DNA of 64,000 nucleotides, from the NCBI GenBank assembly GCA_902574695.1, contig CACGON010000003.1, positions 1 to 64,000 of the forward strand. Reading direction: 5' to 3'. This document shows, piece after piece, positions 1-64,000 of this stretch. Below the pieces are notes generated by a model, which did not search any database, was not told where the DNA came from, and worked only from the letters and a program-made list of their open reading frames with translations. Within the stretch, counting starts at the first letter, position 1, and each line of letters starts with the position of its first letter. A program made the translations under genes and the position numbers. This DNA is from an uncultured Pelagibacteraceae bacterium (GTDB lineage Bacteria > Pseudomonadota > Alphaproteobacteria > Pelagibacterales > Pelagibacteraceae).

Positions 1-728
1 GCCTCTAAATTTTTACCATCTTCAAAAGCGGTTACTAATGAGTCTTTTATTAACCTTATTCCCTCAAGCGCAATACCATCAGCCATTGGATGAAATCCAG
101 GTGCACAAATGGCTTCTAGGTTATGTGCCAATGCATCCATTCCAGTTGCGGCTGTTAACCTTGGAGGAAGCTCAATGGTTAAAAGTGGATCCAATATTAC
201 AATAGAAGGTAAAAATTTTGGGTGAAAAATTATTTTTTTTACTCCTGTTTTTTTATTTATAATTGCTGATGCTCTTCCTGTCTCCGATCCAGTTCCTGCA
301 GTTGTAGGAACTCCTATTATTGGAGCAATATTTTTATCATTTGCTCTTTTCCAATAGTCTCCTATATCCTCAAAATCCCAGATTGGTCTTGTTTGGCATG
401 ACATGAAGGCAATTGCCTTTCCTACATCTAGTGCACTTCCACCACCTATTGCAATAACTCCATCGCAATTATTATTTTTAAACTCCTTAACACCTTTATC
501 TACATTTTCACCAATAGGATTTCCTGTGAAGTCACAAAAGATACTGATTTGTTTAATATTTTTTTTTATCGCTTGTAAAACATCCTGAATAACTTGAAGC
601 TCAATAAGATCCTTATCTGTAACAAACAAAGGTTTTTTTATACTTAAATTTTTGCATGCAATTGATAAATCGTTAATTCTATTTTTTCCAACCCAGATTG
701 TTGTTGGATAATTCCAATTAGATTTCAT
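1..728 (-). CDS. iron-containing alcohol dehydrogenase, partial (runs off left edge)
   Basis: Manual minus-strand translation from ATG at 728: MKSNWNYPTTIWVGKNRINDLS...GNPIGENVDKGV...GVIAIGGGSALDVGKAIAF...GVPTTAGTGSETGRASAI, typical Fe-ADH GGGS and TTAGTGSE motifs. Confidence 0.88.
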   Translation of the reverse strand, partial: MKSNWNYPTTIWVGKNRINDLSIACKNLSIKKPLFVTDKDLIELQVIQDVLQAIKKNIKQISIFCDFTGNPIGENVDKGVKEFKNNNCDGVIAIGGGSALDVGKAIAFMSCQTRPIWDFEDIGDYWKRANDKNIAPIIGVPTTAGTGSETGRASAIINKKTGVKKIIFHPKFLPSIVILDPLLTIELPPRLTAATGMDALAHNLEAICAPGFHPMADGIALEGIRLIKDSLVTAFEDGKNLE

Positions 729-740
729 ATTTTAATTGTA

Positions 741-1700
741 TCAATTTATATTAATTTTTTTATTTTTTAATATTGCATTAATAAAATTGATCATTAAAGG
801 AATTTTCTTTTTATTTATTTTTTTTAATACAAATGGTGCAATTTCTCTGACTAATTGTTCGCCCTCTACAGTATCATTTGGCATAAATTTTTTCTTTGCA
901 GTCTTAAAAGTGTAACCCTTACCCAGATAACTTCCCATTTTACTGTTTCTGCCTCCCGCAGCACTTACATATAAATCGCCCACACCGGCAAGACCTAAAG
1001 TCGTGCTTTCTTTTCCTTTAAAATATTTTGTAAGATATTTCATCTCAAGTAATGACCGGTGAAATAAACTGGAAGACGTATTTAAGCTTTGTCCAGATCC
1101 AATTATCATAGAATATATATTTTTAATTGCTGAGCATACCTCAATTCCAATTATATCCTTAGAATATTCAATTAAATAATATTTAGTTGATATTTGTTTT
1201 CCAATCCATTTAGCTACTTTAATATTTTTATTTGCGATAATTACACTTGTTTGATTTTTTCTAGCAAGCTCCTTTGCAAGACATGGTCCTTTTAAAACCG
1301 AAATATTCATTTTTCCAGAATTTCTATTAAGTTGCTCAGAGATTGTAAGGACTCTTTTATTTTTTTTTTCGTATTTAAGACCTTTGGTAAGAACTAAAAT
1401 TGGAGTTTTTATTTTTAATTTTTTTAACTCCTGTCCAATAAAATCTATTCCTGAAAGACTTAAAGCAATTACAATTAAGTCAAAATTTTCTTTAAGTAAA
1501 TTTTCTGAGAATTGTCTATATTTTAGTTTCTTTGGAAGATTTATTTTTAAACTTGGGTGAAATTTATCTCTTGAAGAAAGTTTTTTAATAAATAATTTAC
1601 TATGTGGTTCTGTGATTGTTACATTGTTATTATTGTCTAGACACGGGATTGAAAAGGCTGAACCCATTGCGCCTCCACCGATTATTAAAATTTTTTTCAT
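741..1700 (-). CDS. NAD(P)-dependent glycerol-3-phosphate dehydrogenase-like protein
   Basis: N-terminal GGGAMGSA Rossmann motif, VLKGPCLAKELA, GLAGVGDLYVSAAGGRNSKMG typical of GpsA family. Confidence 0.8.
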   Translation of the reverse strand: MKKILIIGGGAMGSAFSIPCLDNNNNVTITEPHSKLFIKKLSSRDKFHPSLKINLPKKLKYRQFSENLLKENFDLIVIALSLSGIDFIGQELKKLKIKTPILVLTKGLKYEKKNKRVLTISEQLNRNSGKMNISVLKGPCLAKELARKNQTSVIIANKNIKVAKWIGKQISTKYYLIEYSKDIIGIEVCSAIKNIYSMIIGSGQSLNTSSSLFHRSLLEMKYLTKYFKGKESTTLGLAGVGDLYVSAAGGRNSKMGSYLGKGYTFKTAKKKFMPNDTVEGEQLVREIAPFVLKKINKKKIPLMINFINAILKNKKININ

Positions 1701-1857
1701 AACAATTTAAACATTAAAAACTTATAAAATTTAATGACAAATACAACACATACGAGAAAAATTTGATAATGAATTATTCACGTAATAAGTGACTATTTTA
1801 TTTTAAATTTGAGGATTTTGTTAGTAAAATAAGTTTATATTTTTAAGAGGTTATCTA

Positions 1858-3189
1858 ATGACTAAAGTTGCAATAATAGGAGCTGGGCCTTGTGGTCTGT
1901 CAATGCTGAGAGCTTTTGAATCGGCTGAGAAGAATGGAGAAAAAATACCAGAAATTGTTTGTTTTGAAAAACAAGAGGACTGGGGTGGTTTATGGAATTA
2001 TAGCTGGAGAACTGGATCAGATCAATTTGGAGACCCTGTTCACAACAGTATGTATAGGTATCTTTGGTCTAATGGTCCAAAAGAATGTTTGGAATTTGCA
2101 GATTATTCATTTGATGAACATTTTGGTAAACCAATACCTTCTTTTCCTCCAAGAGAAGTTTTGTATGATTATATTGTTGCAAGAGTAAGCAAAGGTAATC
2201 TAAGAAAAAAAATTAAATTTAATACAAGAGTTATTAATACAATTTATAAAAACGATAAATTTGAGCTAAGCTACCAAGACAAAGTTAACAATAAGATTTT
2301 AAAAGATAACTTTGATTATGTGGTGGTTTCAACAGGGCATTTTTCAGTACCTTTTATTCCTGAGTATAAAGGAATGAGTTCTTTTCCTGGAAGAATTATG
2401 CACTCTCATGATTTTAGAGATGCGGAAGAGTTTAGAGGTAAAAATATAGTTGTTCTTGGCAGCAGCTATTCAGCAGAAGATATTGCGCTTCAATGTAATA
2501 AGTATGGAGCTAAAAGTGTAACTATAGGATATAGACATAATCCTATGGGATTTAAATGGCCCAAGGGAATGAAAGAGGTCCATTATCTTGATAGACTTGA
2601 AGGTAAGAAAGCATTTTTTAAAGATGGTACTGAACAAGAGACAGATGTAGTGATTTTATGCACTGGTTATTTACACCATTTTCCTTTTTTGGATGAAAGT
2701 TTACAACTAAAAACTAGAAATAGGCTTTATCCACCAAAATTATACAAGGGTGTTGTATGGCAAGATAATCATAAGCTTATGTATTTAGGAATGCAGGATC
2801 AGTTTCATACATTTAACATGTTCGATTGCCAAGCATGGTACGCAAGAGATGTAATTTTGAATAAAATTAAAATGCCTAATGATAATGAAATTGAAAAAGA
2901 CATAAACAAATGGGTAGAGATGGAGGAAAAATTGGAGAATCCTGATCAAATGATTGACTTTCAAACAGAATATACAAAAGAACTTTATGAAATGTCTGAC
3001 TATCCAAAAATTGATTTTGAATTAATAAGAAAGCATTTTAAAGAGTGGGAACATCATAAAGTTGAGGACATATCTACTTACAGAAATAAATCTTTTTCAT
3101 CTCCTGTTACAGGATCTGTTGCTCCGATACACCACACTCCGTGGGCAACTGCAATGGACGACTCGTCAAAAACTTTTTTGGATAAGTAA
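1858..3189 (+). CDS. tmm: flavin-containing monooxygenase, probable trimethylamine monooxygenase
   Basis: GAGPCGLSMLRAFE FAD motif, second Rossmann (VVLGSSYSAEDIA), FMO-type ILCTGYLHHFPFL; next to TMAO-type transporter and Tdm-like gene. Confidence 0.85.
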   Translation: MTKVAIIGAGPCGLSMLRAFESAEKNGEKIPEIVCFEKQEDWGGLWNYSWRTGSDQFGDPVHNSMYRYLWSNGPKECLEFADYSFDEHFGKPIPSFPPREVLYDYIVARVSKGNLRKKIKFNTRVINTIYKNDKFELSYQDKVNNKILKDNFDYVVVSTGHFSVPFIPEYKGMSSFPGRIMHSHDFRDAEEFRGKNIVVLGSSYSAEDIALQCNKYGAKSVTIGYRHNPMGFKWPKGMKEVHYLDRLEGKKAFFKDGTEQETDVVILCTGYLHHFPFLDESLQLKTRNRLYPPKLYKGVVWQDNHKLMYLGMQDQFHTFNMFDCQAWYARDVILNKIKMPNDNEIEKDINKWVEMEEKLENPDQMIDFQTEYTKELYEMSDYPKIDFELIRKHFKEWEHHKVEDISTYRNKSFSSPVTGSVAPIHHTPWATAMDDSSKTFLDK

Positions 3190-3193
3190 AATA

Positions 3194-5347
3194 TTAATCA
3201 ATTCCTAGGTGTTTTTTTCTTTTTTGAACATAAGCTCTGATTAAGTTATCAAATATCAGAGCTATAAAAGCTACACATATACCAAGTGTTAATCCAATAC
3301 CTGCGCCCTTTTTATCTGATAATGCTTTTAGAATATATTGACCTAGATCCTCTGTGCCAATGAATGCTCCAATAATAACCATAAATAATGCAAATACTAT
3401 TGTTTGGTTTATTCCAAGCATCATATGTGGAAATGCTAAAGGAAATTCTATTTTTGTTAGTCTTTGAAATTTATTCACGCCTGACATGGTTGCGGCATCA
3501 TGTAAACCTGCCGGAACACTTCTAAGTCCTTCAATTGTGTATCTTGTTGCAGGTATAGTTGCATAAACTATAACCGCAATTAATACTGACGTGTCAGTTA
3601 TACCAAATAACATCATTACAGGAATTAAATACACAAAAGAGGGAAATGTTTGAAATATATCGCAAACACCTAGCATAAAATTAGCTGAATGTTTGTTTTG
3701 AAAACATAAAGTTCCAACTGTAAATCCGATAATACAAGATACTATCACCCCAAAAGTTGCCATATATGTTGTTACCAAGGCTCTGTCCCACCAAGGGCTA
3801 AGGGCAATAAATAAAGTTAATCCACAAACAACTAAAGCAGAACGAATTCCACCAATTAAATACCCTGCTCCAACAACCAAAACAATTGTAGCAATTGCAG
3901 GCATCCTTAAATATAACGCTCTCATTGGTTGAAGCACTTCTTGAATTAACCAAGTATTAAATGCCTTGATATATACAAAGAAAGTTTCAAAAATCCAATC
4001 AACACCTTTATTCCAAAAATCAGCAGTTGATATTCCTTTATTGTGTGGAATTTCAAATAAGTAATTGAATGTATCTTTAAATAAAAAGGTTCCAATGTAA
4101 GCTAGTATTAATCCAATCACTACTGTTGCTGCAAAAAATAGTAAATTTTTATTTCTTTGAAAAAATGTTAGGTTGCCAAAATAATCCTCTTGCTTATTTG
4201 CCCAAGCTAAAGACATCTTGTCTAATAATATTGCAATCAAACTAATGCACAAGCCAGCTTCAAGTGCTAATCCAATGTTCAACTGATTTAATGCTAATAA
4301 TAAATTAAATCCCAAACCTTTTGCACCAATAAAAGCTGAAATAACTGCCATTGAAAAACAAACCATTATAACTTGGTTAACTCCAATTAAGATATCTCTT
4401 CTTGCAGTTGGAATTAATACTTTAAACATAAGTTGAAAATTATTACACCCACTCATTCTGCCTGCTTCAATAACTTCTGGCGGCACAGCTCGTAAACCTA
4501 GTATAGTTAATAAAATCATTGGTGGTACAGCCACAACCATAGTTATTATTACCGCAGCATGATCACCAACTCCAAAAAGAACTAATGCAGGAACTAATAC
4601 TGCGTATTGTGGCATTGTCTGCATTACTAACAATATTGGATATAAAGCTTTTTCAACACGTTTACTTTTAAACGCCGCTATTCCTAAACCCAAACCAAAA
4701 ATAAATGATAATGGAGCTGCAACTAATATGAATGAGAGAGTTTGCATAGACGGTTTCCATTGACCAAATATAGAAATGTAAACCATGGTTAAACCTGCAA
4801 ACAAAGCTAAACCTTTGCCGCTAAGTTTATAAGAAAGTAGTGCTGCACCAGCTGCAACAATTGTCCATGGTAATCCTGGTAGTTCGGCCCATGGATTCTT
4901 GTCTATCCAATCCCAACTAGTAAAAGCTACTATAGTTTCAAGACCTCCTAATAAAATCTCTCTTATTAACTGGATTAGAAAAGTCATAAATGCAGTTATA
5001 TTTCTACTTATTTGTAAGACTAGAGGACGACTTTTATATTCTTGAGTATCTTCATTCCAAACTTCAATTGGCATCCATTCGTTCATTAAGAAAAATAATG
5101 AGTCGTTTATCCAAATAGGTAACCATCCAAGTAATGGGGGGAGTCTCCAAAAAACATCAAAAGCATAGTATCTGACTTCTTTACCTAAAAATATGTAACT
5201 ACTCTGATTGGGATCTTTTACAAATTCTGCTTGACCACGAATAAATTTATATGTTTCGGGAACTTCGATTGCAAAACATAATGCAAAAAATACAACTAAT
5301 AAAAATAACCATTGAAATGTTTTTGGGTATTTCTTAAAAAATTCCAT
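3194..5347 (-). CDS. tmoW: ABC transporter permease, two ProW-like permease domains fused (TMAO/betaine type)
   Basis: 717 aa, duplicated permease motifs (EAGRMSGCNNFQLMFKVLIPTARRDILIGVNQ and DAATMSGVNKFQRLTKIEFPLAFPHMMLGINQ). Confidence 0.8.
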   Translation of the reverse strand: MEFFKKYPKTFQWLFLLVVFFALCFAIEVPETYKFIRGQAEFVKDPNQSSYIFLGKEVRYYAFDVFWRLPPLLGWLPIWINDSLFFLMNEWMPIEVWNEDTQEYKSRPLVLQISRNITAFMTFLIQLIREILLGGLETIVAFTSWDWIDKNPWAELPGLPWTIVAAGAALLSYKLSGKGLALFAGLTMVYISIFGQWKPSMQTLSFILVAAPLSFIFGLGLGIAAFKSKRVEKALYPILLVMQTMPQYAVLVPALVLFGVGDHAAVIITMVVAVPPMILLTILGLRAVPPEVIEAGRMSGCNNFQLMFKVLIPTARRDILIGVNQVIMVCFSMAVISAFIGAKGLGFNLLLALNQLNIGLALEAGLCISLIAILLDKMSLAWANKQEDYFGNLTFFQRNKNLLFFAATVVIGLILAYIGTFLFKDTFNYLFEIPHNKGISTADFWNKGVDWIFETFFVYIKAFNTWLIQEVLQPMRALYLRMPAIATIVLVVGAGYLIGGIRSALVVCGLTLFIALSPWWDRALVTTYMATFGVIVSCIIGFTVGTLCFQNKHSANFMLGVCDIFQTFPSFVYLIPVMMLFGITDTSVLIAVIVYATIPATRYTIEGLRSVPAGLHDAATMSGVNKFQRLTKIEFPLAFPHMMLGINQTIVFALFMVIIGAFIGTEDLGQYILKALSDKKGAGIGLTLGICVAFIALIFDNLIRAYVQKRKKHLGID

Positions 5348-5349
5348 AA

Positions 5350-6378
5350 TTAAATATTATTTTTTCTTCCTCCAAAAACTGTGTTGATTATTTTTGCTGG
5401 GTTTATTGAACCAATAATGTTATTATTGTTATCTACCACTGCTACTGATTTTTCTTGAGTAAGAATTTTTTCAGCTACATTCTCTATAATTTCATCTTTT
5501 GAAACTGTTAAATCGCCAAGATTATCTTTAGTTTTATCCATTACATCTTTAATTAATAAAACTTTTTCTCTAGGTACTTCCTCAGTGAACTTTCTTACAT
5601 ATTCAGTAGCCGGATTTAAAACAATATTAGCAGGTGTATCGAGCTGTTCAATTATACCATCCTTCATAATTGCTATACGATCAGCAAGTTTTAAAGCCTC
5701 ATCAAAATCATGAGTAATAAACATAATTGTTTTTTGTAATTTTTCCTGAAGTCTTAAAAACTCGTCTTGCATTTCTTTTCTAATTAATGGATCTAAAGCA
5801 GAAAAAGGTTCATCTAAAAACCATATATCTGGTTCTACAGCTAATGATCTGGCGATTCCTACTCTTTGTTGTTGTCCTCCTGATAGCTCTCTTGGAAAAT
5901 AATTTTCTCTTCCATCAAGTCCAACCAACTTAACCATGTCCATTGCTTTACTTATACTATCTTCAGTTTTGACACCTTTAATTTGAAGTGGAAAAGCTAT
6001 ATTTTCAACTACAGTTTTGTGTGGAAGCAAAGCAAAACTTTGAAAAACCATTCCCATTTTATTTCTTCTAAGATCAATGAGGTCTTTGTTGTTTAATTCT
6101 AATAAATCTTGGCCTTCGATAAAAATTTTTCCACCTGTTGCATCAGTTAGTCTGGAAATACATCGTAATAAAGTTGATTTTCCCGAACCAGACAAACCCA
6201 TAACAACCAACATCTCTCCTTTAGAAACTTCAAATGAAGCATTATTAACTCCTACAATGCATCCGTTATCTTGAAAGGTTTTAGCATCAACATTGCCATT
6301 TGAGTCTTTCAGCATCTTTTCAGCATTAGCTCCAAAGATTTTATAAACATTTTCACATTTAATTACTGGTTCAGACAT
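5350..6378 (-). CDS. tmoV: ABC transporter ATP-binding protein (glycine betaine/TMAO type, CBS-like C-terminus)
   Basis: Walker A GLSGSGKST, LSGGQQQRVGIARSLA, Walker B DIWFLDEPFSALD; ProV-like. Confidence 0.82.
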   Translation of the reverse strand: MSEPVIKCENVYKIFGANAEKMLKDSNGNVDAKTFQDNGCIVGVNNASFEVSKGEMLVVMGLSGSGKSTLLRCISRLTDATGGKIFIEGQDLLELNNKDLIDLRRNKMGMVFQSFALLPHKTVVENIAFPLQIKGVKTEDSISKAMDMVKLVGLDGRENYFPRELSGGQQQRVGIARSLAVEPDIWFLDEPFSALDPLIRKEMQDEFLRLQEKLQKTIMFITHDFDEALKLADRIAIMKDGIIEQLDTPANIVLNPATEYVRKFTEEVPREKVLLIKDVMDKTKDNLGDLTVSKDEIIENVAEKILTQEKSVAVVDNNNNIIGSINPAKIINTVFGGRKNNI

Positions 6379-6443
6379 AAATTTTTATTAAGTTATATGA
6401 AATTAACATAAAATTAAATCTATAATATTAGTGTTTTTCCTCC

Positions 6444-6995
6444 TTAAAAATTTTTAATGTAATAAACTCTGGTATCAATTCCTGTGCTTAAAAAACTTAA
6501 TGCCTCACCACTCACACTTACAGACTCATTAACTCCAACGTTATCCCCACTTACTGTAAAACCCGCGTAACATTTATTTTTTTCTTCATCCCATTTAACA
6601 AAAGTTTCATCAATTTTATTCCCATTAATTGTGTAAATTTCGTGTGCTCTAAAATTTAAAAAATTTGCACCCATAATTGCTCTTTGAGGAATGAGTTTTG
6701 TTGCTTTACAAACCTGTTCATATACTTCATCTGTTAATTTGTAATGATCAGTACCATCAAAAGTTACTAATATTCCAGAGGGCAATTTAGATATTAATTC
6801 ACTTAGTTTTTTTTCTTCTGCAATTCTTTCTTCCTCCAATTTCATTTTTCTTACCAGCTCATCACCCCCACCAAACATAATATTTAAAATTGAAAAAGAG
6901 AAAAATATAATAAGGACTATTGCCACTAAACCTCCAAATTGTTTTACAGTTTCTGGTAAATCCTTAATTCTATTTAAATAATTTTCTTTTGACAT
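6444..6995 (-). CDS. hypothetical membrane-anchored protein
   Basis: ORF track starts at 7091, but an internal ATG at 6995 (MSKENYLNRIK) overlaps the upstream stop as TAATG; one TM segment (GGLVAIVLIIFFSFSILNIMF). Confidence 0.6.
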   Translation of the reverse strand: MSKENYLNRIKDLPETVKQFGGLVAIVLIIFFSFSILNIMFGGGDELVRKMKLEEERIAEEKKLSELISKLPSGILVTFDGTDHYKLTDEVYEQVCKATKLIPQRAIMGANFLNFRAHEIYTINGNKIDETFVKWDEEKNKCYAGFTVSGDNVGVNESVSVSGEALSFLSTGIDTRVYYIKNF

Positions 6996-7372
6996 TAATC
7001 TTGTAGCTTTCCATTTTTCCATGTACCTGATTTCTGCGTTCCATCTGACGAAGTAAAAGTTCCTGTTCCATTCATAAATCCTTTTGCCCATTCACCTTCA
7101 TAAGTTGAACCATCAGGAAAAGTTAGAACGCCTGTTCCACTCCATTCACTATTTTTAAACTCGCCTTTATAGATGTATCCGTTGGGCCAAGTTTCAACGC
7201 CTTGACCATTTTTTTTAGTTCCAACCCATTCTCCTTCGTAGGTAGTTTTATCTGTATAAACCCATTTGCCAAAGCCGTTTTCACAATTTCCTTCTTTGCA
7301 ACCAGTGCTTCGGGCTAATGCAACTGATGAAATTAGTAAACTTAAAGTTATGCTGAGTAGATATTTTTTCAT
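6995..7372 (-). CDS. secreted MORN-repeat protein
   Basis: Signal peptide MKKYLLSITLSLLISSVALA; repeated Y.GEW.../G.G....P.G motifs (YEGEWVGTKKNGQGVETWPNGYIYKGEFKNSEWSGTGVLTFPDGSTYEGEW). Confidence 0.85.
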   Translation of the reverse strand: MKKYLLSITLSLLISSVALARSTGCKEGNCENGFGKWVYTDKTTYEGEWVGTKKNGQGVETWPNGYIYKGEFKNSEWSGTGVLTFPDGSTYEGEWAKGFMNGTGTFTSSDGTQKSGTWKNGKLQD

Positions 7373-7406
7373 AACGCTACTTTACACAAAATTTACCAAA
7401 AAAAAA

Positions 7407-7868
7407 TCAGACTTTTTGGTCATGTTTAGTACATGAATATATTGAAATATATTTTTCTGCATTTTCACTTTTTATATTTTTTGTAATTTCATGAATTAAT
7501 TCTCCTGTTTTTCTGGTAATAATACCTGACTCTGAATAATTTTTTTCTTGATCAATTGATTTAAATAAAACTACATCTTTATTAACAACCTTAACATTCA
7601 ATTTTTCCGTATCTGAGAGAAATAACGATAACCCTCTAATTAAAAGTGTATTTGGTTGTTTCGATTGAATTTCAAATTTATTCAAACCTTTTTCATTCAA
7701 ATCTTTAGCTAAAAAAGTTTGATAATTATATTCTGAATTTTTAATTATTTTTTTATCTAAATCGCAAACAAACTTAAGATCAATATTTTCATTTATACTC
7801 ACATCTTTTGCTAAAGTTTGACTAAAAAATAATAAACTAATGAATATGCTTAATAAGTATTTGTTCAT
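7407..7868 (-). CDS. hypothetical secreted protein
   Basis: Complete ORF with signal peptide MNKYLLSIFISLLFFSQTLA; co-directional with neighbours. Confidence 0.6.
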   Translation of the reverse strand: MNKYLLSIFISLLFFSQTLAKDVSINENIDLKFVCDLDKKIIKNSEYNYQTFLAKDLNEKGLNKFEIQSKQPNTLLIRGLSLFLSDTEKLNVKVVNKDVVLFKSIDQEKNYSESGIITRKTGELIHEITKNIKSENAEKYISIYSCTKHDQKV

Positions 7869-7875
7869 CTTTTTT

Positions 7876-7916
7876 TTAAAAAAAAATCTCCCCCAACATT
7901 GTTGGGAGAGATTTAA
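7876..7916 (-). terminator. intrinsic terminator/attenuator downstream of the binding-protein gene
   Basis: AAATCTCCCCCAACATTGTTGGGAGAGATTT near-perfect hairpin followed by a T-run on the minus strand. Confidence 0.75.
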
Positions 7917-7936
7917 AGATTTAGTAGCTCTTAACT

Positions 7937-8884
7937 TTATTTAGTAAAAGCTTTCCAAACTTTCTTATTCTTTTTCAACCATGCTTTCGCAGCATCTTCG
8001 TGAGTCATTTTGTCAATGTCAACTAAAGCTGCCATTGCACCAATTTGACTTGTTGTGAAAGAAAGTTTTTTAAACATTGCTGCTGCTTTTGGATGAGTTT
8101 TTGGAAAATCAGCATTAACTGCTTTTTTCAAATAACCATCAGGCGAACCACATTTTCCATCTCCGCCATCTTCAGGTCTGCAACCTGCTGTGTATGGAGG
8201 AAAGTCGATAAATGTAAAACCAGCACCGTCTGTAAAGTTAGGTGTCCAGTTAAAGATGATTGTTCCTCTTCCTTCTTTTTCAGCTGCTGCTAACTCTGCC
8301 CAAAGTGCGTCGGCACTTCCAGCAAATTTAACCCACCAAAGATCTCCTAAACCTAAAGCATCAACCCTTTGTGGAATTAAGTCACCATGCCAAGTTTGTG
8401 GACCTTCCAACATTCTTCCTTTTCCATCCGGAGAGTCAGGTGTTGTAAAGTTTTTAGCGCAGTCAGGATTTTTTAAAGCAGTCCAGTCTGGTAGACCTGG
8501 GCATAATCCTTTTTCAGCAACCCAGTTAGGATATCCCATATCCTCAAGTGTTCTTGCTTCATGGTCACCCCAGTCAAGCAATCCGCCTTTATCCAAAGCA
8601 GTTGTGAATGATTTACCAAAAGCAGATTCCCATACTTCATGAGATAAAGTTACGTCACCAATTCTAATTGACTCGTAAACTGCTTGAGAGTCAGCGTTAA
8701 CATATTTAACATTATTTCCCATATCTTCCATAATTCCACCAATAACGTAAGCCATTACAATTTGGCTTGACCAGTTATGAGTTGGGATCACGATGGGCTT
8801 TTTGCTATCTGCTGCGTTTGATATTCCAGCAAAACTCACCACTGAGATTATCATTGCAGATAATAATGATATTATTTTTCTCAT
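7937..8884 (-). CDS. tmoX: ABC transporter substrate-binding protein (TMAO/betaine type)
   Basis: Signal peptide; OpuAC-like fold residues (PIVIPTHNWSSQIVMAYVIGGIMEDMG...); same strand as the ABC permease and ATPase. Confidence 0.78.
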   Translation of the reverse strand: MRKIISLLSAMIISVVSFAGISNAADSKKPIVIPTHNWSSQIVMAYVIGGIMEDMGNNVKYVNADSQAVYESIRIGDVTLSHEVWESAFGKSFTTALDKGGLLDWGDHEARTLEDMGYPNWVAEKGLCPGLPDWTALKNPDCAKNFTTPDSPDGKGRMLEGPQTWHGDLIPQRVDALGLGDLWWVKFAGSADALWAELAAAEKEGRGTIIFNWTPNFTDGAGFTFIDFPPYTAGCRPEDGGDGKCGSPDGYLKKAVNADFPKTHPKAAAMFKKLSFTTSQIGAMAALVDIDKMTHEDAAKAWLKKNKKVWKAFTK

Positions 8885-8997
8885 TTATACCCCTTTCTTA
8901 ATATTAAGTTATCCGATTATCTGACTAATTAAATGTATAGTCAACTCGTTTAGGTTATTATATTATTATTAATAAAACATTTAGAACACTTTATATT

Positions 8998-11325
8998 ATG
9001 TCGCTTTCTAGCAATTTAATAAAAAATCCTGGATTAAGAGTTTTGCCACCTGGAGTTGAAAGATATGTTATTCAGGGAGGTGGCATACATGTTTTTGAAA
9101 TTTTTCCTGATGATAAATTGGAAATAGTTAACGACGAAGGAAAACAGTTCTGTGAAGTAATTGTTTTTAATTTAAAAGGTAAGCACGATTTAACAATATT
9201 AAATCTTAAAGAAAACTCAGATGGAGAATTTTTAAAAAAATCTATTTCTCAAGATGAAAAAATATTAAATATATTTAAGAAAAAAAAATTAGACCTAGAG
9301 AGATCCAAGGCTTCTAAAATTTTCAATGAAGATTGCCCTATGGGAGAAACTATTACTCTTAAATCTAAAGATAAATGCATTGTAATGATTGGTTCTCCAG
9401 GAGGATTTATGGATGTTCATAACCAAAACCCTCCTACTAGTTTAACTATTTTTATACATAGAGCAAAATTTGATATTAAGGAGGAGCAATATGTTTTACC
9501 CGAGCCTCTTTATGATCCAGTATCTGAGACGTTTGTTAAAAGAATGTCGTCTGAAACTTATGAGGTAAAAGCTGGAGAATTTATTCAAATTATAGATCCA
9601 GGTGGAAGACAATGTTCGGATTTTTTAGCATTTGATAAAAGGAAACTTGATAAAGGAGTTGAAAACATTATAGACCCAACCGCAACTAGAACTTTTATGG
9701 GTGCGGCCTACCCTATGCCTGGCCTGTTCTCAAAATTTTTCGATGCTAATCATGATCCTGTAATTGAAGTTGTAAGAGATACCGTTGGAAGGCACGATAC
9801 ATTTAATTATGCTTGCACATCAAAATATTATGAAGACATGGGTTACTTTGGACACATTAATTGTTCAGAAAATTTTAATAATTCATTAAAGAAATATGAT
9901 GTCAAACCTCGAAAAGGTTGGATTGCAATCAATCTATTCTTTAATACTGCAATCGATGCAAATAATGTAGCAACTTTTGATGAGCCATGGTCTAGACCTG
10001 GAGATTATGTGCTTTTTAGAGCCTTAAAAGATCTTACTTGCGCCTCCTCTGCCTGTCCTTGTGATGTGGATGCAGCAAATGGATGGAATCCAACTGATAT
10101 ATTTGTTAGAACTTATGCAAAAGATAAAAAGATCTCGAAAGGGGTAGCTTTTAGGGTGAACACAGATTCAGAACCAAAAATTACAAAAGAAACAGGTTTT
10201 CACAGTAAAACTTCAAAACTTACAAAAAACTTTATTAATTATAATGGATATTGGTTAGCAAATAATTATACAAACTACGGTGCAGTTAAAGAATATACTT
10301 CGTGTAGAGAAAGTGCAATCGTAACTGATTTATCGCCTTTAAGAAAATTTGAAATACTTGGCCCAGATGCAGAAAATTTAATGCAGTATACTTTAACAAG
10401 AAATGTTAAAAAACTTTCCTCTGGTCAAGTGGTTTACTCCGCTATGTGCTACGAAAACGGCTGCATGATTGATGATGGTACTTTGCTGAAATTTGGACAA
10501 GATAACTTTAGATGGGTTGGTGGACAAGAATACGGTGGAGAATGGCTTAAAGAACAAGCTAAAAAGAAAAATTTTAAAGTGTGGGTGAAATCATCTACAG
10601 ATCAAATCCATAACATAGCAGTTCAAGGGCCTAATAGTAGAAAAATTTTAAAAAAGTTTGTTTGGACACCTGATACCCAACCTTCAATTGATGACCTACA
10701 ATGGTTTAGATTAACTATAGCAAGAATTGATAATGTGACTGGAACTCCAATCGTTGTCTCAAGAACAGGATATACAGGTGAGCTCGGGTTTGAAATTTGG
10801 TGCCATCCAAAAGATGCTCCTTTAGTTTGGGATAAAGTTTGGGAAGCTGGCAAAGAATTTAATATTTCACCTTTAGGCTTAGAAGCTTTGGATATGGTTA
10901 GAATAGAAGCAGGATTAATTTTTTATGGTTATGAGTTTGATGATAAAACTGATCCTTTTGAAGCTGGTATAGGTTTTACTGTTCCTTTAAAGACTAAAGA
11001 AGATGATTTTGTTGGAAAGGAAGAATTAATAAAAAGAAAAAATAATCCACAAAAAAAATTAGTTGGGCTCGAATTAGTCGGTCATGAGCCAGCAGTAAAT
11101 GGAAATTCAGTGCATATAGGAAGAGGACAAGTTGGTATAATTACAAGTGCTATGCTCTCAAAAACTTTAAATAAAAATATTGCTCTGTGTCGAATTGACT
11201 CAAAATATTCTGAGATTGGAACAGAAGTTGAGATTGGTAAAATAGATGGCCACCAAAAAAGAATACCTGCTAAAGTAATTGCCTTTCCTTTTTATGATCC
11301 ACAGAAACTCAAAGTCAGAGCTTAA
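8998..11325 (+). CDS. tdm: DUF1989 + GcvT-type aminomethyltransferase fusion, probable TMAO demethylase
   Basis: 775 aa; N-terminal DUF1989-like region (CASSACPCDVDAANGW), C-terminal GcvT (SRTGYTGELGFEIW, GLEALDMVRIEAGL); architecture described for Tdm. Confidence 0.85.
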   Translation: MSLSSNLIKNPGLRVLPPGVERYVIQGGGIHVFEIFPDDKLEIVNDEGKQFCEVIVFNLKGKHDLTILNLKENSDGEFLKKSISQDEKILNIFKKKKLDLERSKASKIFNEDCPMGETITLKSKDKCIVMIGSPGGFMDVHNQNPPTSLTIFIHRAKFDIKEEQYVLPEPLYDPVSETFVKRMSSETYEVKAGEFIQIIDPGGRQCSDFLAFDKRKLDKGVENIIDPTATRTFMGAAYPMPGLFSKFFDANHDPVIEVVRDTVGRHDTFNYACTSKYYEDMGYFGHINCSENFNNSLKKYDVKPRKGWIAINLFFNTAIDANNVATFDEPWSRPGDYVLFRALKDLTCASSACPCDVDAANGWNPTDIFVRTYAKDKKISKGVAFRVNTDSEPKITKETGFHSKTSKLTKNFINYNGYWLANNYTNYGAVKEYTSCRESAIVTDLSPLRKFEILGPDAENLMQYTLTRNVKKLSSGQVVYSAMCYENGCMIDDGTLLKFGQDNFRWVGGQEYGGEWLKEQAKKKNFKVWVKSSTDQIHNIAVQGPNSRKILKKFVWTPDTQPSIDDLQWFRLTIARIDNVTGTPIVVSRTGYTGELGFEIWCHPKDAPLVWDKVWEAGKEFNISPLGLEALDMVRIEAGLIFYGYEFDDKTDPFEAGIGFTVPLKTKEDDFVGKEELIKRKNNPQKKLVGLELVGHEPAVNGNSVHIGRGQVGIITSAMLSKTLNKNIALCRIDSKYSEIGTEVEIGKIDGHQKRIPAKVIAFPFYDPQKLKVRA

Positions 11326-11675
11326 TGAGTAAAGCCACAAAAGACTTGTTAGAATTTTGGGAAGACCAAATGAAACTATCTCATAAATCCTCAAATTATT
11401 TTTTTAGAAAGTCACCTTCTCATTATCATATGATGCTTTTAGTGATGACTGCTTATAAGTTAAAACAAGAGCTATCTGTAGAGGAATTAAAAACAAAGCT
11501 TTTTAAAACTTCTAGACCAAAATCAGCGTTAATAATTAATGAAGCCTGCGAGAAAGGTTTTTTTTATTTAGAAAAAAATTTAAAGGACCAACGTAAAAAA
11601 TTTATTAAACCAAGCCAGGAATTTATCAACGAATTCAATGATTATTTGACCACATTAAAGAACTTGAGTTTTTAA
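11325..11675 (+). CDS. hypothetical small protein, possibly winged-helix-like
   Basis: Start overlaps the tdm stop (TAATG); 116 aa. Confidence 0.6.
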   Translation: MSKATKDLLEFWEDQMKLSHKSSNYFFRKSPSHYHMMLLVMTAYKLKQELSVEELKTKLFKTSRPKSALIINEACEKGFFYLEKNLKDQRKKFIKPSQEFINEFNDYLTTLKNLSF

Positions 11676-11772
11676 AGAACTCGTTAAACTTGCAGTTGAA
11701 TTCAATTTACTTATAAATTTTATATATAAAAAATATTATATACTTCTGACGCACAAAAAATAAAGTTGAAAT

Positions 11773-13098
11773 ATGTCTTTACCAACAAAAGCAAAAGTAG
11801 TTGTTATAGGTGGCGGTATACACGGTTTAAGCACTGCTTGGAAATTATCAGAAACTTATAAAAACCCAAACGACATTGTTGTTTTAGAAAAAAAAGATAC
11901 TGCTTCAGGAGCAAGCGGAATAGCTTGTGGAGTAGTTAGAAATAATTATTTCCAACCAGCAATGAGAGAGCTAATGGCTCATTCAGTTGAGGTTTGGGAA
12001 AGCGATCCAAAAGCATTTAAATATAACGCTGTAGGCTACATGCAAATATCACCTGAAGTGATGCATGAAGATGTAGCGAGTATTTACAAACAACAAAAAG
12101 CAATAGGTTATGAATCAGAATTTATAGAAGGTGAAAAAGATTGCACTAAATACATGAAAGGTTTATTTGATGATTGGCAAGCAAAAGGTATTACATCTGT
12201 TTTACATGAAAAAAAAGGTGGATACGCTTTTAATAAAGACTCAATAAAAGCATTAGAAAATAAAGCAAATGCAAACGGTGTAAAAGTACATAAAGGTGTA
12301 AAAGTAACAGGATTTAAAAAAGGAAGTAATAGTAACGCTGTAACAGGTGTGGTGACTGATCAAGGTACAATTGATTGTGATCAAGTCGTGGTTGGAGCAG
12401 GACCATGGGTAAGAGATTTTTGGAACATGTTAGAATTGCCAAAAACAACTGATATTAAAGGTAAAGATGGAAAAATGCACCAAGTTGATATGTGGACTTA
12501 CTGGTTTTTACAAGAAGGAGTTTTGGGTGTTGATGCAGAATATCTAAGAACAAATGATGGCAAGCAGCCACCCGTAATTCACGTTGATACAGATGCACCT
12601 TTGTATTCTGATAAAGACAAAAAATTAATTACAGATAAATTATGGGGAATTTATTATAAACCAGATATTGAAGGTCTTGGCGTTCAAGGTGGTACTTCAC
12701 CTTATATAGTTCAAAAACATTTTGATAAAGTAAACGTCGACCCTTATGGTTTAGACTCGCCAGAATATCAAACTACAGATGAGTTTGCTGACATGTGGTC
12801 TTCGGCACTGGCTCATTGTCAAAAAAGATTTGAAGGGAAATCAAATCTTTATAGAAAAGGACCTTCAGGTGGTCTTGGGTGCTTAACTCCAGATTCATTT
12901 CCAATCTTTGATAGATTTTTCGAAAACGTTTACATGATTGCTGATGCTAATCATGGTTACAAAATGCTAGGTGTTGGACACTTGGTTGCACAAGAAATTT
13001 TAGGTCAAGAAAGTACATTGTTAAAACCGTTTAGATTCAACCGATACGCGAAGGGGGAACTTCACCCTACTTCGAACAGTCCGTTTCCTTGGAGTTAG
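11773..13098 (+). CDS. FAD-dependent oxidoreductase, sarcosine oxidase beta/DMGDH-like; candidate N-methylglutamate dehydrogenase subunit
   Basis: VVVIGGGIHGLSTAWKL dinucleotide-binding motif, GASGIACGVVRNNY, C-terminal DANHGYKMLGVG; located upstream of GS/Mgs genes. Confidence 0.78.
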   Translation: MSLPTKAKVVVIGGGIHGLSTAWKLSETYKNPNDIVVLEKKDTASGASGIACGVVRNNYFQPAMRELMAHSVEVWESDPKAFKYNAVGYMQISPEVMHEDVASIYKQQKAIGYESEFIEGEKDCTKYMKGLFDDWQAKGITSVLHEKKGGYAFNKDSIKALENKANANGVKVHKGVKVTGFKKGSNSNAVTGVVTDQGTIDCDQVVVGAGPWVRDFWNMLELPKTTDIKGKDGKMHQVDMWTYWFLQEGVLGVDAEYLRTNDGKQPPVIHVDTDAPLYSDKDKKLITDKLWGIYYKPDIEGLGVQGGTSPYIVQKHFDKVNVDPYGLDSPEYQTTDEFADMWSSALAHCQKRFEGKSNLYRKGPSGGLGCLTPDSFPIFDRFFENVYMIADANHGYKMLGVGHLVAQEILGQESTLLKPFRFNRYAKGELHPTSNSPFPWS

Positions 13099-13163
13099 TT
13101 ATCTAAGTAGACATACGTTTTTTTTTCAGTTACCTTTTTGATCATAAAATTCTAAGGGGGAAA

Positions 13164-14633
13164 ATGACTGATCTAGAAAAACATGTAAATCAACCAGGTA
13201 GAGATAAGCTGGTAAAAAAAGTAAGAGAAAAAATTAAAGAACTAGGTATCACTTATATATATTTTCAATTTATTTCTGTAACTGGAAGAGTTGTAGGAAA
13301 AGGAATACCTGCTGATCATTGGGAAAGAACTGCAGAAAAAGGTTTTCAATTAGTTTATGGAGCAACTGCTAACTTATTTTTAGATCGTCATAATAATTAT
13401 ATTGGATATGGCCCAGAGGCTAAAGAATTAGTTGGTATACCTGATCCGGAAACTTTTGTGCAATTACCTTGGGATAAAAGAGTTGCAAGAGTTTTTTGTA
13501 CTTGTTTTAGAAACAGAGAAGAAAGAGAAAATCCAGGAGGACATTTAACTTCAGACTGTAGAGGAAACTTGAGAATAATAGCTGATGAATTTAAGAAAAA
13601 ACATGGTTACCAAATGAGAGTTGGTACTGAACCTGAAATGATGTGGTTGACTAAAAATGAAGATGGTACACCAACTGGAAAAGGTTTCTCTAAACCATTT
13701 TGTTATCACATAGATCAATTTGAATCGCTAAGACCAGTATTTATGAAAGTTATTGAATACTCTAATGCAATGGGTCTAGATATGATTCAAGGAGACCATG
13801 AAGATGCACCGGGCCAGCTAGAGTTAAATTGGATGTTTGATGATGTACAAAGAAATGCTGACAGGCTTTCAACATACAGACAAATTTGTGCACAAGTTGC
13901 AAGAGAACATGGGTTAATTGCTTGTTTTATGACAAAGCCATTTATGGGTGTTTCAGCAAGTGGATGTCATACTAATATGTCTTTGTGGACAGGCGGGAAA
14001 GATGTTGTAAAAAAACTTGGTCATAAATCATTGCCAGGAGTTGACGAGGTATTTTCATACGTTGAAGGTGGAACTAATACTTTTATGCCAGATACTAAAG
14101 ATATGCAGCTTCCCGGAAAAGTTGGTTTACAATCAATCGGTGGTATTATGAAACACTTGCCTGCTCTTACTGCTATTGGATCATCCACAGTAAATTCTTA
14201 TAGAAGATTATGGGACCAAGGTTTTTGGGCACCAGTTTATGCAGACTGGGGATATCAAAATAGAACTTGTGGACTAAGAGTTTCTGCCCCTGGAAGATTT
14301 GAATATAGATCAGTAGACTCAATGCATAACCCTTATTTAATGGGTGCAGCTTTGCTCAAAACCATGGATGACGGTATTTCAAATAAAATAGATCCAGGAA
14401 AACCAGAGTCTAGAAATATTTATGAAGCTCAGAAAGCTGGAAAAGATGTTAAAAAATTACCTTTAAGTTTAGGTGAGGCTCTTGAAAGACTTTCTGAGGA
14501 TAAAGTTGTTCAATCAGCAATGCCTGATGAAATGTATAAGATATTTCATTGGTATAAAAATGACGAATGGGAGAAATTCTTAGGTGCAACAACTCAGTGG
14601 GATCTTGATACTTATCTGGATTGTCTACCATAG
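13164..14633 (+). CDS. type III glutamine synthetase-like ligase, 489 aa paralog
   Basis: GS catalytic motifs: GTEPEMMWL, GDHEDAPGQLELNW, GCHTNMSLW, NSYRRLWDQGFW, PGRFEYRSVDSMHNPYL. Confidence 0.85.
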   Translation: MTDLEKHVNQPGRDKLVKKVREKIKELGITYIYFQFISVTGRVVGKGIPADHWERTAEKGFQLVYGATANLFLDRHNNYIGYGPEAKELVGIPDPETFVQLPWDKRVARVFCTCFRNREERENPGGHLTSDCRGNLRIIADEFKKKHGYQMRVGTEPEMMWLTKNEDGTPTGKGFSKPFCYHIDQFESLRPVFMKVIEYSNAMGLDMIQGDHEDAPGQLELNWMFDDVQRNADRLSTYRQICAQVAREHGLIACFMTKPFMGVSASGCHTNMSLWTGGKDVVKKLGHKSLPGVDEVFSYVEGGTNTFMPDTKDMQLPGKVGLQSIGGIMKHLPALTAIGSSTVNSYRRLWDQGFWAPVYADWGYQNRTCGLRVSAPGRFEYRSVDSMHNPYLMGAALLKTMDDGISNKIDPGKPESRNIYEAQKAGKDVKKLPLSLGEALERLSEDKVVQSAMPDEMYKIFHWYKNDEWEKFLGATTQWDLDTYLDCLP

Positions 14634-14659
14634 TCTTTTAATTTTTAGAGGAAAAAAAT

Positions 14660-15604
14660 ATGTGCGGAATAGCAGGTTTAATTCATAGAGGAAAATCTTC
14701 AAATGTAGGCCACGAGCTACAAGGGATGCTGCAAGCTTTAAAACATAGAGGAGAAGACTCTACAGGTTATGCTTTGTATGGTGATACAGAGGGAAAAAAT
14801 TTTATCATGAGAGTTAAAGTTGGAGAAAATGTAGGAGAAGGAAGTTCTTCTGTTGCTGAGGATGTATCTGTTTACGATAAAAGAAAAAATATTGTTGAAA
14901 GTTATCTTGCTGAAATGGGTGCAAAAATTATTAAAGAAGAAAGAGTTCTGCCCTATTCATTAAGATATGAAATAGAATATAATAAAGATGATTTATTAAA
15001 TTTTTCGCAAAAAATTGAAAGTATTCCCGGAGTAGAAATTTTATCTATGGGCAAGTCATTAGAGGTTATTAAAGATCTTGGAAACGCTAAAATTGTTTGT
15101 GATAGATATAATTTAGATAAAGTAGTAGGCACACATGCTATTGGTCATGCTAGAATGGCAACAGAGTCTGGAGTAGATATTAAATCTGCTCATCCATTTT
15201 GGGGATACCCTTTTAGCGATGTATCAGTTGTTCATAACGGTCAATTAACTAACTATTGGAATAACAGAAGAATTTTAGAGAATAAGGGTATGAGATTTAT
15301 GTCTGAATGTGACTCTGAATTGATAGCAGTATACCTTGCAGAAAAAATGAGAAATGGTGCAACTTTAGAAGAGGGTATGAAAGACTCCTTGAGGGGTCTA
15401 GATGGTGTTTTCACGTATTTTGTTGCAACCAAAGACTCATTAGGTATGGCAAAAGATACTATGGCTGCAAAACCTTTGGTGTTATACGAGTCTGACGATT
15501 TAGTTGCTATGGGATCTGAAGAGATTGCTATTAGATCATTATTACCACAAGAAATAGACACATATGATCCATTTGATGGAGAGGTGAAAGTATGGCAAAT
15601 TTAA
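14660..15604 (+). CDS. mgsA: class II glutamine amidotransferase (N-methylglutamate synthase subunit A-like)
   Basis: MCGIAGLIHRG N-terminal nucleophile Cys, GHARMATES, VVHNGQLTNY; followed by GXGXG and FMN synthase subunits. Confidence 0.82.
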   Translation: MCGIAGLIHRGKSSNVGHELQGMLQALKHRGEDSTGYALYGDTEGKNFIMRVKVGENVGEGSSSVAEDVSVYDKRKNIVESYLAEMGAKIIKEERVLPYSLRYEIEYNKDDLLNFSQKIESIPGVEILSMGKSLEVIKDLGNAKIVCDRYNLDKVVGTHAIGHARMATESGVDIKSAHPFWGYPFSDVSVVHNGQLTNYWNNRRILENKGMRFMSECDSELIAVYLAEKMRNGATLEEGMKDSLRGLDGVFTYFVATKDSLGMAKDTMAAKPLVLYESDDLVAMGSEEIAIRSLLPQEIDTYDPFDGEVKVWQI

Positions 15605-16446
15605 AAACATCAGAGAAAAAGACTAAAGCTCAATCAATGGGACTTCATACGGAAGTTCTTACAGGAAAAACTCAACAGAAATTTTTTAACCCTGACGAAG
15701 CTGAAAATTTTTATTACTGGGGAACATACGATGTTGATTTTAATAAAAGAACAGACCTTGATGTTAAAGATCTAGATTGCAAAGAAGCAAATAAAAAAAT
15801 AGATGAATTAATGAGTCAGGGTTATGGTACTATAGTAATTAAGAACCCCCAAGGAAAACATAGTTTAGGTGTTGGAATACTAAATAAACTTAATTTAATT
15901 TTTGAGGGAAGTTTAGGATATTTTGGAGTTGGTTCAATAGATGGACCAACAGTAAGAATTAATGGAAGAGTAGGTTGGTCATGTGCAGAAAATATGATGG
16001 CTGGTAAAGTAGTAATCGAAAAAAATGCTGGATCTTGCTTTGGAGCAGCAATTAGAGGTGGAGACTTAATTTGTAAAGGAAGTGTTGGAGCTAGAACTGG
16101 AATAGACCAAAAAGGTGGGACCATAATTATAGGTGGTGATGCTGGTGCATTTACTGGATTTATGATGCAAAGAGGTAGAATAGTAATCCTTGGAGATGTT
16201 GGAATAAATCTCGGAGATTCTATGTACGATGGCACTATATTTGTGGGTGGAAAAATTGGATCTTTCGGGAGTGATGCGGTGGAGTCGCCTATGACAAAAA
16301 GTGATATAGATTGGTTAAAGAGAAAACTTAAAGTTGCTGAGATAGGCGAAAATTTTGATGTATCAAAAATGACTAAAATAGTTGCTGGAAAAAAACTGTG
16401 GAATTATGATGCATTAGAACCAACTGAAAAAAAAGGAGCTATATAA
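15592..16446 (+). CDS. mgsB: GXGXG-domain protein (glutamate synthase alpha C-terminal-like; N-methylglutamate synthase subunit B-like)
   Basis: Glycine-rich beta-helix repeats (GRVGWSCAENMMAGKVVIEKNAGSCFGAAIRGGDLICKGSVGARTGIDQKGGTIIIGGDAG); overlaps mgsA end. Confidence 0.82.
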   Translation: MANLKTSEKKTKAQSMGLHTEVLTGKTQQKFFNPDEAENFYYWGTYDVDFNKRTDLDVKDLDCKEANKKIDELMSQGYGTIVIKNPQGKHSLGVGILNKLNLIFEGSLGYFGVGSIDGPTVRINGRVGWSCAENMMAGKVVIEKNAGSCFGAAIRGGDLICKGSVGARTGIDQKGGTIIIGGDAGAFTGFMMQRGRIVILGDVGINLGDSMYDGTIFVGGKIGSFGSDAVESPMTKSDIDWLKRKLKVAEIGENFDVSKMTKIVAGKKLWNYDALEPTEKKGAI

Positions 16447-17849
16447 TGGCAAAAAAAAAGAAAAATGGTAAATCAAATGGTCATTCAAATGGTAATGGTA
16501 ATGGTAAAACAGAATTCTCAAAAAGAAATAAAAGCCTTTTAGGTTATAATGCAATTTTTACACCAGAAGTAATAGACGATATTCATATTAAAGCTCAGCT
16601 CGGCAGATATAGAATGCGAGGTATGGCTTTAATGAAAAAAATTCCAACTTTTGATGATTTGGTTTTTTTGCCAGGTACTTTAACTAGATTTGTTATTGAA
16701 GGTTATAGAGAAAAATGTGAAACAAAAACTATAATTGGACCAAGATGTGAAAATCCTATTGAGCTAGACATACCAGTTTATATCACTGGAATGAGTTTTG
16801 GCGCACTTTCATACGAAGCAAAAACAGCTTTAGCTAGAGGTGCTACTATGGCTGGAAGTGCTACATGCTCTGGGGAAGGCGGTATGATACCTGATGAAAG
16901 AAGATATTCTGAAAAGTGGTATTATCAATGTATTCAATCTAGATATGGATTTAATCCACATCATGCCCAGCTTGCAGATGGAATAGAAGTTTTTATCGGC
17001 CAAGGTCAAAAAGTAGGTATGGGTGGTCACCTTATGGGTCAAAAAGTAACTGATCAAGTTGCAGAAATGAGATCTCTACCTGCTGGTATTGATCAAAGAT
17101 CTCCTGCGAGACATCCTGACTGGTTAGGACCAGATGATTTAGCCCTTAAAGTTGCTGAGCTAAGAGAGTTAACAAAAAACAAAGTACCGATTCAATTAAA
17201 ACTTGGTGCAGCAAAAGTTTATGATGATGTTCGTATGGCCGCAAAATGTGATCCGGATTCAATATATCTTGATGGTATGGAAGGTTCAACAGGAGCTGGT
17301 CCACACATAGCTGCTGCTAATACAGGTATTCCAGGTATCGCTGCAATAAGAGAAGCAAGAAGAGCAATTGATGATGTGGGAAAAACTGGAAAAGTTACAT
17401 TAATTTATGCAGGTGGTGTTAGAGATGGAGCTGATATGGCTAAAGCACTTGCTCTTGGCGCTGACGCTATTGCAATTGGAACTGGTGCAATGATTGCGCT
17501 CAATTGTAATAAAGAAATTCCGGAATCAAACTTTGAAAAAGAAATGGGTGTTCCTGCTGGTCATTGTTACCACTGTCACACTGGTCGTTGTCCTGTTGGT
17601 GTTGCAACTCAAGATCCTAAGCTTAGAAAAAGATTAAATCCTGATGAAGCTGCTTTAAGAGTTTATAACTACTTACACACAATGACACTAGAGGCACAAC
17701 TTTTAGCGAGAGCATGTGGTAAAACAAACATTCACTCTTTAGAGCCCGAGGATATGGCTGCATTAACAATGGAAGCATCTGCATTAGCAAAAGTACCTTT
17801 GTCTGGAACAAATCATACAGTTGGGGTTGACGACTTTCATAAAATATAA
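16446..17849 (+). CDS. mgsC: FMN-binding glutamate synthase domain protein (N-methylglutamate synthase subunit C-like)
   Basis: GltB FMN-domain motifs: SGEGGMIPDERRY, GQGQKVGMGGHLMGQKV, YLDGMEGSTGAGPHIA, CYHCHTGRCPVGVATQDP; TAATG overlap with mgsB. Confidence 0.86.
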   Translation: MAKKKKNGKSNGHSNGNGNGKTEFSKRNKSLLGYNAIFTPEVIDDIHIKAQLGRYRMRGMALMKKIPTFDDLVFLPGTLTRFVIEGYREKCETKTIIGPRCENPIELDIPVYITGMSFGALSYEAKTALARGATMAGSATCSGEGGMIPDERRYSEKWYYQCIQSRYGFNPHHAQLADGIEVFIGQGQKVGMGGHLMGQKVTDQVAEMRSLPAGIDQRSPARHPDWLGPDDLALKVAELRELTKNKVPIQLKLGAAKVYDDVRMAAKCDPDSIYLDGMEGSTGAGPHIAAANTGIPGIAAIREARRAIDDVGKTGKVTLIYAGGVRDGADMAKALALGADAIAIGTGAMIALNCNKEIPESNFEKEMGVPAGHCYHCHTGRCPVGVATQDPKLRKRLNPDEAALRVYNYLHTMTLEAQLLARACGKTNIHSLEPEDMAALTMEASALAKVPLSGTNHTVGVDDFHKI

Positions 17850-17857
17850 TTTTTAAA

Positions 17858-18274
17858 ATGGTAAAAAAAAAGAACAGTAAAACAGCAAAAGTTAAGTCCA
17901 AAGAGGTAAAAGGACAGTTAGGTAAGAAAAAAGAGACTGCACGAGAAAAAATGATTGGGCAAACTATTGGTTACAGATATGATGTAAATCTTTTGCCTGA
18001 CTATTCGAGAATAACACCTTTTTTGAAAAAATATATTGAGGCAATGGGATGGGATGATTTAAATTGGCTTGAAGATGTTCATATGGGTTATGAAGAAGAT
18101 AGGCCAGCAGTATTTGACAGAAACGCTAATGGCTGGGTTACAATTCCTAAAAAAATAAAACTTCCAAATAATCAGCAAGATAGAGACATGATAGCTAGAG
18201 AGTTGCTAGTAAAATTTCAAATGTCTCCAAATCATCCATTGGTTGATCTTAAAAAAGCATACAGAAAATTCTAG
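17858..18274 (+). CDS. hypothetical protein linked to the Mgs-like genes
   Basis: Complete ORF 9 nt after mgsC; Lys-rich N-terminus, compact C-terminal domain. Confidence 0.65.
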   Translation: MVKKKNSKTAKVKSKEVKGQLGKKKETAREKMIGQTIGYRYDVNLLPDYSRITPFLKKYIEAMGWDDLNWLEDVHMGYEEDRPAVFDRNANGWVTIPKKIKLPNNQQDRDMIARELLVKFQMSPNHPLVDLKKAYRKF

Positions 18275-18410
18275 AATCTATAAATATTTAGTCTACCTCA
18301 GGTTGTTTTAATATTTATTATTGCCGTTCGTAGTGGGTTTTTAAGCATTGTACTAACTTTCTTAAACATTATTATAATTTCTTTGTTTAAACAAAATAGG
18401 GAGGTTAGAC

Positions 18411-19811
18411 ATGACTGACGAACTAGGTGCACTAACTACTATATTTACAGAATTTTACTACTGGGTAACTGTAGTGCTCATGTTTTTAATTCACGTGGGT
18501 TTCTGTATGTATGAGGTTGGAGCTTCTCGATATAAACATCATCAACATACTTTAATGAAAAACACAATACTGATACCTTTGGTTACAGTAACGTGGTTTT
18601 TATTTGGTTGGTGGATATATTGGGCTTTTCCAACTGGACCAGGACTTGCACCATCAATAATGAACGAGAGCTCTGCTTTAATTACAGATGACTCTGCATT
18701 TAGTGCTGTTTACTACAAGGCGACAAGCGAACTTATGGCTGTAAACCTTGGTGATCACATTAGTGGAGTATTCTGGGCAGCGTTTTTATTATTCTCATGG
18801 ACAGCAGCTTCGATAGTTTCAGGTGCAGTAATTGAAAGAATTACAACTTTTGCATTTGGAATATTGGCGATCGCAATTGGCTCAGTATTCTGGACAATTG
18901 ATGCTGCATGGGGATGGCACTTTGACGGATGGATGCTAAAACTTTTAGGATATCATGATGCATATGCATCAGGTGTAATTCACGCAATTGCTGGTGGATT
19001 TGCGCTTGGTATTTTAGCTGTTTTAGGACCGAGAATAGGTAAGTTTACATCAAGTGGCGAACCAAGAAACATTGGACCAAGAAATCCTTGGTTAGTTGTA
19101 ATTGGATTATTTCTAATTTACACAGGTTTCTGGGGTTTCTATGCTGCGTGTAATATACCTATATTCGACTTAGGACCAGAATATGGAATGGAAGGTGTAA
19201 CATACTTTACTGCAACAAACATTTATGTAACTCCAACAACATTAAGTGGTATTACTTTTAACTTCTTAATGTCGTTGTCTGGAGGTCTACTAGCAGGATA
19301 TGTAATTTCAAAAGGCGATCCTTTTTGGACTTACTCTTCAGGACTAGCAGGTATCATATGTGCGTCTGCAGGTAATGACTTGTATCACCCAATACAATCA
19401 ATGATAATCGGTATGATCGGAGTTGTGATCGCATATAAATTGCATTACTGGGTTGAACGAAAGTTCAAAATCGACGATGCAGTCGGTGCAGTTGCAGTAC
19501 ATGGTTATGCTGGTTTCGTAGGACTAGTAATTTGTGGATTTGTTTTAAATGGTTATCCTTCATCTGGATACAGTGTTGGAGCTATGTGGGATGGAACTAC
19601 TTATGCATCAATAAATCCTTTGGGAATGTTTTTAGGAGCAATAATAATGTTTTTTGTTCTTGGAATGATACCAGGATATGTCATAGCGAAAGTTCTTCAA
19701 GGAATGGGCAAGTTAAGAATTCCAAGAGAAGCTGAAATCGCTGGACTAGACTACGAAATAATGGAGGCAGCAAAGGATGATGAAAAATCCGTGGCCTCTG
19801 CAACCAGGTAA
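18411..19811 (+). CDS. amt: ammonium transporter (Amt/MEP family)
   Basis: 466 aa multi-TM; Amt motifs (VHGYAGFVGLVICGFVLNG, HFDGWMLKLLGYHDAYASGVIHAIAGGFALG). Confidence 0.9.
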   Translation: MTDELGALTTIFTEFYYWVTVVLMFLIHVGFCMYEVGASRYKHHQHTLMKNTILIPLVTVTWFLFGWWIYWAFPTGPGLAPSIMNESSALITDDSAFSAVYYKATSELMAVNLGDHISGVFWAAFLLFSWTAASIVSGAVIERITTFAFGILAIAIGSVFWTIDAAWGWHFDGWMLKLLGYHDAYASGVIHAIAGGFALGILAVLGPRIGKFTSSGEPRNIGPRNPWLVVIGLFLIYTGFWGFYAACNIPIFDLGPEYGMEGVTYFTATNIYVTPTTLSGITFNFLMSLSGGLLAGYVISKGDPFWTYSSGLAGIICASAGNDLYHPIQSMIIGMIGVVIAYKLHYWVERKFKIDDAVGAVAVHGYAGFVGLVICGFVLNGYPSSGYSVGAMWDGTTYASINPLGMFLGAIIMFFVLGMIPGYVIAKVLQGMGKLRIPREAEIAGLDYEIMEAAKDDEKSVASATR

Positions 19812-19823
19812 GGAGGATAAATT

Positions 19824-20045
19824 ATGGCAACAGTAACAAACTGGATAGATCATTTAAGCGCCTCTGAAGTCCAAGGTGCTGTGTACCCAGGTGTTGGATC
19901 TGAAGGAATTTTAGTAATTCTAGGATTTATCATTTGGATCGGTTGGCATGTTATTACTGCTAAGCAAGAAAGTGAAAAACTTCAAAAACTTGCTAGACAG
20001 AGACGTGGTCCAAACGATTGGAAAAGCAATGTTACCGATGGGTAA
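19824..20045 (+). CDS. small single-TM hypothetical protein downstream of amt
   Basis: 73 aa; Shine-Dalgarno-like aggagg upstream; TM segment GILVILGFIIWIGWHVITA. Confidence 0.65.
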   Translation: MATVTNWIDHLSASEVQGAVYPGVGSEGILVILGFIIWIGWHVITAKQESEKLQKLARQRRGPNDWKSNVTDG

Positions 20046-20057
20046 TTAAATAAAATT

Positions 20058-20087
20058 AAGGGCGCATAAATTTATGCGCCCTTTTTT
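20058..20087 (+). terminator. intrinsic terminator of the methylamine/amt operon
   Basis: 26-nt perfect palindrome AAGGGCGCATAAATTTATGCGCCCTT plus T-run. Confidence 0.92.
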
Positions 20088-20091
20088 AAAA

Positions 20092-20253
20092 ATGGAAAAT
20101 AAAGAAGATCAAGAAAATATAAATAAGACTCCAAGTAAAATGGCAAGAATAGCTTGGCCAAAAGCCAAGTATGGAGCAATAATTGCTGTAATTTTAATTA
20201 TCATAATAAATTTAATTTATTATAAAGATTTCTTTTTATCTATTTTTTACTAA
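20092..20253 (+). CDS. 53-aa single-TM small protein (not in supplied ORF track)
   Basis: Manual translation: MENKEDQENINKTPSKMARIAWPKAKYGAIIAVILIIIINLIYYKDFFLSIFY*; starts directly after the terminator. Confidence 0.45.
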   Translation: MENKEDQENINKTPSKMARIAWPKAKYGAIIAVILIIIINLIYYKDFFLSIFY

Positions 20254-20272
20254 ATGTGTGGTAGCATAATTT

Positions 20273-21598
20273 ATGGCAAAAAATTTATCACAGATTGCAA
20301 AATTAAAAAAAATAAAATATTTTTTAATTAGTTTTGTAGATTTATTTGGAGTTCTAAGATCAAAACTTGTTCCTGCTCGAGCAATCAGTGAAATGCAAAA
20401 AAACGGAGCTGGGTTCGCTGGTTTTGCAACCTGGTTAGATATGACACCTGCTGATGCTGATATGTTTGCAATACCAGATCCTGACAGTCTAATTCAACTT
20501 CCGTGGAATAAAGAGGTAGGATGGCTGGCATCAGATCTGTGGATGAATGGTAAGCCAGTAGAAGCATCTCCGAGAGTTATGTTAAAAAAACAAATTAAAG
20601 AACTTTCAAAAAAAAATTTAGAAATGAAATCAGGTGTTGAATGCGAATACTTTTTGATATCGGCTGATGGATCATCAATAGCAGATCCTAGAGATACTCA
20701 GCCTAAACCCTGTTATGATCAATCAGCTTTAATGAGAAGATATGAATTAATAAAAGAAATTTGTGATTGTATGATTGAACTCGGATGGAACCCATACCAA
20801 AATGATCATGAGGATGCTAATGGACAGTTTGAAATGAATTGGGATTTTTCAGATTGTTTAGTTACTGCAGATAGACATGTTTTCTTTAAGTTCATGGTCA
20901 AATCACTTGCCGAAAAGCACGGTCTAAGAGCAACATTTATGCCTAAACCCTTTGAAAATTTGACTGGTAATGGATGTCATGCCCATATTTCTTTATGGAA
21001 TGGTAAAGTTAATAAATTTTTAGATAATGGCGATAGGTATGGTTTAAGTAAACTTGCATACAACTTTCTTGCTGGTGTGATGAAAAATACAGAATCTTTG
21101 TCGTCTTTTTTCAACCCTACAGTAAATAGCTATAGACGAATTAATGCACCTCCTACAAAATCTGGGGCATCATGGTCACCTTCAAGTATTTCATACTCTG
21201 GAAATAATAGAACCCATATGATTAGAATACCTGATCCAGGAAGATTTGAGTTAAGACTTATGGACGGGTCAGCTAATCCTTATCTGTTACAGGCAGGCGT
21301 TATAGCTTCAGGCATATATGGACTTAATCTGAAACTAGATCCAGGCGAACCATTGAGTTGCAATATGTACACCGATTATAAAAATTATCCAAATTTATCA
21401 AAATTACCTGATGATTTGGAAGACTCTTTAGATATGTTAGATAAAAATAAAGTCTTAAGAGAAGCTTTTGGAGATAATGTAATAGAGAGTTATATAAAAC
21501 TTAAAAAAGAAGAGTTAACAAATTTTGCAAGAGAAGAAATATTTGATAAAAAAAATCCTATAACAGATTGGGAAAAACAAAATACTTTGGACTGCTAA
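20273..21598 (+). CDS. gmaS: type III glutamine synthetase-like, probable gamma-glutamylmethylamide synthetase
   Basis: FVDLFGVLRSKLVPARAI, GVECEYFL, NDHEDANGQFEMNW, GCHAHISLW, NSYRRINAP, DPGRFELRLMDGSANPYL. Confidence 0.78.
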   Translation: MAKNLSQIAKLKKIKYFLISFVDLFGVLRSKLVPARAISEMQKNGAGFAGFATWLDMTPADADMFAIPDPDSLIQLPWNKEVGWLASDLWMNGKPVEASPRVMLKKQIKELSKKNLEMKSGVECEYFLISADGSSIADPRDTQPKPCYDQSALMRRYELIKEICDCMIELGWNPYQNDHEDANGQFEMNWDFSDCLVTADRHVFFKFMVKSLAEKHGLRATFMPKPFENLTGNGCHAHISLWNGKVNKFLDNGDRYGLSKLAYNFLAGVMKNTESLSSFFNPTVNSYRRINAPPTKSGASWSPSSISYSGNNRTHMIRIPDPGRFELRLMDGSANPYLLQAGVIASGIYGLNLKLDPGEPLSCNMYTDYKNYPNLSKLPDDLEDSLDMLDKNKVLREAFGDNVIESYIKLKKEELTNFAREEIFDKKNPITDWEKQNTLDC

Positions 21599-21604
21599 CT
21601 TCAT

Positions 21605-22747
21605 ATGAGCAGTACAAAAATTTTTGGTTGGAAACTTTCAAATTATATTTTTAATAAAAATTATACCTTTGATAGAAAAAAAATACTTAATGTATGTGGT
21701 GAAGAAAATATTGTTGATGCAGATAAAGTTATTTCAAATTGGAAAAATTACCAACCTACTCCACTTTTAAATTTAGAGAAATTATCAAAGGAACTTAAGA
21801 TAAAAAATATTTTTTATAAAGATGAGTCACAAAGATTTCATCTAAAATCTTTTAAAGCTTTAGGTGGAGCATATGCGGTTGAAAAAGTTGCTAAAGAAAA
21901 TAGAGAAATTACAATTTCCACAGCCACTGCAGGTAATCATGGTAGGTCTGTTGCATGGGGTTCACAAAAATTAGGTCTTAAATGTAAAATTTTTATCAGT
22001 GAATATGTAAGTGAAGCAAGAGCTGATGAAATGAGAAAATTAGATGCAGAAATTATAAGAGTGAAAGGAAATTATGAAAAATCTTTAGAGGCATGTATTA
22101 GTAATTCAAAAGCCAACGGCTGGGAAATTGTTCAGGATGTTGCTTGGGAAAATTATGAAACTGTACCTAAATTAACGATGGCAGGTTATTCTATGATGAT
22201 AAAAGAAATTTCAATTCAGACTGATCAATATATAACGCATGTTTTTTTACAGGCTGGTGTCGGTGGAATGGCTTCAGGTGCTATTGCAGGTATAGCAAAA
22301 TATTTTAAAAGAATTCCAAAAATTATAATTGTTGAACCTGAAAATGCAGATTGTGTTCTTAAAAGTATTGACAAAGGAGCTTTGCGAAAAGTCGATATAA
22401 AAAAAGAGAGTATAATGGGTGGAATGTCATGTGGAGAGGTATCATTAATCCCATGGAGAATTTTAAGGGAATCAGTTAATTGTTGTACGAGCGTTCCAGA
22501 TGACCATGTTGCTAAAACTGTAGCTATGCTAAGAAATAAATATTTTTATGACAAAGAAATAGTTGGGGGTGAGTGTTCTACACCTGGTATTATTAGTTTA
22601 ATTTCAACTTGTGAAAATAAAAATGTAAAAAAAAAATTAGAGATTAATGAAAATTCAAACATTTTAGTTATTGGTTGCGAGGGGGACGCTGACAAAAAAC
22701 TTTATGAAAATTTACTATCTAAAGGTTTAACTCAGCTATCAAAATGA
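21605..22747 (+). CDS. PLP-dependent ammonia-lyase, diaminopropionate ammonia-lyase-like
   Basis: DESQRFHLKSFKALGGAYA (PLP lysine), ATAGNHGRSVAWGS, QAGVGGMASG. Confidence 0.78.
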   Translation: MSSTKIFGWKLSNYIFNKNYTFDRKKILNVCGEENIVDADKVISNWKNYQPTPLLNLEKLSKELKIKNIFYKDESQRFHLKSFKALGGAYAVEKVAKENREITISTATAGNHGRSVAWGSQKLGLKCKIFISEYVSEARADEMRKLDAEIIRVKGNYEKSLEACISNSKANGWEIVQDVAWENYETVPKLTMAGYSMMIKEISIQTDQYITHVFLQAGVGGMASGAIAGIAKYFKRIPKIIIVEPENADCVLKSIDKGALRKVDIKKESIMGGMSCGEVSLIPWRILRESVNCCTSVPDDHVAKTVAMLRNKYFYDKEIVGGECSTPGIISLISTCENKNVKKKLEINENSNILVIGCEGDADKKLYENLLSKGLTQLSK

Positions 22748-23208
22748 GAAAAGTAAAAAAAAAAATTAATCAAAATTTAGATTTTTATAAAATTTTTAAA
22801 CCTCAGCTTACACCAAAAAAAATGTTAGAATTAGGTGTATTTGGAGGATCTTATTTCGTTGGAACAAATGTTAAAGAGTTTCCAAAAACTTGGTTTCAGA
22901 ACGCAAAAATTAGCAAAAATTTTGATACAAGCTTAAATCGTTTTAGGATCAAAGCAGGACTTTCAAGAGAACATTGGATGGAAAAGGGTTGGATTTTTAA
23001 AGAAGACCCTTTGGGATGGTTTCAGTGGTACTGTAGATTTTGTAATGGAAGAAGAATTCCACATGTAGATGAAATCCAAATAAAAAGGTGGAAAAATTTT
23101 AAAAGACACGTAACTGCAATAGAAAAAAATTGTGAAAAAGGAGACTTGGGTTGCAGAAGAAGACAACGCCAGGCTATACTTCAGTGGTCCTATAATCCCT
23201 TCATTTAA
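22744..23208 (+). CDS. hypothetical protein with WYCRFCNGRR motif
   Basis: ATGA overlap with the upstream PLP enzyme; 154 aa. Confidence 0.65.
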   Translation: MRKVKKKINQNLDFYKIFKPQLTPKKMLELGVFGGSYFVGTNVKEFPKTWFQNAKISKNFDTSLNRFRIKAGLSREHWMEKGWIFKEDPLGWFQWYCRFCNGRRIPHVDEIQIKRWKNFKRHVTAIEKNCEKGDLGCRRRQRQAILQWSYNPFI

Positions 23209-23632
23209 TTTTAGTTTTAAAATCTATACCATATTCAGACCTAAGACCTTTTCTTAAACCAAAAGGTCCTGAAAAAAATAAAGTAAGTGGTTTAGTTCCT
23301 GGTTTTAAGTCAACTCGGTGATGTGTGTTAGCTGATCTGAAGCCAATGTAGCCTGCCGGTCTCCAATACTTACCAGTTTTAAGTGTTTCCCAATAACCAT
23401 CTCTTAAAATAATTGTTATAAAAGGGAACAAATGATTATGGACACCTTCTCCATGATCATCATCAAGCATTTCATGAATTAAAATATTAAAAGGAAACCA
23501 TCTTGGTCTATTTCTGAATAAAACATAATATCTATTCATCCACGGCTTAGCTTCACTAAATTTGGGGTGTGATGGACCTCTATCTAAAACAATTTTTTTT
23601 CTGCCAATCTTTTCAAGAAATTTTAAGAACAT
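23201..23632 (-). CDS. cupin-like hypothetical protein
   Basis: 143 aa with HEMLDDDHGEGVHNHLFPFITIILRDGYWE...GYIGFRSANTHHRVDL, cupin-like His/Glu spacing. Confidence 0.6.
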   Translation of the reverse strand: MFLKFLEKIGRKKIVLDRGPSHPKFSEAKPWMNRYYVLFRNRPRWFPFNILIHEMLDDDHGEGVHNHLFPFITIILRDGYWETLKTGKYWRPAGYIGFRSANTHHRVDLKPGTKPLTLFFSGPFGLRKGLRSEYGIDFKTKIK

Positions 23633-23633
23633 A

Positions 23634-24938
23634 TTAGTTTAATCTTATAATGGAATCATTTTTAGTAATATATATATTTTTTCTTAGAGTAATTGGTCTG
23701 GAGATTTTTTCATTATCTATTTTAATTATTTTTTGGGTTATGCCAGTTTTAATATCAATAATGAATAGTCTTCCTGTTGATGTTGTGAGATAAATATTAT
23801 CTCCTCCTACAACAAATCCAACAGGCATAAATTTGTTTCTTTTTTTTAATTTTAAATTTTTAATTATATGTGTACTTCTAATTATATTTCCACTTTTAAA
23901 ATCTATTACAAATAAATATCCCTCTTGTGAGACAGTAAATATATATTTGTCAATATAGGCCGGTCTTAGACTTGAATTGATAGATTGCTTCCAATTTAAC
24001 AAACCTGTAGCTAAATCAATTGAAAAAAATTCATTCGTATTATTTGAAAATAATATTGATTCATCTGCGATTACAAGATCTGAATTTTTTAAAAACATTG
24101 CATCTTCATACACTGATTGTTTTTGGGTTGGTGTTTGCCATATGAGTTTACCAGTTTCAACGTGAACTGCTGTCAGATCACCGAGAGAACTATTAAAAAT
24201 AATTTTTTCGTTTTGAATAACTATTGATATTTTTTTTTGAGATTTAATTAAAGAACTTTCCGCTTTATAGTTCCAAATTTTTTCACCATTCTTTAATGAA
24301 AAACAAATTAAGTTATTAGCATCATCTACAACGTAAAATTTATCATTTAAAATTTTGATTTGAGAATTAAATGGAGATGTATTATTTTTAGACCATAGTA
24401 TATTGCCGTTATTTACATTTAATGCATAATATTTTGCTAAAGTATCGGCAACTACTAGAATATTTTCATTATTTGAAAAAAACAATATTGGTTTATTTTT
24501 AATCTCTCTTTTAGAATAATAGTTTGATTTCCACAGTAATTTAGAATTATCATCAAACTTTAGTATAGACCCTTTGTTATCAAAAAAAATTATATTATTT
24601 CTTTCCAATGAAATTGATGGCTCGTATTGATTAAAGTTATCTATTTTAGAATATTTAAATTTGGAAATTTTTTTTAAGTTTCCATTATAATTTGTATAAC
24701 CATCATTATTTGAGAGTTGTCTTTGCAAATTATTTATTTTTTGAGAACCAGAAAGACTTATTTTTATGTTAGGATTAATTTCTTTCTGTAATGTTGATTT
24801 TTTTTTTGTTATATCTTTTATATTTCTTGCTTCCTCTAAATTTATTTTTTTATCCTTTGTCCATAAACTTGAGTTTGGATTTAATGAACATGAGGTTAGT
24901 AATATTATAAAAAAAAAAGTTTTAAAAAAATTAATCAC
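23634..24938 (-). CDS. PQQ-like beta-propeller lipoprotein, BamB-like
   Basis: Lipobox-like LLTSCS; repeated W-containing propeller blades (NNGNILWSKN, NGEKIWNYKA, ETGKLIWQTP, ATGLLNWKQ). Confidence 0.72.
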   Translation of the reverse strand: MINFFKTFFFIILLTSCSLNPNSSLWTKDKKINLEEARNIKDITKKKSTLQKEINPNIKISLSGSQKINNLQRQLSNNDGYTNYNGNLKKISKFKYSKIDNFNQYEPSISLERNNIIFFDNKGSILKFDDNSKLLWKSNYYSKREIKNKPILFFSNNENILVVADTLAKYYALNVNNGNILWSKNNTSPFNSQIKILNDKFYVVDDANNLICFSLKNGEKIWNYKAESSLIKSQKKISIVIQNEKIIFNSSLGDLTAVHVETGKLIWQTPTQKQSVYEDAMFLKNSDLVIADESILFSNNTNEFFSIDLATGLLNWKQSINSSLRPAYIDKYIFTVSQEGYLFVIDFKSGNIIRSTHIIKNLKLKKRNKFMPVGFVVGGDNIYLTTSTGRLFIIDIKTGITQKIIKIDNEKISRPITLRKNIYITKNDSIIRLN

Positions 24939-25581
24939 TTAAATATCTATTTAATTTATTTTGAGCTTTAGTTTTAATTGATGGATTAGATGACTCTAAA
25001 TTTAAAATTTTGTTAAAAAATTCTTTTGACTTTTGCCTCTCATTCTTTGAATAAAAATATTCACCTAACAAATATAAAGCATGCGAAGACCAAATGCTCT
25101 CTGAATTAATTATTGGATTCAAAATATTAATTAAATTGTTCTCATCAATATAATCGGAATTAAATAAAGCCTTTTTGTATAATATTAAATTTTTAATTTC
25201 TTTTTCAATTTTTGAATTATTTAAAACAATATCGTATAGTTTATTTATTCTATTTCTATCTAAAATAATTTCGTTATCTATAATAAAATTTAATGCTAAT
25301 GGAGAGTATGTTCGATCATTTTGCTCTATTATTTTTATCAAAGACTGTTCAGTTTCCTTTGGGGTTATTTCTTTATTTATAAACTTTCCTATTATTTGAT
25401 TGAAGTTGTAAGCTCTTTCAAGACTTTTTCTTTTATCAAAATCTGTATATAAAAAAATTGCAAATACTGTGATTAAAAGACCAACAATGGCTGATGCAAT
25501 TTTTTTTTTATTATTAAGAAAAAAATTTTTTAATTTTTCTTTTTTGGTATTCTCGCTTATTAGCTGTATTTCTTCATCCAT
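24931..25581 (-). CDS. YfgM/TPR-like membrane-anchored protein
   Basis: N-terminal single TM (KKIASAIVGLLITVFAIFLYTDF) and helical repeats; overlaps the BamB-like ORF. Confidence 0.6.
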   Translation of the reverse strand: MDEEIQLISENTKKEKLKNFFLNNKKKIASAIVGLLITVFAIFLYTDFDKRKSLERAYNFNQIIGKFINKEITPKETEQSLIKIIEQNDRTYSPLALNFIIDNEIILDRNRINKLYDIVLNNSKIEKEIKNLILYKKALFNSDYIDENNLINILNPIINSESIWSSHALYLLGEYFYSKNERQKSKEFFNKILNLESSNPSIKTKAQNKLNRYLSD

Positions 25582-25584
25582 AAG

Positions 25585-28254
25585 TTACATCATGTTTCTA
25601 AGTACGAATTGTAATATGCCACCATTTTTATAATATTCTAGCTCATTTTTTGTGTCTATTCTGCATAAGGTTTTAATTTTTTTAATGTCTCCAGACGAAT
25701 ATTTTATTTCAACATCTACTATATCAGATGGATTTACTCCATTTTCTATTTTTAAAACTGTAATTAATTCAGAGCCATCTAGTTGCAATTTTTTGCGATC
25801 CATACCTTCGCTAAATTGTAAAGGTAAAATACCCATCCCAATAAGATTTGATCTGTGGATCCTCTCGAAGCTTTCTGCAATTACAACTTTAATACCTAGT
25901 AATTTAGTTCCTTTTGCAGCCCAATCTCTAGATGATCCAGTGCCATACTCTTTGCCGCCAATAACTACTAGATCTGTTCCTCTTTTCTTGTATTCAACAA
26001 CAGCATCATATATAGGCAAAATTTTATTCTCAGGATAAAGTTTTGTATATCCACCCTCGGTCCCCGGAGCCATTTCGTTTCTAATCCTTATATTTGCGAA
26101 TGTTCCTCTCATCATAACTTCATGATTTCCTCTTCTAGATCCGTAAGAATTATAATCTTTAGGTAAAACTTGATGTTTCATGAAGTATTCACCTGTTGGG
26201 CTTTCCTTTTGTATTGATCCTGCCGGTGAAATATGGTCTGTAGTGACCATATCACCTAAAATAAGAAGTGGTCTTGCATTTTTAATCTCTTTAAAACCCT
26301 CAGGCTCATCTGGTAATTCATCAAAAAATGGTGGTCTTTTGACATATGTTGAGCTCTCATCCCAATTATATATACTATTTTTTTCAGTTTTAATTTTTTG
26401 CCATTGTGAAGGCCCCTCTGATACATTTGAATATCTTTTTACAAACATTTCTGCATTCAATGATTTTGCTAACGTATCCTCAATTTCTTTATTTGATGGC
26501 CATATATCTTTAAGGTAAATATCTTTTCCACTTTTATCCTTTCCAAGAGAATCTTTATACAAATCTACTTCCATATGACCTGCTAGTGCATAGGCGACAA
26601 CTAAAGGTGGAGATGCTAGATAATTTGCCTTTATATGAGGTGAAATCCTCCCTTCAAAGTTTCTATTTCCTGAAAGAACAGATACTGCATAAATATTTTG
26701 TTTTTCTATTGCCTCAACAATATTATCTTTAAGAGGACCTGAGTTACCAATACAGGTCGTACAACCATATCCAACTAGATTAAAACCAAGCATATCTAGA
26801 TATTTATTTAAACCAGCTTTTTTTAAATAGTCTGTTACAACTTGCGAGCCTGGTGCTAGAGATGTTTTGACCCAAGGCTTTGTTTTCAAGCCAAATTCAA
26901 TGGCTTTTTTTGCCAGTAGACCTGCTCCAATTAAAACATTTGGATTAGATGTATTTGTACATGATGTGATAGCGGCTATTAAAATTGAACCATCTTTAAT
27001 ATCAAAATTTGTATTATCTACTTTTGAAATATTTTTCTTATCTCTTTTTGTGGCTTCTTTAAATATTTTCTTAAAATTAGATGCCGCCTCGTTCAATAAG
27101 ACTTTATCTTGTGGTCGCTTTGGACCGGAGATTGTTGGGACAACCTCTGACATATCTAGGGAAATTTTATCAGTAAACTCAATATTGTTGCTAGCCCACA
27201 AGCCTTGTTCTTTGGCATATTTTTCTACAATTTTTACTGTTCTCTCATCCCTTCCTGAAAATCTTAAATACTTTAATGTCTCTTCGTCTATAGGAAAAAA
27301 ACCACATGTTGCACCATACTCTGGGGCCATATTTGCAATGGTAGCTCTATCAGCTAGGCTTAAATTTTTTAAACCTTCTCCAAAAAATTCAACAAATTTC
27401 CCTACTACTCCCTTATCTCTTAACATTTTTACAACAGTTAAAACTAAGTCAGTTGCAGTTGTTCCCTCTGGTAATCTATTTTTTACCTCAAAACCAATTA
27501 CCTCAGGTATTAACATTGATATAGGTTGGCCTAACATGCCTGCTTCTGCCTCAATTCCACCTACCCCCCATCCTAAAACGGATAGTCCATTTACCATTGT
27601 TGTATGACTGTCGGTTCCAACTAAAGTATCAGGGAAAAGATAATCTTTTCCATCTGAATTTTCAGTCCAAACTACCTTTGATAAATATTCTAAATTAACT
27701 TGATGACAAATACCAGTTCCTGGAGGTACTATCCTAAAATTATCAAATGCCTGCTGTCCCCACTTTAAAAACGAGTATCTCTCACCATTTCTTTCAAATT
27801 CAATATCAACATTTTTCTCAAATGAGTCTTGTTTTGCAGATTGATCTACTTGAACTGAGTGGTCAATTACTAAGTCAACAGTAGATAATGGATTAATTTT
27901 TTTAGGATCTTTATTTTTCTTTTTTACTGCTTCTCGCATTGCGGCTAAGTCTGCGACAGCAGGTATACCAGTATAATCTTGAAGTAGAACTCTGGCTGGT
28001 CTATAAGCAATTTCTGTATTTGATTTTTTATCAACCAACCATTTTTTTATCGCTTCAATCTGATTTTTATTTACACTTACGCCATCTTCGTACCTCAATA
28101 AATTTTCTAAAAGAACTTTTAATGACTTTGGAAGATTACTGATACCGTTCAAACCATTTTTTTCAGCCTTTAATAAGGAAAAGAAATTATAATCTTTACC
28201 ATTAATAGTAATTGTATCTAATGAATTATAAGAATTTTTATTTCCTGGTTTCAT
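25585..28254 (-). CDS. acnA: aconitate hydratase A
   Basis: 889 aa; GTDSHTTMVNGLSVLGWGVGGIEAEAGMLGQP, ITSCTNTSNPNVLIGAGLLA, GYGCTTCIGNSG, GKEYGTGSSRDWAAKG. Confidence 0.97.
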   Translation of the reverse strand: MKPGNKNSYNSLDTITINGKDYNFFSLLKAEKNGLNGISNLPKSLKVLLENLLRYEDGVSVNKNQIEAIKKWLVDKKSNTEIAYRPARVLLQDYTGIPAVADLAAMREAVKKKNKDPKKINPLSTVDLVIDHSVQVDQSAKQDSFEKNVDIEFERNGERYSFLKWGQQAFDNFRIVPPGTGICHQVNLEYLSKVVWTENSDGKDYLFPDTLVGTDSHTTMVNGLSVLGWGVGGIEAEAGMLGQPISMLIPEVIGFEVKNRLPEGTTATDLVLTVVKMLRDKGVVGKFVEFFGEGLKNLSLADRATIANMAPEYGATCGFFPIDEETLKYLRFSGRDERTVKIVEKYAKEQGLWASNNIEFTDKISLDMSEVVPTISGPKRPQDKVLLNEAASNFKKIFKEATKRDKKNISKVDNTNFDIKDGSILIAAITSCTNTSNPNVLIGAGLLAKKAIEFGLKTKPWVKTSLAPGSQVVTDYLKKAGLNKYLDMLGFNLVGYGCTTCIGNSGPLKDNIVEAIEKQNIYAVSVLSGNRNFEGRISPHIKANYLASPPLVVAYALAGHMEVDLYKDSLGKDKSGKDIYLKDIWPSNKEIEDTLAKSLNAEMFVKRYSNVSEGPSQWQKIKTEKNSIYNWDESSTYVKRPPFFDELPDEPEGFKEIKNARPLLILGDMVTTDHISPAGSIQKESPTGEYFMKHQVLPKDYNSYGSRRGNHEVMMRGTFANIRIRNEMAPGTEGGYTKLYPENKILPIYDAVVEYKKRGTDLVVIGGKEYGTGSSRDWAAKGTKLLGIKVVIAESFERIHRSNLIGMGILPLQFSEGMDRKKLQLDGSELITVLKIENGVNPSDIVDVEIKYSSGDIKKIKTLCRIDTKNELEYYKNGGILQFVLRNMM

Positions 28255-28299
28255 AAAGTCATTATCTTATAGAATATTTAGTTCAAATTATGAATAAAA

Positions 28300-28890
28300 T
28301 TATAAGTAAAAAGTTGCTATACAAGCTACTAAAAAAGTAGACATAACATAATTAAATCTTTTAATAAATTTCTCATTTGTCGCGAATCTTCTCAAAAATC
28401 TGCCTATAAATGTCCAAAAATTAATACTTATTATCGCAAATAGAAAAGCAATACAAATAACCCAAAAAGAAGTTAACAAAAAATTCTCCCCTCTTTCTAC
28501 ATATGTAGATATCATAATTACTGTAACTATATATGATTTTGGATTTATAAATTGAAAAAAAAAGGTTTCTAAAAATTTAACTGGATTCTCTTTTTTGTTA
28601 TTTAAATTATTTTTCGAAAATGAAATCTTATAAGCTAAGTATAATAAAAATAACGAACCTGTATACTTTAAAACTTCTTGAATAACCGGAAAGTTTTGGA
28701 AAATATTTATTAATCCAAAATTCATGGCTACAACTAATATAGTGAAACCAAAAACAACACCAAGCATGTGTGGTATAGTTTTTATTATTCCAAAATTAAA
28801 ACCTGAATAAGAGGCGACAACATTATTTGGTCCAGGTGAACAGCTTGTAGCAAACATAAAAAAACAAAGTGATATTATCTCTGGGTGCAT
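28300..28890 (-). CDS. LysE/RhtB family translocator
   Basis: FMFATSCSPGPNNVVASYSG, multi-TM, FINPKSYIVTV. Confidence 0.83.
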   Translation of the reverse strand: MHPEIISLCFFMFATSCSPGPNNVVASYSGFNFGIIKTIPHMLGVVFGFTILVVAMNFGLINIFQNFPVIQEVLKYTGSLFLLYLAYKISFSKNNLNNKKENPVKFLETFFFQFINPKSYIVTVIMISTYVERGENFLLTSFWVICIAFLFAIISINFWTFIGRFLRRFATNEKFIKRFNYVMSTFLVACIATFYL

Positions 28891-28896
28891 TCTTGA

Positions 28897-29238
28897 TTAT
28901 GCAATTGGGAGACCGTTCTCTGCTTTTTGTGATGGGTGGAGTAATGTTACTTTTCCTTCTTTATCTATAGACCCCAGAATTAATACTTGAGATTTTACTC
29001 CAGCGATATTTTTTTCTGGAAAATTACATACTCCAATTACCTGCTTTCCAACAAGATTTTCTTCACTATAAAAATGTGTGATTTGAGCTGATGACTGCTT
29101 AATTCCAATTTCTTCTCCAAAATCCACCTCAACAACTAGAGAAGGTTTTCTTGCTTTTTCGTTTTTTTTGACAGAAACCACAGTTCCTAATCTAATGTCG
29201 ACTTTGTCAAATATATCGTAGGTTATTTGTTCTTTCAT
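28897..29238 (-). CDS. csaA: tRNA-binding-domain protein, CsaA-like
   Basis: VDIRLGTVVSVKKNEKARKPSLVVEVDFGEEIGIKQSSAQIT...GKQVIGVCNFPEKNIAG. Confidence 0.88.
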   Translation of the reverse strand: MKEQITYDIFDKVDIRLGTVVSVKKNEKARKPSLVVEVDFGEEIGIKQSSAQITHFYSEENLVGKQVIGVCNFPEKNIAGVKSQVLILGSIDKEGKVTLLHPSQKAENGLPIA

Positions 29239-29265
29239 GATTTTAATATATAATTGATTATATTT

Positions 29266-30450
29266 ATGAGTACAGAAAATAATAAAAATTTATTTGATAA
29301 TTCAATTAAAATCTTAACTGATTTAATAGCATTTAAAACCATATCTGGTGAGGATAATAATTCACTAATAAATTATTGTGATGATGTTTTAAAAAGAAAT
29401 GGAGCTACATCTTTTAAGATTTTTGATGATGAAAAAAAAAGAGTCAATTTATTTGCTACTCTAAAAGCTAAAAAACCAAATGGAAAAAAGCCTGTAATTC
29501 TTTCAGGTCATACAGATGTAGTTCCAGTTTCAAAAGGTTGGTCAACAGATCCTTTTAAAGCAACAATTAAAGATAATAAACTTTATGGAAGAGGTTCTTG
29601 TGACATGAAAGGTTTTATAGCATGTGCATTAGCCTATGCTCCAATTTTTTCTAAATGTGATTTGGATAGAGATATTAATTTTTCTTTTACATTTGATGAA
29701 GAAACTGCCTGCTTAGGAGCGCCACTTTTGATTAAAGAATTAAAAAAAAGAGGTTTTACTAAAGGGATTTGTATTGTGGGCGAACCTACAAATATGAAAA
29801 TAATTGATGCTCATAAAGGTGCTTATGAATATACAACTTTTTTTGAGGGGCTTGCTGGACATAGTTCTCAGCCTCATAAAGGAGTTAGTGCTGTTGAGTA
29901 TGCTGCTAGATATGTAAATAAATTAATTGAACTTAGACAAAAATTAAAAGAAAGAGCTCCAAAAAATTCTATATTTTCTCCTCCATATTCTACTTTGTCT
30001 ATTGGTGGAATATTTGGAGGTATTGCTCACAACGTGATAGCGGACAAATGTCATGTTAAGTGGGAAACAAGACCTGTGATTAAAGAAGATGCAATTTTTT
30101 TAAATAATGAATTAGATAAATTTGTTAGTGAAAAACTTTTACCAGAAATGAAGAAAATTTTTCCAGACTCAAAAATTAAAAAAGAAATAATAGGAGAAAT
30201 AATTGGTTTCGATAGAGATTTGAAATCAGAAGCTTGTGAGTTTGTTTCTAGTATTACTGGAGATAATTCGAGAGAAGTTGTTTCATTTGGAACTGAAGCA
30301 GGTTTGTTTCAAGAAATCGGAATAAGCACTGCTGTTTGTGGACCTGGTTCTATCGAGCAAGCTCATAAAATTGATGAGTTTATAGAATTAGATGAAATTT
30401 CGAAATGTCTTAAGTTTCTAGAAGGTGTTAGAGAAAAATCTACAAAATAA
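29266..30450 (+). CDS. argE: M20 peptidase, acetylornithine deacetylase-like
   Basis: LSGHTDVVPVSKGWSTDPF, YGRGSCDMKGFIA, VGEPTNMKIIDAHKGAYEY; ATG at 29266 preferred over TTG at 29254. Confidence 0.82.
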   Translation: MSTENNKNLFDNSIKILTDLIAFKTISGEDNNSLINYCDDVLKRNGATSFKIFDDEKKRVNLFATLKAKKPNGKKPVILSGHTDVVPVSKGWSTDPFKATIKDNKLYGRGSCDMKGFIACALAYAPIFSKCDLDRDINFSFTFDEETACLGAPLLIKELKKRGFTKGICIVGEPTNMKIIDAHKGAYEYTTFFEGLAGHSSQPHKGVSAVEYAARYVNKLIELRQKLKERAPKNSIFSPPYSTLSIGGIFGGIAHNVIADKCHVKWETRPVIKEDAIFLNNELDKFVSEKLLPEMKKIFPDSKIKKEIIGEIIGFDRDLKSEACEFVSSITGDNSREVVSFGTEAGLFQEIGISTAVCGPGSIEQAHKIDEFIELDEISKCLKFLEGVREKSTK

Positions 30451-30454
30451 TTTG

Positions 30455-31888
30455 TTAGTTCCAACCACCAACTGATTTTACCTCAAGAAATTCAACAAGG
30501 CCCTCTGAACCTGCTTCTCTGCCAATACCAGAATGTTTAAATCCTCCGAACGGTGCATCTACAGCGATACCAGCTCCATTTACATCTACCATTCCAGATC
30601 TTAACTTTCTTGCTACTCTTTTTACTTTTTCGGGGTCTTGAGTTTGTATATAATTCGTTAAACCGTAAGGAGTATCATTTGCAATTTTTATAGCCTCCTC
30701 TTCATTTTCAAAAGGCATAACAGATAAAACTGGTCCAAAAATTTCTGTTCTTGCAATCTCCATATCATTTTTTACGTCTGCAAAAACAGTGGGTTTAACG
30801 TAATATCCCTTATCGAGACCATTGGGTTTACCTGGTCCACCTGAAATTAATTTAGCACCTTCATCTATACCTTTTTTAATTAATGTTTGAATTTTATTAA
30901 ATTGTGTTTCTGATATAACTGGACCTATATGTTCGCCTTCTTTGTTTGGATCATCAACTTGAAATTCATTGGCGTATTTTTTAAGTCTTTCTAGCGCTTC
31001 ATTGTACATTGATTTTTCAACTAACATTCTAGTAGGTGCATTACAAGATTGGCCTGAATTTCTAAAACATCTCAATGCTCCTCGTTCAATTGCTTCAGGA
31101 TCGGCGTCTTTAAAGATTATATTTGCACCTTTGCCTCCTAATTCTAAACTTACTCTTTTAAAATCTTTTGCAGCATTTTGAGAAATTAAAGCTCCTGCTC
31201 TAGTTGATCCTGTGAAAGAAATCATATTTATTTCTGGGTGACTGGTTAGTGCATCGCCGGTAGTAGCTCCATCCCCATTTACTAGATTAAAAACACCAGC
31301 AGGAAATTTTGCCTCGTCAATTATTTCTGCTAAAATCATAGATGATAGCGGGGCTAACTCAGAAGGCTTTAAAACCATAGTACAACCAGCTGATAATGCT
31401 GGAATTACTTTTAAACAAACCTGATTCATTGGCCAATTCCAAGGCGTGATTAGCGCACAAACACCTTTGGGTTCATAGATAATTCTCTGATCAGGGGCGT
31501 GCTCCCCCAATGGTTTTTCAAATTTAAATTCTTTTAAATATCTTATAAATGATTTTATATGGCTTGCTCCTGTACCAGTTTGTAATTTAGTTGAGAAATC
31601 TTTTGGGGCACCCATTTCCATTGTAATTGCGTTAGCAATATCAGCCCATCTTTTTTTATAAAGCGTATAAAGATTTTCTAATAATTTTATTCTCTCTTCT
31701 TTTGAGCTAAATCCCCATGTCTCATAAGCTTTTTTAGCTGCATTAACTGCTTTATTAATATCTTCTTTTCCACCTAATGATATTGTTGCGCAGCTTTTTT
31801 CTGTTGATGGATCAATTACCTCTAGACTTTGTTTATTAACAGGATCAATCCATTCGCCATTAATATAGAATTTTTTTTTATCAATCAT
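30455..31888 (-). CDS. aldehyde dehydrogenase family protein
   Basis: TPWNWPMNQVCLKVIPALSAGCTMVLKPSELAP, SFTGSTRAGALIS, ELGGKGANIIF, SGQSCNAPTR. Confidence 0.92.
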   Translation of the reverse strand: MIDKKKFYINGEWIDPVNKQSLEVIDPSTEKSCATISLGGKEDINKAVNAAKKAYETWGFSSKEERIKLLENLYTLYKKRWADIANAITMEMGAPKDFSTKLQTGTGASHIKSFIRYLKEFKFEKPLGEHAPDQRIIYEPKGVCALITPWNWPMNQVCLKVIPALSAGCTMVLKPSELAPLSSMILAEIIDEAKFPAGVFNLVNGDGATTGDALTSHPEINMISFTGSTRAGALISQNAAKDFKRVSLELGGKGANIIFKDADPEAIERGALRCFRNSGQSCNAPTRMLVEKSMYNEALERLKKYANEFQVDDPNKEGEHIGPVISETQFNKIQTLIKKGIDEGAKLISGGPGKPNGLDKGYYVKPTVFADVKNDMEIARTEIFGPVLSVMPFENEEEAIKIANDTPYGLTNYIQTQDPEKVKRVARKLRSGMVDVNGAGIAVDAPFGGFKHSGIGREAGSEGLVEFLEVKSVGGWN

Positions 31889-31902
31889 TTTTGCAAATTA
31901 AC

Positions 31903-32865
31903 CTATCTATCTATTTTTGCAAATAAATTAGTTAATTCATAAATGATAGTTGCTGCAGCTAACGAAGTAACTTCAGCATGATCATATGCCGGTGCAACCT
32001 CTACGACATCTGCTGATATCAGATTTAATCCTGATAATCCTCTCAAAACATTTACCATTTCTCTTGTTGTCATGCCTGCGATTTCTGGTGTACCAGTTCC
32101 TGGTGCAAATGCGGGGTCTAGAACATCTATATCGATAGATAAATATAATGGGTTGTTACCTACTCTTTTTTTTATTCTTTCTGCAATTTTATCTGTACCT
32201 TGGGTTTGAAATTCATCGCAGTGAATAATTTTGAAACCAAAACTTTCATCGTTTTTAAAATCATCTTTACTATATAATGGTCCTCTAATTCCAACATGCA
32301 TAGATGCGTCATCTAAAAATAAATTTTCCTCTCTGGCTCTTCTAAATGGAGTGCCATGAGTGTATGGAGCACCCATGTATGTATCCCATGTATCAAGATG
32401 AGCATCAAAGTGTACTAATGATACAGGTCCATTATTAAATTTATTCATTGCTCTTAGTAATGGAAAAGCAATTGTGTGATCTCCGCCCATGCTTATTATA
32501 CCTTTTGTTTTTTTTAAAAGATCTAATGCACCATCTTCTATTTGTTTAATTGCTTCATTTATATTAAATGGATTACAAGTAATATCTCCTGCATCAGCTA
32601 CTTGCTGCACTTTAAATGGTTCAACATCATAGTTTGGATGATAATTAGTTCTTAAATGTCTAGATGCCTGACGAATACTTTGTGGTCCAAATCTTGCACC
32701 TGGTCTATAACTTGTGCCGGCATCAAAGGGAATACCGACTATTGCAATATCACATTTGTCGACATCTCTTAACTCAGGTAATCTTGCAAAAGTACTAGGT
32801 CCTGCAAATCTTGGAACTACAGTTCCACTTACTGGCTGAATTGGCTCATCTTTCTTTTTAGTCAT
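31903..32865 (-). CDS. speB: agmatinase/ureohydrolase family protein
   Basis: SMGGDHTIAFPLLRA, VHFDAHLDTWD, SIDIDVLDPAFAPGTGTPEIAGMT metal-binding motifs. Confidence 0.88.
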   Translation of the reverse strand: MTKKKDEPIQPVSGTVVPRFAGPSTFARLPELRDVDKCDIAIVGIPFDAGTSYRPGARFGPQSIRQASRHLRTNYHPNYDVEPFKVQQVADAGDITCNPFNINEAIKQIEDGALDLLKKTKGIISMGGDHTIAFPLLRAMNKFNNGPVSLVHFDAHLDTWDTYMGAPYTHGTPFRRAREENLFLDDASMHVGIRGPLYSKDDFKNDESFGFKIIHCDEFQTQGTDKIAERIKKRVGNNPLYLSIDIDVLDPAFAPGTGTPEIAGMTTREMVNVLRGLSGLNLISADVVEVAPAYDHAEVTSLAAATIIYELTNLFAKIDR

Positions 32866-32983
32866 TAAAATTGAATAAGACTATCAAAATTAAAACGACC
32901 CAAAAGAAAGCGTAGTAATATAAAATATATTTTCTAGCAAAACGTCCTGAAATTGTGTTATTTGATTTATCTTTTTTTTTCAT
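32858..32983 (-). CDS. 41-aa single-TM small protein overlapping the speB start (not in ORF track)
   Basis: Manual translation: MKKKDKSNNTISGRFARKYILYYYAFFWVVLILIVLFNFND*; stop overlaps speB ATG as ATGACTAA. Confidence 0.5.
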   Translation of the reverse strand: MKKKDKSNNTISGRFARKYILYYYAFFWVVLILIVLFNFND

Positions 32984-33036
32984 ATTAAAAATGTACCATA
33001 TTATTTTAATTTCTAATATGATCTAAATTGTATCTC

Positions 33037-33771
33037 ATGAAATTTATTTATTATTTAATTTTAAGCTTTTTTTTAATTTTTCCTGCAAATTCTGATCAAT
33101 TATATGAAATTATAAAGATACCAAATTTAAAGCTTTATAAAATTGAGGATAACGGATTAAGGTTTTTGTTTTCTGAAAAAGGTTTTTCTGCTGGTGTTGG
33201 TATTAACAATGTATCTTCTTCAGCTATAGATGAAAATAAAATTAAAGAAAATTATAATCAAATAAGTGAAAGTCTTAATGTCTATGAAAAAGACTTTTTG
33301 AATAAAATTCGATTAAAATATGTTGTAATATGTGAAAATTTGAAAATATCAGAAATTCCAGCCTTAGGTTATGCAAACCCAAAAATGAAAACGTTAATGT
33401 TTAATATAAATACTGAAAACAAATATATTGATAGAGTATTGCATCATGAGGTATTTCATTTTATTCATTTTGATGAAGAAGACATTTTTGACCAAGTAAT
33501 TTGGGAGCAATTAAATGATTTAGATTTTGGTTATAAAGAATGTTCAACTTGCTCTAACAAAGTTAGCTTGAAATATATCGATAATAATAAGGGGTTTTTA
33601 ACAGATTATTCAATGTCTACCCCTTATGAAGATATGGCAGAAGTTTATTCATTTATGAAAACCAATAAAAAAATATTAATTGAAAGGTCAAAAAAAGACG
33701 AAATAATTAAAAAAAAAATTACTTTTTTGGAAAAGCAAATATCTAAACTAGATATAAACTTTAAATATTAA
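33037..33771 (+). CDS. putative secreted zinc metallopeptidase
   Basis: Signal peptide; HEVFHFIHFDEED (HExxH zincin motif); ATG at 33037 preferred over TTG at 33028. Confidence 0.65.
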   Translation: MKFIYYLILSFFLIFPANSDQLYEIIKIPNLKLYKIEDNGLRFLFSEKGFSAGVGINNVSSSAIDENKIKENYNQISESLNVYEKDFLNKIRLKYVVICENLKISEIPALGYANPKMKTLMFNINTENKYIDRVLHHEVFHFIHFDEEDIFDQVIWEQLNDLDFGYKECSTCSNKVSLKYIDNNKGFLTDYSMSTPYEDMAEVYSFMKTNKKILIERSKKDEIIKKKITFLEKQISKLDINFKY

Positions 33772-33772
33772 A

Positions 33773-34423
33773 ATGATTAAAAAAATAAAACAGACCAAGT
33801 TAGAAAAATATCTAACGGTATTTATTGTTATTTTAGCAGTTTTTAGTTTTGGGACTTTTTTTATTTTAAAAAATAAATGTTTATTTGTAAAAAATTATGA
33901 TCCTAATAATTTAGTTTTTGAAAATGTTGAAAATATTGTGGTGCTTAATGTACCTTGTGGCAACGTAATTATTGAACTTTATCCTAAGCTTTCTCCTAAC
34001 TCTGTTAAAAGATTTAAGATGCTAATTAACTCTGGGGAATATAATGACGTAGCTTTTCATAGAGTTGTAAAAAAATTTTTAGTTCAAGCTGGGGACTTAG
34101 AGTATGGAAAAAAAAATAACATTAACTATACATATTTAGGTACTGGCTCCTCTAAATATGGTAAGATTAAATCTGAAGTAAGTGAACCTTTTAATTTTGT
34201 AAAAGGAAGCGTTGGAATGGCTCGTAAAAGTGAAATGAATACAGAGGACAGTCAGTTTTTTATTTTATTAAATGATGCACCACTTTTTGAAGGTGAGTAT
34301 ACCCCGATTGGCAAAGTACTTTATGGCCTTAAAGCTTTAGATAAAATAAAACATAATAATAAATCCGAATATGTTTTGAGGCCAGATTTTATAAATTATT
34401 TTAAAATGTTAAAAGATCTATAA
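33773..34423 (+). CDS. membrane-anchored cyclophilin-type peptidyl-prolyl isomerase
   Basis: N-terminal TM; VPCGNVIIELYPKLSPNSVKRF, YNDVAFHRVVKKFLVQAGD, GSVGMARKSEMNTEDSQFFILL. Confidence 0.88.
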   Translation: MIKKIKQTKLEKYLTVFIVILAVFSFGTFFILKNKCLFVKNYDPNNLVFENVENIVVLNVPCGNVIIELYPKLSPNSVKRFKMLINSGEYNDVAFHRVVKKFLVQAGDLEYGKKNNINYTYLGTGSSKYGKIKSEVSEPFNFVKGSVGMARKSEMNTEDSQFFILLNDAPLFEGEYTPIGKVLYGLKALDKIKHNNKSEYVLRPDFINYFKMLKDL

Positions 34424-34425
34424 CT

Positions 34426-36648
34426 TTAGTTTACTAAAGGCTTTCCAGTCTTAAGGGTATGCTTAATTCTGTCTTGTGTTTTTTTATTTTCAATTAGTCT
34501 CATAAACGAGTCCAATTCTAATTTGTATAAATCGTCCTCTGTTAACCTCTGATCCAAAGATGTGTTACCCCCACTTAAAACGTTGGCAAGCTCTTTACCT
34601 ACTTCCATTCCATGGTCTAAAATTACTTTATCATTGTATAATTTTTCCAATACCTTTATCATTTTTTCTTTTAGGGAATTTCCTGATAAATTAAAACTAC
34701 ATTCCAAAGGTGGTTTAAAATCTTTATTATTATCTATAATTTCTTTAGAAACCGAAAACAAACTATTTCTATTCATTATTATTTTATCTTTAGGGCTCAA
34801 ATATTTAAGAGGTACAGCTTCAACAGGAGAGGTTGCGGTTTTACCATATCCAATAATATCAAAAACTTTTAATGGTGCAAAATCAGGATCTTTTTTTGCC
34901 TCATCTGTTTGAGACCACCTCCATAACATTTCTTTACATCCGCCGCCAGCAGGCACTAAACCAACCATCGTTTCAACTAAACCAACAACAATGTTTGTAT
35001 GTGAAGCAACAAAGTTGCTTTGAACCAAAACCTCAAATCCTCCACCGAGAGTTAAACCTGATGGTGCTGAGACTACAGGATGCTTTGAATACTTTAATGT
35101 CTTACAAGTTTCTTGAAAATATTTAATAAATTTTTCTATAGACTTATAATCATTCTTTTCGGCAAAACTCATTGTATAGCTTAAATTAACTCCAGCAGAA
35201 AATTGCATACTTTCATTTATAATTATTAAAGGTTTATCTGTTGCATTTTTTAATGCGTCCATAGAGTCATAATCTAAAGCACATGCCTTAGTCGTAAATT
35301 CAACAATATTGAAGTCTTTGAATCTGTGTATCTCAGCAGAATTATTCTTATCGAGCTTAAGTGCAGTTGGACGTACTTTTGCTAAGGTTTGAATATCAGT
35401 ATAAATCTGCCTTTCACCATAAAAATCCTCATTCATATTCTTTTGTAAATTTTCTAAGAATTTATTTCCCTTAAATTCATCTATTCTTTCAAAAAAATTT
35501 TTTACACCAATTGATTTTAACATTTCAAAGGGTCCCATTGCCCAATTAAAACCTAATCGCATTGCTTCATCTATATCATTAAATTTATCAGTAATTCCTG
35601 GTACTAATGAGGATGCATACTTAATTATTTTTGAAATTACAGACCACGCATACTTACCATATTTGTCATCTCTATTTATTAAACTATTTAAATTTACTGT
35701 ATCAATTCCTAAATCGATTTTTTTTGAGGGAGAATACTTTTCATTTTCTAAATTTATAGCTTCTAGAACTTTTTGATTATTATCTTTGTTAACTCTGTAA
35801 AATCCACCTTTTCCTTTTCTACCAGTATATCCTTGTTTTATGAGTTTAGTAACTAATGGTATCTCTTGTGCTACAATTTGAAATTCATCATTCTTTGATA
35901 ATTCTTTTACAAAACTTTTTAACACATCTGCCATTAAGTCTATTCCAATTAAATCATATAAGCCAAACACACCAGTTTTCGGTATACCCATTGGTCTTCC
36001 AAATACGGCATCTGCTTCCTCAATAGTTAATTTCATTTTAAAAGCTTCTGTCATGGCAACTTGCATTGCATAGACACCAATTCTATTTCCAAGAAAACCT
36101 GGAGTATCATTACAAACTATTGCTCCCTTACCTAATTCTTTCTCACAAAACTTTTTAAGAGAATTTATTTTGCCAATATCATTATTTTCATTTTTAACTA
36201 TCTCTAGTAACCCCATATACCTAACTGGATTAAAAAAGTGTGTTATACAAAAATCTTTTTTTTCTTCTGTACTAAGCTTTTCTGATAAAACTTTAATTGG
36301 TATTGAAGATGTGTTTGATGAAACTATTGCTCCTGATTTTCTATTTTTAAAAATTTTTTCATAAATATTATGCTTAATGTCAATTCTTTCGACAACTGCT
36401 TCAACAACCCAATCTGCTTCCTTTACAATGTCAAAGTCATCATTGATGTTGCCTACATTTATATTGTTAATTTTCTTTTTATCTATTAATAAAGGTGGTC
36501 TTGATTTATATATCCTGTCTCTCGCTTTTTCACTTATCTCGGTTGTTAAGTCTAGAAGAGTGACTGGAACATTTGCATTACATAAGTGAGCAGCAATACC
36601 ACTTCCCATGGTTCCCGAACCAATTACTACAACTTTTTTTATATCCAT
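34426..36648 (-). CDS. 3-hydroxyacyl-CoA dehydrogenase/enoyl-CoA hydratase fusion
   Basis: N-terminal GSGTMGSGIAAHLCNANVPVTLLD, HFFNPVRYMGLLEIV; C-terminal crotonase-like LTLGGGFEVLVQSNF. Confidence 0.87.
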   Translation of the reverse strand: MDIKKVVVIGSGTMGSGIAAHLCNANVPVTLLDLTTEISEKARDRIYKSRPPLLIDKKKINNINVGNINDDFDIVKEADWVVEAVVERIDIKHNIYEKIFKNRKSGAIVSSNTSSIPIKVLSEKLSTEEKKDFCITHFFNPVRYMGLLEIVKNENNDIGKINSLKKFCEKELGKGAIVCNDTPGFLGNRIGVYAMQVAMTEAFKMKLTIEEADAVFGRPMGIPKTGVFGLYDLIGIDLMADVLKSFVKELSKNDEFQIVAQEIPLVTKLIKQGYTGRKGKGGFYRVNKDNNQKVLEAINLENEKYSPSKKIDLGIDTVNLNSLINRDDKYGKYAWSVISKIIKYASSLVPGITDKFNDIDEAMRLGFNWAMGPFEMLKSIGVKNFFERIDEFKGNKFLENLQKNMNEDFYGERQIYTDIQTLAKVRPTALKLDKNNSAEIHRFKDFNIVEFTTKACALDYDSMDALKNATDKPLIIINESMQFSAGVNLSYTMSFAEKNDYKSIEKFIKYFQETCKTLKYSKHPVVSAPSGLTLGGGFEVLVQSNFVASHTNIVVGLVETMVGLVPAGGGCKEMLWRWSQTDEAKKDPDFAPLKVFDIIGYGKTATSPVEAVPLKYLSPKDKIIMNRNSLFSVSKEIIDNNKDFKPPLECSFNLSGNSLKEKMIKVLEKLYNDKVILDHGMEVGKELANVLSGGNTSLDQRLTEDDLYKLELDSFMRLIENKKTQDRIKHTLKTGKPLVN

Positions 36649-36651
36649 TTT

Positions 36652-37506
36652 TTATCTATTTATTCCTCTGAGCCTTTCTGATCTTCTTCTAAGTAACTCA
36701 GCTGTAACAAGAATTAAAGTAGATAAAATTATTAAACATGTCGCAACAGCTAATATTGTTGGGCTTAACTGTTCTCTTAAACCAGTCCACATTTGAATTG
36801 GAATTGTTGTATTTTCAAGACCAGCTAAAAATAAAACCACAACAACTTCATCAAATGAAGTTACAAAAGCGAATAGCCCCCCTGAAATAACGCCTGGTAA
36901 AATTAATGGTAACGTGATTTTCATAAATGTGTTTACTGGATCACTTCCTAAACTTGATGCAGCCCTTGTAACACTATGATCAAAACCAGATAAGGTTGCT
37001 GTAACAGTGATTACTACAAATGGAGTTCCTAAAATAATGTGTGCTAATACAATACCTGTGTGAGTTGCTGCAAGACCTGCTTTTGCCATAAAAAAGAAAA
37101 TAGCTACTCCAGAAATGATTAATGGAACGATCATTGGAGAAATTAAAGTTGCCATAATTAATCCTTTATAGGGCATATGTCTGCTGCTTAAACCTAATGC
37201 AGCTACTGTTCCTAATAAAACAGAGCCTAATGTTGCAAATATTGCAATTATAAAACTATTTTTAGCTGCTAAGCCCCAAGGATTTTTGGTTCCATAAATC
37301 ATATCTTTATACCATCTCAAAGAAAAGGCATCTGGATCTAAACGCTTCATTCCATCTGAAAAACTTAAAAACTCCTCGGCATTAAAAGATAAAGGAAATA
37401 TGACAAACAGTGGTGCAATCAAGAAAAAGAAAACACAAGTACATATAAGCAAATAAACATAGTGCCAAATTCTGTAATGTGGTTCTGTATATTTTGGTAG
37501 TGCCAT
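36652..37506 (-). CDS. ABC transporter permease, PotC-like
   Basis: Multi-TM; AASSLGSDPVNTFMKITLPLILPGVISGGLFAF EAA motif. Confidence 0.85.
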   Translation of the reverse strand: MALPKYTEPHYRIWHYVYLLICTCVFFFLIAPLFVIFPLSFNAEEFLSFSDGMKRLDPDAFSLRWYKDMIYGTKNPWGLAAKNSFIIAIFATLGSVLLGTVAALGLSSRHMPYKGLIMATLISPMIVPLIISGVAIFFFMAKAGLAATHTGIVLAHIILGTPFVVITVTATLSGFDHSVTRAASSLGSDPVNTFMKITLPLILPGVISGGLFAFVTSFDEVVVVLFLAGLENTTIPIQMWTGLREQLSPTILAVATCLIILSTLILVTAELLRRRSERLRGINR

Positions 37507-37508
37507 AA

Positions 37509-38762
37509 TTATCCTAATTTAATATTATCAATACCCACGAGTTTGTTATAAATCCAATAAATAGCTAATACCCCAGCTAAAAGCATAAGCCCCATTGCTG
37601 AAGCAAAACTCCAATCCAATGTACTTTTCATATGGAAAGCGATTTGGTTACTTATTAATGTCCCTGAAGCACCACCTACTAATGCTGGTGTTATGTAGTA
37701 ACCAATTGCCAAAATAAATACTAATAAACAGCCAGCACCTATACCTGGTATAGTCAATGGAAAATAAACTTTCCAAAAAGCTACGAAAGGTGTTCCGCCT
37801 AATGATTTTCCAGCTCTCATTAAGCTTGGTGAAATAGTTTTCATCACACTGTACAAAGGTAAGACCATGAACGGCAATAGAATTTGTGTCATTGCAACAT
37901 AAGTTCCTGTTTTGTTATACATCATTTCTGGTCTTGCATCGTCTGCTACCAATCCAATAAATACAAAAAAATCATTAACCACTCCTTGTTGCTGAAGTAA
38001 AATCATCCAACTAGCTGTTCGAACAAGAAGAGATGTCCAAAATGGAAGTAGCACACATATCATTAATAGGTTGCTATATTTCATAGGTAGAGTTGCAAGT
38101 AAATGTGCTATTGGATATGCCATTAAAAAACATAATAGAGTTACAAAGAAAGCAACTTCCAATGTTCTTAACCACAATACTCTGTGAATTTGTCTGTCTT
38201 CAGGAACATTCACAATTTTTCCATCCTCGTTTTCATACATATCTATTCCTTTGAGATATTTTGCATTTGTAAACGAAGCTGATCTTCTTTGAATTGCTCT
38301 CCAGTATTCTACGTTTGCCCAACGCTTGTGAACACCCATTATTTGTTCTTTATAATTTCCCTCTTCAAACTTTTTCATTTTTCGTTTCAGTTTTTTCAAA
38401 ATACTTTTGAAGCCATTTTTTTCATAATTGAGTTGTGTTGCTAATTTACCGAAAGTTTTTTCTTCAACTAAAAGTTTATAGTCGAAATAAAAAGCTTCAA
38501 AAACTTTCTCCGGGGGAAGTTCTTTTCCATCCCAATCTTCCATTGCTTTAAAAGTCTTAGGAAGCATATTTGTGACCATTCTGTCATCAATACTTCTCAT
38601 CAACATATCTCCAATTGGAAAAATATAAGTAATAATTAAAAATAAAAGAAGTGGAGCAACTAATAGAAAAGCTTTTAATTTATTTTTTCTCTCAGCTTTT
38701 TTTAGACTTACCTCGAGAGGAATTCCATCGGTTGTTAAAATTTTTTGTGTTTCACTGCTCAT
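37509..38762 (-). CDS. ABC transporter permease, PotB-like
   Basis: Multi-TM; AGKSLGGTPFVAFWKVYFPLTIPGIGAGCLLVF EAA motif. Confidence 0.84.
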   Translation of the reverse strand: MSSETQKILTTDGIPLEVSLKKAERKNKLKAFLLVAPLLLFLIITYIFPIGDMLMRSIDDRMVTNMLPKTFKAMEDWDGKELPPEKVFEAFYFDYKLLVEEKTFGKLATQLNYEKNGFKSILKKLKRKMKKFEEGNYKEQIMGVHKRWANVEYWRAIQRRSASFTNAKYLKGIDMYENEDGKIVNVPEDRQIHRVLWLRTLEVAFFVTLLCFLMAYPIAHLLATLPMKYSNLLMICVLLPFWTSLLVRTASWMILLQQQGVVNDFFVFIGLVADDARPEMMYNKTGTYVAMTQILLPFMVLPLYSVMKTISPSLMRAGKSLGGTPFVAFWKVYFPLTIPGIGAGCLLVFILAIGYYITPALVGGASGTLISNQIAFHMKSTLDWSFASAMGLMLLAGVLAIYWIYNKLVGIDNIKLG

Positions 38763-38766
38763 AAAT

Positions 38767-38797
38767 AAAAAAGGGCGGTTATAAATAACCGCCCTAA
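38767..38797 (-). terminator. hairpin terminator/attenuator between binding-protein and permease genes
   Basis: GGGCGGTTAT-AA-ATAACCGCCC perfect 10-bp stem followed by a T-rich tract on the minus strand. Confidence 0.85.
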
Positions 38798-38832
38798 ATA
38801 TATTATATAATTTTAGTCTTTAAAACTTAAAA

Positions 38833-39948
38833 TTATAGTCCTGCTTTCATAGCTTCCCATTTTTCTCCAAGCTCTGTACCGTTATCAGCCCAGAAAATAG
38901 GGTCAACTAAGAAGTAGTTTTTAGTGTTTTGTTTAGCTGTTGGCATTTGTGGTACCATGTTTGTTTTACCATCTTTATACCAAGGCTCTCCAGCTTCCAT
39001 AACTTTAAGAGATGATTTTCTCCAAGGAGCGTAAGCAATATACTTAGCACTTCCAGCTAACATCTCTGTACTTGTCATCATCGCTAGAGCTTTTTTAGCA
39101 TCAGCTTCGTTTGGTCCACCTTTAACTAGAACAAAGTATTCGTAGTCAAGACCTTGACCATCCCAAACTTGTTTGATTGGAGCGCCTTCGCCAACTTCTG
39201 CGTTGAAGAATCTTCCGTTCCAACCTGTTGCCATTACAACTTCACCTGAAACTAATAGTTCTGGTGGTTGAGCACCTGCTGACCAAAATACACATCCGCC
39301 ATTTGGATCTGTGCAAAGTGCTTTGATCTTATTCATTGCTCTTTCTACACCTGCTTCAGTTTCTAAAGCTTTATAGATTTTTGCTCCACCTTTTCCTGGT
39401 TTAATACCATCTGCTGCTAAAGCGATCTCTAAATTTGTTAAAGCGCTTTTGTAGATAGCTCTTTTTCCAGGGAATTTTTTAGTGTTAAAGAAATCTTTGA
39501 TAGTCTTTGGAGTGCCTTTAACATTCTGAGTGTTATAAGCATAGTTCCAAGAGTATAAAATATTTCCTACAGCACATTTACTTGGCATTGGAGCAAAGAA
39601 ATCTTTACTCGCTGGAGTTCCATCTGGCGCTGGTGGGAAGTCTTTGTCAAAATCAAATTCAACAAATAAACCTTCGTCACATCCAGTAATAGTATCCATT
39701 GCAAATACGTCGATTATATCCCACGTAATTTTGCCAGCCTCTTTTTGTGCTTTAATTTCTGATAGTCCACCAGAATAGTCGACCCAATTGATCTCTATTC
39801 CAAGTTTCTTAGCAGTAGGATCACCATATCCTAACTTTTGAGACTCTGTATAAGCTCCACCCCAAGATACAGCTGTAACTGCAAATGCTGATGAAGTTAT
39901 TGAAAGAGCAAAAGATAGAACTAGTAATAGTTTACTTAATTTTCTCAT
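38833..39948 (-). CDS. ABC transporter substrate-binding protein, PotD/polyamine family
   Basis: Signal peptide; 371 aa, co-directional with PotA/B/C-like genes. Confidence 0.82.
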   Translation of the reverse strand: MRKLSKLLLVLSFALSITSSAFAVTAVSWGGAYTESQKLGYGDPTAKKLGIEINWVDYSGGLSEIKAQKEAGKITWDIIDVFAMDTITGCDEGLFVEFDFDKDFPPAPDGTPASKDFFAPMPSKCAVGNILYSWNYAYNTQNVKGTPKTIKDFFNTKKFPGKRAIYKSALTNLEIALAADGIKPGKGGAKIYKALETEAGVERAMNKIKALCTDPNGGCVFWSAGAQPPELLVSGEVVMATGWNGRFFNAEVGEGAPIKQVWDGQGLDYEYFVLVKGGPNEADAKKALAMMTSTEMLAGSAKYIAYAPWRKSSLKVMEAGEPWYKDGKTNMVPQMPTAKQNTKNYFLVDPIFWADNGTELGEKWEAMKAGL

Positions 39949-40072
39949 TTATCCTCCGTTTAAACGTTTTTTTAAAAAACCGATTACAGCAAGATATAAA
40001 GTATGAGTCAACAGCCCATTTTGTAAAAAAGCCTTTTATTTTCTTACTATAGAATGATTTTAAACTTGATAA

Positions 40073-41161
40073 TTATTTCGGGTCAAGTGCTCGAGCGTCA
40101 TGACTATTCCAGCTAACATTTATCTGATTGCCAAGCTTAATATCCATATTGGCTGAACTATTTGGAACTTTTAAAATAAATTCTTTATTTCCTAAAAGAT
40201 CTAATCTTACTCTTGTATGATCCCCATGATAAATAACTTCTTCTATTTTACCTTTAAAATTATTATCCATTTTTTCTTTTGTGTTAATTAGAGCTCTCTC
40301 AGGTCTTAATGAAACAGTTGTTTTATCCCCATTCGATTTGACAGTAATAGGATTAGCTAATATTTCTGAACCGTCATTCAATTTTACTTTACATTTTTCT
40401 TGAGAAAAATTTGTTACCTGTCCACCAAAAGTATTGTTTTCACCTATAAATTCTGCAACAAAAGAATTTACTGGCTCTTCATAAAGTTTATCTGGTGATG
40501 AAAGTTGTTGAACTTTTCCATCGTTAAATACTGCAATTCTATTCGACATTGTTAATGCTTCACTTTGGTCATGTGTAACATATACAACAGTTACTCCTAT
40601 ACTTTCGTGAATGTGTTTAATTTCATATTGCATACTCTCTCTTAAATTTTTATCTAATGCACCCAAAGGTTCATCCATTAAAACAACTGCTGGATCAAAT
40701 ACAAGTGCTCTTGCAACAGCAACCCTTTGTTGCTGACCACCTGATAGTTGGCCAGGCATTCTGTTTTCAAAGCCAGTTAAAGATACCATCGATAATGCTT
40801 TATCAACTTTTTTATCTATGTCATCTTTTGGAATTTTTCTTACTCTTAATGGAAATGCTAAATTTTCATAAACTGTCATATGTGGAAACAAAGCATAATT
40901 TTGAAATACCATCCCAATACCTCTTTTGTGAGGTGGAATATTTGAAATTGGATTTGCATCTAAATATATTTCTCCATTAGTTGGAGTTTCAAAACCTGCT
41001 AACATCATTAAGCATGTAGTTTTGCCTGAACCAGATGGTCCAAGCATTGTTATAAATTCACCTTCAGCGATGTCTAAATTTAAATCTTTTACAACTAAAA
41101 CTTTTCCGTCGTAGCTTTTATCTACTTTATCAAACTTTACGAATTGTTCGTTCTTTGGCAT
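40073..41161 (-). CDS. ABC transporter ATP-binding protein, PotA-like with TOBE domain
   Basis: LGPSGSGKTTCLMMLAGFE, QLSGGQQQRVAVARALVFDP, VLMDEPLGALDKNLRE. Confidence 0.9.
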   Translation of the reverse strand: MPKNEQFVKFDKVDKSYDGKVLVVKDLNLDIAEGEFITMLGPSGSGKTTCLMMLAGFETPTNGEIYLDANPISNIPPHKRGIGMVFQNYALFPHMTVYENLAFPLRVRKIPKDDIDKKVDKALSMVSLTGFENRMPGQLSGGQQQRVAVARALVFDPAVVLMDEPLGALDKNLRESMQYEIKHIHESIGVTVVYVTHDQSEALTMSNRIAVFNDGKVQQLSSPDKLYEEPVNSFVAEFIGENNTFGGQVTNFSQEKCKVKLNDGSEILANPITVKSNGDKTTVSLRPERALINTKEKMDNNFKGKIEEVIYHGDHTRVRLDLLGNKEFILKVPNSSANMDIKLGNQINVSWNSHDARALDPK

Positions 41162-41199
41162 GGTGATTTAAAACATTTGTTGGTAATTTTTTCAAGTTC

Positions 41200-42366
41200 T
41201 TATTTTATGTATAAATCTCTTGAAAAATTGCAAAATAATTCACTTCCTTTGTCTGTAACCCGAACAGATTCAGATGCTTCAACACCCCATTCACCAAATT
41301 GCATTACAGCAATCATATGAAAACATACATTGGGTTGTAGTTCAGTTTTATCTCCTTTATAGATATTTAAAGTATGCTCTCCCCAGTCTGGAGGATATCC
41401 AATTCCAATTGAGTAACCAGTTCTAGACTCTTTTTTAATATTATACTTATCTAAGACTGCCCAAAAATTTTGTGCAACATCATCAGCAGTATTTCCAGGT
41501 TTGGTTGCTTCAATACCAGCATTTAAAGCTTCATTGGTTGCTTTCATAGCATCAATCTTTTTTTGCTCTGGTTTACCGAGCTGGACGGTTCTAGCCATTG
41601 GGCAGTGGTATCTTTTAACAACACCCGATAATTCTATTATAGTTGCTTCACCTTTGACAAATTTATCGTCGGTTGCTGTCAAATGTGAAGCAGAAGTTCC
41701 TTTACCTGTTGGCAATAAAGTTGCAATACTTGCGTACTCTCCTCCAACTTCTGGTGTTCCTTTAAAAAGAGCTTTTTGAATTTCACCTACAGCATCACAT
41801 TGTCTTACTCCTGGATTAATTATTTCCATCGCGACCTTCATGGCTTGTTGAGATATTTTGGCTGCAGTTTTCATATATCCTATCTCTGCATTTGATTTTA
41901 CAAGTCGCACCCAATTAACTAATCTTTCTGAGTCTTGTATTTTAGCATTTGGAAGTCCATGTTTTAATTTTTTATAACAGTAAGCTGTAAAATAATGACT
42001 ATCCATTTCAACACCAATATTTAACTTTTCCCAACCCCTTTTCTTTATTAGATCAATCAATGAGTCGTATGGATGAATAGGCCATGTATGAATATACTTT
42101 TCATCATAGACAATTATATTTTCATCTTTTAAATAAGTTTTTATATATGCACCACCGGCATCTTGAGCTCTAACAAAACATAATGGTTCCTCGCAATCAA
42201 TATGAACAATAACACATTGGGAATAATAAAATGACCAAGCATCGTAACCTGTCAAATAGTTCATGTTATTTGTATCCTGAGATATTAAAAGATCGATTCC
42301 TTTTTCCTGCATAAGTTTTTTTGTTTTGTTTAAACGATCTTTATATTCTTCTTTAGAAAAAGTCAT
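41200..42366 (-). CDS. doeA: M24 family metallopeptidase-fold hydrolase, ectoine hydrolase (DoeA)-like
   Basis: LISQDTNNMNYLTGYDAWSFYYSQ, M24 fold C-terminus; ATG at 42366 (MTFSKEEY) removes a 99-nt overlap with the upstream gene. Confidence 0.65.
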   Translation of the reverse strand: MTFSKEEYKDRLNKTKKLMQEKGIDLLISQDTNNMNYLTGYDAWSFYYSQCVIVHIDCEEPLCFVRAQDAGGAYIKTYLKDENIIVYDEKYIHTWPIHPYDSLIDLIKKRGWEKLNIGVEMDSHYFTAYCYKKLKHGLPNAKIQDSERLVNWVRLVKSNAEIGYMKTAAKISQQAMKVAMEIINPGVRQCDAVGEIQKALFKGTPEVGGEYASIATLLPTGKGTSASHLTATDDKFVKGEATIIELSGVVKRYHCPMARTVQLGKPEQKKIDAMKATNEALNAGIEATKPGNTADDVAQNFWAVLDKYNIKKESRTGYSIGIGYPPDWGEHTLNIYKGDKTELQPNVCFHMIAVMQFGEWGVEASESVRVTDKGSELFCNFSRDLYIK

Positions 42367-42367
42367 A

Positions 42368-43114
42368 TTAGTTTGAATTGAATAACCTTCCAAAACCTTT
42401 AATAGAATTATTTTTTCCAATTTTTTCAAGGGCATCCCAAATGAGAGTTTGATTACTTGAAAGGACAATTTTTTTTATTTTTTTTTCAAGTTTGTTTAAT
42501 ATTGATAAAATTGGCAAGGCGGTACATGAAACAAATAAAGCGTCAGCATTTTTGTGATCCATTTTGGTTAAAACTTTAAATAAATAGTCTGGATCAACTT
42601 TGCCAATATCTATATCTGATTTAATATTAAAATATGAATTTGAAGTAATAATAAAATTTTCACTTTTAAAAAAGTCACAAACTTCATCGTTTAATTTTTT
42701 TGGATAAGGTGTAAATAAAGATATTTTTTTAATTTTCATTTTTCTTAAAGCTTTAATTGCTGCTGTACTTGGAGTAACAACTTTTGCACTTGGTTTAGCT
42801 TTTTTAATTTTTTTTTCTATTGATTTAAAACCAGCAGCTATTGTTCCTGATGTACAGCCGTAAGCAACACAATCAATTTTTTGAGCTGGCAATAATTCTC
42901 TTGTCACTTTAGTGACTTCTTTTGACATTTTAATAAGATTTTTACTTGTTAAAGGGTTATAGCATTTAATTCTGTTAACAAAAAAATCTATTTTCTTTCC
43001 TGATATTACTTTTGTAAAATCTTTCTCAATCATAAAATCACTAGCTAACGCAATTAATCCAACTCTTGGATTTGATTTTTTTAAATATTGAGGCTTTATT
43101 TTTTTTATATACAT
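42368..43114 (-). CDS. Asp/Glu racemase/maleate isomerase superfamily protein, EutA-like
   Basis: Paired Cys in VAYGCTSGTIAAG and ALFVSCTALPI; adjacent to DoeA-like gene. Confidence 0.7.
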   Translation of the reverse strand: MYIKKIKPQYLKKSNPRVGLIALASDFMIEKDFTKVISGKKIDFFVNRIKCYNPLTSKNLIKMSKEVTKVTRELLPAQKIDCVAYGCTSGTIAAGFKSIEKKIKKAKPSAKVVTPSTAAIKALRKMKIKKISLFTPYPKKLNDEVCDFFKSENFIITSNSYFNIKSDIDIGKVDPDYLFKVLTKMDHKNADALFVSCTALPILSILNKLEKKIKKIVLSSNQTLIWDALEKIGKNNSIKGFGRLFNSN

Positions 43115-45660
43115 TATTTTTCTAAAGATTTAATATTAACAAAATCATCAGACAATTCTCTATTATTTTTTTTAATATCTTCGAAAAAATTCCATGCTAA
43201 AACAAGAATAGTATTATCTTTACCTTTAATTTTTTCTTTTGAGAATATTGGTATTTTCACTCCAGGAATAAATTTATTATGCTTTAATTTATTGTCTTCT
43301 ACAACAAAATCTATCTGACTTGATATACCAAAAAAGTTTAAAGCTGTAGTTGCTTTTGCTGGTGCACCATAACCTATTATTTTTTTTCCTGTTTTTTTTA
43401 AATTATTAATGTTTTTAAGTATATTTTCTCTAATTTTGTAAACTTTTTCACCAAATTTTTTATAAGTATTGAAATCTTTAATTCCATAATCTGTTTCCTC
43501 TTTTATTAATTTTTTAATGCTACTATCTATTTTAACTTTTTTATCTTTTTTTACGTAAATTCTGATTGATCCACCGTGGGTATTTATTTTTTCTGCTTTA
43601 TAAATCACTGCATTGAACTGATTAAAAAAGTTTTTTAGAGAGGTCAATGACCAATAATTATAGTGCTCATGATAAATGTTATCAAAAGTCAAGTCTTTGA
43701 GGGTATTCATTAAATACTGTACTTCTATAATTATAGTCCCTTTTGGAGATAATAAATTAATCATACACTCAGCCATTTCCTTAAGATTGTCAGAATGTGC
43801 AAAAACATTAGATGCTAAAACTAAGTCAGCACCTTTTTTCATTTTACTAAGATTCTTTTTGGTTAAAAAGCCATTAAATGTTTTAATTTTATTTTTATTA
43901 GCTTGTTTTGCTAAATTTTTAGCAGGTTCTACTCCCAATATTTTTTTAAAATTTAAATCTTTAAAAGGTTTAAGTGCAACACCATCATTACTACCTATAT
44001 CAATAATGTAAGATTTTTTTGAATTAAGTTTTAAATCTTTAATGTACTTAGTCGCAGCGTTAACAAAATGATCTCTAAATACTTTTGAAGTTGATGAAGT
44101 ATATAAATAATTTGAAAACATTTTTTTTGCATCAACAGCGACTGACAATTGACAGTTATGGCAATTTTCACAATAGTTGACCTCTAAAGGATATAAATCT
44201 GTTTTATCATTTTTTTTGTTAAGTAAATTGTTTGCTAAAGGTTGGTAACCTAGGGAAACTACCCTCTTTAGATTAGTTCCACCACAAGATCTACAATCGA
44301 ATTTATAACAACTCAATAACAGGTCCTTTTCTTTTTCATCAACAAAAACGTGTTTAATTGTGTGCGTTACTCCATAATTTTCATGTTCTCTCTCACCTCT
44401 TACAAGGTTTAAAAAAGTCGTATCTTTTGTAAAAACCATAGTATGAGCTACATTAGGTTTGATTATTGATAGCTGTCCTTCATTTACAACTTGTGTAATT
44501 TTTGGTGAATTAGGATTTAGTATGTCTTGAAAAACTTCAATAATTTGTCCCTTTGTAAAAAGACATTTCTGCTCCTGTTGTGGATGATAGTGATTTGCAC
44601 GTATAGTTCCTCTTTTTGAATCAATTAATCCTATCATGTTAATTGGCTCTGTTAGCTCGTGATTACTAATTTTTCCTCTGCTATCAATGTACTCTCCTGT
44701 GCCATCTCTAACATGCTCTAAATCTGTAATTAAATTTTGTTTGGACCATTTTTCAATCATTTCTTTTATGCTTTCATCTAAAGCATATAAAAATTTAAAA
44801 CCTGAATTTAAGATTTTTTTATTTGATATTGAAAAACCTAAGTTTGGCACCTCATCATTAGTCTCTTTAATTTCAATTTTTGAGTTATGCTTTTTACAAA
44901 TCTCAGCAACTTGTTTTACTGTAACTGTATCCTTGGCAAGATTAAAAGTTTCATAATTTATACTATCTTTTTCCTCCATAAATTTAAAACATCTTGCAAC
45001 ATCAATGACTGGCACTAAAGATTTGATTTGTCTTCCACCTGCAAAAAGTTTTAGAGTTCCGTTCTGTGAAGCTACTTTAGAAAAAAGGTTAGTCATAATA
45101 TCTAATCTAGTCGTGTCGGTTGAGTACCCATAAACAGATCCTAATCGAAGGATAACATAATTTTTTCCTGACTTTTTAAGTTGGTCTTCGTTTATTGCTT
45201 TTGACTTTCCATAAGCTAATACTGGTAAGGTATTTTCTTCTTCTAAAATATCTTTTTTTACCTCTTTAATTCCTTCAAATACAACGTGAGTCGAAGGAAA
45301 GATAATTTTGCAATCCTTCTTCATAACATCTAAAATATTTTGGGTTCCATCAACACCAACCTCAGAAATTTTATTTTCATGCTCTGCATTTGCTTCACTT
45401 TTAACCCTTGGTACAGATGTAATACCTGCTAAATGATGTATGATATCAGCATCATGACAATGGTTTTTAATTAATTCCTTATCTAAAATATCACCGTGTA
45501 TAAAATTCATATTCCAGTTTCTAATTTGATTTACTCTCTCTGATATAAACCTATTATCAATTACAGTTATCTCGTCATTCCAGCTATAACCTGAATATAT
45601 TTTACATAATTCGGTTCCTATGTAACCAAGCCCACCAGTAATAACGATTTTTTTTTTCAT
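43114..45660 (-). CDS. trifunctional fusion: NAD-dependent epimerase/dehydratase + WxcM/capsular-type cupin + Zn-binding SAM C-methyltransferase
   Basis: N-term ITGGLGYIGTELCKIY and YGKSK; middle cupin-like NHYHPQQEQKCLFTKGQIIEVFQD; C-term CRSCGGTNL...NYCENCHNCQ zinc motif, IDIGSNDGVALKPF SAM motif, GYGAPAKATTALNFFG. Confidence 0.85.
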   Translation of the reverse strand: MKKKIVITGGLGYIGTELCKIYSGYSWNDEITVIDNRFISERVNQIRNWNMNFIHGDILDKELIKNHCHDADIIHHLAGITSVPRVKSEANAEHENKISEVGVDGTQNILDVMKKDCKIIFPSTHVVFEGIKEVKKDILEEENTLPVLAYGKSKAINEDQLKKSGKNYVILRLGSVYGYSTDTTRLDIMTNLFSKVASQNGTLKLFAGGRQIKSLVPVIDVARCFKFMEEKDSINYETFNLAKDTVTVKQVAEICKKHNSKIEIKETNDEVPNLGFSISNKKILNSGFKFLYALDESIKEMIEKWSKQNLITDLEHVRDGTGEYIDSRGKISNHELTEPINMIGLIDSKRGTIRANHYHPQQEQKCLFTKGQIIEVFQDILNPNSPKITQVVNEGQLSIIKPNVAHTMVFTKDTTFLNLVRGEREHENYGVTHTIKHVFVDEKEKDLLLSCYKFDCRSCGGTNLKRVVSLGYQPLANNLLNKKNDKTDLYPLEVNYCENCHNCQLSVAVDAKKMFSNYLYTSSTSKVFRDHFVNAATKYIKDLKLNSKKSYIIDIGSNDGVALKPFKDLNFKKILGVEPAKNLAKQANKNKIKTFNGFLTKKNLSKMKKGADLVLASNVFAHSDNLKEMAECMINLLSPKGTIIIEVQYLMNTLKDLTFDNIYHEHYNYWSLTSLKNFFNQFNAVIYKAEKINTHGGSIRIYVKKDKKVKIDSSIKKLIKEETDYGIKDFNTYKKFGEKVYKIRENILKNINNLKKTGKKIIGYGAPAKATTALNFFGISSQIDFVVEDNKLKHNKFIPGVKIPIFSKEKIKGKDNTILVLAWNFFEDIKKNNRELSDDFVNIKSLEK

Positions 45661-45664
45661 TTTA

Positions 45665-46351
45665 TTAAAATCTATTTAGAATTATACGATATATTACACT
45701 AAAGAAATGGTAGAATTTGATTTTTTTTCCTTCTTCATGTGATCTTCCATTATAAGAAATTGGAACCTCAAAATATTTTTTTCCTTTTTTTACGGCTTCA
45801 GAAAGTATTTCTGCATGTTGATCAAAACCATTTGTCTTTAATTTATTTGGATCAACCAATTTTCTTTTGTAGCATAAATAACATGAATAAACGTCTGTAA
45901 ATGTAGTATTGTATATAATGTTGAAAGTTAATGTAAGTATTTTATTTCCAATTTTATTTAAAATATTATGTGACCTTGTATATTCACTGTAATTAAATCT
46001 TGAACCAATCACAACATCTGCATCAAAGTCATTACAAACTTTTATAAATTTTTTAAACTCTATAGGGTCGTATTCTAAATCTGCATCTTGAAATAATATA
46101 TATTCTCCAGTTGCAACCTTCAGTCCCTCTCTAACAGAAAATCCTTTTCCTGAATTTCTCTCATTATGTATTAAAGTTGTAATATAATTTTTATTTTTCT
46201 CTAATAACTCCTTTGAACCATCTGTAGATCCGTCATTAATTGTTATTATTTCATACTCTACATTTTCTACTTTTGTGTTGCTAAGTCTTTTTAAAACCCG
46301 GGCTACTGTTTTTTCTTCATTATAAACAGGTACTATTATTGAAATTTTCAT
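45665..46351 (-). CDS. family 2 glycosyltransferase (dolichyl/polyprenyl-phosphate sugar transferase-like)
   Basis: IIVPVYNEEKTVARVLKRL, ITINDGSTDGSKELL, ILFQDADLEYDP. Confidence 0.9.
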   Translation of the reverse strand: MKISIIVPVYNEEKTVARVLKRLSNTKVENVEYEIITINDGSTDGSKELLEKNKNYITTLIHNERNSGKGFSVREGLKVATGEYILFQDADLEYDPIEFKKFIKVCNDFDADVVIGSRFNYSEYTRSHNILNKIGNKILTLTFNIIYNTTFTDVYSCYLCYKRKLVDPNKLKTNGFDQHAEILSEAVKKGKKYFEVPISYNGRSHEEGKKIKFYHFFSVIYRIILNRF

Positions 46352-46590
46352 AATTAATAATGAATTTAAATTAGATCTAAATAACTATAATTCAAGACAA
46401 ATCCTTGCCCATAAAATCATGAATATTAGACTATTTAATGCATAAAATTTAAAATTACATATTAAAATTAATTGTTTCTAGGAAATGAAAAAAATGATAA
46501 TATTTATCTCACGATACATAACTCATCGTCTTGTCATTACATTACGAAAGCGGGATCGGTCGTCTTTAAATTGGTTTTTAAGGAGACTAT

Positions 46591-47757
46591 ATGAAATTCG
46601 GTTACTTTTGTAACACCACAAACTGGAATAAAAAACCTTACACTCAGCTTTTGGATGAAGCTAGAGATATTACTGAGTATTGTGATAAAAATAATTGGGA
46701 TTCAATATGGTATACCGAGCATCATTTTAATCATGAAGGAATGGAAACCTGTACAAACCCATTAATGATGTGTGCTGATGCTGCTGCAAGAACAAATCAA
46801 ATCAGATTAGGTCAAGCTTGTAATACAATTACTTTTCATAATCCAATTAGACTTGCTGAAGATATTGCAACACTCGACCAAATGTCTAAAGGGAGAGTCG
46901 AGGTTGGAATTGGTAGAGGCGTTTATGGAAGAGAAGCAGTTAATATGAATAAAGAATCGGATTTAAAAGACCAAGCAAAAAATTTTAGACTATTTTCAGA
47001 AACACTTGAAATAATGAAAAAAGCATGGTCTGAAGATTTTTTTTCTCACAAAGGTGAGTTCTATAATTATCCTTCTCCAAACTTTATTTGGCAGCATGAT
47101 ATGAGTCCTCCAAAAGAAAATATTGTTGACCTAGAAACTAATGAATTAAAAAAGATATCTGTTTTACCAAAACCATTTCAAAAACCATTTCCACCAATCT
47201 CTCAAGTTGTTGATGGAGAAAGATCAATTCAGTGGGCAGCTGAAAATGGATTAAATACAATAATGTGGATTCCAACAGTAAAAGCGTTAAAAAAAAGATT
47301 TGAAATTTTCAGAGATGCAAAATCAAAAGTTGAAAATAAAAATGTACAATTAGGTGACGGTGTAAGTTTAGTGCGAGATATGTTTGTTGCAGAAACTATG
47401 GATGAAGCAAAAAAAATGGCAGGTGAACATATCGTGAATTATATGAGATGGGTTTGTCATTGGAGAGGACTAGGAAATCATATGGATCCAGGTGAAGAGT
47501 TACCTGAGACTAAAAATAAATTAGATTTATTAAATTATGAGTTTCTTCATAAAAGAAATCTTTTATTTGGAACTCCAGAATTTGTAATTGATAAAATAAA
47601 AGAACTCCAGGAGGAACTTAATCTTCAAAGTTTACAGGTTTGGTCAAATTTTCCAGGTGTAAAACACGTGGACTGTATGAGAAGTATAAAATTGTTTACT
47701 GAGGAAGTAATGCCAAATATCAAATCTATTAATTCGGATATTCAAAGAGCGAGCTAG
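46591..47757 (+). CDS. luciferase-like (LLM class) flavin-dependent monooxygenase
   Basis: WYTEHHFNHEGMETCTNPLMMCADAAARTNQIRLGQACNTITFHNPIRLAEDIATLDQMSKGRVEVGIGRG. Confidence 0.88.
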   Translation: MKFGYFCNTTNWNKKPYTQLLDEARDITEYCDKNNWDSIWYTEHHFNHEGMETCTNPLMMCADAAARTNQIRLGQACNTITFHNPIRLAEDIATLDQMSKGRVEVGIGRGVYGREAVNMNKESDLKDQAKNFRLFSETLEIMKKAWSEDFFSHKGEFYNYPSPNFIWQHDMSPPKENIVDLETNELKKISVLPKPFQKPFPPISQVVDGERSIQWAAENGLNTIMWIPTVKALKKRFEIFRDAKSKVENKNVQLGDGVSLVRDMFVAETMDEAKKMAGEHIVNYMRWVCHWRGLGNHMDPGEELPETKNKLDLLNYEFLHKRNLLFGTPEFVIDKIKELQEELNLQSLQVWSNFPGVKHVDCMRSIKLFTEEVMPNIKSINSDIQRAS

Positions 47758-48338
47758 TGGATTTAAAATTAAGGAAATTTGCGAAATTTGTTGATAAAAC
47801 TTTTATTGAAGGAGAAAAAAAAGCAAAAGAGCCTGTTTTATTAGTGTCGGTTGCTGCAGTAATTAAAAATCCTTGGGCAGGAAGAGGTTTTGTTGAGGAT
47901 TTAAAACCAGAAATATTAGATCTTGCCCCACAAATTGGTGATCTACTTGTTCCTGAATTAATAAAAGAAATTGGAACTGGTGAAAAAGTTTTGGCTTATG
48001 GAAAAGCCGCAATGGTGGGTTTAAATGGTGAAATAGAACATGCGTCAGCTTTTATTCATACATTAAGATTTGGAAATAAATTTAGAGATGCAGTTAGTGG
48101 AACTTCTTACTTAAGTTTTACAAATACTAGGGGACCAGCAGGTTCAAAAGTTTCTATACCAATGATGCATAAGACAGATGCTGGTTTAAGACCATATTAT
48201 CTAACTCATGAGTTTACAATTCATGATGCTCCAAACGAAGATGAAATTATCATTGCTATTGGTGGAGCACCAACTGGTAGAGCGCACGCAAGAACAGGCG
48301 ATAGATATCAAGATATGAAAGAGATGGGTATTAAATAA
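47757..48338 (+). CDS. amino acid synthesis family protein (DUF1185-like)
   Basis: 193 aa, AAVIKNPWAGRGFVEDLKP, GKAAMVGLNGEIEHASAFIH; overlaps LLM gene, non-ATG (GTG) start. Confidence 0.72.
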   Translation: MDLKLRKFAKFVDKTFIEGEKKAKEPVLLVSVAAVIKNPWAGRGFVEDLKPEILDLAPQIGDLLVPELIKEIGTGEKVLAYGKAAMVGLNGEIEHASAFIHTLRFGNKFRDAVSGTSYLSFTNTRGPAGSKVSIPMMHKTDAGLRPYYLTHEFTIHDAPNEDEIIIAIGGAPTGRAHARTGDRYQDMKEMGIK

Positions 48339-48344
48339 TAGATA

Positions 48345-49130
48345 ATGCAATTCAATTTTGATCCAAATCAAAATTATTATTTATTAAATAATAATAATAC
48401 TACCCCAATAGTATTCATACATGGTGTTGGTTTAGATCAGACAATGTGGCAACCACAACTTGATTACTTTAAAAATGAAACAACTCTAACCTATGATTTA
48501 TTAGGCCATGGAAAAACTCCATTAAAAAACAATGATCTTTCAATGAATAATTTTACCGATCAATTATACGGTATTATAAAAAGTTTAAATATAAATGAGT
48601 TTAATTTAGTAGGTTTTTCGATTGGTTCTCTAATTGCTATAGAATTTGCATCTAAATATCACAATTATTTAAAATCTCTTACTTTAATTTCAACTACATA
48701 TAAAAGAAATAAAAAAGAAAGACAGAAAGTCATTGATAGAGTTAATCTTGCAAAAGAAAATAAATCAATTTCAGACCTTGCAATGAAAAGGTGGTTTTCA
48801 GATGATTATTTAATTAAAAATCCTAATGTTATCAAAAATTTAAAACAGCAACTAGAAAAATATGGAGATGATCATATTAATTTTATTAAAGCATATTCTT
48901 TATTTGCAAATTACGAAGAAGATATAAAAATAATTAATAGTATACCGACTAAAACATTGGTTATGACAGGTGCAATGGATCCGGGGTCTACACCTAAAAT
49001 GTCCAGAGAATTATGTGATGATTTAGCAAATGCTATATATGTTGAGATTAAAAATGCAAAACATCTTTGTAGTATTGAGTGCTCTGATGATGTAAATTTT
49101 CAAATAAAAAAACACATTGATAATGCCTAA
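48345..49130 (+). CDS. alpha/beta-fold hydrolase
   Basis: VFIHGVGLDQTMWQPQLDYF, LVGFSIGSLIAIEFA nucleophile elbow (GFSIGS), TGAMDPGSTP, AKHLCSIE. Confidence 0.85.
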   Translation: MQFNFDPNQNYYLLNNNNTTPIVFIHGVGLDQTMWQPQLDYFKNETTLTYDLLGHGKTPLKNNDLSMNNFTDQLYGIIKSLNINEFNLVGFSIGSLIAIEFASKYHNYLKSLTLISTTYKRNKKERQKVIDRVNLAKENKSISDLAMKRWFSDDYLIKNPNVIKNLKQQLEKYGDDHINFIKAYSLFANYEEDIKIINSIPTKTLVMTGAMDPGSTPKMSRELCDDLANAIYVEIKNAKHLCSIECSDDVNFQIKKHIDNA

Positions 49131-50604
49131 CTTAAAAACTTTTAAAATGTTTATAAATGGAAAGTGGGTTGATTCTGTCTCGAAAAAAACGTTTAACACT
49201 CTTAATCCAGAAAATAATGAGCCTTGGGCGACTGTGCCAGAAGCTAATGAGAAGGATGTTGATATTGCAGTAAAGAGTGCTCAAAAAGCTTTTGAAAAAA
49301 ACTGGTCGATACTACATCCAAAAGAACGAGCAAAATATTTATATAAAATTGCAAATGAATTAAGATTAAATGCAGAACACTTAGGAAAAATTGAGACTAT
49401 AGATACTGGAAAGTTATTTAGAGAAACTAAAACTCAAGCAAATTATATTGCTGAGTATTATGAGTACTTTGCTGGTCTTGCCGATAAAGTAGAGGGGACT
49501 GTTGTTCCAATCGATAAAAAAAATATGCAGGTTATTACAACTAGAATTCCTATTGGTGTTGTTGCTGCAATTATACCTTGGAATTCACAAATGCTTTTGA
49601 CAGCCGTAAAGCTAGCACCAGCTTTAGCGATGGGAAATACAGTTGTGATTAAAGCATCTGAATTAGCGCCTATCACATTATTAGAATTTGCAAAACTAAT
49701 TCAAAAATCAGGGTTACCAGATGGGGTTGTAAATATTATAACTGGTTTGGGAGAGCCGTGTGGAAAAGCATTAACTTCGCATGATTTAGTAGAAAGAATT
49801 GCATTTACTGGAGGTCCAGATACCGCAAAATACATAGTTAAAAATTCCTCTGAAAATTTATCGCAAGTAAGTCTAGAGTTAGGTGGTAAAAGCCCAGTAG
49901 CTGTTTTCAATGATGCAGATCAAAAAAATGCTTTAAATGGAATTACTGCAGGAATTTTTGGTGCGAGTGGACAAAGTTGTATTGCAGGTTCAAGACTTTA
50001 CATTCAATCAGAAATTTACGATGAATTTTTAGATAAATTAGTAAGTAAGGCAAAAAAAATCAAGTTGGGAAATCCCATGGATAAAGATTCACAAATGGGT
50101 CCGCTGAGTAATTTTAAACAATTAGAATTTATAGAAAAAATTGTAAAAGAAACAATTAATCAAGGTGGAAAATTAAGATGTGGAGGGAAAAGATCAAATG
50201 TATCAAATAAAGGTTATTATTATCCAGCGACAATTATAGAATGTAAAAATCATAACATGCCATCTGCTGAAAATGAGTTATTTGGACCAGTTTTATCAGT
50301 AATGAAATTTAAAACAGAGGCGGAGGTAATTGAGCTCATGAATGATAATAAATACGGATTGTCATCAGGAGTTTACTCAACAAACTTAGCAAGAGCAATG
50401 CGAGTATCAAAAGCTGTAAGGGCTGGAATTGTGTTTGTAAATACTTATAGATTAATTTCTCCTGTTGCACCGTTTGGGGGTATTAAAGACAGTGGATATG
50501 GAAAAGAGGCAGGAATAGAGTCTATTAAAGAATATACTAGATTAAAGACAACTTGGTATAACACATCTGAAGAACCTATGTCAGATCCATTTACAATGGG
50601 ATAA
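49123..50604 (+). CDS. aldehyde dehydrogenase family protein
   Basis: IPWNSQMLLTAVKLAPALAMGNTVVIKASELAP, FTGGPDTAKYI, ELGGKSPVAVF, SGQSCIAGSR; ATG at 49123 preferred over TTG at 49117. Confidence 0.9.
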   Translation: MPNLKTFKMFINGKWVDSVSKKTFNTLNPENNEPWATVPEANEKDVDIAVKSAQKAFEKNWSILHPKERAKYLYKIANELRLNAEHLGKIETIDTGKLFRETKTQANYIAEYYEYFAGLADKVEGTVVPIDKKNMQVITTRIPIGVVAAIIPWNSQMLLTAVKLAPALAMGNTVVIKASELAPITLLEFAKLIQKSGLPDGVVNIITGLGEPCGKALTSHDLVERIAFTGGPDTAKYIVKNSSENLSQVSLELGGKSPVAVFNDADQKNALNGITAGIFGASGQSCIAGSRLYIQSEIYDEFLDKLVSKAKKIKLGNPMDKDSQMGPLSNFKQLEFIEKIVKETINQGGKLRCGGKRSNVSNKGYYYPATIIECKNHNMPSAENELFGPVLSVMKFKTEAEVIELMNDNKYGLSSGVYSTNLARAMRVSKAVRAGIVFVNTYRLISPVAPFGGIKDSGYGKEAGIESIKEYTRLKTTWYNTSEEPMSDPFTMG

Positions 50605-50607
50605 TTT

Positions 50608-51465
50608 TTGAGGATTAGCCACTACTTTCTCGTAATACTGATAATGATTTTATTTGGTAGTGCATTTGTATTGGGTAAATTAGTTTTAAATACTAATGTT
50701 CCACCATTACTTTTTGGATCATTAAGAATGCTTGTTGTATTTTTGTGCTTAATTCCTTTTTTCAAATTTCAAATGCCTGGAAAGAAATATATTCAGCCTT
50801 TAATAATCTTTTCTCTATCTATGGGAGTTGGTGTTACAGGATTTACTTATTTATCTCTAGAAGAGTCAAATATAGTCTCGCCAGTGATAATTGGCTCTCA
50901 ATTAGCAATACCATTTGCAATAATTCTAAGTACTATTTTTTTAAATGAGAGTATTAATTTAAAAAAATGGTTTTTTGTGATTAGTTCTTTTATTGGAATA
51001 ATATTAATTGGCTTTGATCCTGAATTGATAAATAATATTTTCGCTTTATTTCTTACAGCTGGAATGTCTTTTTTTTATGCTATAGCAAATGTATCAGGTA
51101 GAAATTTAAATAAAATTAATGTTGTAACTACAAATACTTTTATGGCTTTGGCTGGTTTTATAATTTTAATTATTATGTCAATATTTTTTGAAGGAGATAC
51201 AATTAAGATAATTAATAATATAAATATCAAAATTTGGATTTTGATAATTTACTCAGGTCTAGTTGTTTCGGTTGGTGCTCATATGTCCTTATTTTATTTA
51301 TATAAATTTTATCCTGTTGGAAAAGTGCTACCTTTTTACTCCCTATTCCCTGTTTTTGGATTAATACAAACTTTTATTGTATTTAAAGAAATTCCAAGCT
51401 TAATGGTCACTTTGGGTGGAATTATTGTCATAGGATCTGTGTTTATTATTCAAAAAATTAAATAA
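50608..51465 (+). CDS. DMT/EamA family transporter
   Basis: 10-TM pattern in 285 aa with duplicated EamA halves; TTG start. Confidence 0.83.
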   Translation: MRISHYFLVILIMILFGSAFVLGKLVLNTNVPPLLFGSLRMLVVFLCLIPFFKFQMPGKKYIQPLIIFSLSMGVGVTGFTYLSLEESNIVSPVIIGSQLAIPFAIILSTIFLNESINLKKWFFVISSFIGIILIGFDPELINNIFALFLTAGMSFFYAIANVSGRNLNKINVVTTNTFMALAGFIILIIMSIFFEGDTIKIINNINIKIWILIIYSGLVVSVGAHMSLFYLYKFYPVGKVLPFYSLFPVFGLIQTFIVFKEIPSLMVTLGGIIVIGSVFIIQKIK

Positions 51466-51538
51466 ATTTTTATTGAAAAAAATAAATAATCATCATTAAA
51501 TTCTATTTTTATAAAATGTTAACAAATAAAGGAAAAAT

Positions 51539-52729
51539 ATGAAAAAATTGATAATAGCTGCATGTGTATTTTTTACTAGTATTGTATCAAATGCAAATGC
51601 AGATGGTCATGCAATCAAAATGGGTATTATTTTAGGATTTACAGGTCCTATTGAATCTCTAACGCCGGCAATGGCGGCGTCTGCTGAGCTTGCGTTTAAA
51701 GAAGCTTCAGACTCAGGTTCATTACTTGGCGGAAAATATATAAAAGTTGAGAGAGCCGATTCTACATGTGTAGACTCTGCTGCTGCAACTGCTGCTGCTG
51801 AGGGATTAGTGTCTAATGGTGTTGTAGCAATTATGGGCGCAGACTGTTCTGGTGTCACGGGTGCAATCGCATCAAATGTTGCAGTTCCAAATGGAGTGGT
51901 TATGATTTCTCCATCAGCTACATCTCCAGGATTAACAACTTTAGATGACAAAGGATATTTTTTTAGAACAGCTCCATCAGATGCAAGAGGTGGACAGATT
52001 TTAGCAGATATCACTAAGGATAGAGGTGTTAAAAGTGTTGCTATAACTTATACAAATAATGATTATGGAAAAGGTTTGGCCGACGTATATAAAGCTGCTG
52101 TAGAAGGGCATGGAATTAAAGTAACAACTGTAGCTGCCCATGAAGATGGTAAAGCAGATTATGCAGCTGAAGTAGCAACTTTAGCATCCGCAGGTGGTGA
52201 CGCTGTTGCTGTAATCGGTTATTTAGATCAAGGTGGTAAAGGAATCATTCAAGGATCTCTAGACTCTGGAGCTTTTGATACTTTTATTTTATCTGATGGG
52301 ATGATTGGTGACTCTTTAACAGATAATTTTGGTAAAGCTTTAAACAAATCATTTGGTTCGATTCCTGGATCAACAGGAAAAGGAGCTGGAGTTTTCGCGA
52401 AAGTTGCAAAAGCAGGTGGAATTGATTCTTCAGGACCTTACACGGGAGAGTCTTATGATGCTGCTGCTTTAATTACATTAGCTATGCAGGCTGGTGGTAA
52501 AGCGGATAGATCAACGATACAAAAAAATGTAATGTCAGTAGCTAATGCACCTGGAACTAAAATTTATCCAGGTCAACTTAAAAAAGCTTTAGATCTTTTA
52601 TCTAAAGGAAAGGCTGTAAACTACGAAGGTGCAACCGGAGTAGAGTTTACTGATGTTGGAGAAGCTTTTGGATCTTTCCTTGAAAAAGAAATCAAGGGTG
52701 GAAAATTCAAAACAAAAAAACAAAGATAA
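51539..52729 (+). CDS. ABC transporter substrate-binding protein, branched-chain amino acid family
   Basis: Signal peptide; KMGIILGFTGPIESLTPAMAASAELAF, GADCSGVTGAIASNVAVPNGVVMISPSATSP, TNNDYGKGLADVYKAAVE. Confidence 0.88.
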   Translation: MKKLIIAACVFFTSIVSNANADGHAIKMGIILGFTGPIESLTPAMAASAELAFKEASDSGSLLGGKYIKVERADSTCVDSAAATAAAEGLVSNGVVAIMGADCSGVTGAIASNVAVPNGVVMISPSATSPGLTTLDDKGYFFRTAPSDARGGQILADITKDRGVKSVAITYTNNDYGKGLADVYKAAVEGHGIKVTTVAAHEDGKADYAAEVATLASAGGDAVAVIGYLDQGGKGIIQGSLDSGAFDTFILSDGMIGDSLTDNFGKALNKSFGSIPGSTGKGAGVFAKVAKAGGIDSSGPYTGESYDAAALITLAMQAGGKADRSTIQKNVMSVANAPGTKIYPGQLKKALDLLSKGKAVNYEGATGVEFTDVGEAFGSFLEKEIKGGKFKTKKQR

Positions 52730-52741
52730 GTAGTATATTTT

Positions 52742-52777
52742 AAAACCCTAGCGTTTAATTACGCTAGGGTTTTTTTC
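52742..52777. terminator. bidirectional intrinsic terminator between convergent genes
   Basis: AAAACCCTAGCGT-TTAATT-ACGCTAGGGTTTT perfect 13-bp stem flanked by A/T tracts; contains the MFS stop codon. Confidence 0.9.
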
Positions 52778-53929
52778 GTAAATTTCGGCTCTTATAGTTG
52801 CTAATATTATTAAAAGCATAAATGGAATGCATATTAAATTCATTATTTTCCAGCTTGTTAGTGAAATAAAAATTCCTGCAGATAAACTTCCAATTGCATG
52901 TATAGAATAAACTACAAAGTCATTTAGGCCTTGCGCTTTAAACTTTTCTTCCTCTTTGTAAGTTAAAACAAGTAAACTTGTTCCTGATATAAATAAAAAA
53001 TTCCAACCTAAGCCTAAAAATATTAAAGCAACCATATAATTATAAAAAGTTTGGTCAAAAATACTTACTATTAATGTAATGCTGTACAGAAATATTCCTG
53101 CATAAATAATATTACTATTACCAAATTTTTTTATTAAATAACCTGTTACAAGAGAGGGTAAAAACATTGCAGCAACATGAAACTGAATAACAATACTTGT
53201 TTTACTTAAGCTCATATTTTCCATGACATGCATGCTTATTGGGGTTGCAGTCATAAGAAATGTCATGATTGCATATCCAAATGCAGAAGCACACACAGCT
53301 TGAAAAAATCTTGGTTGTGTAATTAATTCGATATAATTTCTTCCTTTATATTGTAAATTAATTTCTAATTTTGATTTATCTTCATAAAATAAAAAAAGTA
53401 TTGATGGAAAAAAGGTTAACAAAGCAAGTGCAAGATAAGAGCCAACATATAAATTTTCACTAATCAAATCCTTTGAAAAATTTGCTAAAGTAGGACCTAA
53501 AAATGCAGAAATAATTCCACCAAATAATATTATAGATATTGCTTTTGGTGCCATTTCTTTATCAACACTTTCAGCAGCTGCAAAACGATATTGATGTGTA
53601 AATGCCATTCCAATACCTATAAACACATTTGCAAAACAAAATAAAATAAAGTTTTGGCTGTAAATAGAATAAGCTGCCAAAGCAGAAAATAATGTATTGC
53701 CAATTGATGCTATTATAAATCCATATTTTCTTCCAATTAAACTCATTACCCTAGTTGCTATAATTGCCCCTAGAGCTATACCCACTACAGAAATTGACAT
53801 TGGCAAAGTTGCTAAAGATTTAATTGGACTTATTTGAGAACCAATTATTCCACTTAAAAAAACAGTTATGGGTGCTGCTGTAAAACTAAAAATTTGACTA
53901 AGTGTTAATAATAAAAGGTTTTTATTCAT
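52748..53929 (-). CDS. MFS transporter
   Basis: About 12 TM segments; ATG at 53929 (MNKNLLL) preferred over TTG at 53932. Confidence 0.82.
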   Translation of the reverse strand: MNKNLLLLTLSQIFSFTAAPITVFLSGIIGSQISPIKSLATLPMSISVVGIALGAIIATRVMSLIGRKYGFIIASIGNTLFSALAAYSIYSQNFILFCFANVFIGIGMAFTHQYRFAAAESVDKEMAPKAISIILFGGIISAFLGPTLANFSKDLISENLYVGSYLALALLTFFPSILFLFYEDKSKLEINLQYKGRNYIELITQPRFFQAVCASAFGYAIMTFLMTATPISMHVMENMSLSKTSIVIQFHVAAMFLPSLVTGYLIKKFGNSNIIYAGIFLYSITLIVSIFDQTFYNYMVALIFLGLGWNFLFISGTSLLVLTYKEEEKFKAQGLNDFVVYSIHAIGSLSAGIFISLTSWKIMNLICIPFMLLIILATIRAEIYEKNPSVIKR

Positions 53930-53997
53930 CAAAAAATGTATTTATCACTTAAATACATCGCAAATGCCAAAGCCATTCCAAGTAATATATATTTCAT
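53929..53997 (-). CDS. 22-aa hydrophobic microORF between livM and the MFS gene (not in ORF track)
   Basis: Manual translation: MKYILLGMALAFAMYLSDKYIF*; ATGA overlap with livM stop and TGATG overlap with MFS start. Confidence 0.45.
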   Translation of the reverse strand: MKYILLGMALAFAMYLSDKYIF

Positions 53998-55370
53998 ATT
54001 TTTTTAACGTTTATTTTTTCCGGAATTAATCCTTTGGGACGATATCTCATTATTACTAACAGTCCAACTCCAATCATTAAAAATCTAAAATAAGGAGCGC
54101 TCTCAATTAAATGTACTTTTAATGTATTCGTTTCATCTAAATGTGTTGTAAAAAAATTGATTAAAAATAGGGCTATTGGTCCTGCCTCAACCCATAAAAA
54201 CCATACAACAAATCCTCCTAATATTGCTCCAAAATTATTTCCAGTTCCACCAACTATTACCATAACCCAAATAACAAAAGTGTATCTCATAGGCCTGTAG
54301 CTGCCAGGGGTAAACAAACCATCATTAGTTACCATCATCGCCCCTGCTAAACCAACAATTGCTGAGCCTAAAATAAAAATAAGTAAATGTTCTTTAACAA
54401 CATTTTTACCCATTGCTCCTGCTGCCTCCTCATTATCTCTTATTGCTCTCATTTTTCGTCCCCAAGGTGAGTAAAGAGCTTTTTGGGTAAGAATTAATAA
54501 AATTATTACCACGGTTAGAAATAAACCTGTTACGCAAAGTTTTACATATACAGAGGATGCGTCTATAACTAGTTGGTTTAACATATCTTTTTTATCAGAA
54601 ACAGAGCTTAATAAATTCAATTTTCCTTGATGTAATTTTTCAACTAAATTTATAAACCAAGGAGAGTTTTGAAGATCAATCTCATATGGTACGGGTCTTT
54701 TTAATCCAATTACATTTTTAACTCCTCTTGCTAACCAATCTTCATGTTTGATAATTGATACAACTATCTCAGCAATCAGTAAGGTTGCTATAGCAAGATA
54801 GTCAGCTCTTAATCCCAAAGCAATTTTTCCAACAACAAATGCTAGCCCCGCTGCGAATATTGCTCCAACAATCCACGAAAATAATACTGGCATTCCAAGA
54901 CCCCCAAGAAAACCTGTTTTTGCTGGATCCACTGATTCAATTGCTTCAATACCTGGGAAAGCTACAAGTCTTATTAAAATAATACCAATTACAATTGAAA
55001 ACGTAATTAAATAATTTCTATACTTATGATTTTTAAATTTTTTAAAAATAAATTTTACTCCAAAAACTAGACCAATTATCATTACCAAACTAGCCAAAAT
55101 ATTTAATCCTCCTGCACTCCAAGCCTCAGGGACCGGGGCAACTGAAACCAAGACAACAGCCAAACCTCCTAGAGCGGTATATCCCATTATCCCAAAATTT
55201 ATTAAGCCAGCGTATCCCCATTGAATATTTGCCCCCATAGTCATAACAGCAGATATTAAACAATAGTTTAGAATAGATAATGCAATTGACCATGATTGAA
55301 ATACTCCAACCATTATAATTAAAAATAACATAATCGAATAAGCAGCAATTATATTAGAATATTTTCTCAT
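53994..55370 (-). CDS. livM: branched-chain amino acid-type ABC transporter permease
   Basis: NIQWGYAGLINFGIMGYTALGG, ADYLAIATLLIAEI, AIRDNEEAAGAMGKNV. Confidence 0.9.
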   Translation of the reverse strand: MRKYSNIIAAYSIMLFLIIMVGVFQSWSIALSILNYCLISAVMTMGANIQWGYAGLINFGIMGYTALGGLAVVLVSVAPVPEAWSAGGLNILASLVMIIGLVFGVKFIFKKFKNHKYRNYLITFSIVIGIILIRLVAFPGIEAIESVDPAKTGFLGGLGMPVLFSWIVGAIFAAGLAFVVGKIALGLRADYLAIATLLIAEIVVSIIKHEDWLARGVKNVIGLKRPVPYEIDLQNSPWFINLVEKLHQGKLNLLSSVSDKKDMLNQLVIDASSVYVKLCVTGLFLTVVIILLILTQKALYSPWGRKMRAIRDNEEAAGAMGKNVVKEHLLIFILGSAIVGLAGAMMVTNDGLFTPGSYRPMRYTFVIWVMVIVGGTGNNFGAILGGFVVWFLWVEAGPIALFLINFFTTHLDETNTLKVHLIESAPYFRFLMIGVGLLVIMRYRPKGLIPEKINVKKI

Positions 55371-56377
55371 ATTTTTTTTCCTTCAAAAATTCCCGAAGGC
55401 CTAAACAATAAGACTATTACTAAAATTGAAAAAGAGACTGCAAATTTGTAATCAGTGGATAACAATTGAATTAAAGAGTCTGGCTCTAAAAATTCAGGCA
55501 ACAAATAAGTAAAGAACTTTTTATAGGCATAAGTTACTAAAATCTCAGCAAAAGCTATTACATAACCGCCTAAAAATGCACCATAGGGATTTCCAATTCC
55601 TCCTACAATTGCTGCAGCAAAAATTGGTAACATGTTATTAAAATAAACAAACGGTTTATAACTTTTATCTAAACCGTATAAAACTCCTCCCACTGTAGCC
55701 AAAAAACCAGCAATAATCCAAGTGATCATCACAACCCTTTTGGGGTCTATACCAGACAATAAAGCTAAATCTTCGTTGTCCGAGTATGCTCTCATACTTG
55801 TTCCAGTTTTTGTTTTATTTAAAAACCAAAATAATAAAGAAACTAAAATAATTGTAACTACAAGTGTTATAGCTTGCGTAGATTTTATAGTAAGTCCCTC
55901 GCTTAAACCTGTAATTGCTTTAAACTCAGAGGCTTTGAGAATAAATTTTTCACCATCCATAAATCTTCTATCAAATGGTCCGATAATTATTCTTATTATT
56001 GCCTGTGTAACAAACATTACACCAACGCTAACCATAGCTAACTGGACAGGTGCACTTTTGCTTTCCCTATAATATTTAAAAACAAATTTATCAATAAATA
56101 ACATATAAAAAATCATTGCGAGTATCGCTAAAGGTAAGGTCAATAAGGCTGTAGGTAAAAATCCTAGACCAACACCAATTGATTGAAAATAATATGTAAG
56201 TAAAACAGCAAACATTGTCCCAAAAGACATCATGTCACCAGTTGCAAAATTAGCAAATCGAAGTACTCCATAAATTAATGTTACAAATATTGCACCCAAC
56301 GCTAATTGTGATCCGTAAGTGATCGCAGGTATAACGGTATAATTTAGTAACAATACTAATGCATTTAATAGTTCCAA
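55367..56377 (-). CDS. livH: branched-chain amino acid-type ABC transporter permease
   Basis: QLALGAIFVTLIYGVLRFANFATGDMMSFG, GTSMRAYSDNEDLALLSGIDPKRV, ATVGGVLYGLD; 4-nt overlap with livM. Confidence 0.9.
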   Translation of the reverse strand: MELLNALVLLLNYTVIPAITYGSQLALGAIFVTLIYGVLRFANFATGDMMSFGTMFAVLLTYYFQSIGVGLGFLPTALLTLPLAILAMIFYMLFIDKFVFKYYRESKSAPVQLAMVSVGVMFVTQAIIRIIIGPFDRRFMDGEKFILKASEFKAITGLSEGLTIKSTQAITLVVTIILVSLLFWFLNKTKTGTSMRAYSDNEDLALLSGIDPKRVVMITWIIAGFLATVGGVLYGLDKSYKPFVYFNNMLPIFAAAIVGGIGNPYGAFLGGYVIAFAEILVTYAYKKFFTYLLPEFLEPDSLIQLLSTDYKFAVSFSILVIVLLFRPSGIFEGKKI

Positions 56378-56378
56378 A

Positions 56379-57086
56379 TTATCCCCCTAGAAAAGATCTT
56401 CTTACCTCTGGATCTTTAAGCAATTCGCTTCCGGATCCCTCAAATTTATTTTGTCCTGTTACTAAAACGTAGCCTCGATCAGATATGCTTAGTGCCTGCT
56501 TTGCGTTTTGTTCAACCATTATAATTCCTACATTTGTATCCTTGACTCTTAATATATGCTCAAATAATTCATCCATAACTATTGGTGAAACCCCTGCAGT
56601 AGGTTCGTCTAACATTAATACGGATGGCTTTATCATTAAAGCTCTGCCCAAAGCAACTTGCTGTCTTTGACCTCCAGATAATTGTCCAACCAATTGAGAT
56701 CTTTTTTCTCTTAATATTGGAAAAAGATTGTAAATTTCTTCAATAATGTCACTTACGTTATCATCTCTTAAAAACGCTCCAACTTCCAAATTTTCTCTCA
56801 CTGTTAGTTCAGAAAAGACATTTCTTGTTTGAGGGACAAATGAAATACCAGTTTTAACTCTTTCCTGAGGTGAAAATTTTGAAATATCATTTCCGTCAAT
56901 TTTAACAGTTCCAGATTTTAAATTAAGCAAACCAAGCATGGCCTTCATTGCAGTAGACTTACCTGCACCATTAGGTCCTAATATTGCAACTATCTCACCT
57001 CTATCAACTTTAATGGTACATGAAGATATGATGTCTGGTCCATTACCATAACCAGCAGTCATTTGATTTCCCTCAAAAAAAGACAT
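56379..57086 (-). CDS. livF: branched-chain amino acid-type ABC transporter ATPase
   Basis: ILGPNGAGKSTAMKAMLGLL, LSGGQRQQVALGRALM, MLDEPTAGVSP. Confidence 0.92.
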   Translation of the reverse strand: MSFFEGNQMTAGYGNGPDIISSCTIKVDRGEIVAILGPNGAGKSTAMKAMLGLLNLKSGTVKIDGNDISKFSPQERVKTGISFVPQTRNVFSELTVRENLEVGAFLRDDNVSDIIEEIYNLFPILREKRSQLVGQLSGGQRQQVALGRALMIKPSVLMLDEPTAGVSPIVMDELFEHILRVKDTNVGIIMVEQNAKQALSISDRGYVLVTGQNKFEGSGSELLKDPEVRRSFLGG

Positions 57087-57883
57087 TATTGATTATCCTT
57101 TATTCTTTTATTGCCTCGTCCTAAATAACTATCAATTACCCGTTCATTTTTTTTTACTTCATCAGAAGTTCCCTCAAATAAAACTGATCCTTCGGACATG
57201 ACTATAACTGGATCACACATTCTACTTATAAAGTCTATATCATGTTCAATCATACAAAATGTATAACCTTTTTCTTTATTGAGCCTGAGAATAGCTGTTC
57301 CTAAATCTTTTAATAATGTTCTATTTACTCCAGCACCAACTTCATCAAGTAAAACTAATTTCGCATCAACCATCATGGTTCTTCCAAGTTCAAGAAGTTT
57401 TTTTTGGCCACCTGATAAGTTGCCAGCAAGCTCATTTGATAGGTGTTTAAGGTTTAAGAAATCAATAACTTCTAATGCTTTTTTCTTTAACTCTTCCTCC
57501 TCTCTTTCAACTAATTTTGGTTTTATTAATGCTGTGATTAGATTTTCTCCTGATTGGTCATTAGGAACCATCATTAAATTTTCTAAAACTGTTAAATTTG
57601 AAAACTCATGAGCAATTTGAAATGTTCTTAAAAGTCCTTTTGAAAAAAGTTGATATGATGGCAGGTTAGTAATATTTTCATTATTAAATATTACACTTCC
57701 ATTTGAAGATTTTAAATTACCAGCAATTAAATTAAACAAAGTTGTTTTTCCTGATCCATTTGGTCCAATTATACCAGTTATAGATCCTTTTTTTATTTTG
57801 AGTGAGCATTTGTTTACTGCTGCTAAGCCACCAAAATATTTTGAAACTTTATCAACATGTAAAATTTCTGTTTCTCTCATCAC
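57086..57883 (-). CDS. livG: branched-chain amino acid-type ABC transporter ATPase
   Basis: IIGPNGSGKTTLFNLIAG, LSGGQKKLLELGRTMM, VLLDEVGAGVN. Confidence 0.92.
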   Translation of the reverse strand: MMRETEILHVDKVSKYFGGLAAVNKCSLKIKKGSITGIIGPNGSGKTTLFNLIAGNLKSSNGSVIFNNENITNLPSYQLFSKGLLRTFQIAHEFSNLTVLENLMMVPNDQSGENLITALIKPKLVEREEEELKKKALEVIDFLNLKHLSNELAGNLSGGQKKLLELGRTMMVDAKLVLLDEVGAGVNRTLLKDLGTAILRLNKEKGYTFCMIEHDIDFISRMCDPVIVMSEGSVLFEGTSDEVKKNERVIDSYLGRGNKRIKDNQ

Positions 57884-58654
57884 CTAGCTTTTTTTCTTTA
57901 ATCTTTTTAAAATAATTTCTGCAGTTTTGTTAAGAGATTTAAAAAAACTCAATTTTTTTAATTCTTTCACTGACTGTTCATTTAATCCATTGGGCGTTTG
58001 AGAATCTTTTACTAATTTTTTTAAATTGAAAGATTTTTCAAACGCATCTTGTGATAATGCTACAAATAAAGAAGTGATATATTTTTGTGCAGTTTCTTTT
58101 TTTACTCCTTTTTTAACTAACCACTCAGATAGAGTTTGTAATATATAATAAAAAGGAGCCATCATTGCTGAGGTAGTCCAAAAATTTAAAGATAAATTCT
58201 CGTTCTTAATTTCTATAGAGTTTCCAAGATGATTAAAAAAATTTTTTACTTTTTGATTTGGTGGAAATAATGGAACTGGTCCTTTTTTTAATGATATAGG
58301 AGGCAAGGGTATTGCCCTAACTATATTTGCTTTTACATTTATAATTTTTTTTAAATCATTCATTTTTAATGTAGAAATAAAACTTATTATGACCTGCTTT
58401 TTTTTAAATTTGTAATTTTTTATAATTTTTTTAGCAACTTCGGGTGTAATAGCTAAAAAAATCCAATCTGAGTTATTTATAATTTTTTGATTATCATTAT
58501 AAATAAAAATTTTTTTACTTTTTTTTCCTAGCTCTTTTGAAATTATATTATTTCTTTTTGAAATATATATTTTTGAATATTTTATTTTTGAACTTAATAT
58601 TCCATTAATAACAGCTTTGGTAATTTGTCCAGTTCCTATAAACCCTAATCTCAT
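57884..58654 (-). CDS. pyrroline-5-carboxylate reductase-like protein
   Basis: MRLGFIGTGQITKAVINGIL, NIVRAIPLPPISLKKGPVPLFPP (ProC-like); start at 58654 preferred over 58690. Confidence 0.72.
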   Translation of the reverse strand: MRLGFIGTGQITKAVINGILSSKIKYSKIYISKRNNIISKELGKKSKKIFIYNDNQKIINNSDWIFLAITPEVAKKIIKNYKFKKKQVIISFISTLKMNDLKKIINVKANIVRAIPLPPISLKKGPVPLFPPNQKVKNFFNHLGNSIEIKNENLSLNFWTTSAMMAPFYYILQTLSEWLVKKGVKKETAQKYITSLFVALSQDAFEKSFNLKKLVKDSQTPNGLNEQSVKELKKLSFFKSLNKTAEIILKRLKKKS

Positions 58655-58692
58655 TAACTCATTTCTATAAGAGTTGTTGTGATAAATCATCC

Positions 58693-58722
58693 AAAAAAAA
58701 AGCCCTCCGAAGAGGGCTTTAA
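58693..58722 (-). terminator. intrinsic terminator with UUCG tetraloop
   Basis: Minus strand AAAGCCCTC-TTCG-GAGGGCTTTTTTTTT. Confidence 0.92.
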
Positions 58723-58745
58723 ATTTTAAGTTGGTAAAGCTTTAT

Positions 58746-59405
58746 TTAAAATGCTCTTCCAAAAGATATTCTTAATGATGTTGCGTCTATATCAGCGTCA
58801 ACTTTGTTACTTACGCTATCATCATCCTGAGAACCTGTTAAAGAAACATCATCATAATCAGTATATGCCGCTTCTAATCTTAAAAATGAGTCGTTTGGTA
58901 AGTCTCTATCAAATCCTAGTGAAATCATAGTTCCATTTACAGTCTCATTTCCATAAGTAGTTCCAGTGGCTAAAGTTTCAGTCGTATCTACATCAGCTGA
59001 TACATAACCAAGCTTCAAGAAAGCAGATTTTACTGGTATCATTAAATATACTGTAGTGTGTCCTGTTACTTCTGCTGCAGCTGTGTTAGTCCCTGAATTG
59101 TCAGCAGCATCATCTGTATCTGTATCTGTTTTAGTTTTTGATTTATTTCCTATTTCTGCATCCGCAGGGATAAAATCAATTCCAAGGCCTACGCCTCTAT
59201 CGTTTGTAACCTCAAAAAATAATGATGGCACAACAACTACCTCAGAAACATCTGTTGATGTTTTGTTACTTGATGATTTAAGTGTCTCAGTACCACTTGT
59301 TTCAAAATCAGTGATTGCAGCTGTAAAACCCATTTTTTTTGATGCAGCCTCTGCTGAAAAACAAATTAGCGCGAAACCAAAAATCGCTGTGAATAATTTT
59401 TTCAT
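58746..59405 (-). CDS. outer-membrane beta-barrel protein
   Basis: Signal peptide MKKLFTAIFGFALICFSAEA; amphipathic strand pattern, C-terminal ATSLRISFGRAF ending in Phe. Confidence 0.75.
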   Translation of the reverse strand: MKKLFTAIFGFALICFSAEAASKKMGFTAAITDFETSGTETLKSSSNKTSTDVSEVVVVPSLFFEVTNDRGVGLGIDFIPADAEIGNKSKTKTDTDTDDAADNSGTNTAAAEVTGHTTVYLMIPVKSAFLKLGYVSADVDTTETLATGTTYGNETVNGTMISLGFDRDLPNDSFLRLEAAYTDYDDVSLTGSQDDDSVSNKVDADIDATSLRISFGRAF

Positions 59406-59559
59406 TTTGTTTCCTATAAATATTTATCTTTGTTAATTAACAAAGCTTATTTAGCAAAATTAAATATGGTAGTACATTAATTAGTTTGCATCGTAAAAGT
59501 TGAAAATATCAAAAAACTAATAAAATAAAGGTTTTTGTGTTGCATATATGTCACTAATT

Positions 59560-60174
59560 CTAATAATATTGTGTGAAGCCAATAAAACAAGCAATTAATA
59601 CCAGAATACATGCTGATACATTGTTTATTGTTTTTGGATTCGCATTAATCCAACTTACTAGCTTATTTGCGAGTATCGCGTAGCCCATCAATGATAAAAA
59701 ATCTAAAATAATATATGTAGTTATTAGTACTAAAAATTGAGCAATATAATTGCTTTGAAAATCTAAAAATTGTGGAAATATAAAAGGAAAAAACATCCAT
59801 GCTTTTGGACTTGTTCCAGCAACAATAAAACCATCTTTAAAGAAAGACAAATTACTTTTTTTCTCAAATTTCTTCGATGTTAAGTGCATTTGACGAGTAT
59901 TTGATAGATCATATGCTAAATAACAAAGATAAAATATACCAATCCATTTAAGTATTTTTAAAAAAACTGGATAATCCGAGAAGAAAGATCCAATGAAAAA
60001 AATTACTAAAGTTGCTTGAATAATATTTGCAGTTATGTCTCCTAAAGCAGTCCATACACATTTTTTTATACCAAAATTTACTGAGTTAGAAATGATAACA
60101 ATCCTTGGGGTTCCCGGAGTGATGAATAAAATAATTATTATTTGTAAAAAAAGTATAAATTCTAAAGGAAGCAT
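59560..60174 (-). CDS. LysE/RhtB family translocator
   Basis: FITPGTPRIVIISNSVNFGIKKCVWTALGDITAN, GTSPKAWMFFPFIFPQF. Confidence 0.83.
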   Translation of the reverse strand: MLPLEFILFLQIIIILFITPGTPRIVIISNSVNFGIKKCVWTALGDITANIIQATLVIFFIGSFFSDYPVFLKILKWIGIFYLCYLAYDLSNTRQMHLTSKKFEKKSNLSFFKDGFIVAGTSPKAWMFFPFIFPQFLDFQSNYIAQFLVLITTYIILDFLSLMGYAILANKLVSWINANPKTINNVSACILVLIACFIGFTQYY

Positions 60175-60295
60175 TTTGAGGGATAGTCCTAAAAAACCGG
60201 GAGCTAAAGATGGCTAGATAGGACTATCTAGGGTAGAATATAACATATGTATAAAAAAAAGCATTAATGATTTTTTCCAATTTTGTGGAATTAGT

Positions 60296-60589
60296 ATGAA
60301 AAAAAGTCACAGACCTCAGACAAAAGTCAAAAATCCAGAACCAAATCAAAAGAGTTCAAATTGGGTTATATGGGCAGCCTGGGCTGACAGGATAACTTTT
60401 GAGGATATCAAAAAAGTGACCGGTATGTCAGAGGGTGATGTAATTAAAATTATGAGAAAAAATTTGAAGCCAAGCTCGTTTCGTCTTTGGAGAAAAAGAG
60501 CAAAAGGTCAAAGTATTAAACATCGAAAAAAGTTCGAAGTTTTAAGAAAAGAAATAAGAAGAAAAATTAAAAAAAGTGACTATATATAA
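60296..60589 (+). CDS. TIGR03643 family protein (DUF2805-like)
   Basis: IWAAWADRITFEDIKKVTGMSEGDVIKIMRKNLKPSSFRLWRKR. Confidence 0.82.
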   Translation: MKKSHRPQTKVKNPEPNQKSSNWVIWAAWADRITFEDIKKVTGMSEGDVIKIMRKNLKPSSFRLWRKRAKGQSIKHRKKFEVLRKEIRRKIKKSDYI

Positions 60590-60592
60590 AGT

Positions 60593-60847
60593 ATGAAAAA
60601 AATTATTATGTATACAGGTCCCATTTGCAGTTTTTGTGATGCCGCAAAAAGATTGTTAACAAGAAATAATGCGACTTTTGAAGAAATTAATATTGCCTCT
60701 AAAGAAGGCTTAATGGAAGAAATGATTAAAAGAGCAAATGGAAAAAGAACTGTCCCGCAAATATTTGTAGACGATTATCATGTTGGAGGCTATCAAGAAT
60801 TAAGAGCTTTGGAGAAAGAAAATAAACTTCAAGATCTTTTAAAATAA
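60593..60847 (+). CDS. grxC: glutaredoxin 3
   Basis: GPICSFCDAAKRLL, GKRTVPQIFVDDYHVGGYQEL. Confidence 0.93.
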   Translation: MKKIIMYTGPICSFCDAAKRLLTRNNATFEEINIASKEGLMEEMIKRANGKRTVPQIFVDDYHVGGYQELRALEKENKLQDLLK

Positions 60848-61180
60848 AATAAAATAAAATATCAGAATAATTAAAGTATATTCAAAGAAACTTTTAATAC
60901 TTGTTATTTTTTGTGGGCTTAATTTTTTATTGATATATTTTTTTAATAAGTAAAATCCTAAATTGACTAATAAAATTCCGATCACTAGACCAATAATCGT
61001 ATATTTAATATTAAAGTTTTTATAGCCAAAATAACAAGCGGTAATCAAGGTCAACCATGAAACTTTTGTTATAAAAATTTTAAATATTAATCCAGCTTTT
61101 TTGCTAAAAACTGATTGTGTTTTTATTATTGAATACGACCAAATAACTCCAATTAAGAAACTTATATACTTTATTATCAT
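60839..61180 (-). CDS. hypothetical membrane protein
   Basis: 113 aa with several TM segments; overlaps msrB start. Confidence 0.6.
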   Translation of the reverse strand: MIIKYISFLIGVIWSYSIIKTQSVFSKKAGLIFKIFITKVSWLTLITACYFGYKNFNIKYTIIGLVIGILLVNLGFYLLKKYINKKLSPQKITSIKSFFEYTLIILIFYFILF

Positions 61181-61548
61181 TCTTTTTCTTTAAAAACTAA
61201 GCATACACCATTATTACAATATCTTTTTCCTGTAGGCTTTGGACCATCATCAAATATATGTCCGTGGTGACCGCCACAATTTTTACAGTGATATTCGGTT
61301 CTTGCATAACCAATTAGATGATCAGTTTTGGTCTCAAAAACTTCTGGTAATGATTCATAAAAAGATGGCCACCCTGAGCCGCTTTCATATTTTTTATTTG
61401 AGTCAAAAAGTTTTACATCACAATTTGCACAGTGGTAAAACCCTTTTCTTTTTTCATTATTTAATTCACTTGATCCTGCTGGCTCTGTGCCTTCTTCAAA
61501 TAAAACAATATTTTGTTCTGCCGTAAGATTTGGATTTTTTTTTTTCAT
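61177..61548 (-). CDS. msrB: peptide-methionine (R)-S-oxide reductase
   Basis: YHCANCDVKLFDSNKKYESGSGWPSFYE, YHCKNCGGHHGHIFDDGPKPTGKRYCNNGVCLVF. Confidence 0.96.
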   Translation of the reverse strand: MKKKNPNLTAEQNIVLFEEGTEPAGSSELNNEKRKGFYHCANCDVKLFDSNKKYESGSGWPSFYESLPEVFETKTDHLIGYARTEYHCKNCGGHHGHIFDDGPKPTGKRYCNNGVCLVFKEKE

Positions 61549-62783
61549 TAAGCAAATCTTATAGAGCTATATGGATCTAAGTCTAAATTTGTTTTTTCTT
61601 CAGAAATCATTTTTGAAATTATTTTTCCCGATATAGCTCCTAGAGTCCAACCTAAATGATGGTGACCAAAAGAATAAAAAACATTTTTAAAATTTTTTGA
61701 AGGCCCAATGACTGGTAAAAAATCTGGTAAAGTTGGTCTAAAACCTAACCATTCATCATCATGTTCTGGGATTCCGTCTAACATATATTTTGCATTATTT
61801 ATTAAATTATTAATCCTTCCGCTTGAAGGGGGATTTTTTAACCCCCCAAATTCGACAGTTCCGACTACTCTTAAACCTTGTTCCATTGGTGTCATTCCAA
61901 AGCCTCTGTTAGAATATACCACAGGGCGTGATATTAAATTTTCACAATTTTTAAAATGAACATGATAGCCTCTTTCAGTTTCTAGTGGGATATTTTCATA
62001 CAAGTCGTCAGTAAACCTTTTTGAGAAAGCACCACATGCTATTATAACTTTATCAAATATAAATCTTTGAGCTTCAGACCTAATCACTGGTTTTTGATCG
62101 TCGAAGTTTAGGTCTTTGATATCATGCTTATAAAATTTACCACCTTTTTGAATAAATAAATCAAAAAGTTTTTGTAAAATTTTTTTTGGATTGTTTGTAT
62201 GTCTGGCGTATGAATAAAAAACACCTCCATCATATATAGGTTTTATTTTAGGCTCCAGATCATGTATTTCTTTTGGACTAAGAAGTTTTTGGTTTACACC
62301 TAGCTCTTCTCTTATCTTAATTTCTAAATTTCTACTCTCTATATTTTGATTATTCCATATATACATTATTCCATTACTAATAACCAAGCCTTCTAAATCT
62401 ATTTCCTGAAATAATTCATCATAAGCTGGTAAGGCTAAATCTAGGATTTGATGCATATATTTTGCTGTATGCATCATATTTTTTTTTGAACAATTTTTTA
62501 TAAATTTCAAAAACCATGGAATCATTTTTGGTACATAATTCCATTTTAGAGCTAAAGGGCCGGTAGAACTTAATAACATAGATGGAACGTCTGTAAGAAT
62601 ATCAGGTCTGTTAAGTGGAACAGATGCGTATGGCGAAAAATGTCCTGCATTTCCATAAGATGCTCCACAACCAGGTTCGTTTTTATCATATACAATTACA
62701 TCATGACCTTTTTTTTGAAGAAAGAGTGCGTTGCAAACCCCTTGAATACCAGCACCTATAATTCCAATTCTTAATTTAGACAT
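61548..62783 (-). CDS. FAD-dependent D-amino-acid dehydrogenase-like oxidoreductase
   Basis: IGIIGAGIQGVCNALFLQKKGHDVIVYD, GCGASYGNAGHFSPYA, WLGFRPTLPDFLPVIG. Confidence 0.87.
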   Translation of the reverse strand: MSKLRIGIIGAGIQGVCNALFLQKKGHDVIVYDKNEPGCGASYGNAGHFSPYASVPLNRPDILTDVPSMLLSSTGPLALKWNYVPKMIPWFLKFIKNCSKKNMMHTAKYMHQILDLALPAYDELFQEIDLEGLVISNGIMYIWNNQNIESRNLEIKIREELGVNQKLLSPKEIHDLEPKIKPIYDGGVFYSYARHTNNPKKILQKLFDLFIQKGGKFYKHDIKDLNFDDQKPVIRSEAQRFIFDKVIIACGAFSKRFTDDLYENIPLETERGYHVHFKNCENLISRPVVYSNRGFGMTPMEQGLRVVGTVEFGGLKNPPSSGRINNLINNAKYMLDGIPEHDDEWLGFRPTLPDFLPVIGPSKNFKNVFYSFGHHHLGWTLGAISGKIISKMISEEKTNLDLDPYSSIRFA

Positions 62784-62837
62784 TATTAATATTACTACAA
62801 TTTAATTATTTAATTGTAGCGACATATTAAACAAAAG

Positions 62838-63962
62838 TTAATGAATTATTTGTTTACTGTGAATTTTTGTACTCATAACAATACTTAGCCCAATCATAGT
62901 GGCTAGCATTGAAGATCCTCCATAAGACATAATTGGAAGTGGCGAACCAACTATAGGTAGTAAACCTAAAACCATTGCCATATTTACAGTCACATATACA
63001 AAAATTGCTGATCCAAAACCATAACAAAAAAGTTTTCCAAAATAGCTTCTAGAATTGGAACCTATATTTAAAATTCTAAATATAACAATTGCATATAATA
63101 TTAATAATATAACCGAACCAATAAAACCATGTTCCTCAGAAAATAAAGTAAAAATAAAATCTGTATGTTTTTCTGGGAGAAATTCTAAATAACTTTGAGT
63201 TCCTTTTAAGAAACCTTTGCCAGTTAAACCACCAGAACCAACTGCTATTTTAGACTGTATTATTTGATAACCCGCTCCTAAAGGATCTCTATCTGGATCA
63301 AAGAAAGTTAAAACTCTAAGTTTTTGATAAGGTTTAAGCATTGAAATAACAAAAGGTAGAGAAACAATTAGAGCTAATCCGGAATAAATAAAATATTTAA
63401 TATTAAAACCTGCTAACCACAATACGATCAAACCACTAATTGCAATTAATATTGATGTTCCCAAATCAGGCTGACTTACCACAAGAAGTATTGGCAATAT
63501 CAAAATTGTCATTGATAAAAGAATATTTTTAAAACTATTAATATTAGTTAATTGTTCTCGATGAAAATATCTTGCAAAACAAACAATTATTGCGATCTTC
63601 ATTAATTCAGATGGTTGTAAATTAATAAAATATAAATTTACCCATCTTTGAGATCCTGAGGCAGTAATTCCGTACATTGACGCCCAGATTAAAAAGCCAA
63701 GTGTAATAATATAAAATAGGTAAGCAGTAGTATGCCAAAATCTTAGACTAACAAATGATAATATTATCATCATTGAAAAAAAAGTTATAAATCTAATCAA
63801 ATGACTTTTGGAATGATACAAAAACTCTCCACCATCTGTAGAATACATTGATAAATTGCTAATAATACCTAAACATAAAACACAAAAAATTAAAATAAAA
63901 TCAAATGATCGTAACTTTTGGAAAAAAGTGAGTTGTTCAGAGTATGAGGTTTGTTCAAACAT
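62838..63962 (-). CDS. rodA: rod shape-determining protein RodA (FtsW/RodA/SpoVE family)
   Basis: GSQRWVNLYFINLQPSELMKIAII, QPDLGTSILI, LPEKHTDFIFTLFSEEHGFIGS, GSPLPIMSYGGSSML. Confidence 0.94.
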   Translation of the reverse strand: MFEQTSYSEQLTFFQKLRSFDFILIFCVLCLGIISNLSMYSTDGGEFLYHSKSHLIRFITFFSMMIILSFVSLRFWHTTAYLFYIITLGFLIWASMYGITASGSQRWVNLYFINLQPSELMKIAIIVCFARYFHREQLTNINSFKNILLSMTILILPILLVVSQPDLGTSILIAISGLIVLWLAGFNIKYFIYSGLALIVSLPFVISMLKPYQKLRVLTFFDPDRDPLGAGYQIIQSKIAVGSGGLTGKGFLKGTQSYLEFLPEKHTDFIFTLFSEEHGFIGSVILLILYAIVIFRILNIGSNSRSYFGKLFCYGFGSAIFVYVTVNMAMVLGLLPIVGSPLPIMSYGGSSMLATMIGLSIVMSTKIHSKQIIH

Positions 63963-63967
63963 TTTTT

Positions 63968-64000
63968 TTAAATTTCCATTAGTCTATTTTTTCTAATCTT
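63968..64000 (-). CDS. C-terminal tail of the gene upstream of rodA (likely PBP2 by synteny), partial
   Basis: Minus-strand open frame ...KIRKNRLMEI*; identity rests on common mrdA-rodA order only. Confidence 0.35.
   Translation of the reverse strand, partial: KIRKNRLMEI

Follow-up and report, generated by a model that had tools for sequence, protein, structure and literature searches.

Five genes lie close together on the + strand of the window, the 64,000-nucleotide stretch of SAR11 DNA analysed here, in the order LLM monooxygenase, DUF1185, alpha/beta hydrolase, aldehyde dehydrogenase (ALDH) and EamA, with neighbours overlapping or at most 6 bases apart. In a profile search the Pfam matches of all five products far exceed the cut-offs, and an earlier note that described five tightly packed, co-directional genes of these families agrees with both matches and coordinates. 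The features of the region are as follows.

41200..43114, - strand: DoeA-like M24 hydrolase (ectoine-hydrolase-like) and EutA-like protein; left flank, near-core, outside the module
43114..46351, - strand: epimerase/methyltransferase fusion and GT2 genes, inserted separately between EutA and LLM in the window's genome
46352..46590, + strand: intergenic leader upstream of LLM with the Shine-Dalgarno motif AAGGAG, by sequence reading
46591..47757, + strand: LLM flavin monooxygenase, luciferase-alpha-like subfamily (PF00296, 150 bits)
47757..48338, + strand: DUF1185/AA_synth protein of the TgnF family, LLM-linked clade (PF06684, 214 bits)
48345..49130, + strand: alpha/beta hydrolase, 3-oxoadipate enol-lactonase (PcaD)/RutD-like (PF00561; Abhydrolase_1, 67 bits)
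49123..50604, + strand: ALDH (PF00171; Aldedh, 542 bits)
50608..51465, + strand: EamA/DMT-family transporter, optional islet member (PF00892, 87 bits)
51539..52729, + strand: Liv-type substrate-binding protein (PF13458); right flank, near-core, outside the module

The LLM stop overlaps the GTG start of the DUF1185 gene (TAGTG), the 3' end of the hydrolase gene overlaps the ALDH start, and 3 bases separate ALDH from EamA. The ALDH gene probably starts at ATG 49123 rather than at TTG 49117, the start given by the ORF tool. An Rfam scan gave no match in the leader or the module, and promoter and terminator scans gave hits no more numerous than in shuffles. As observed earlier, the module is followed by the Liv binding protein gene at 51539, with LivM/H/F/G convergent nearby at 53994-57883; an MFS gene lies between the two.

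Conservation and insertion site

The neighbourhood conservation check proposed in the earlier note reveals a real co-conserved unit: LLM, DUF1185, hydrolase and ALDH follow one another in exactly this order at 64 of the 68 related loci, far above chance. EamA follows ALDH in 17 of the 64, and Liv or other genes stand there in the remainder, depending on lineage. The module is present in 52/150 relatives, about one-third of the sampled SAR11-order genomes, at one variable spot, and is an accessory islet, not part of the core. EutA adjoins LivJ directly in nine genomes without the module, and the gap is 5.8 kb in five genomes with it; the islet occupies a defined insertion site between EutA and LivJ. 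In some lineages a ThDP enzyme, resembling acetolactate synthase and benzaldehyde lyase types, is inserted in the module beside LLM. Such an enzyme encoded elsewhere in the window's genome was considered and rejected: homologues there are only ~30% identical and of acetolactate-synthase type, implying that the gene is lacking from this genome. Genes for Rieske betaine-type oxygenase and amino-acid-oxidase-like proteins are among those next to the module in relatives.

The Liv binding protein occurs in 107/150 relatives, many of them without the module, and DoeA occurs in 121/150 genomes, whether LLM is present or not. Both Liv and DoeA/EutA were thus rejected as module members, being found in LLM-negative genomes and bordering the empty-site gaps. 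The earlier note had tied the Liv transporter to the module, a link that fails because the transporter is near-core, sits at the edge of the insertion site and is present without the module; a ligand screen of its binding protein would therefore be uninformative about the module. A functional part in the pathway is very improbable for the DoeA/EutA pair and for the Liv transporter, where it is already contradicted. Both border the module in many genomes, and two Actinomycetota MAGs have an LLM operon that begins with an EutA-like gene and an M24 gene, but both flanks are distributed independently of LLM, EutA abuts LivJ where LLM is absent, and the actinobacterial M24 protein is only ~20% identical, with no DoeA-type match.

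Enzymes of the module

The LLM product, whose PF00296 score compares with a gathering score of 27.9, belongs to the Bac_luciferase family, and its EHH and RG motifs are invariant in 20 relatives. The nearest solved folds to its structure model (pLDDT 89) are luciferases, RslO1 and 3,6-diketocamphane monooxygenase (TM 0.71-0.74); both its fold and its family thus lie nearest luciferases and the type II Baeyer-Villiger class of monooxygenases. In the tree the SAR11 LLM sequences form their own clade, separated by a deep split from the LLM of tgn-like plasmid operons, to which they are 24-33% (~27%) identical; judged by sequence, SAR11 LLM is a separate subfamily. In a sample of 386 genomes spanning the class, only one had orthologues at least 50% identical, and the best plasmid matches in roseobacters are far weaker.

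No flavin reductase gene lies within the islet. PF01613, the TgnA-type reductase family, has no match in the window's genome or in 8 of 8 module-bearing Pelagibacter genomes tested (two complete), though PF03358 FMN reductases do occur in module-bearing Pelagibacter. In Aestuariispira and a Rhodospirillales MAG (OFTM364), the orthologous LLM operon contains a flavin reductase gene, suggesting that LLM is FMNH2-type.

DUF1185 had been described in the earlier note as lacking an assigned role; the family in fact includes TgnF of the trigonelline pathway and HcdD of a hydroxycoumarin cluster (PMC7913881). Two structures have been solved in this family. The module's DUF1185 (PF06684 cut-off, 27 bits) is the sole copy in the genome. 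LLM-linked DUF1185 sequences form their own clade (17 of 17 LLM-linked rows, support 100/100), apart from BB2672 and SPO0826, and another DUF1185 clade is found near 6-hydroxynicotinate reductase genes. Residues equivalent to His93 and Arg176 of BB2672 are invariant in the module DUF1185; the equivalent of Glu90 is retained in the window and is Ser in the sister family f2.

The NCBIfam PcaD and RutD models match the hydrolase below cut-off. Its nearest solved structure is PcaD (2xua), with E-2AMS hydrolase (3kxp) also near, and PcaD enol-lactonase is nearest in all three operon types tested. ALDH exceeds no equivalog cut-off and is 41-50% identical to the ALDHs of plasmid-borne operons.

Candidate pathway and substrate

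The analysis shows which genes are present and in what order, their co-conservation, the insertion site, the families and clades of the products and the fold class; from these we infer the reactions and the substrate. The islet is, on balance, probably a SAR11 accessory catabolic unit of trigonelline type (oxygenate, hydrolyse, oxidise) for a plankton metabolite. FMN would be reduced by a reductase encoded elsewhere and supplied to LLM, which would bring oxygen into a small ring, either by ring cleavage or by a Baeyer-Villiger-type step. The PcaD-like hydrolase would open the lactone or enamide so formed, and ALDH would convert the freed semialdehyde to a dicarboxylate that enters central metabolism, with EamA, where present, transporting substrate or product. 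The earlier suggestion of catabolic oxygenation, hydrolysis and aldehyde oxidation fits gene order and families, whereas the reactions themselves are predicted. The trigonelline-type scheme is supported as the best explanation by the position of DUF1185 in the LLM-operon clade, with TgnF in the same family, and by the recurrence of the parts set with a reductase and GntR. The fixed gene order with its tight overlaps, the defined insertion site, the flavin reductase gene in the orthologous LLM operons, the luciferase-like LLM and the PcaD-like hydrolase also speak for it. Against it stand the missing PF01613 in module-bearing Pelagibacter, despite their PF03358 FMN reductases, and the low identity of an LLM from another subfamily. 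Moreover, the ThDP enzyme of some lineages is superfluous to the tgn steps, and within Pelagibacter no core gene of the module is less conserved than the hydrolase (52-62% vs. 74-90% for LLM).

By analogy, a nitrogenous or heterocyclic substrate is plausible, although the nearest enzymes of the LLM fold also oxidise non-nitrogenous carbonyls. The substrate class is most likely a phytoplankton N heterocycle, with N-methylated pyridine carboxylates leading, homarine first and trigonelline second. More tentatively, SAR11 LLM may be a new FMN-dependent ring-opening oxygenase subfamily that has shed its own flavin reductase and, with DUF1185, degrades an abundant plankton metabolite besides these two; the ThDP lineages could represent a further substrate variant.

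Among individual compounds, homarine (N-methylpicolinate) is favoured, on mixed evidence. As a sub-case of the trigonelline-type reading, the islet would be the SAR11 form of a homarine pathway via N-methylglutamate (NMG) and Mgd, in which LLM cleaves C5-C6, ALDH oxidises C5 and the hydrolase removes the N-formyl group; this is a possibility to which we give limited credence. Our own derivation of the ring-opening logic gives the N-methylglutamate carbon skeleton plus formate, and Mgd participates in homarine catabolism (PMC13390433). Within Pelagibacter, LLM and the FAD gene from the N-methylglutamate cluster tend to occur together (28/36 vs. 25/54; OR 4.1, p ~0.004, also with completeness controlled, phylogeny being uncontrolled), and the DoeA control has no association with LLM. 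However, the FAD gene is only putatively an NMG dehydrogenase, the association is absent from family f2 (1/15), and the near-complete LLM-positive genomes G022, G092 and G093 have no MgsC homologue; NMG coupling as a general rule was rejected, as it does not hold in f2. The scarcity of LLM orthologues across the class, the weaker roseobacter plasmid matches and the presence of the module in a deep Lake Baikal MAG (L080) also argue against homarine. TgnAB is thought to be sterically unable to act on homarine (PMC8269262), so a different LLM is to be expected. The wider operon comprises five enzymes and a regulator. In 2026, Ferrer-Gonzalez et al. reportedly described in Nat Microbiol a homarine operon, homABCDER, with SAR11 among its carriers; that paper may already describe the islet.

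Somewhat less likely, the substrate is a non-nitrogenous cyclic ketone, enone or aldehyde and the pathway is of Baeyer-Villiger type: LLM forms a lactone or ester, the hydrolase opens it and ALDH oxidises the product. The modelled LLM fold, the PcaD-like hydrolase and the types of ThDP enzyme beside LLM are consistent with such chemistry, but DUF1185, documented in the trigonelline pathway and, as another clade, near 6-hydroxynicotinate reductase genes, points to N-heterocycles, and the Rieske betaine-type oxygenase and amino-acid-oxidase-like neighbours in relatives also count against it. Improbable is a divergent tgn operon for trigonelline (N-methylnicotinate) itself: the families match TgnB and TgnF, but the LLM subfamily differs from that of the plasmid tgn-like operons, the genome has no TgnA-type reductase, the expected product methylamine would be barred from the GmaS/Mgs route in LLM-positive genomes without MgsC, and trigonelline is scarcer than homarine in seawater.

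Two papers describe SAR11 as the heterotroph group most abundant in the surface ocean (PMC3160333, PMC12636525), yet substrates have been assigned to few of its accessory catabolic genes. A substrate screen is feasible for this islet, which is compact (5 kb), occurs in about one-third of sampled species and has a defined empty site as its counterpart in sister genomes. If it encodes a pathway for homarine or another plankton osmolyte, the islet would be a marker gene for C and N flux, and DUF1185 would gain testable chemistry.

Comparison with known systems

Operons with GntR and a DUF1185-hydrolase-flavin reductase-LLM-ALDH set occur on plasmids of Acinetobacter, Pantoea, Leisingera, Thioclava and rhizobia, roseobacters included. 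The plasmid operons share four enzyme families with the islet (DUF1185 54-58% identical, ALDH ~50%), but have the flavin reductase and GntR regulator, another gene order and an LLM of a distinct subfamily, about 26-33% identical. The trigonelline (tgn) pathway of Acinetobacter baylyi ADP1, reportedly characterised by Perchat in 2018, has an LLM oxygenase (TgnB), a DUF1185 protein (TgnF) and the same logic of oxygenation, oxidation and hydrolysis. ALDH and the alpha/beta hydrolase are presumably of the families of TgnC and TgnD, and the islet has the tgn-type set (TgnF-type DUF1185, LLM, ALDH, alpha/beta hydrolase) at the family level only. It differs in that neither a flavin reductase nor a succinate-semialdehyde dehydrogenase gene lies beside it, in having EamA as transporter and in its ThDP variant; in a tree that represents the tgn type by the LLMs of tgn-like plasmid operons, SAR11 LLM falls outside their clade.

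The Rut uracil pathway of E. coli likewise combines an LLM monooxygenase with a PcaD/RutD-like hydrolase and a protein of the Bacillus-chorismate-mutase-like fold class, in its case RutC. The module is not a Rut pathway: RutA is a far outgroup of SAR11 LLM in the tree, and there are no RutB, RutC, RutE, RutF or RutG homologues among the module genes. Type II Baeyer-Villiger monooxygenases and bacterial luciferase share fold and FMN-site motif class with SAR11 LLM, but are only ~20-23% identical to it. The homarine (hom) operon is possibly the same operon, and N-methylglutamate pathway genes lie 28 kb away in the window. The islet thus looks like a new variant within a known LLM ring-opening pathway type, whose homarine link has possibly already been published.

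The islet and its conserved core

The islet is a real, conserved, accessory catabolic unit, and its host genome is Pelagibacter-like (SAR11), with 1.04 Mb in 32 contigs and 88% completeness; relatives in the locus scan bear names that include Pelagibacteraceae and Candidatus Pelagibacter. All five genes proposed in the earlier note were confirmed at their coordinates, with Pfam scores far above cut-off. In the window sequence, the genes for the luciferase-like flavin monooxygenase (LLM) and the DUF1185 protein overlap at TAGTG; 6 bases separate DUF1185 from the alpha/beta hydrolase gene, which overlaps that of the aldehyde dehydrogenase (ALDH), and the EamA transporter gene begins 3 bases further on. 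A scan of named genomes beyond the window yielded 80 loci, and gene order was scored in the 68 that have at least 4.5 kb past LLM. This is the neighbourhood check proposed earlier: the exact order LLM-DUF1185-hydrolase-ALDH occurs in 64 of these 68, where the median gaps are -1, 4, and 0 bases, and the four genes therefore form a strongly conserved operon-like unit. Just 17 of these 64 loci have EamA directly after ALDH. Among the four loci that deviate, the Actinomycetota locus L076 probably lost its hydrolase through gene calling in a GC-rich MAG.

A variable insertion site

Features of the window:
1858-19811, methylated-amine cluster, with the module ~28 kb away: Tmm-like FMO, TMAO demethylase (score exceeds its NCBIfam cut-off), FAD enzyme, GMAS-like, MgsABC-like, Amt
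36652-41161, PotABCD; PotD very closely resembles the SAR11-type polyamine-binding protein whose structure is 8jv1 (594 bits)
41200-43114, DoeA-like M24 hydrolase and EutA-like pair, near-core in Pelagibacterales
43114-46351, epimerase/GT2 pair, an additional insert at the same site in this genome
46591-51465 (+), islet
60168-60246 (-), rhtB sRNA (RF01814, 78.9 bits), preceding a LysE/RhtB-family gene

LLM is present in 52 of 150 Pelagibacterales relatives, the left neighbours (DoeA-like and EutA-like) in 121, and the right neighbour, a Liv binding protein (LivJ), in 107. Where DoeA and LivJ share one contig, 864-887 bases lie between them in nine LLM-negative genomes, which leaves room for EutA alone, and 5.8 kb in five LLM-positive genomes, enough for EutA and the five islet genes. 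Elsewhere there are other or larger inserts, some of them 23-29 kb long and lacking LLM; across Pelagibacter genomes the EutA-LivJ site is empty, or holds 2.8 kb, the 5.8 kb module, or such a 23-29 kb insert, indicating a variable site. The Liv set, which the earlier note described as lying beside the module, flanks the site, as does DoeA/EutA. Both were rejected as pathway members on the strength of these gaps and of their presence also in LLM-negative genomes. The DoeA-like protein scores 465 bits against a model cut-off of 613 and the EutA-like protein 196 against 318; the former aligns over its full length to the solved ectoine hydrolase 6twj (340 bits).

Enzymes and a possible route

By family and fold comparison, LLM is closest to bacterial luciferase, RslO1, and type II Baeyer-Villiger monooxygenases; these comparisons and the tree place it away from F420 enzymes and the RutA type. 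Outside SAR11, Aestuariispira insulae (LLM ~54% and DUF1185 62% identical) has the row LysR, Rieske oxygenase, flavin reductase, LLM, DUF1185, hydrolase, ALDH, and in a Rhodospirillales MAG LLM is accompanied by hydrolase, ALDH, and flavin reductase genes. That flavin reductase genes adjoin orthologous LLM in both cases suggests a two-component enzyme dependent on FMNH2. PF01613 flavin reductases were found in none of eight Pelagibacter genomes (G000, G012, G081, G004, G063, G062, G022, G054; two complete) and in 13 of 14 control genomes; PF03358 proteins are candidate reductases for the Pelagibacter LLM. Two Actinomycetota MAGs carry EutA-like, M24, LLM (~55% identical), DUF1185, and ALDH genes, with the hydrolase called in one.

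Loci outside SAR11:
L076 6627-10751, marine Actinomycetota MAG operon, EutA-like and M24 at head (M24 of these operons just ~20% identical to SAR11 DoeA)
L075 306-4151, the same arrangement in a second MAG
L158 5083-8585, Sulfitobacter, two tandem DUF1185 genes beside 6-hydroxynicotinate reductase, which gives the family another N-heterocycle setting

In the DUF1185 tree every LLM-linked member falls in one clade (support 100/100), outside which lie BB2672, SPO0826, and the pair adjoining 6-hydroxynicotinate reductase. Equivalents of the BB2672 pocket residues His93 and Arg176 are invariant in module proteins, and that of Glu90 is Ser in f2, a sister family within the SAR11 order. The DUF1185 protein TgnF of Acinetobacter baylyi stimulates TgnE-dependent succinate-semialdehyde oxidation (PMC7913881). 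DUF1185 probably has an enzymatic role.

By analogy with trigonelline and Baeyer-Villiger routes, LLM would oxygenate a ring and open it; the hydrolase, whose closest solved relative in each of the three operon types is the PcaD enol-lactonase, may open a lactone or deacylate an enamide; ALDH would oxidize a semialdehyde, and DUF1185 may act on an enol or enamine intermediate. In f2 and some Pelagibacter lineages (G004, G023, G053, G063), a ThDP-dependent enzyme of ~565 residues lies between LLM and DUF1185. Its closest models, acetolactate synthase and sulfoacetaldehyde acetyltransferase, both score under cut-off, and the window genome has only distant homologues (~30%).

Homarine and known systems

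A 2026 paper on homarine reportedly uses the gene names homABCDER, with SAR11 among those listed; if these genes are orthologous to the islet, the islet is already known. Homarine is an appealing candidate substrate; the chance that it is the actual one, and the islet the SAR11 homarine pathway, is rather low. In Pelagibacter, the presence of LLM correlates with that of the FAD gene in the N-methylglutamate cluster (OR 4.1, p ~0.004, completeness controlled, phylogeny uncorrected), and by our own derivation C5-C6 cleavage, with C5 oxidation and loss of C6 as formate, would give an N-methylglutamate skeleton; N-methylglutamate dehydrogenase participates in homarine catabolism (PMC13390433). However, LLM lacks a link to that FAD gene in f2, MgsC is absent from three LLM-positive genomes that are 90-99% complete, and the module is present in a deep Lake Baikal MAG.

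The accessory catabolic unit has more distant counterparts in plasmid operons of rhizobia, Leisingera, Thioclava, Pantoea, and Acinetobacter, ordered GntR, DUF1185, hydrolase, flavin reductase, LLM, ALDH. In the Acinetobacter copy, an FdhF-family gene ~2.6 kb from the record start is near the operon across the origin. A third arrangement, in Mesorhizobium and R. leguminosarum, includes a carboxymuconolactone-decarboxylase-family gene. Long supported branches separate the SAR11/Aestuariispira/Actinomycetota clade of LLM from the plasmid-operon clade, and across the operon types DUF1185 identity holds at 54-62%, whereas that of LLM drops to ~27%.
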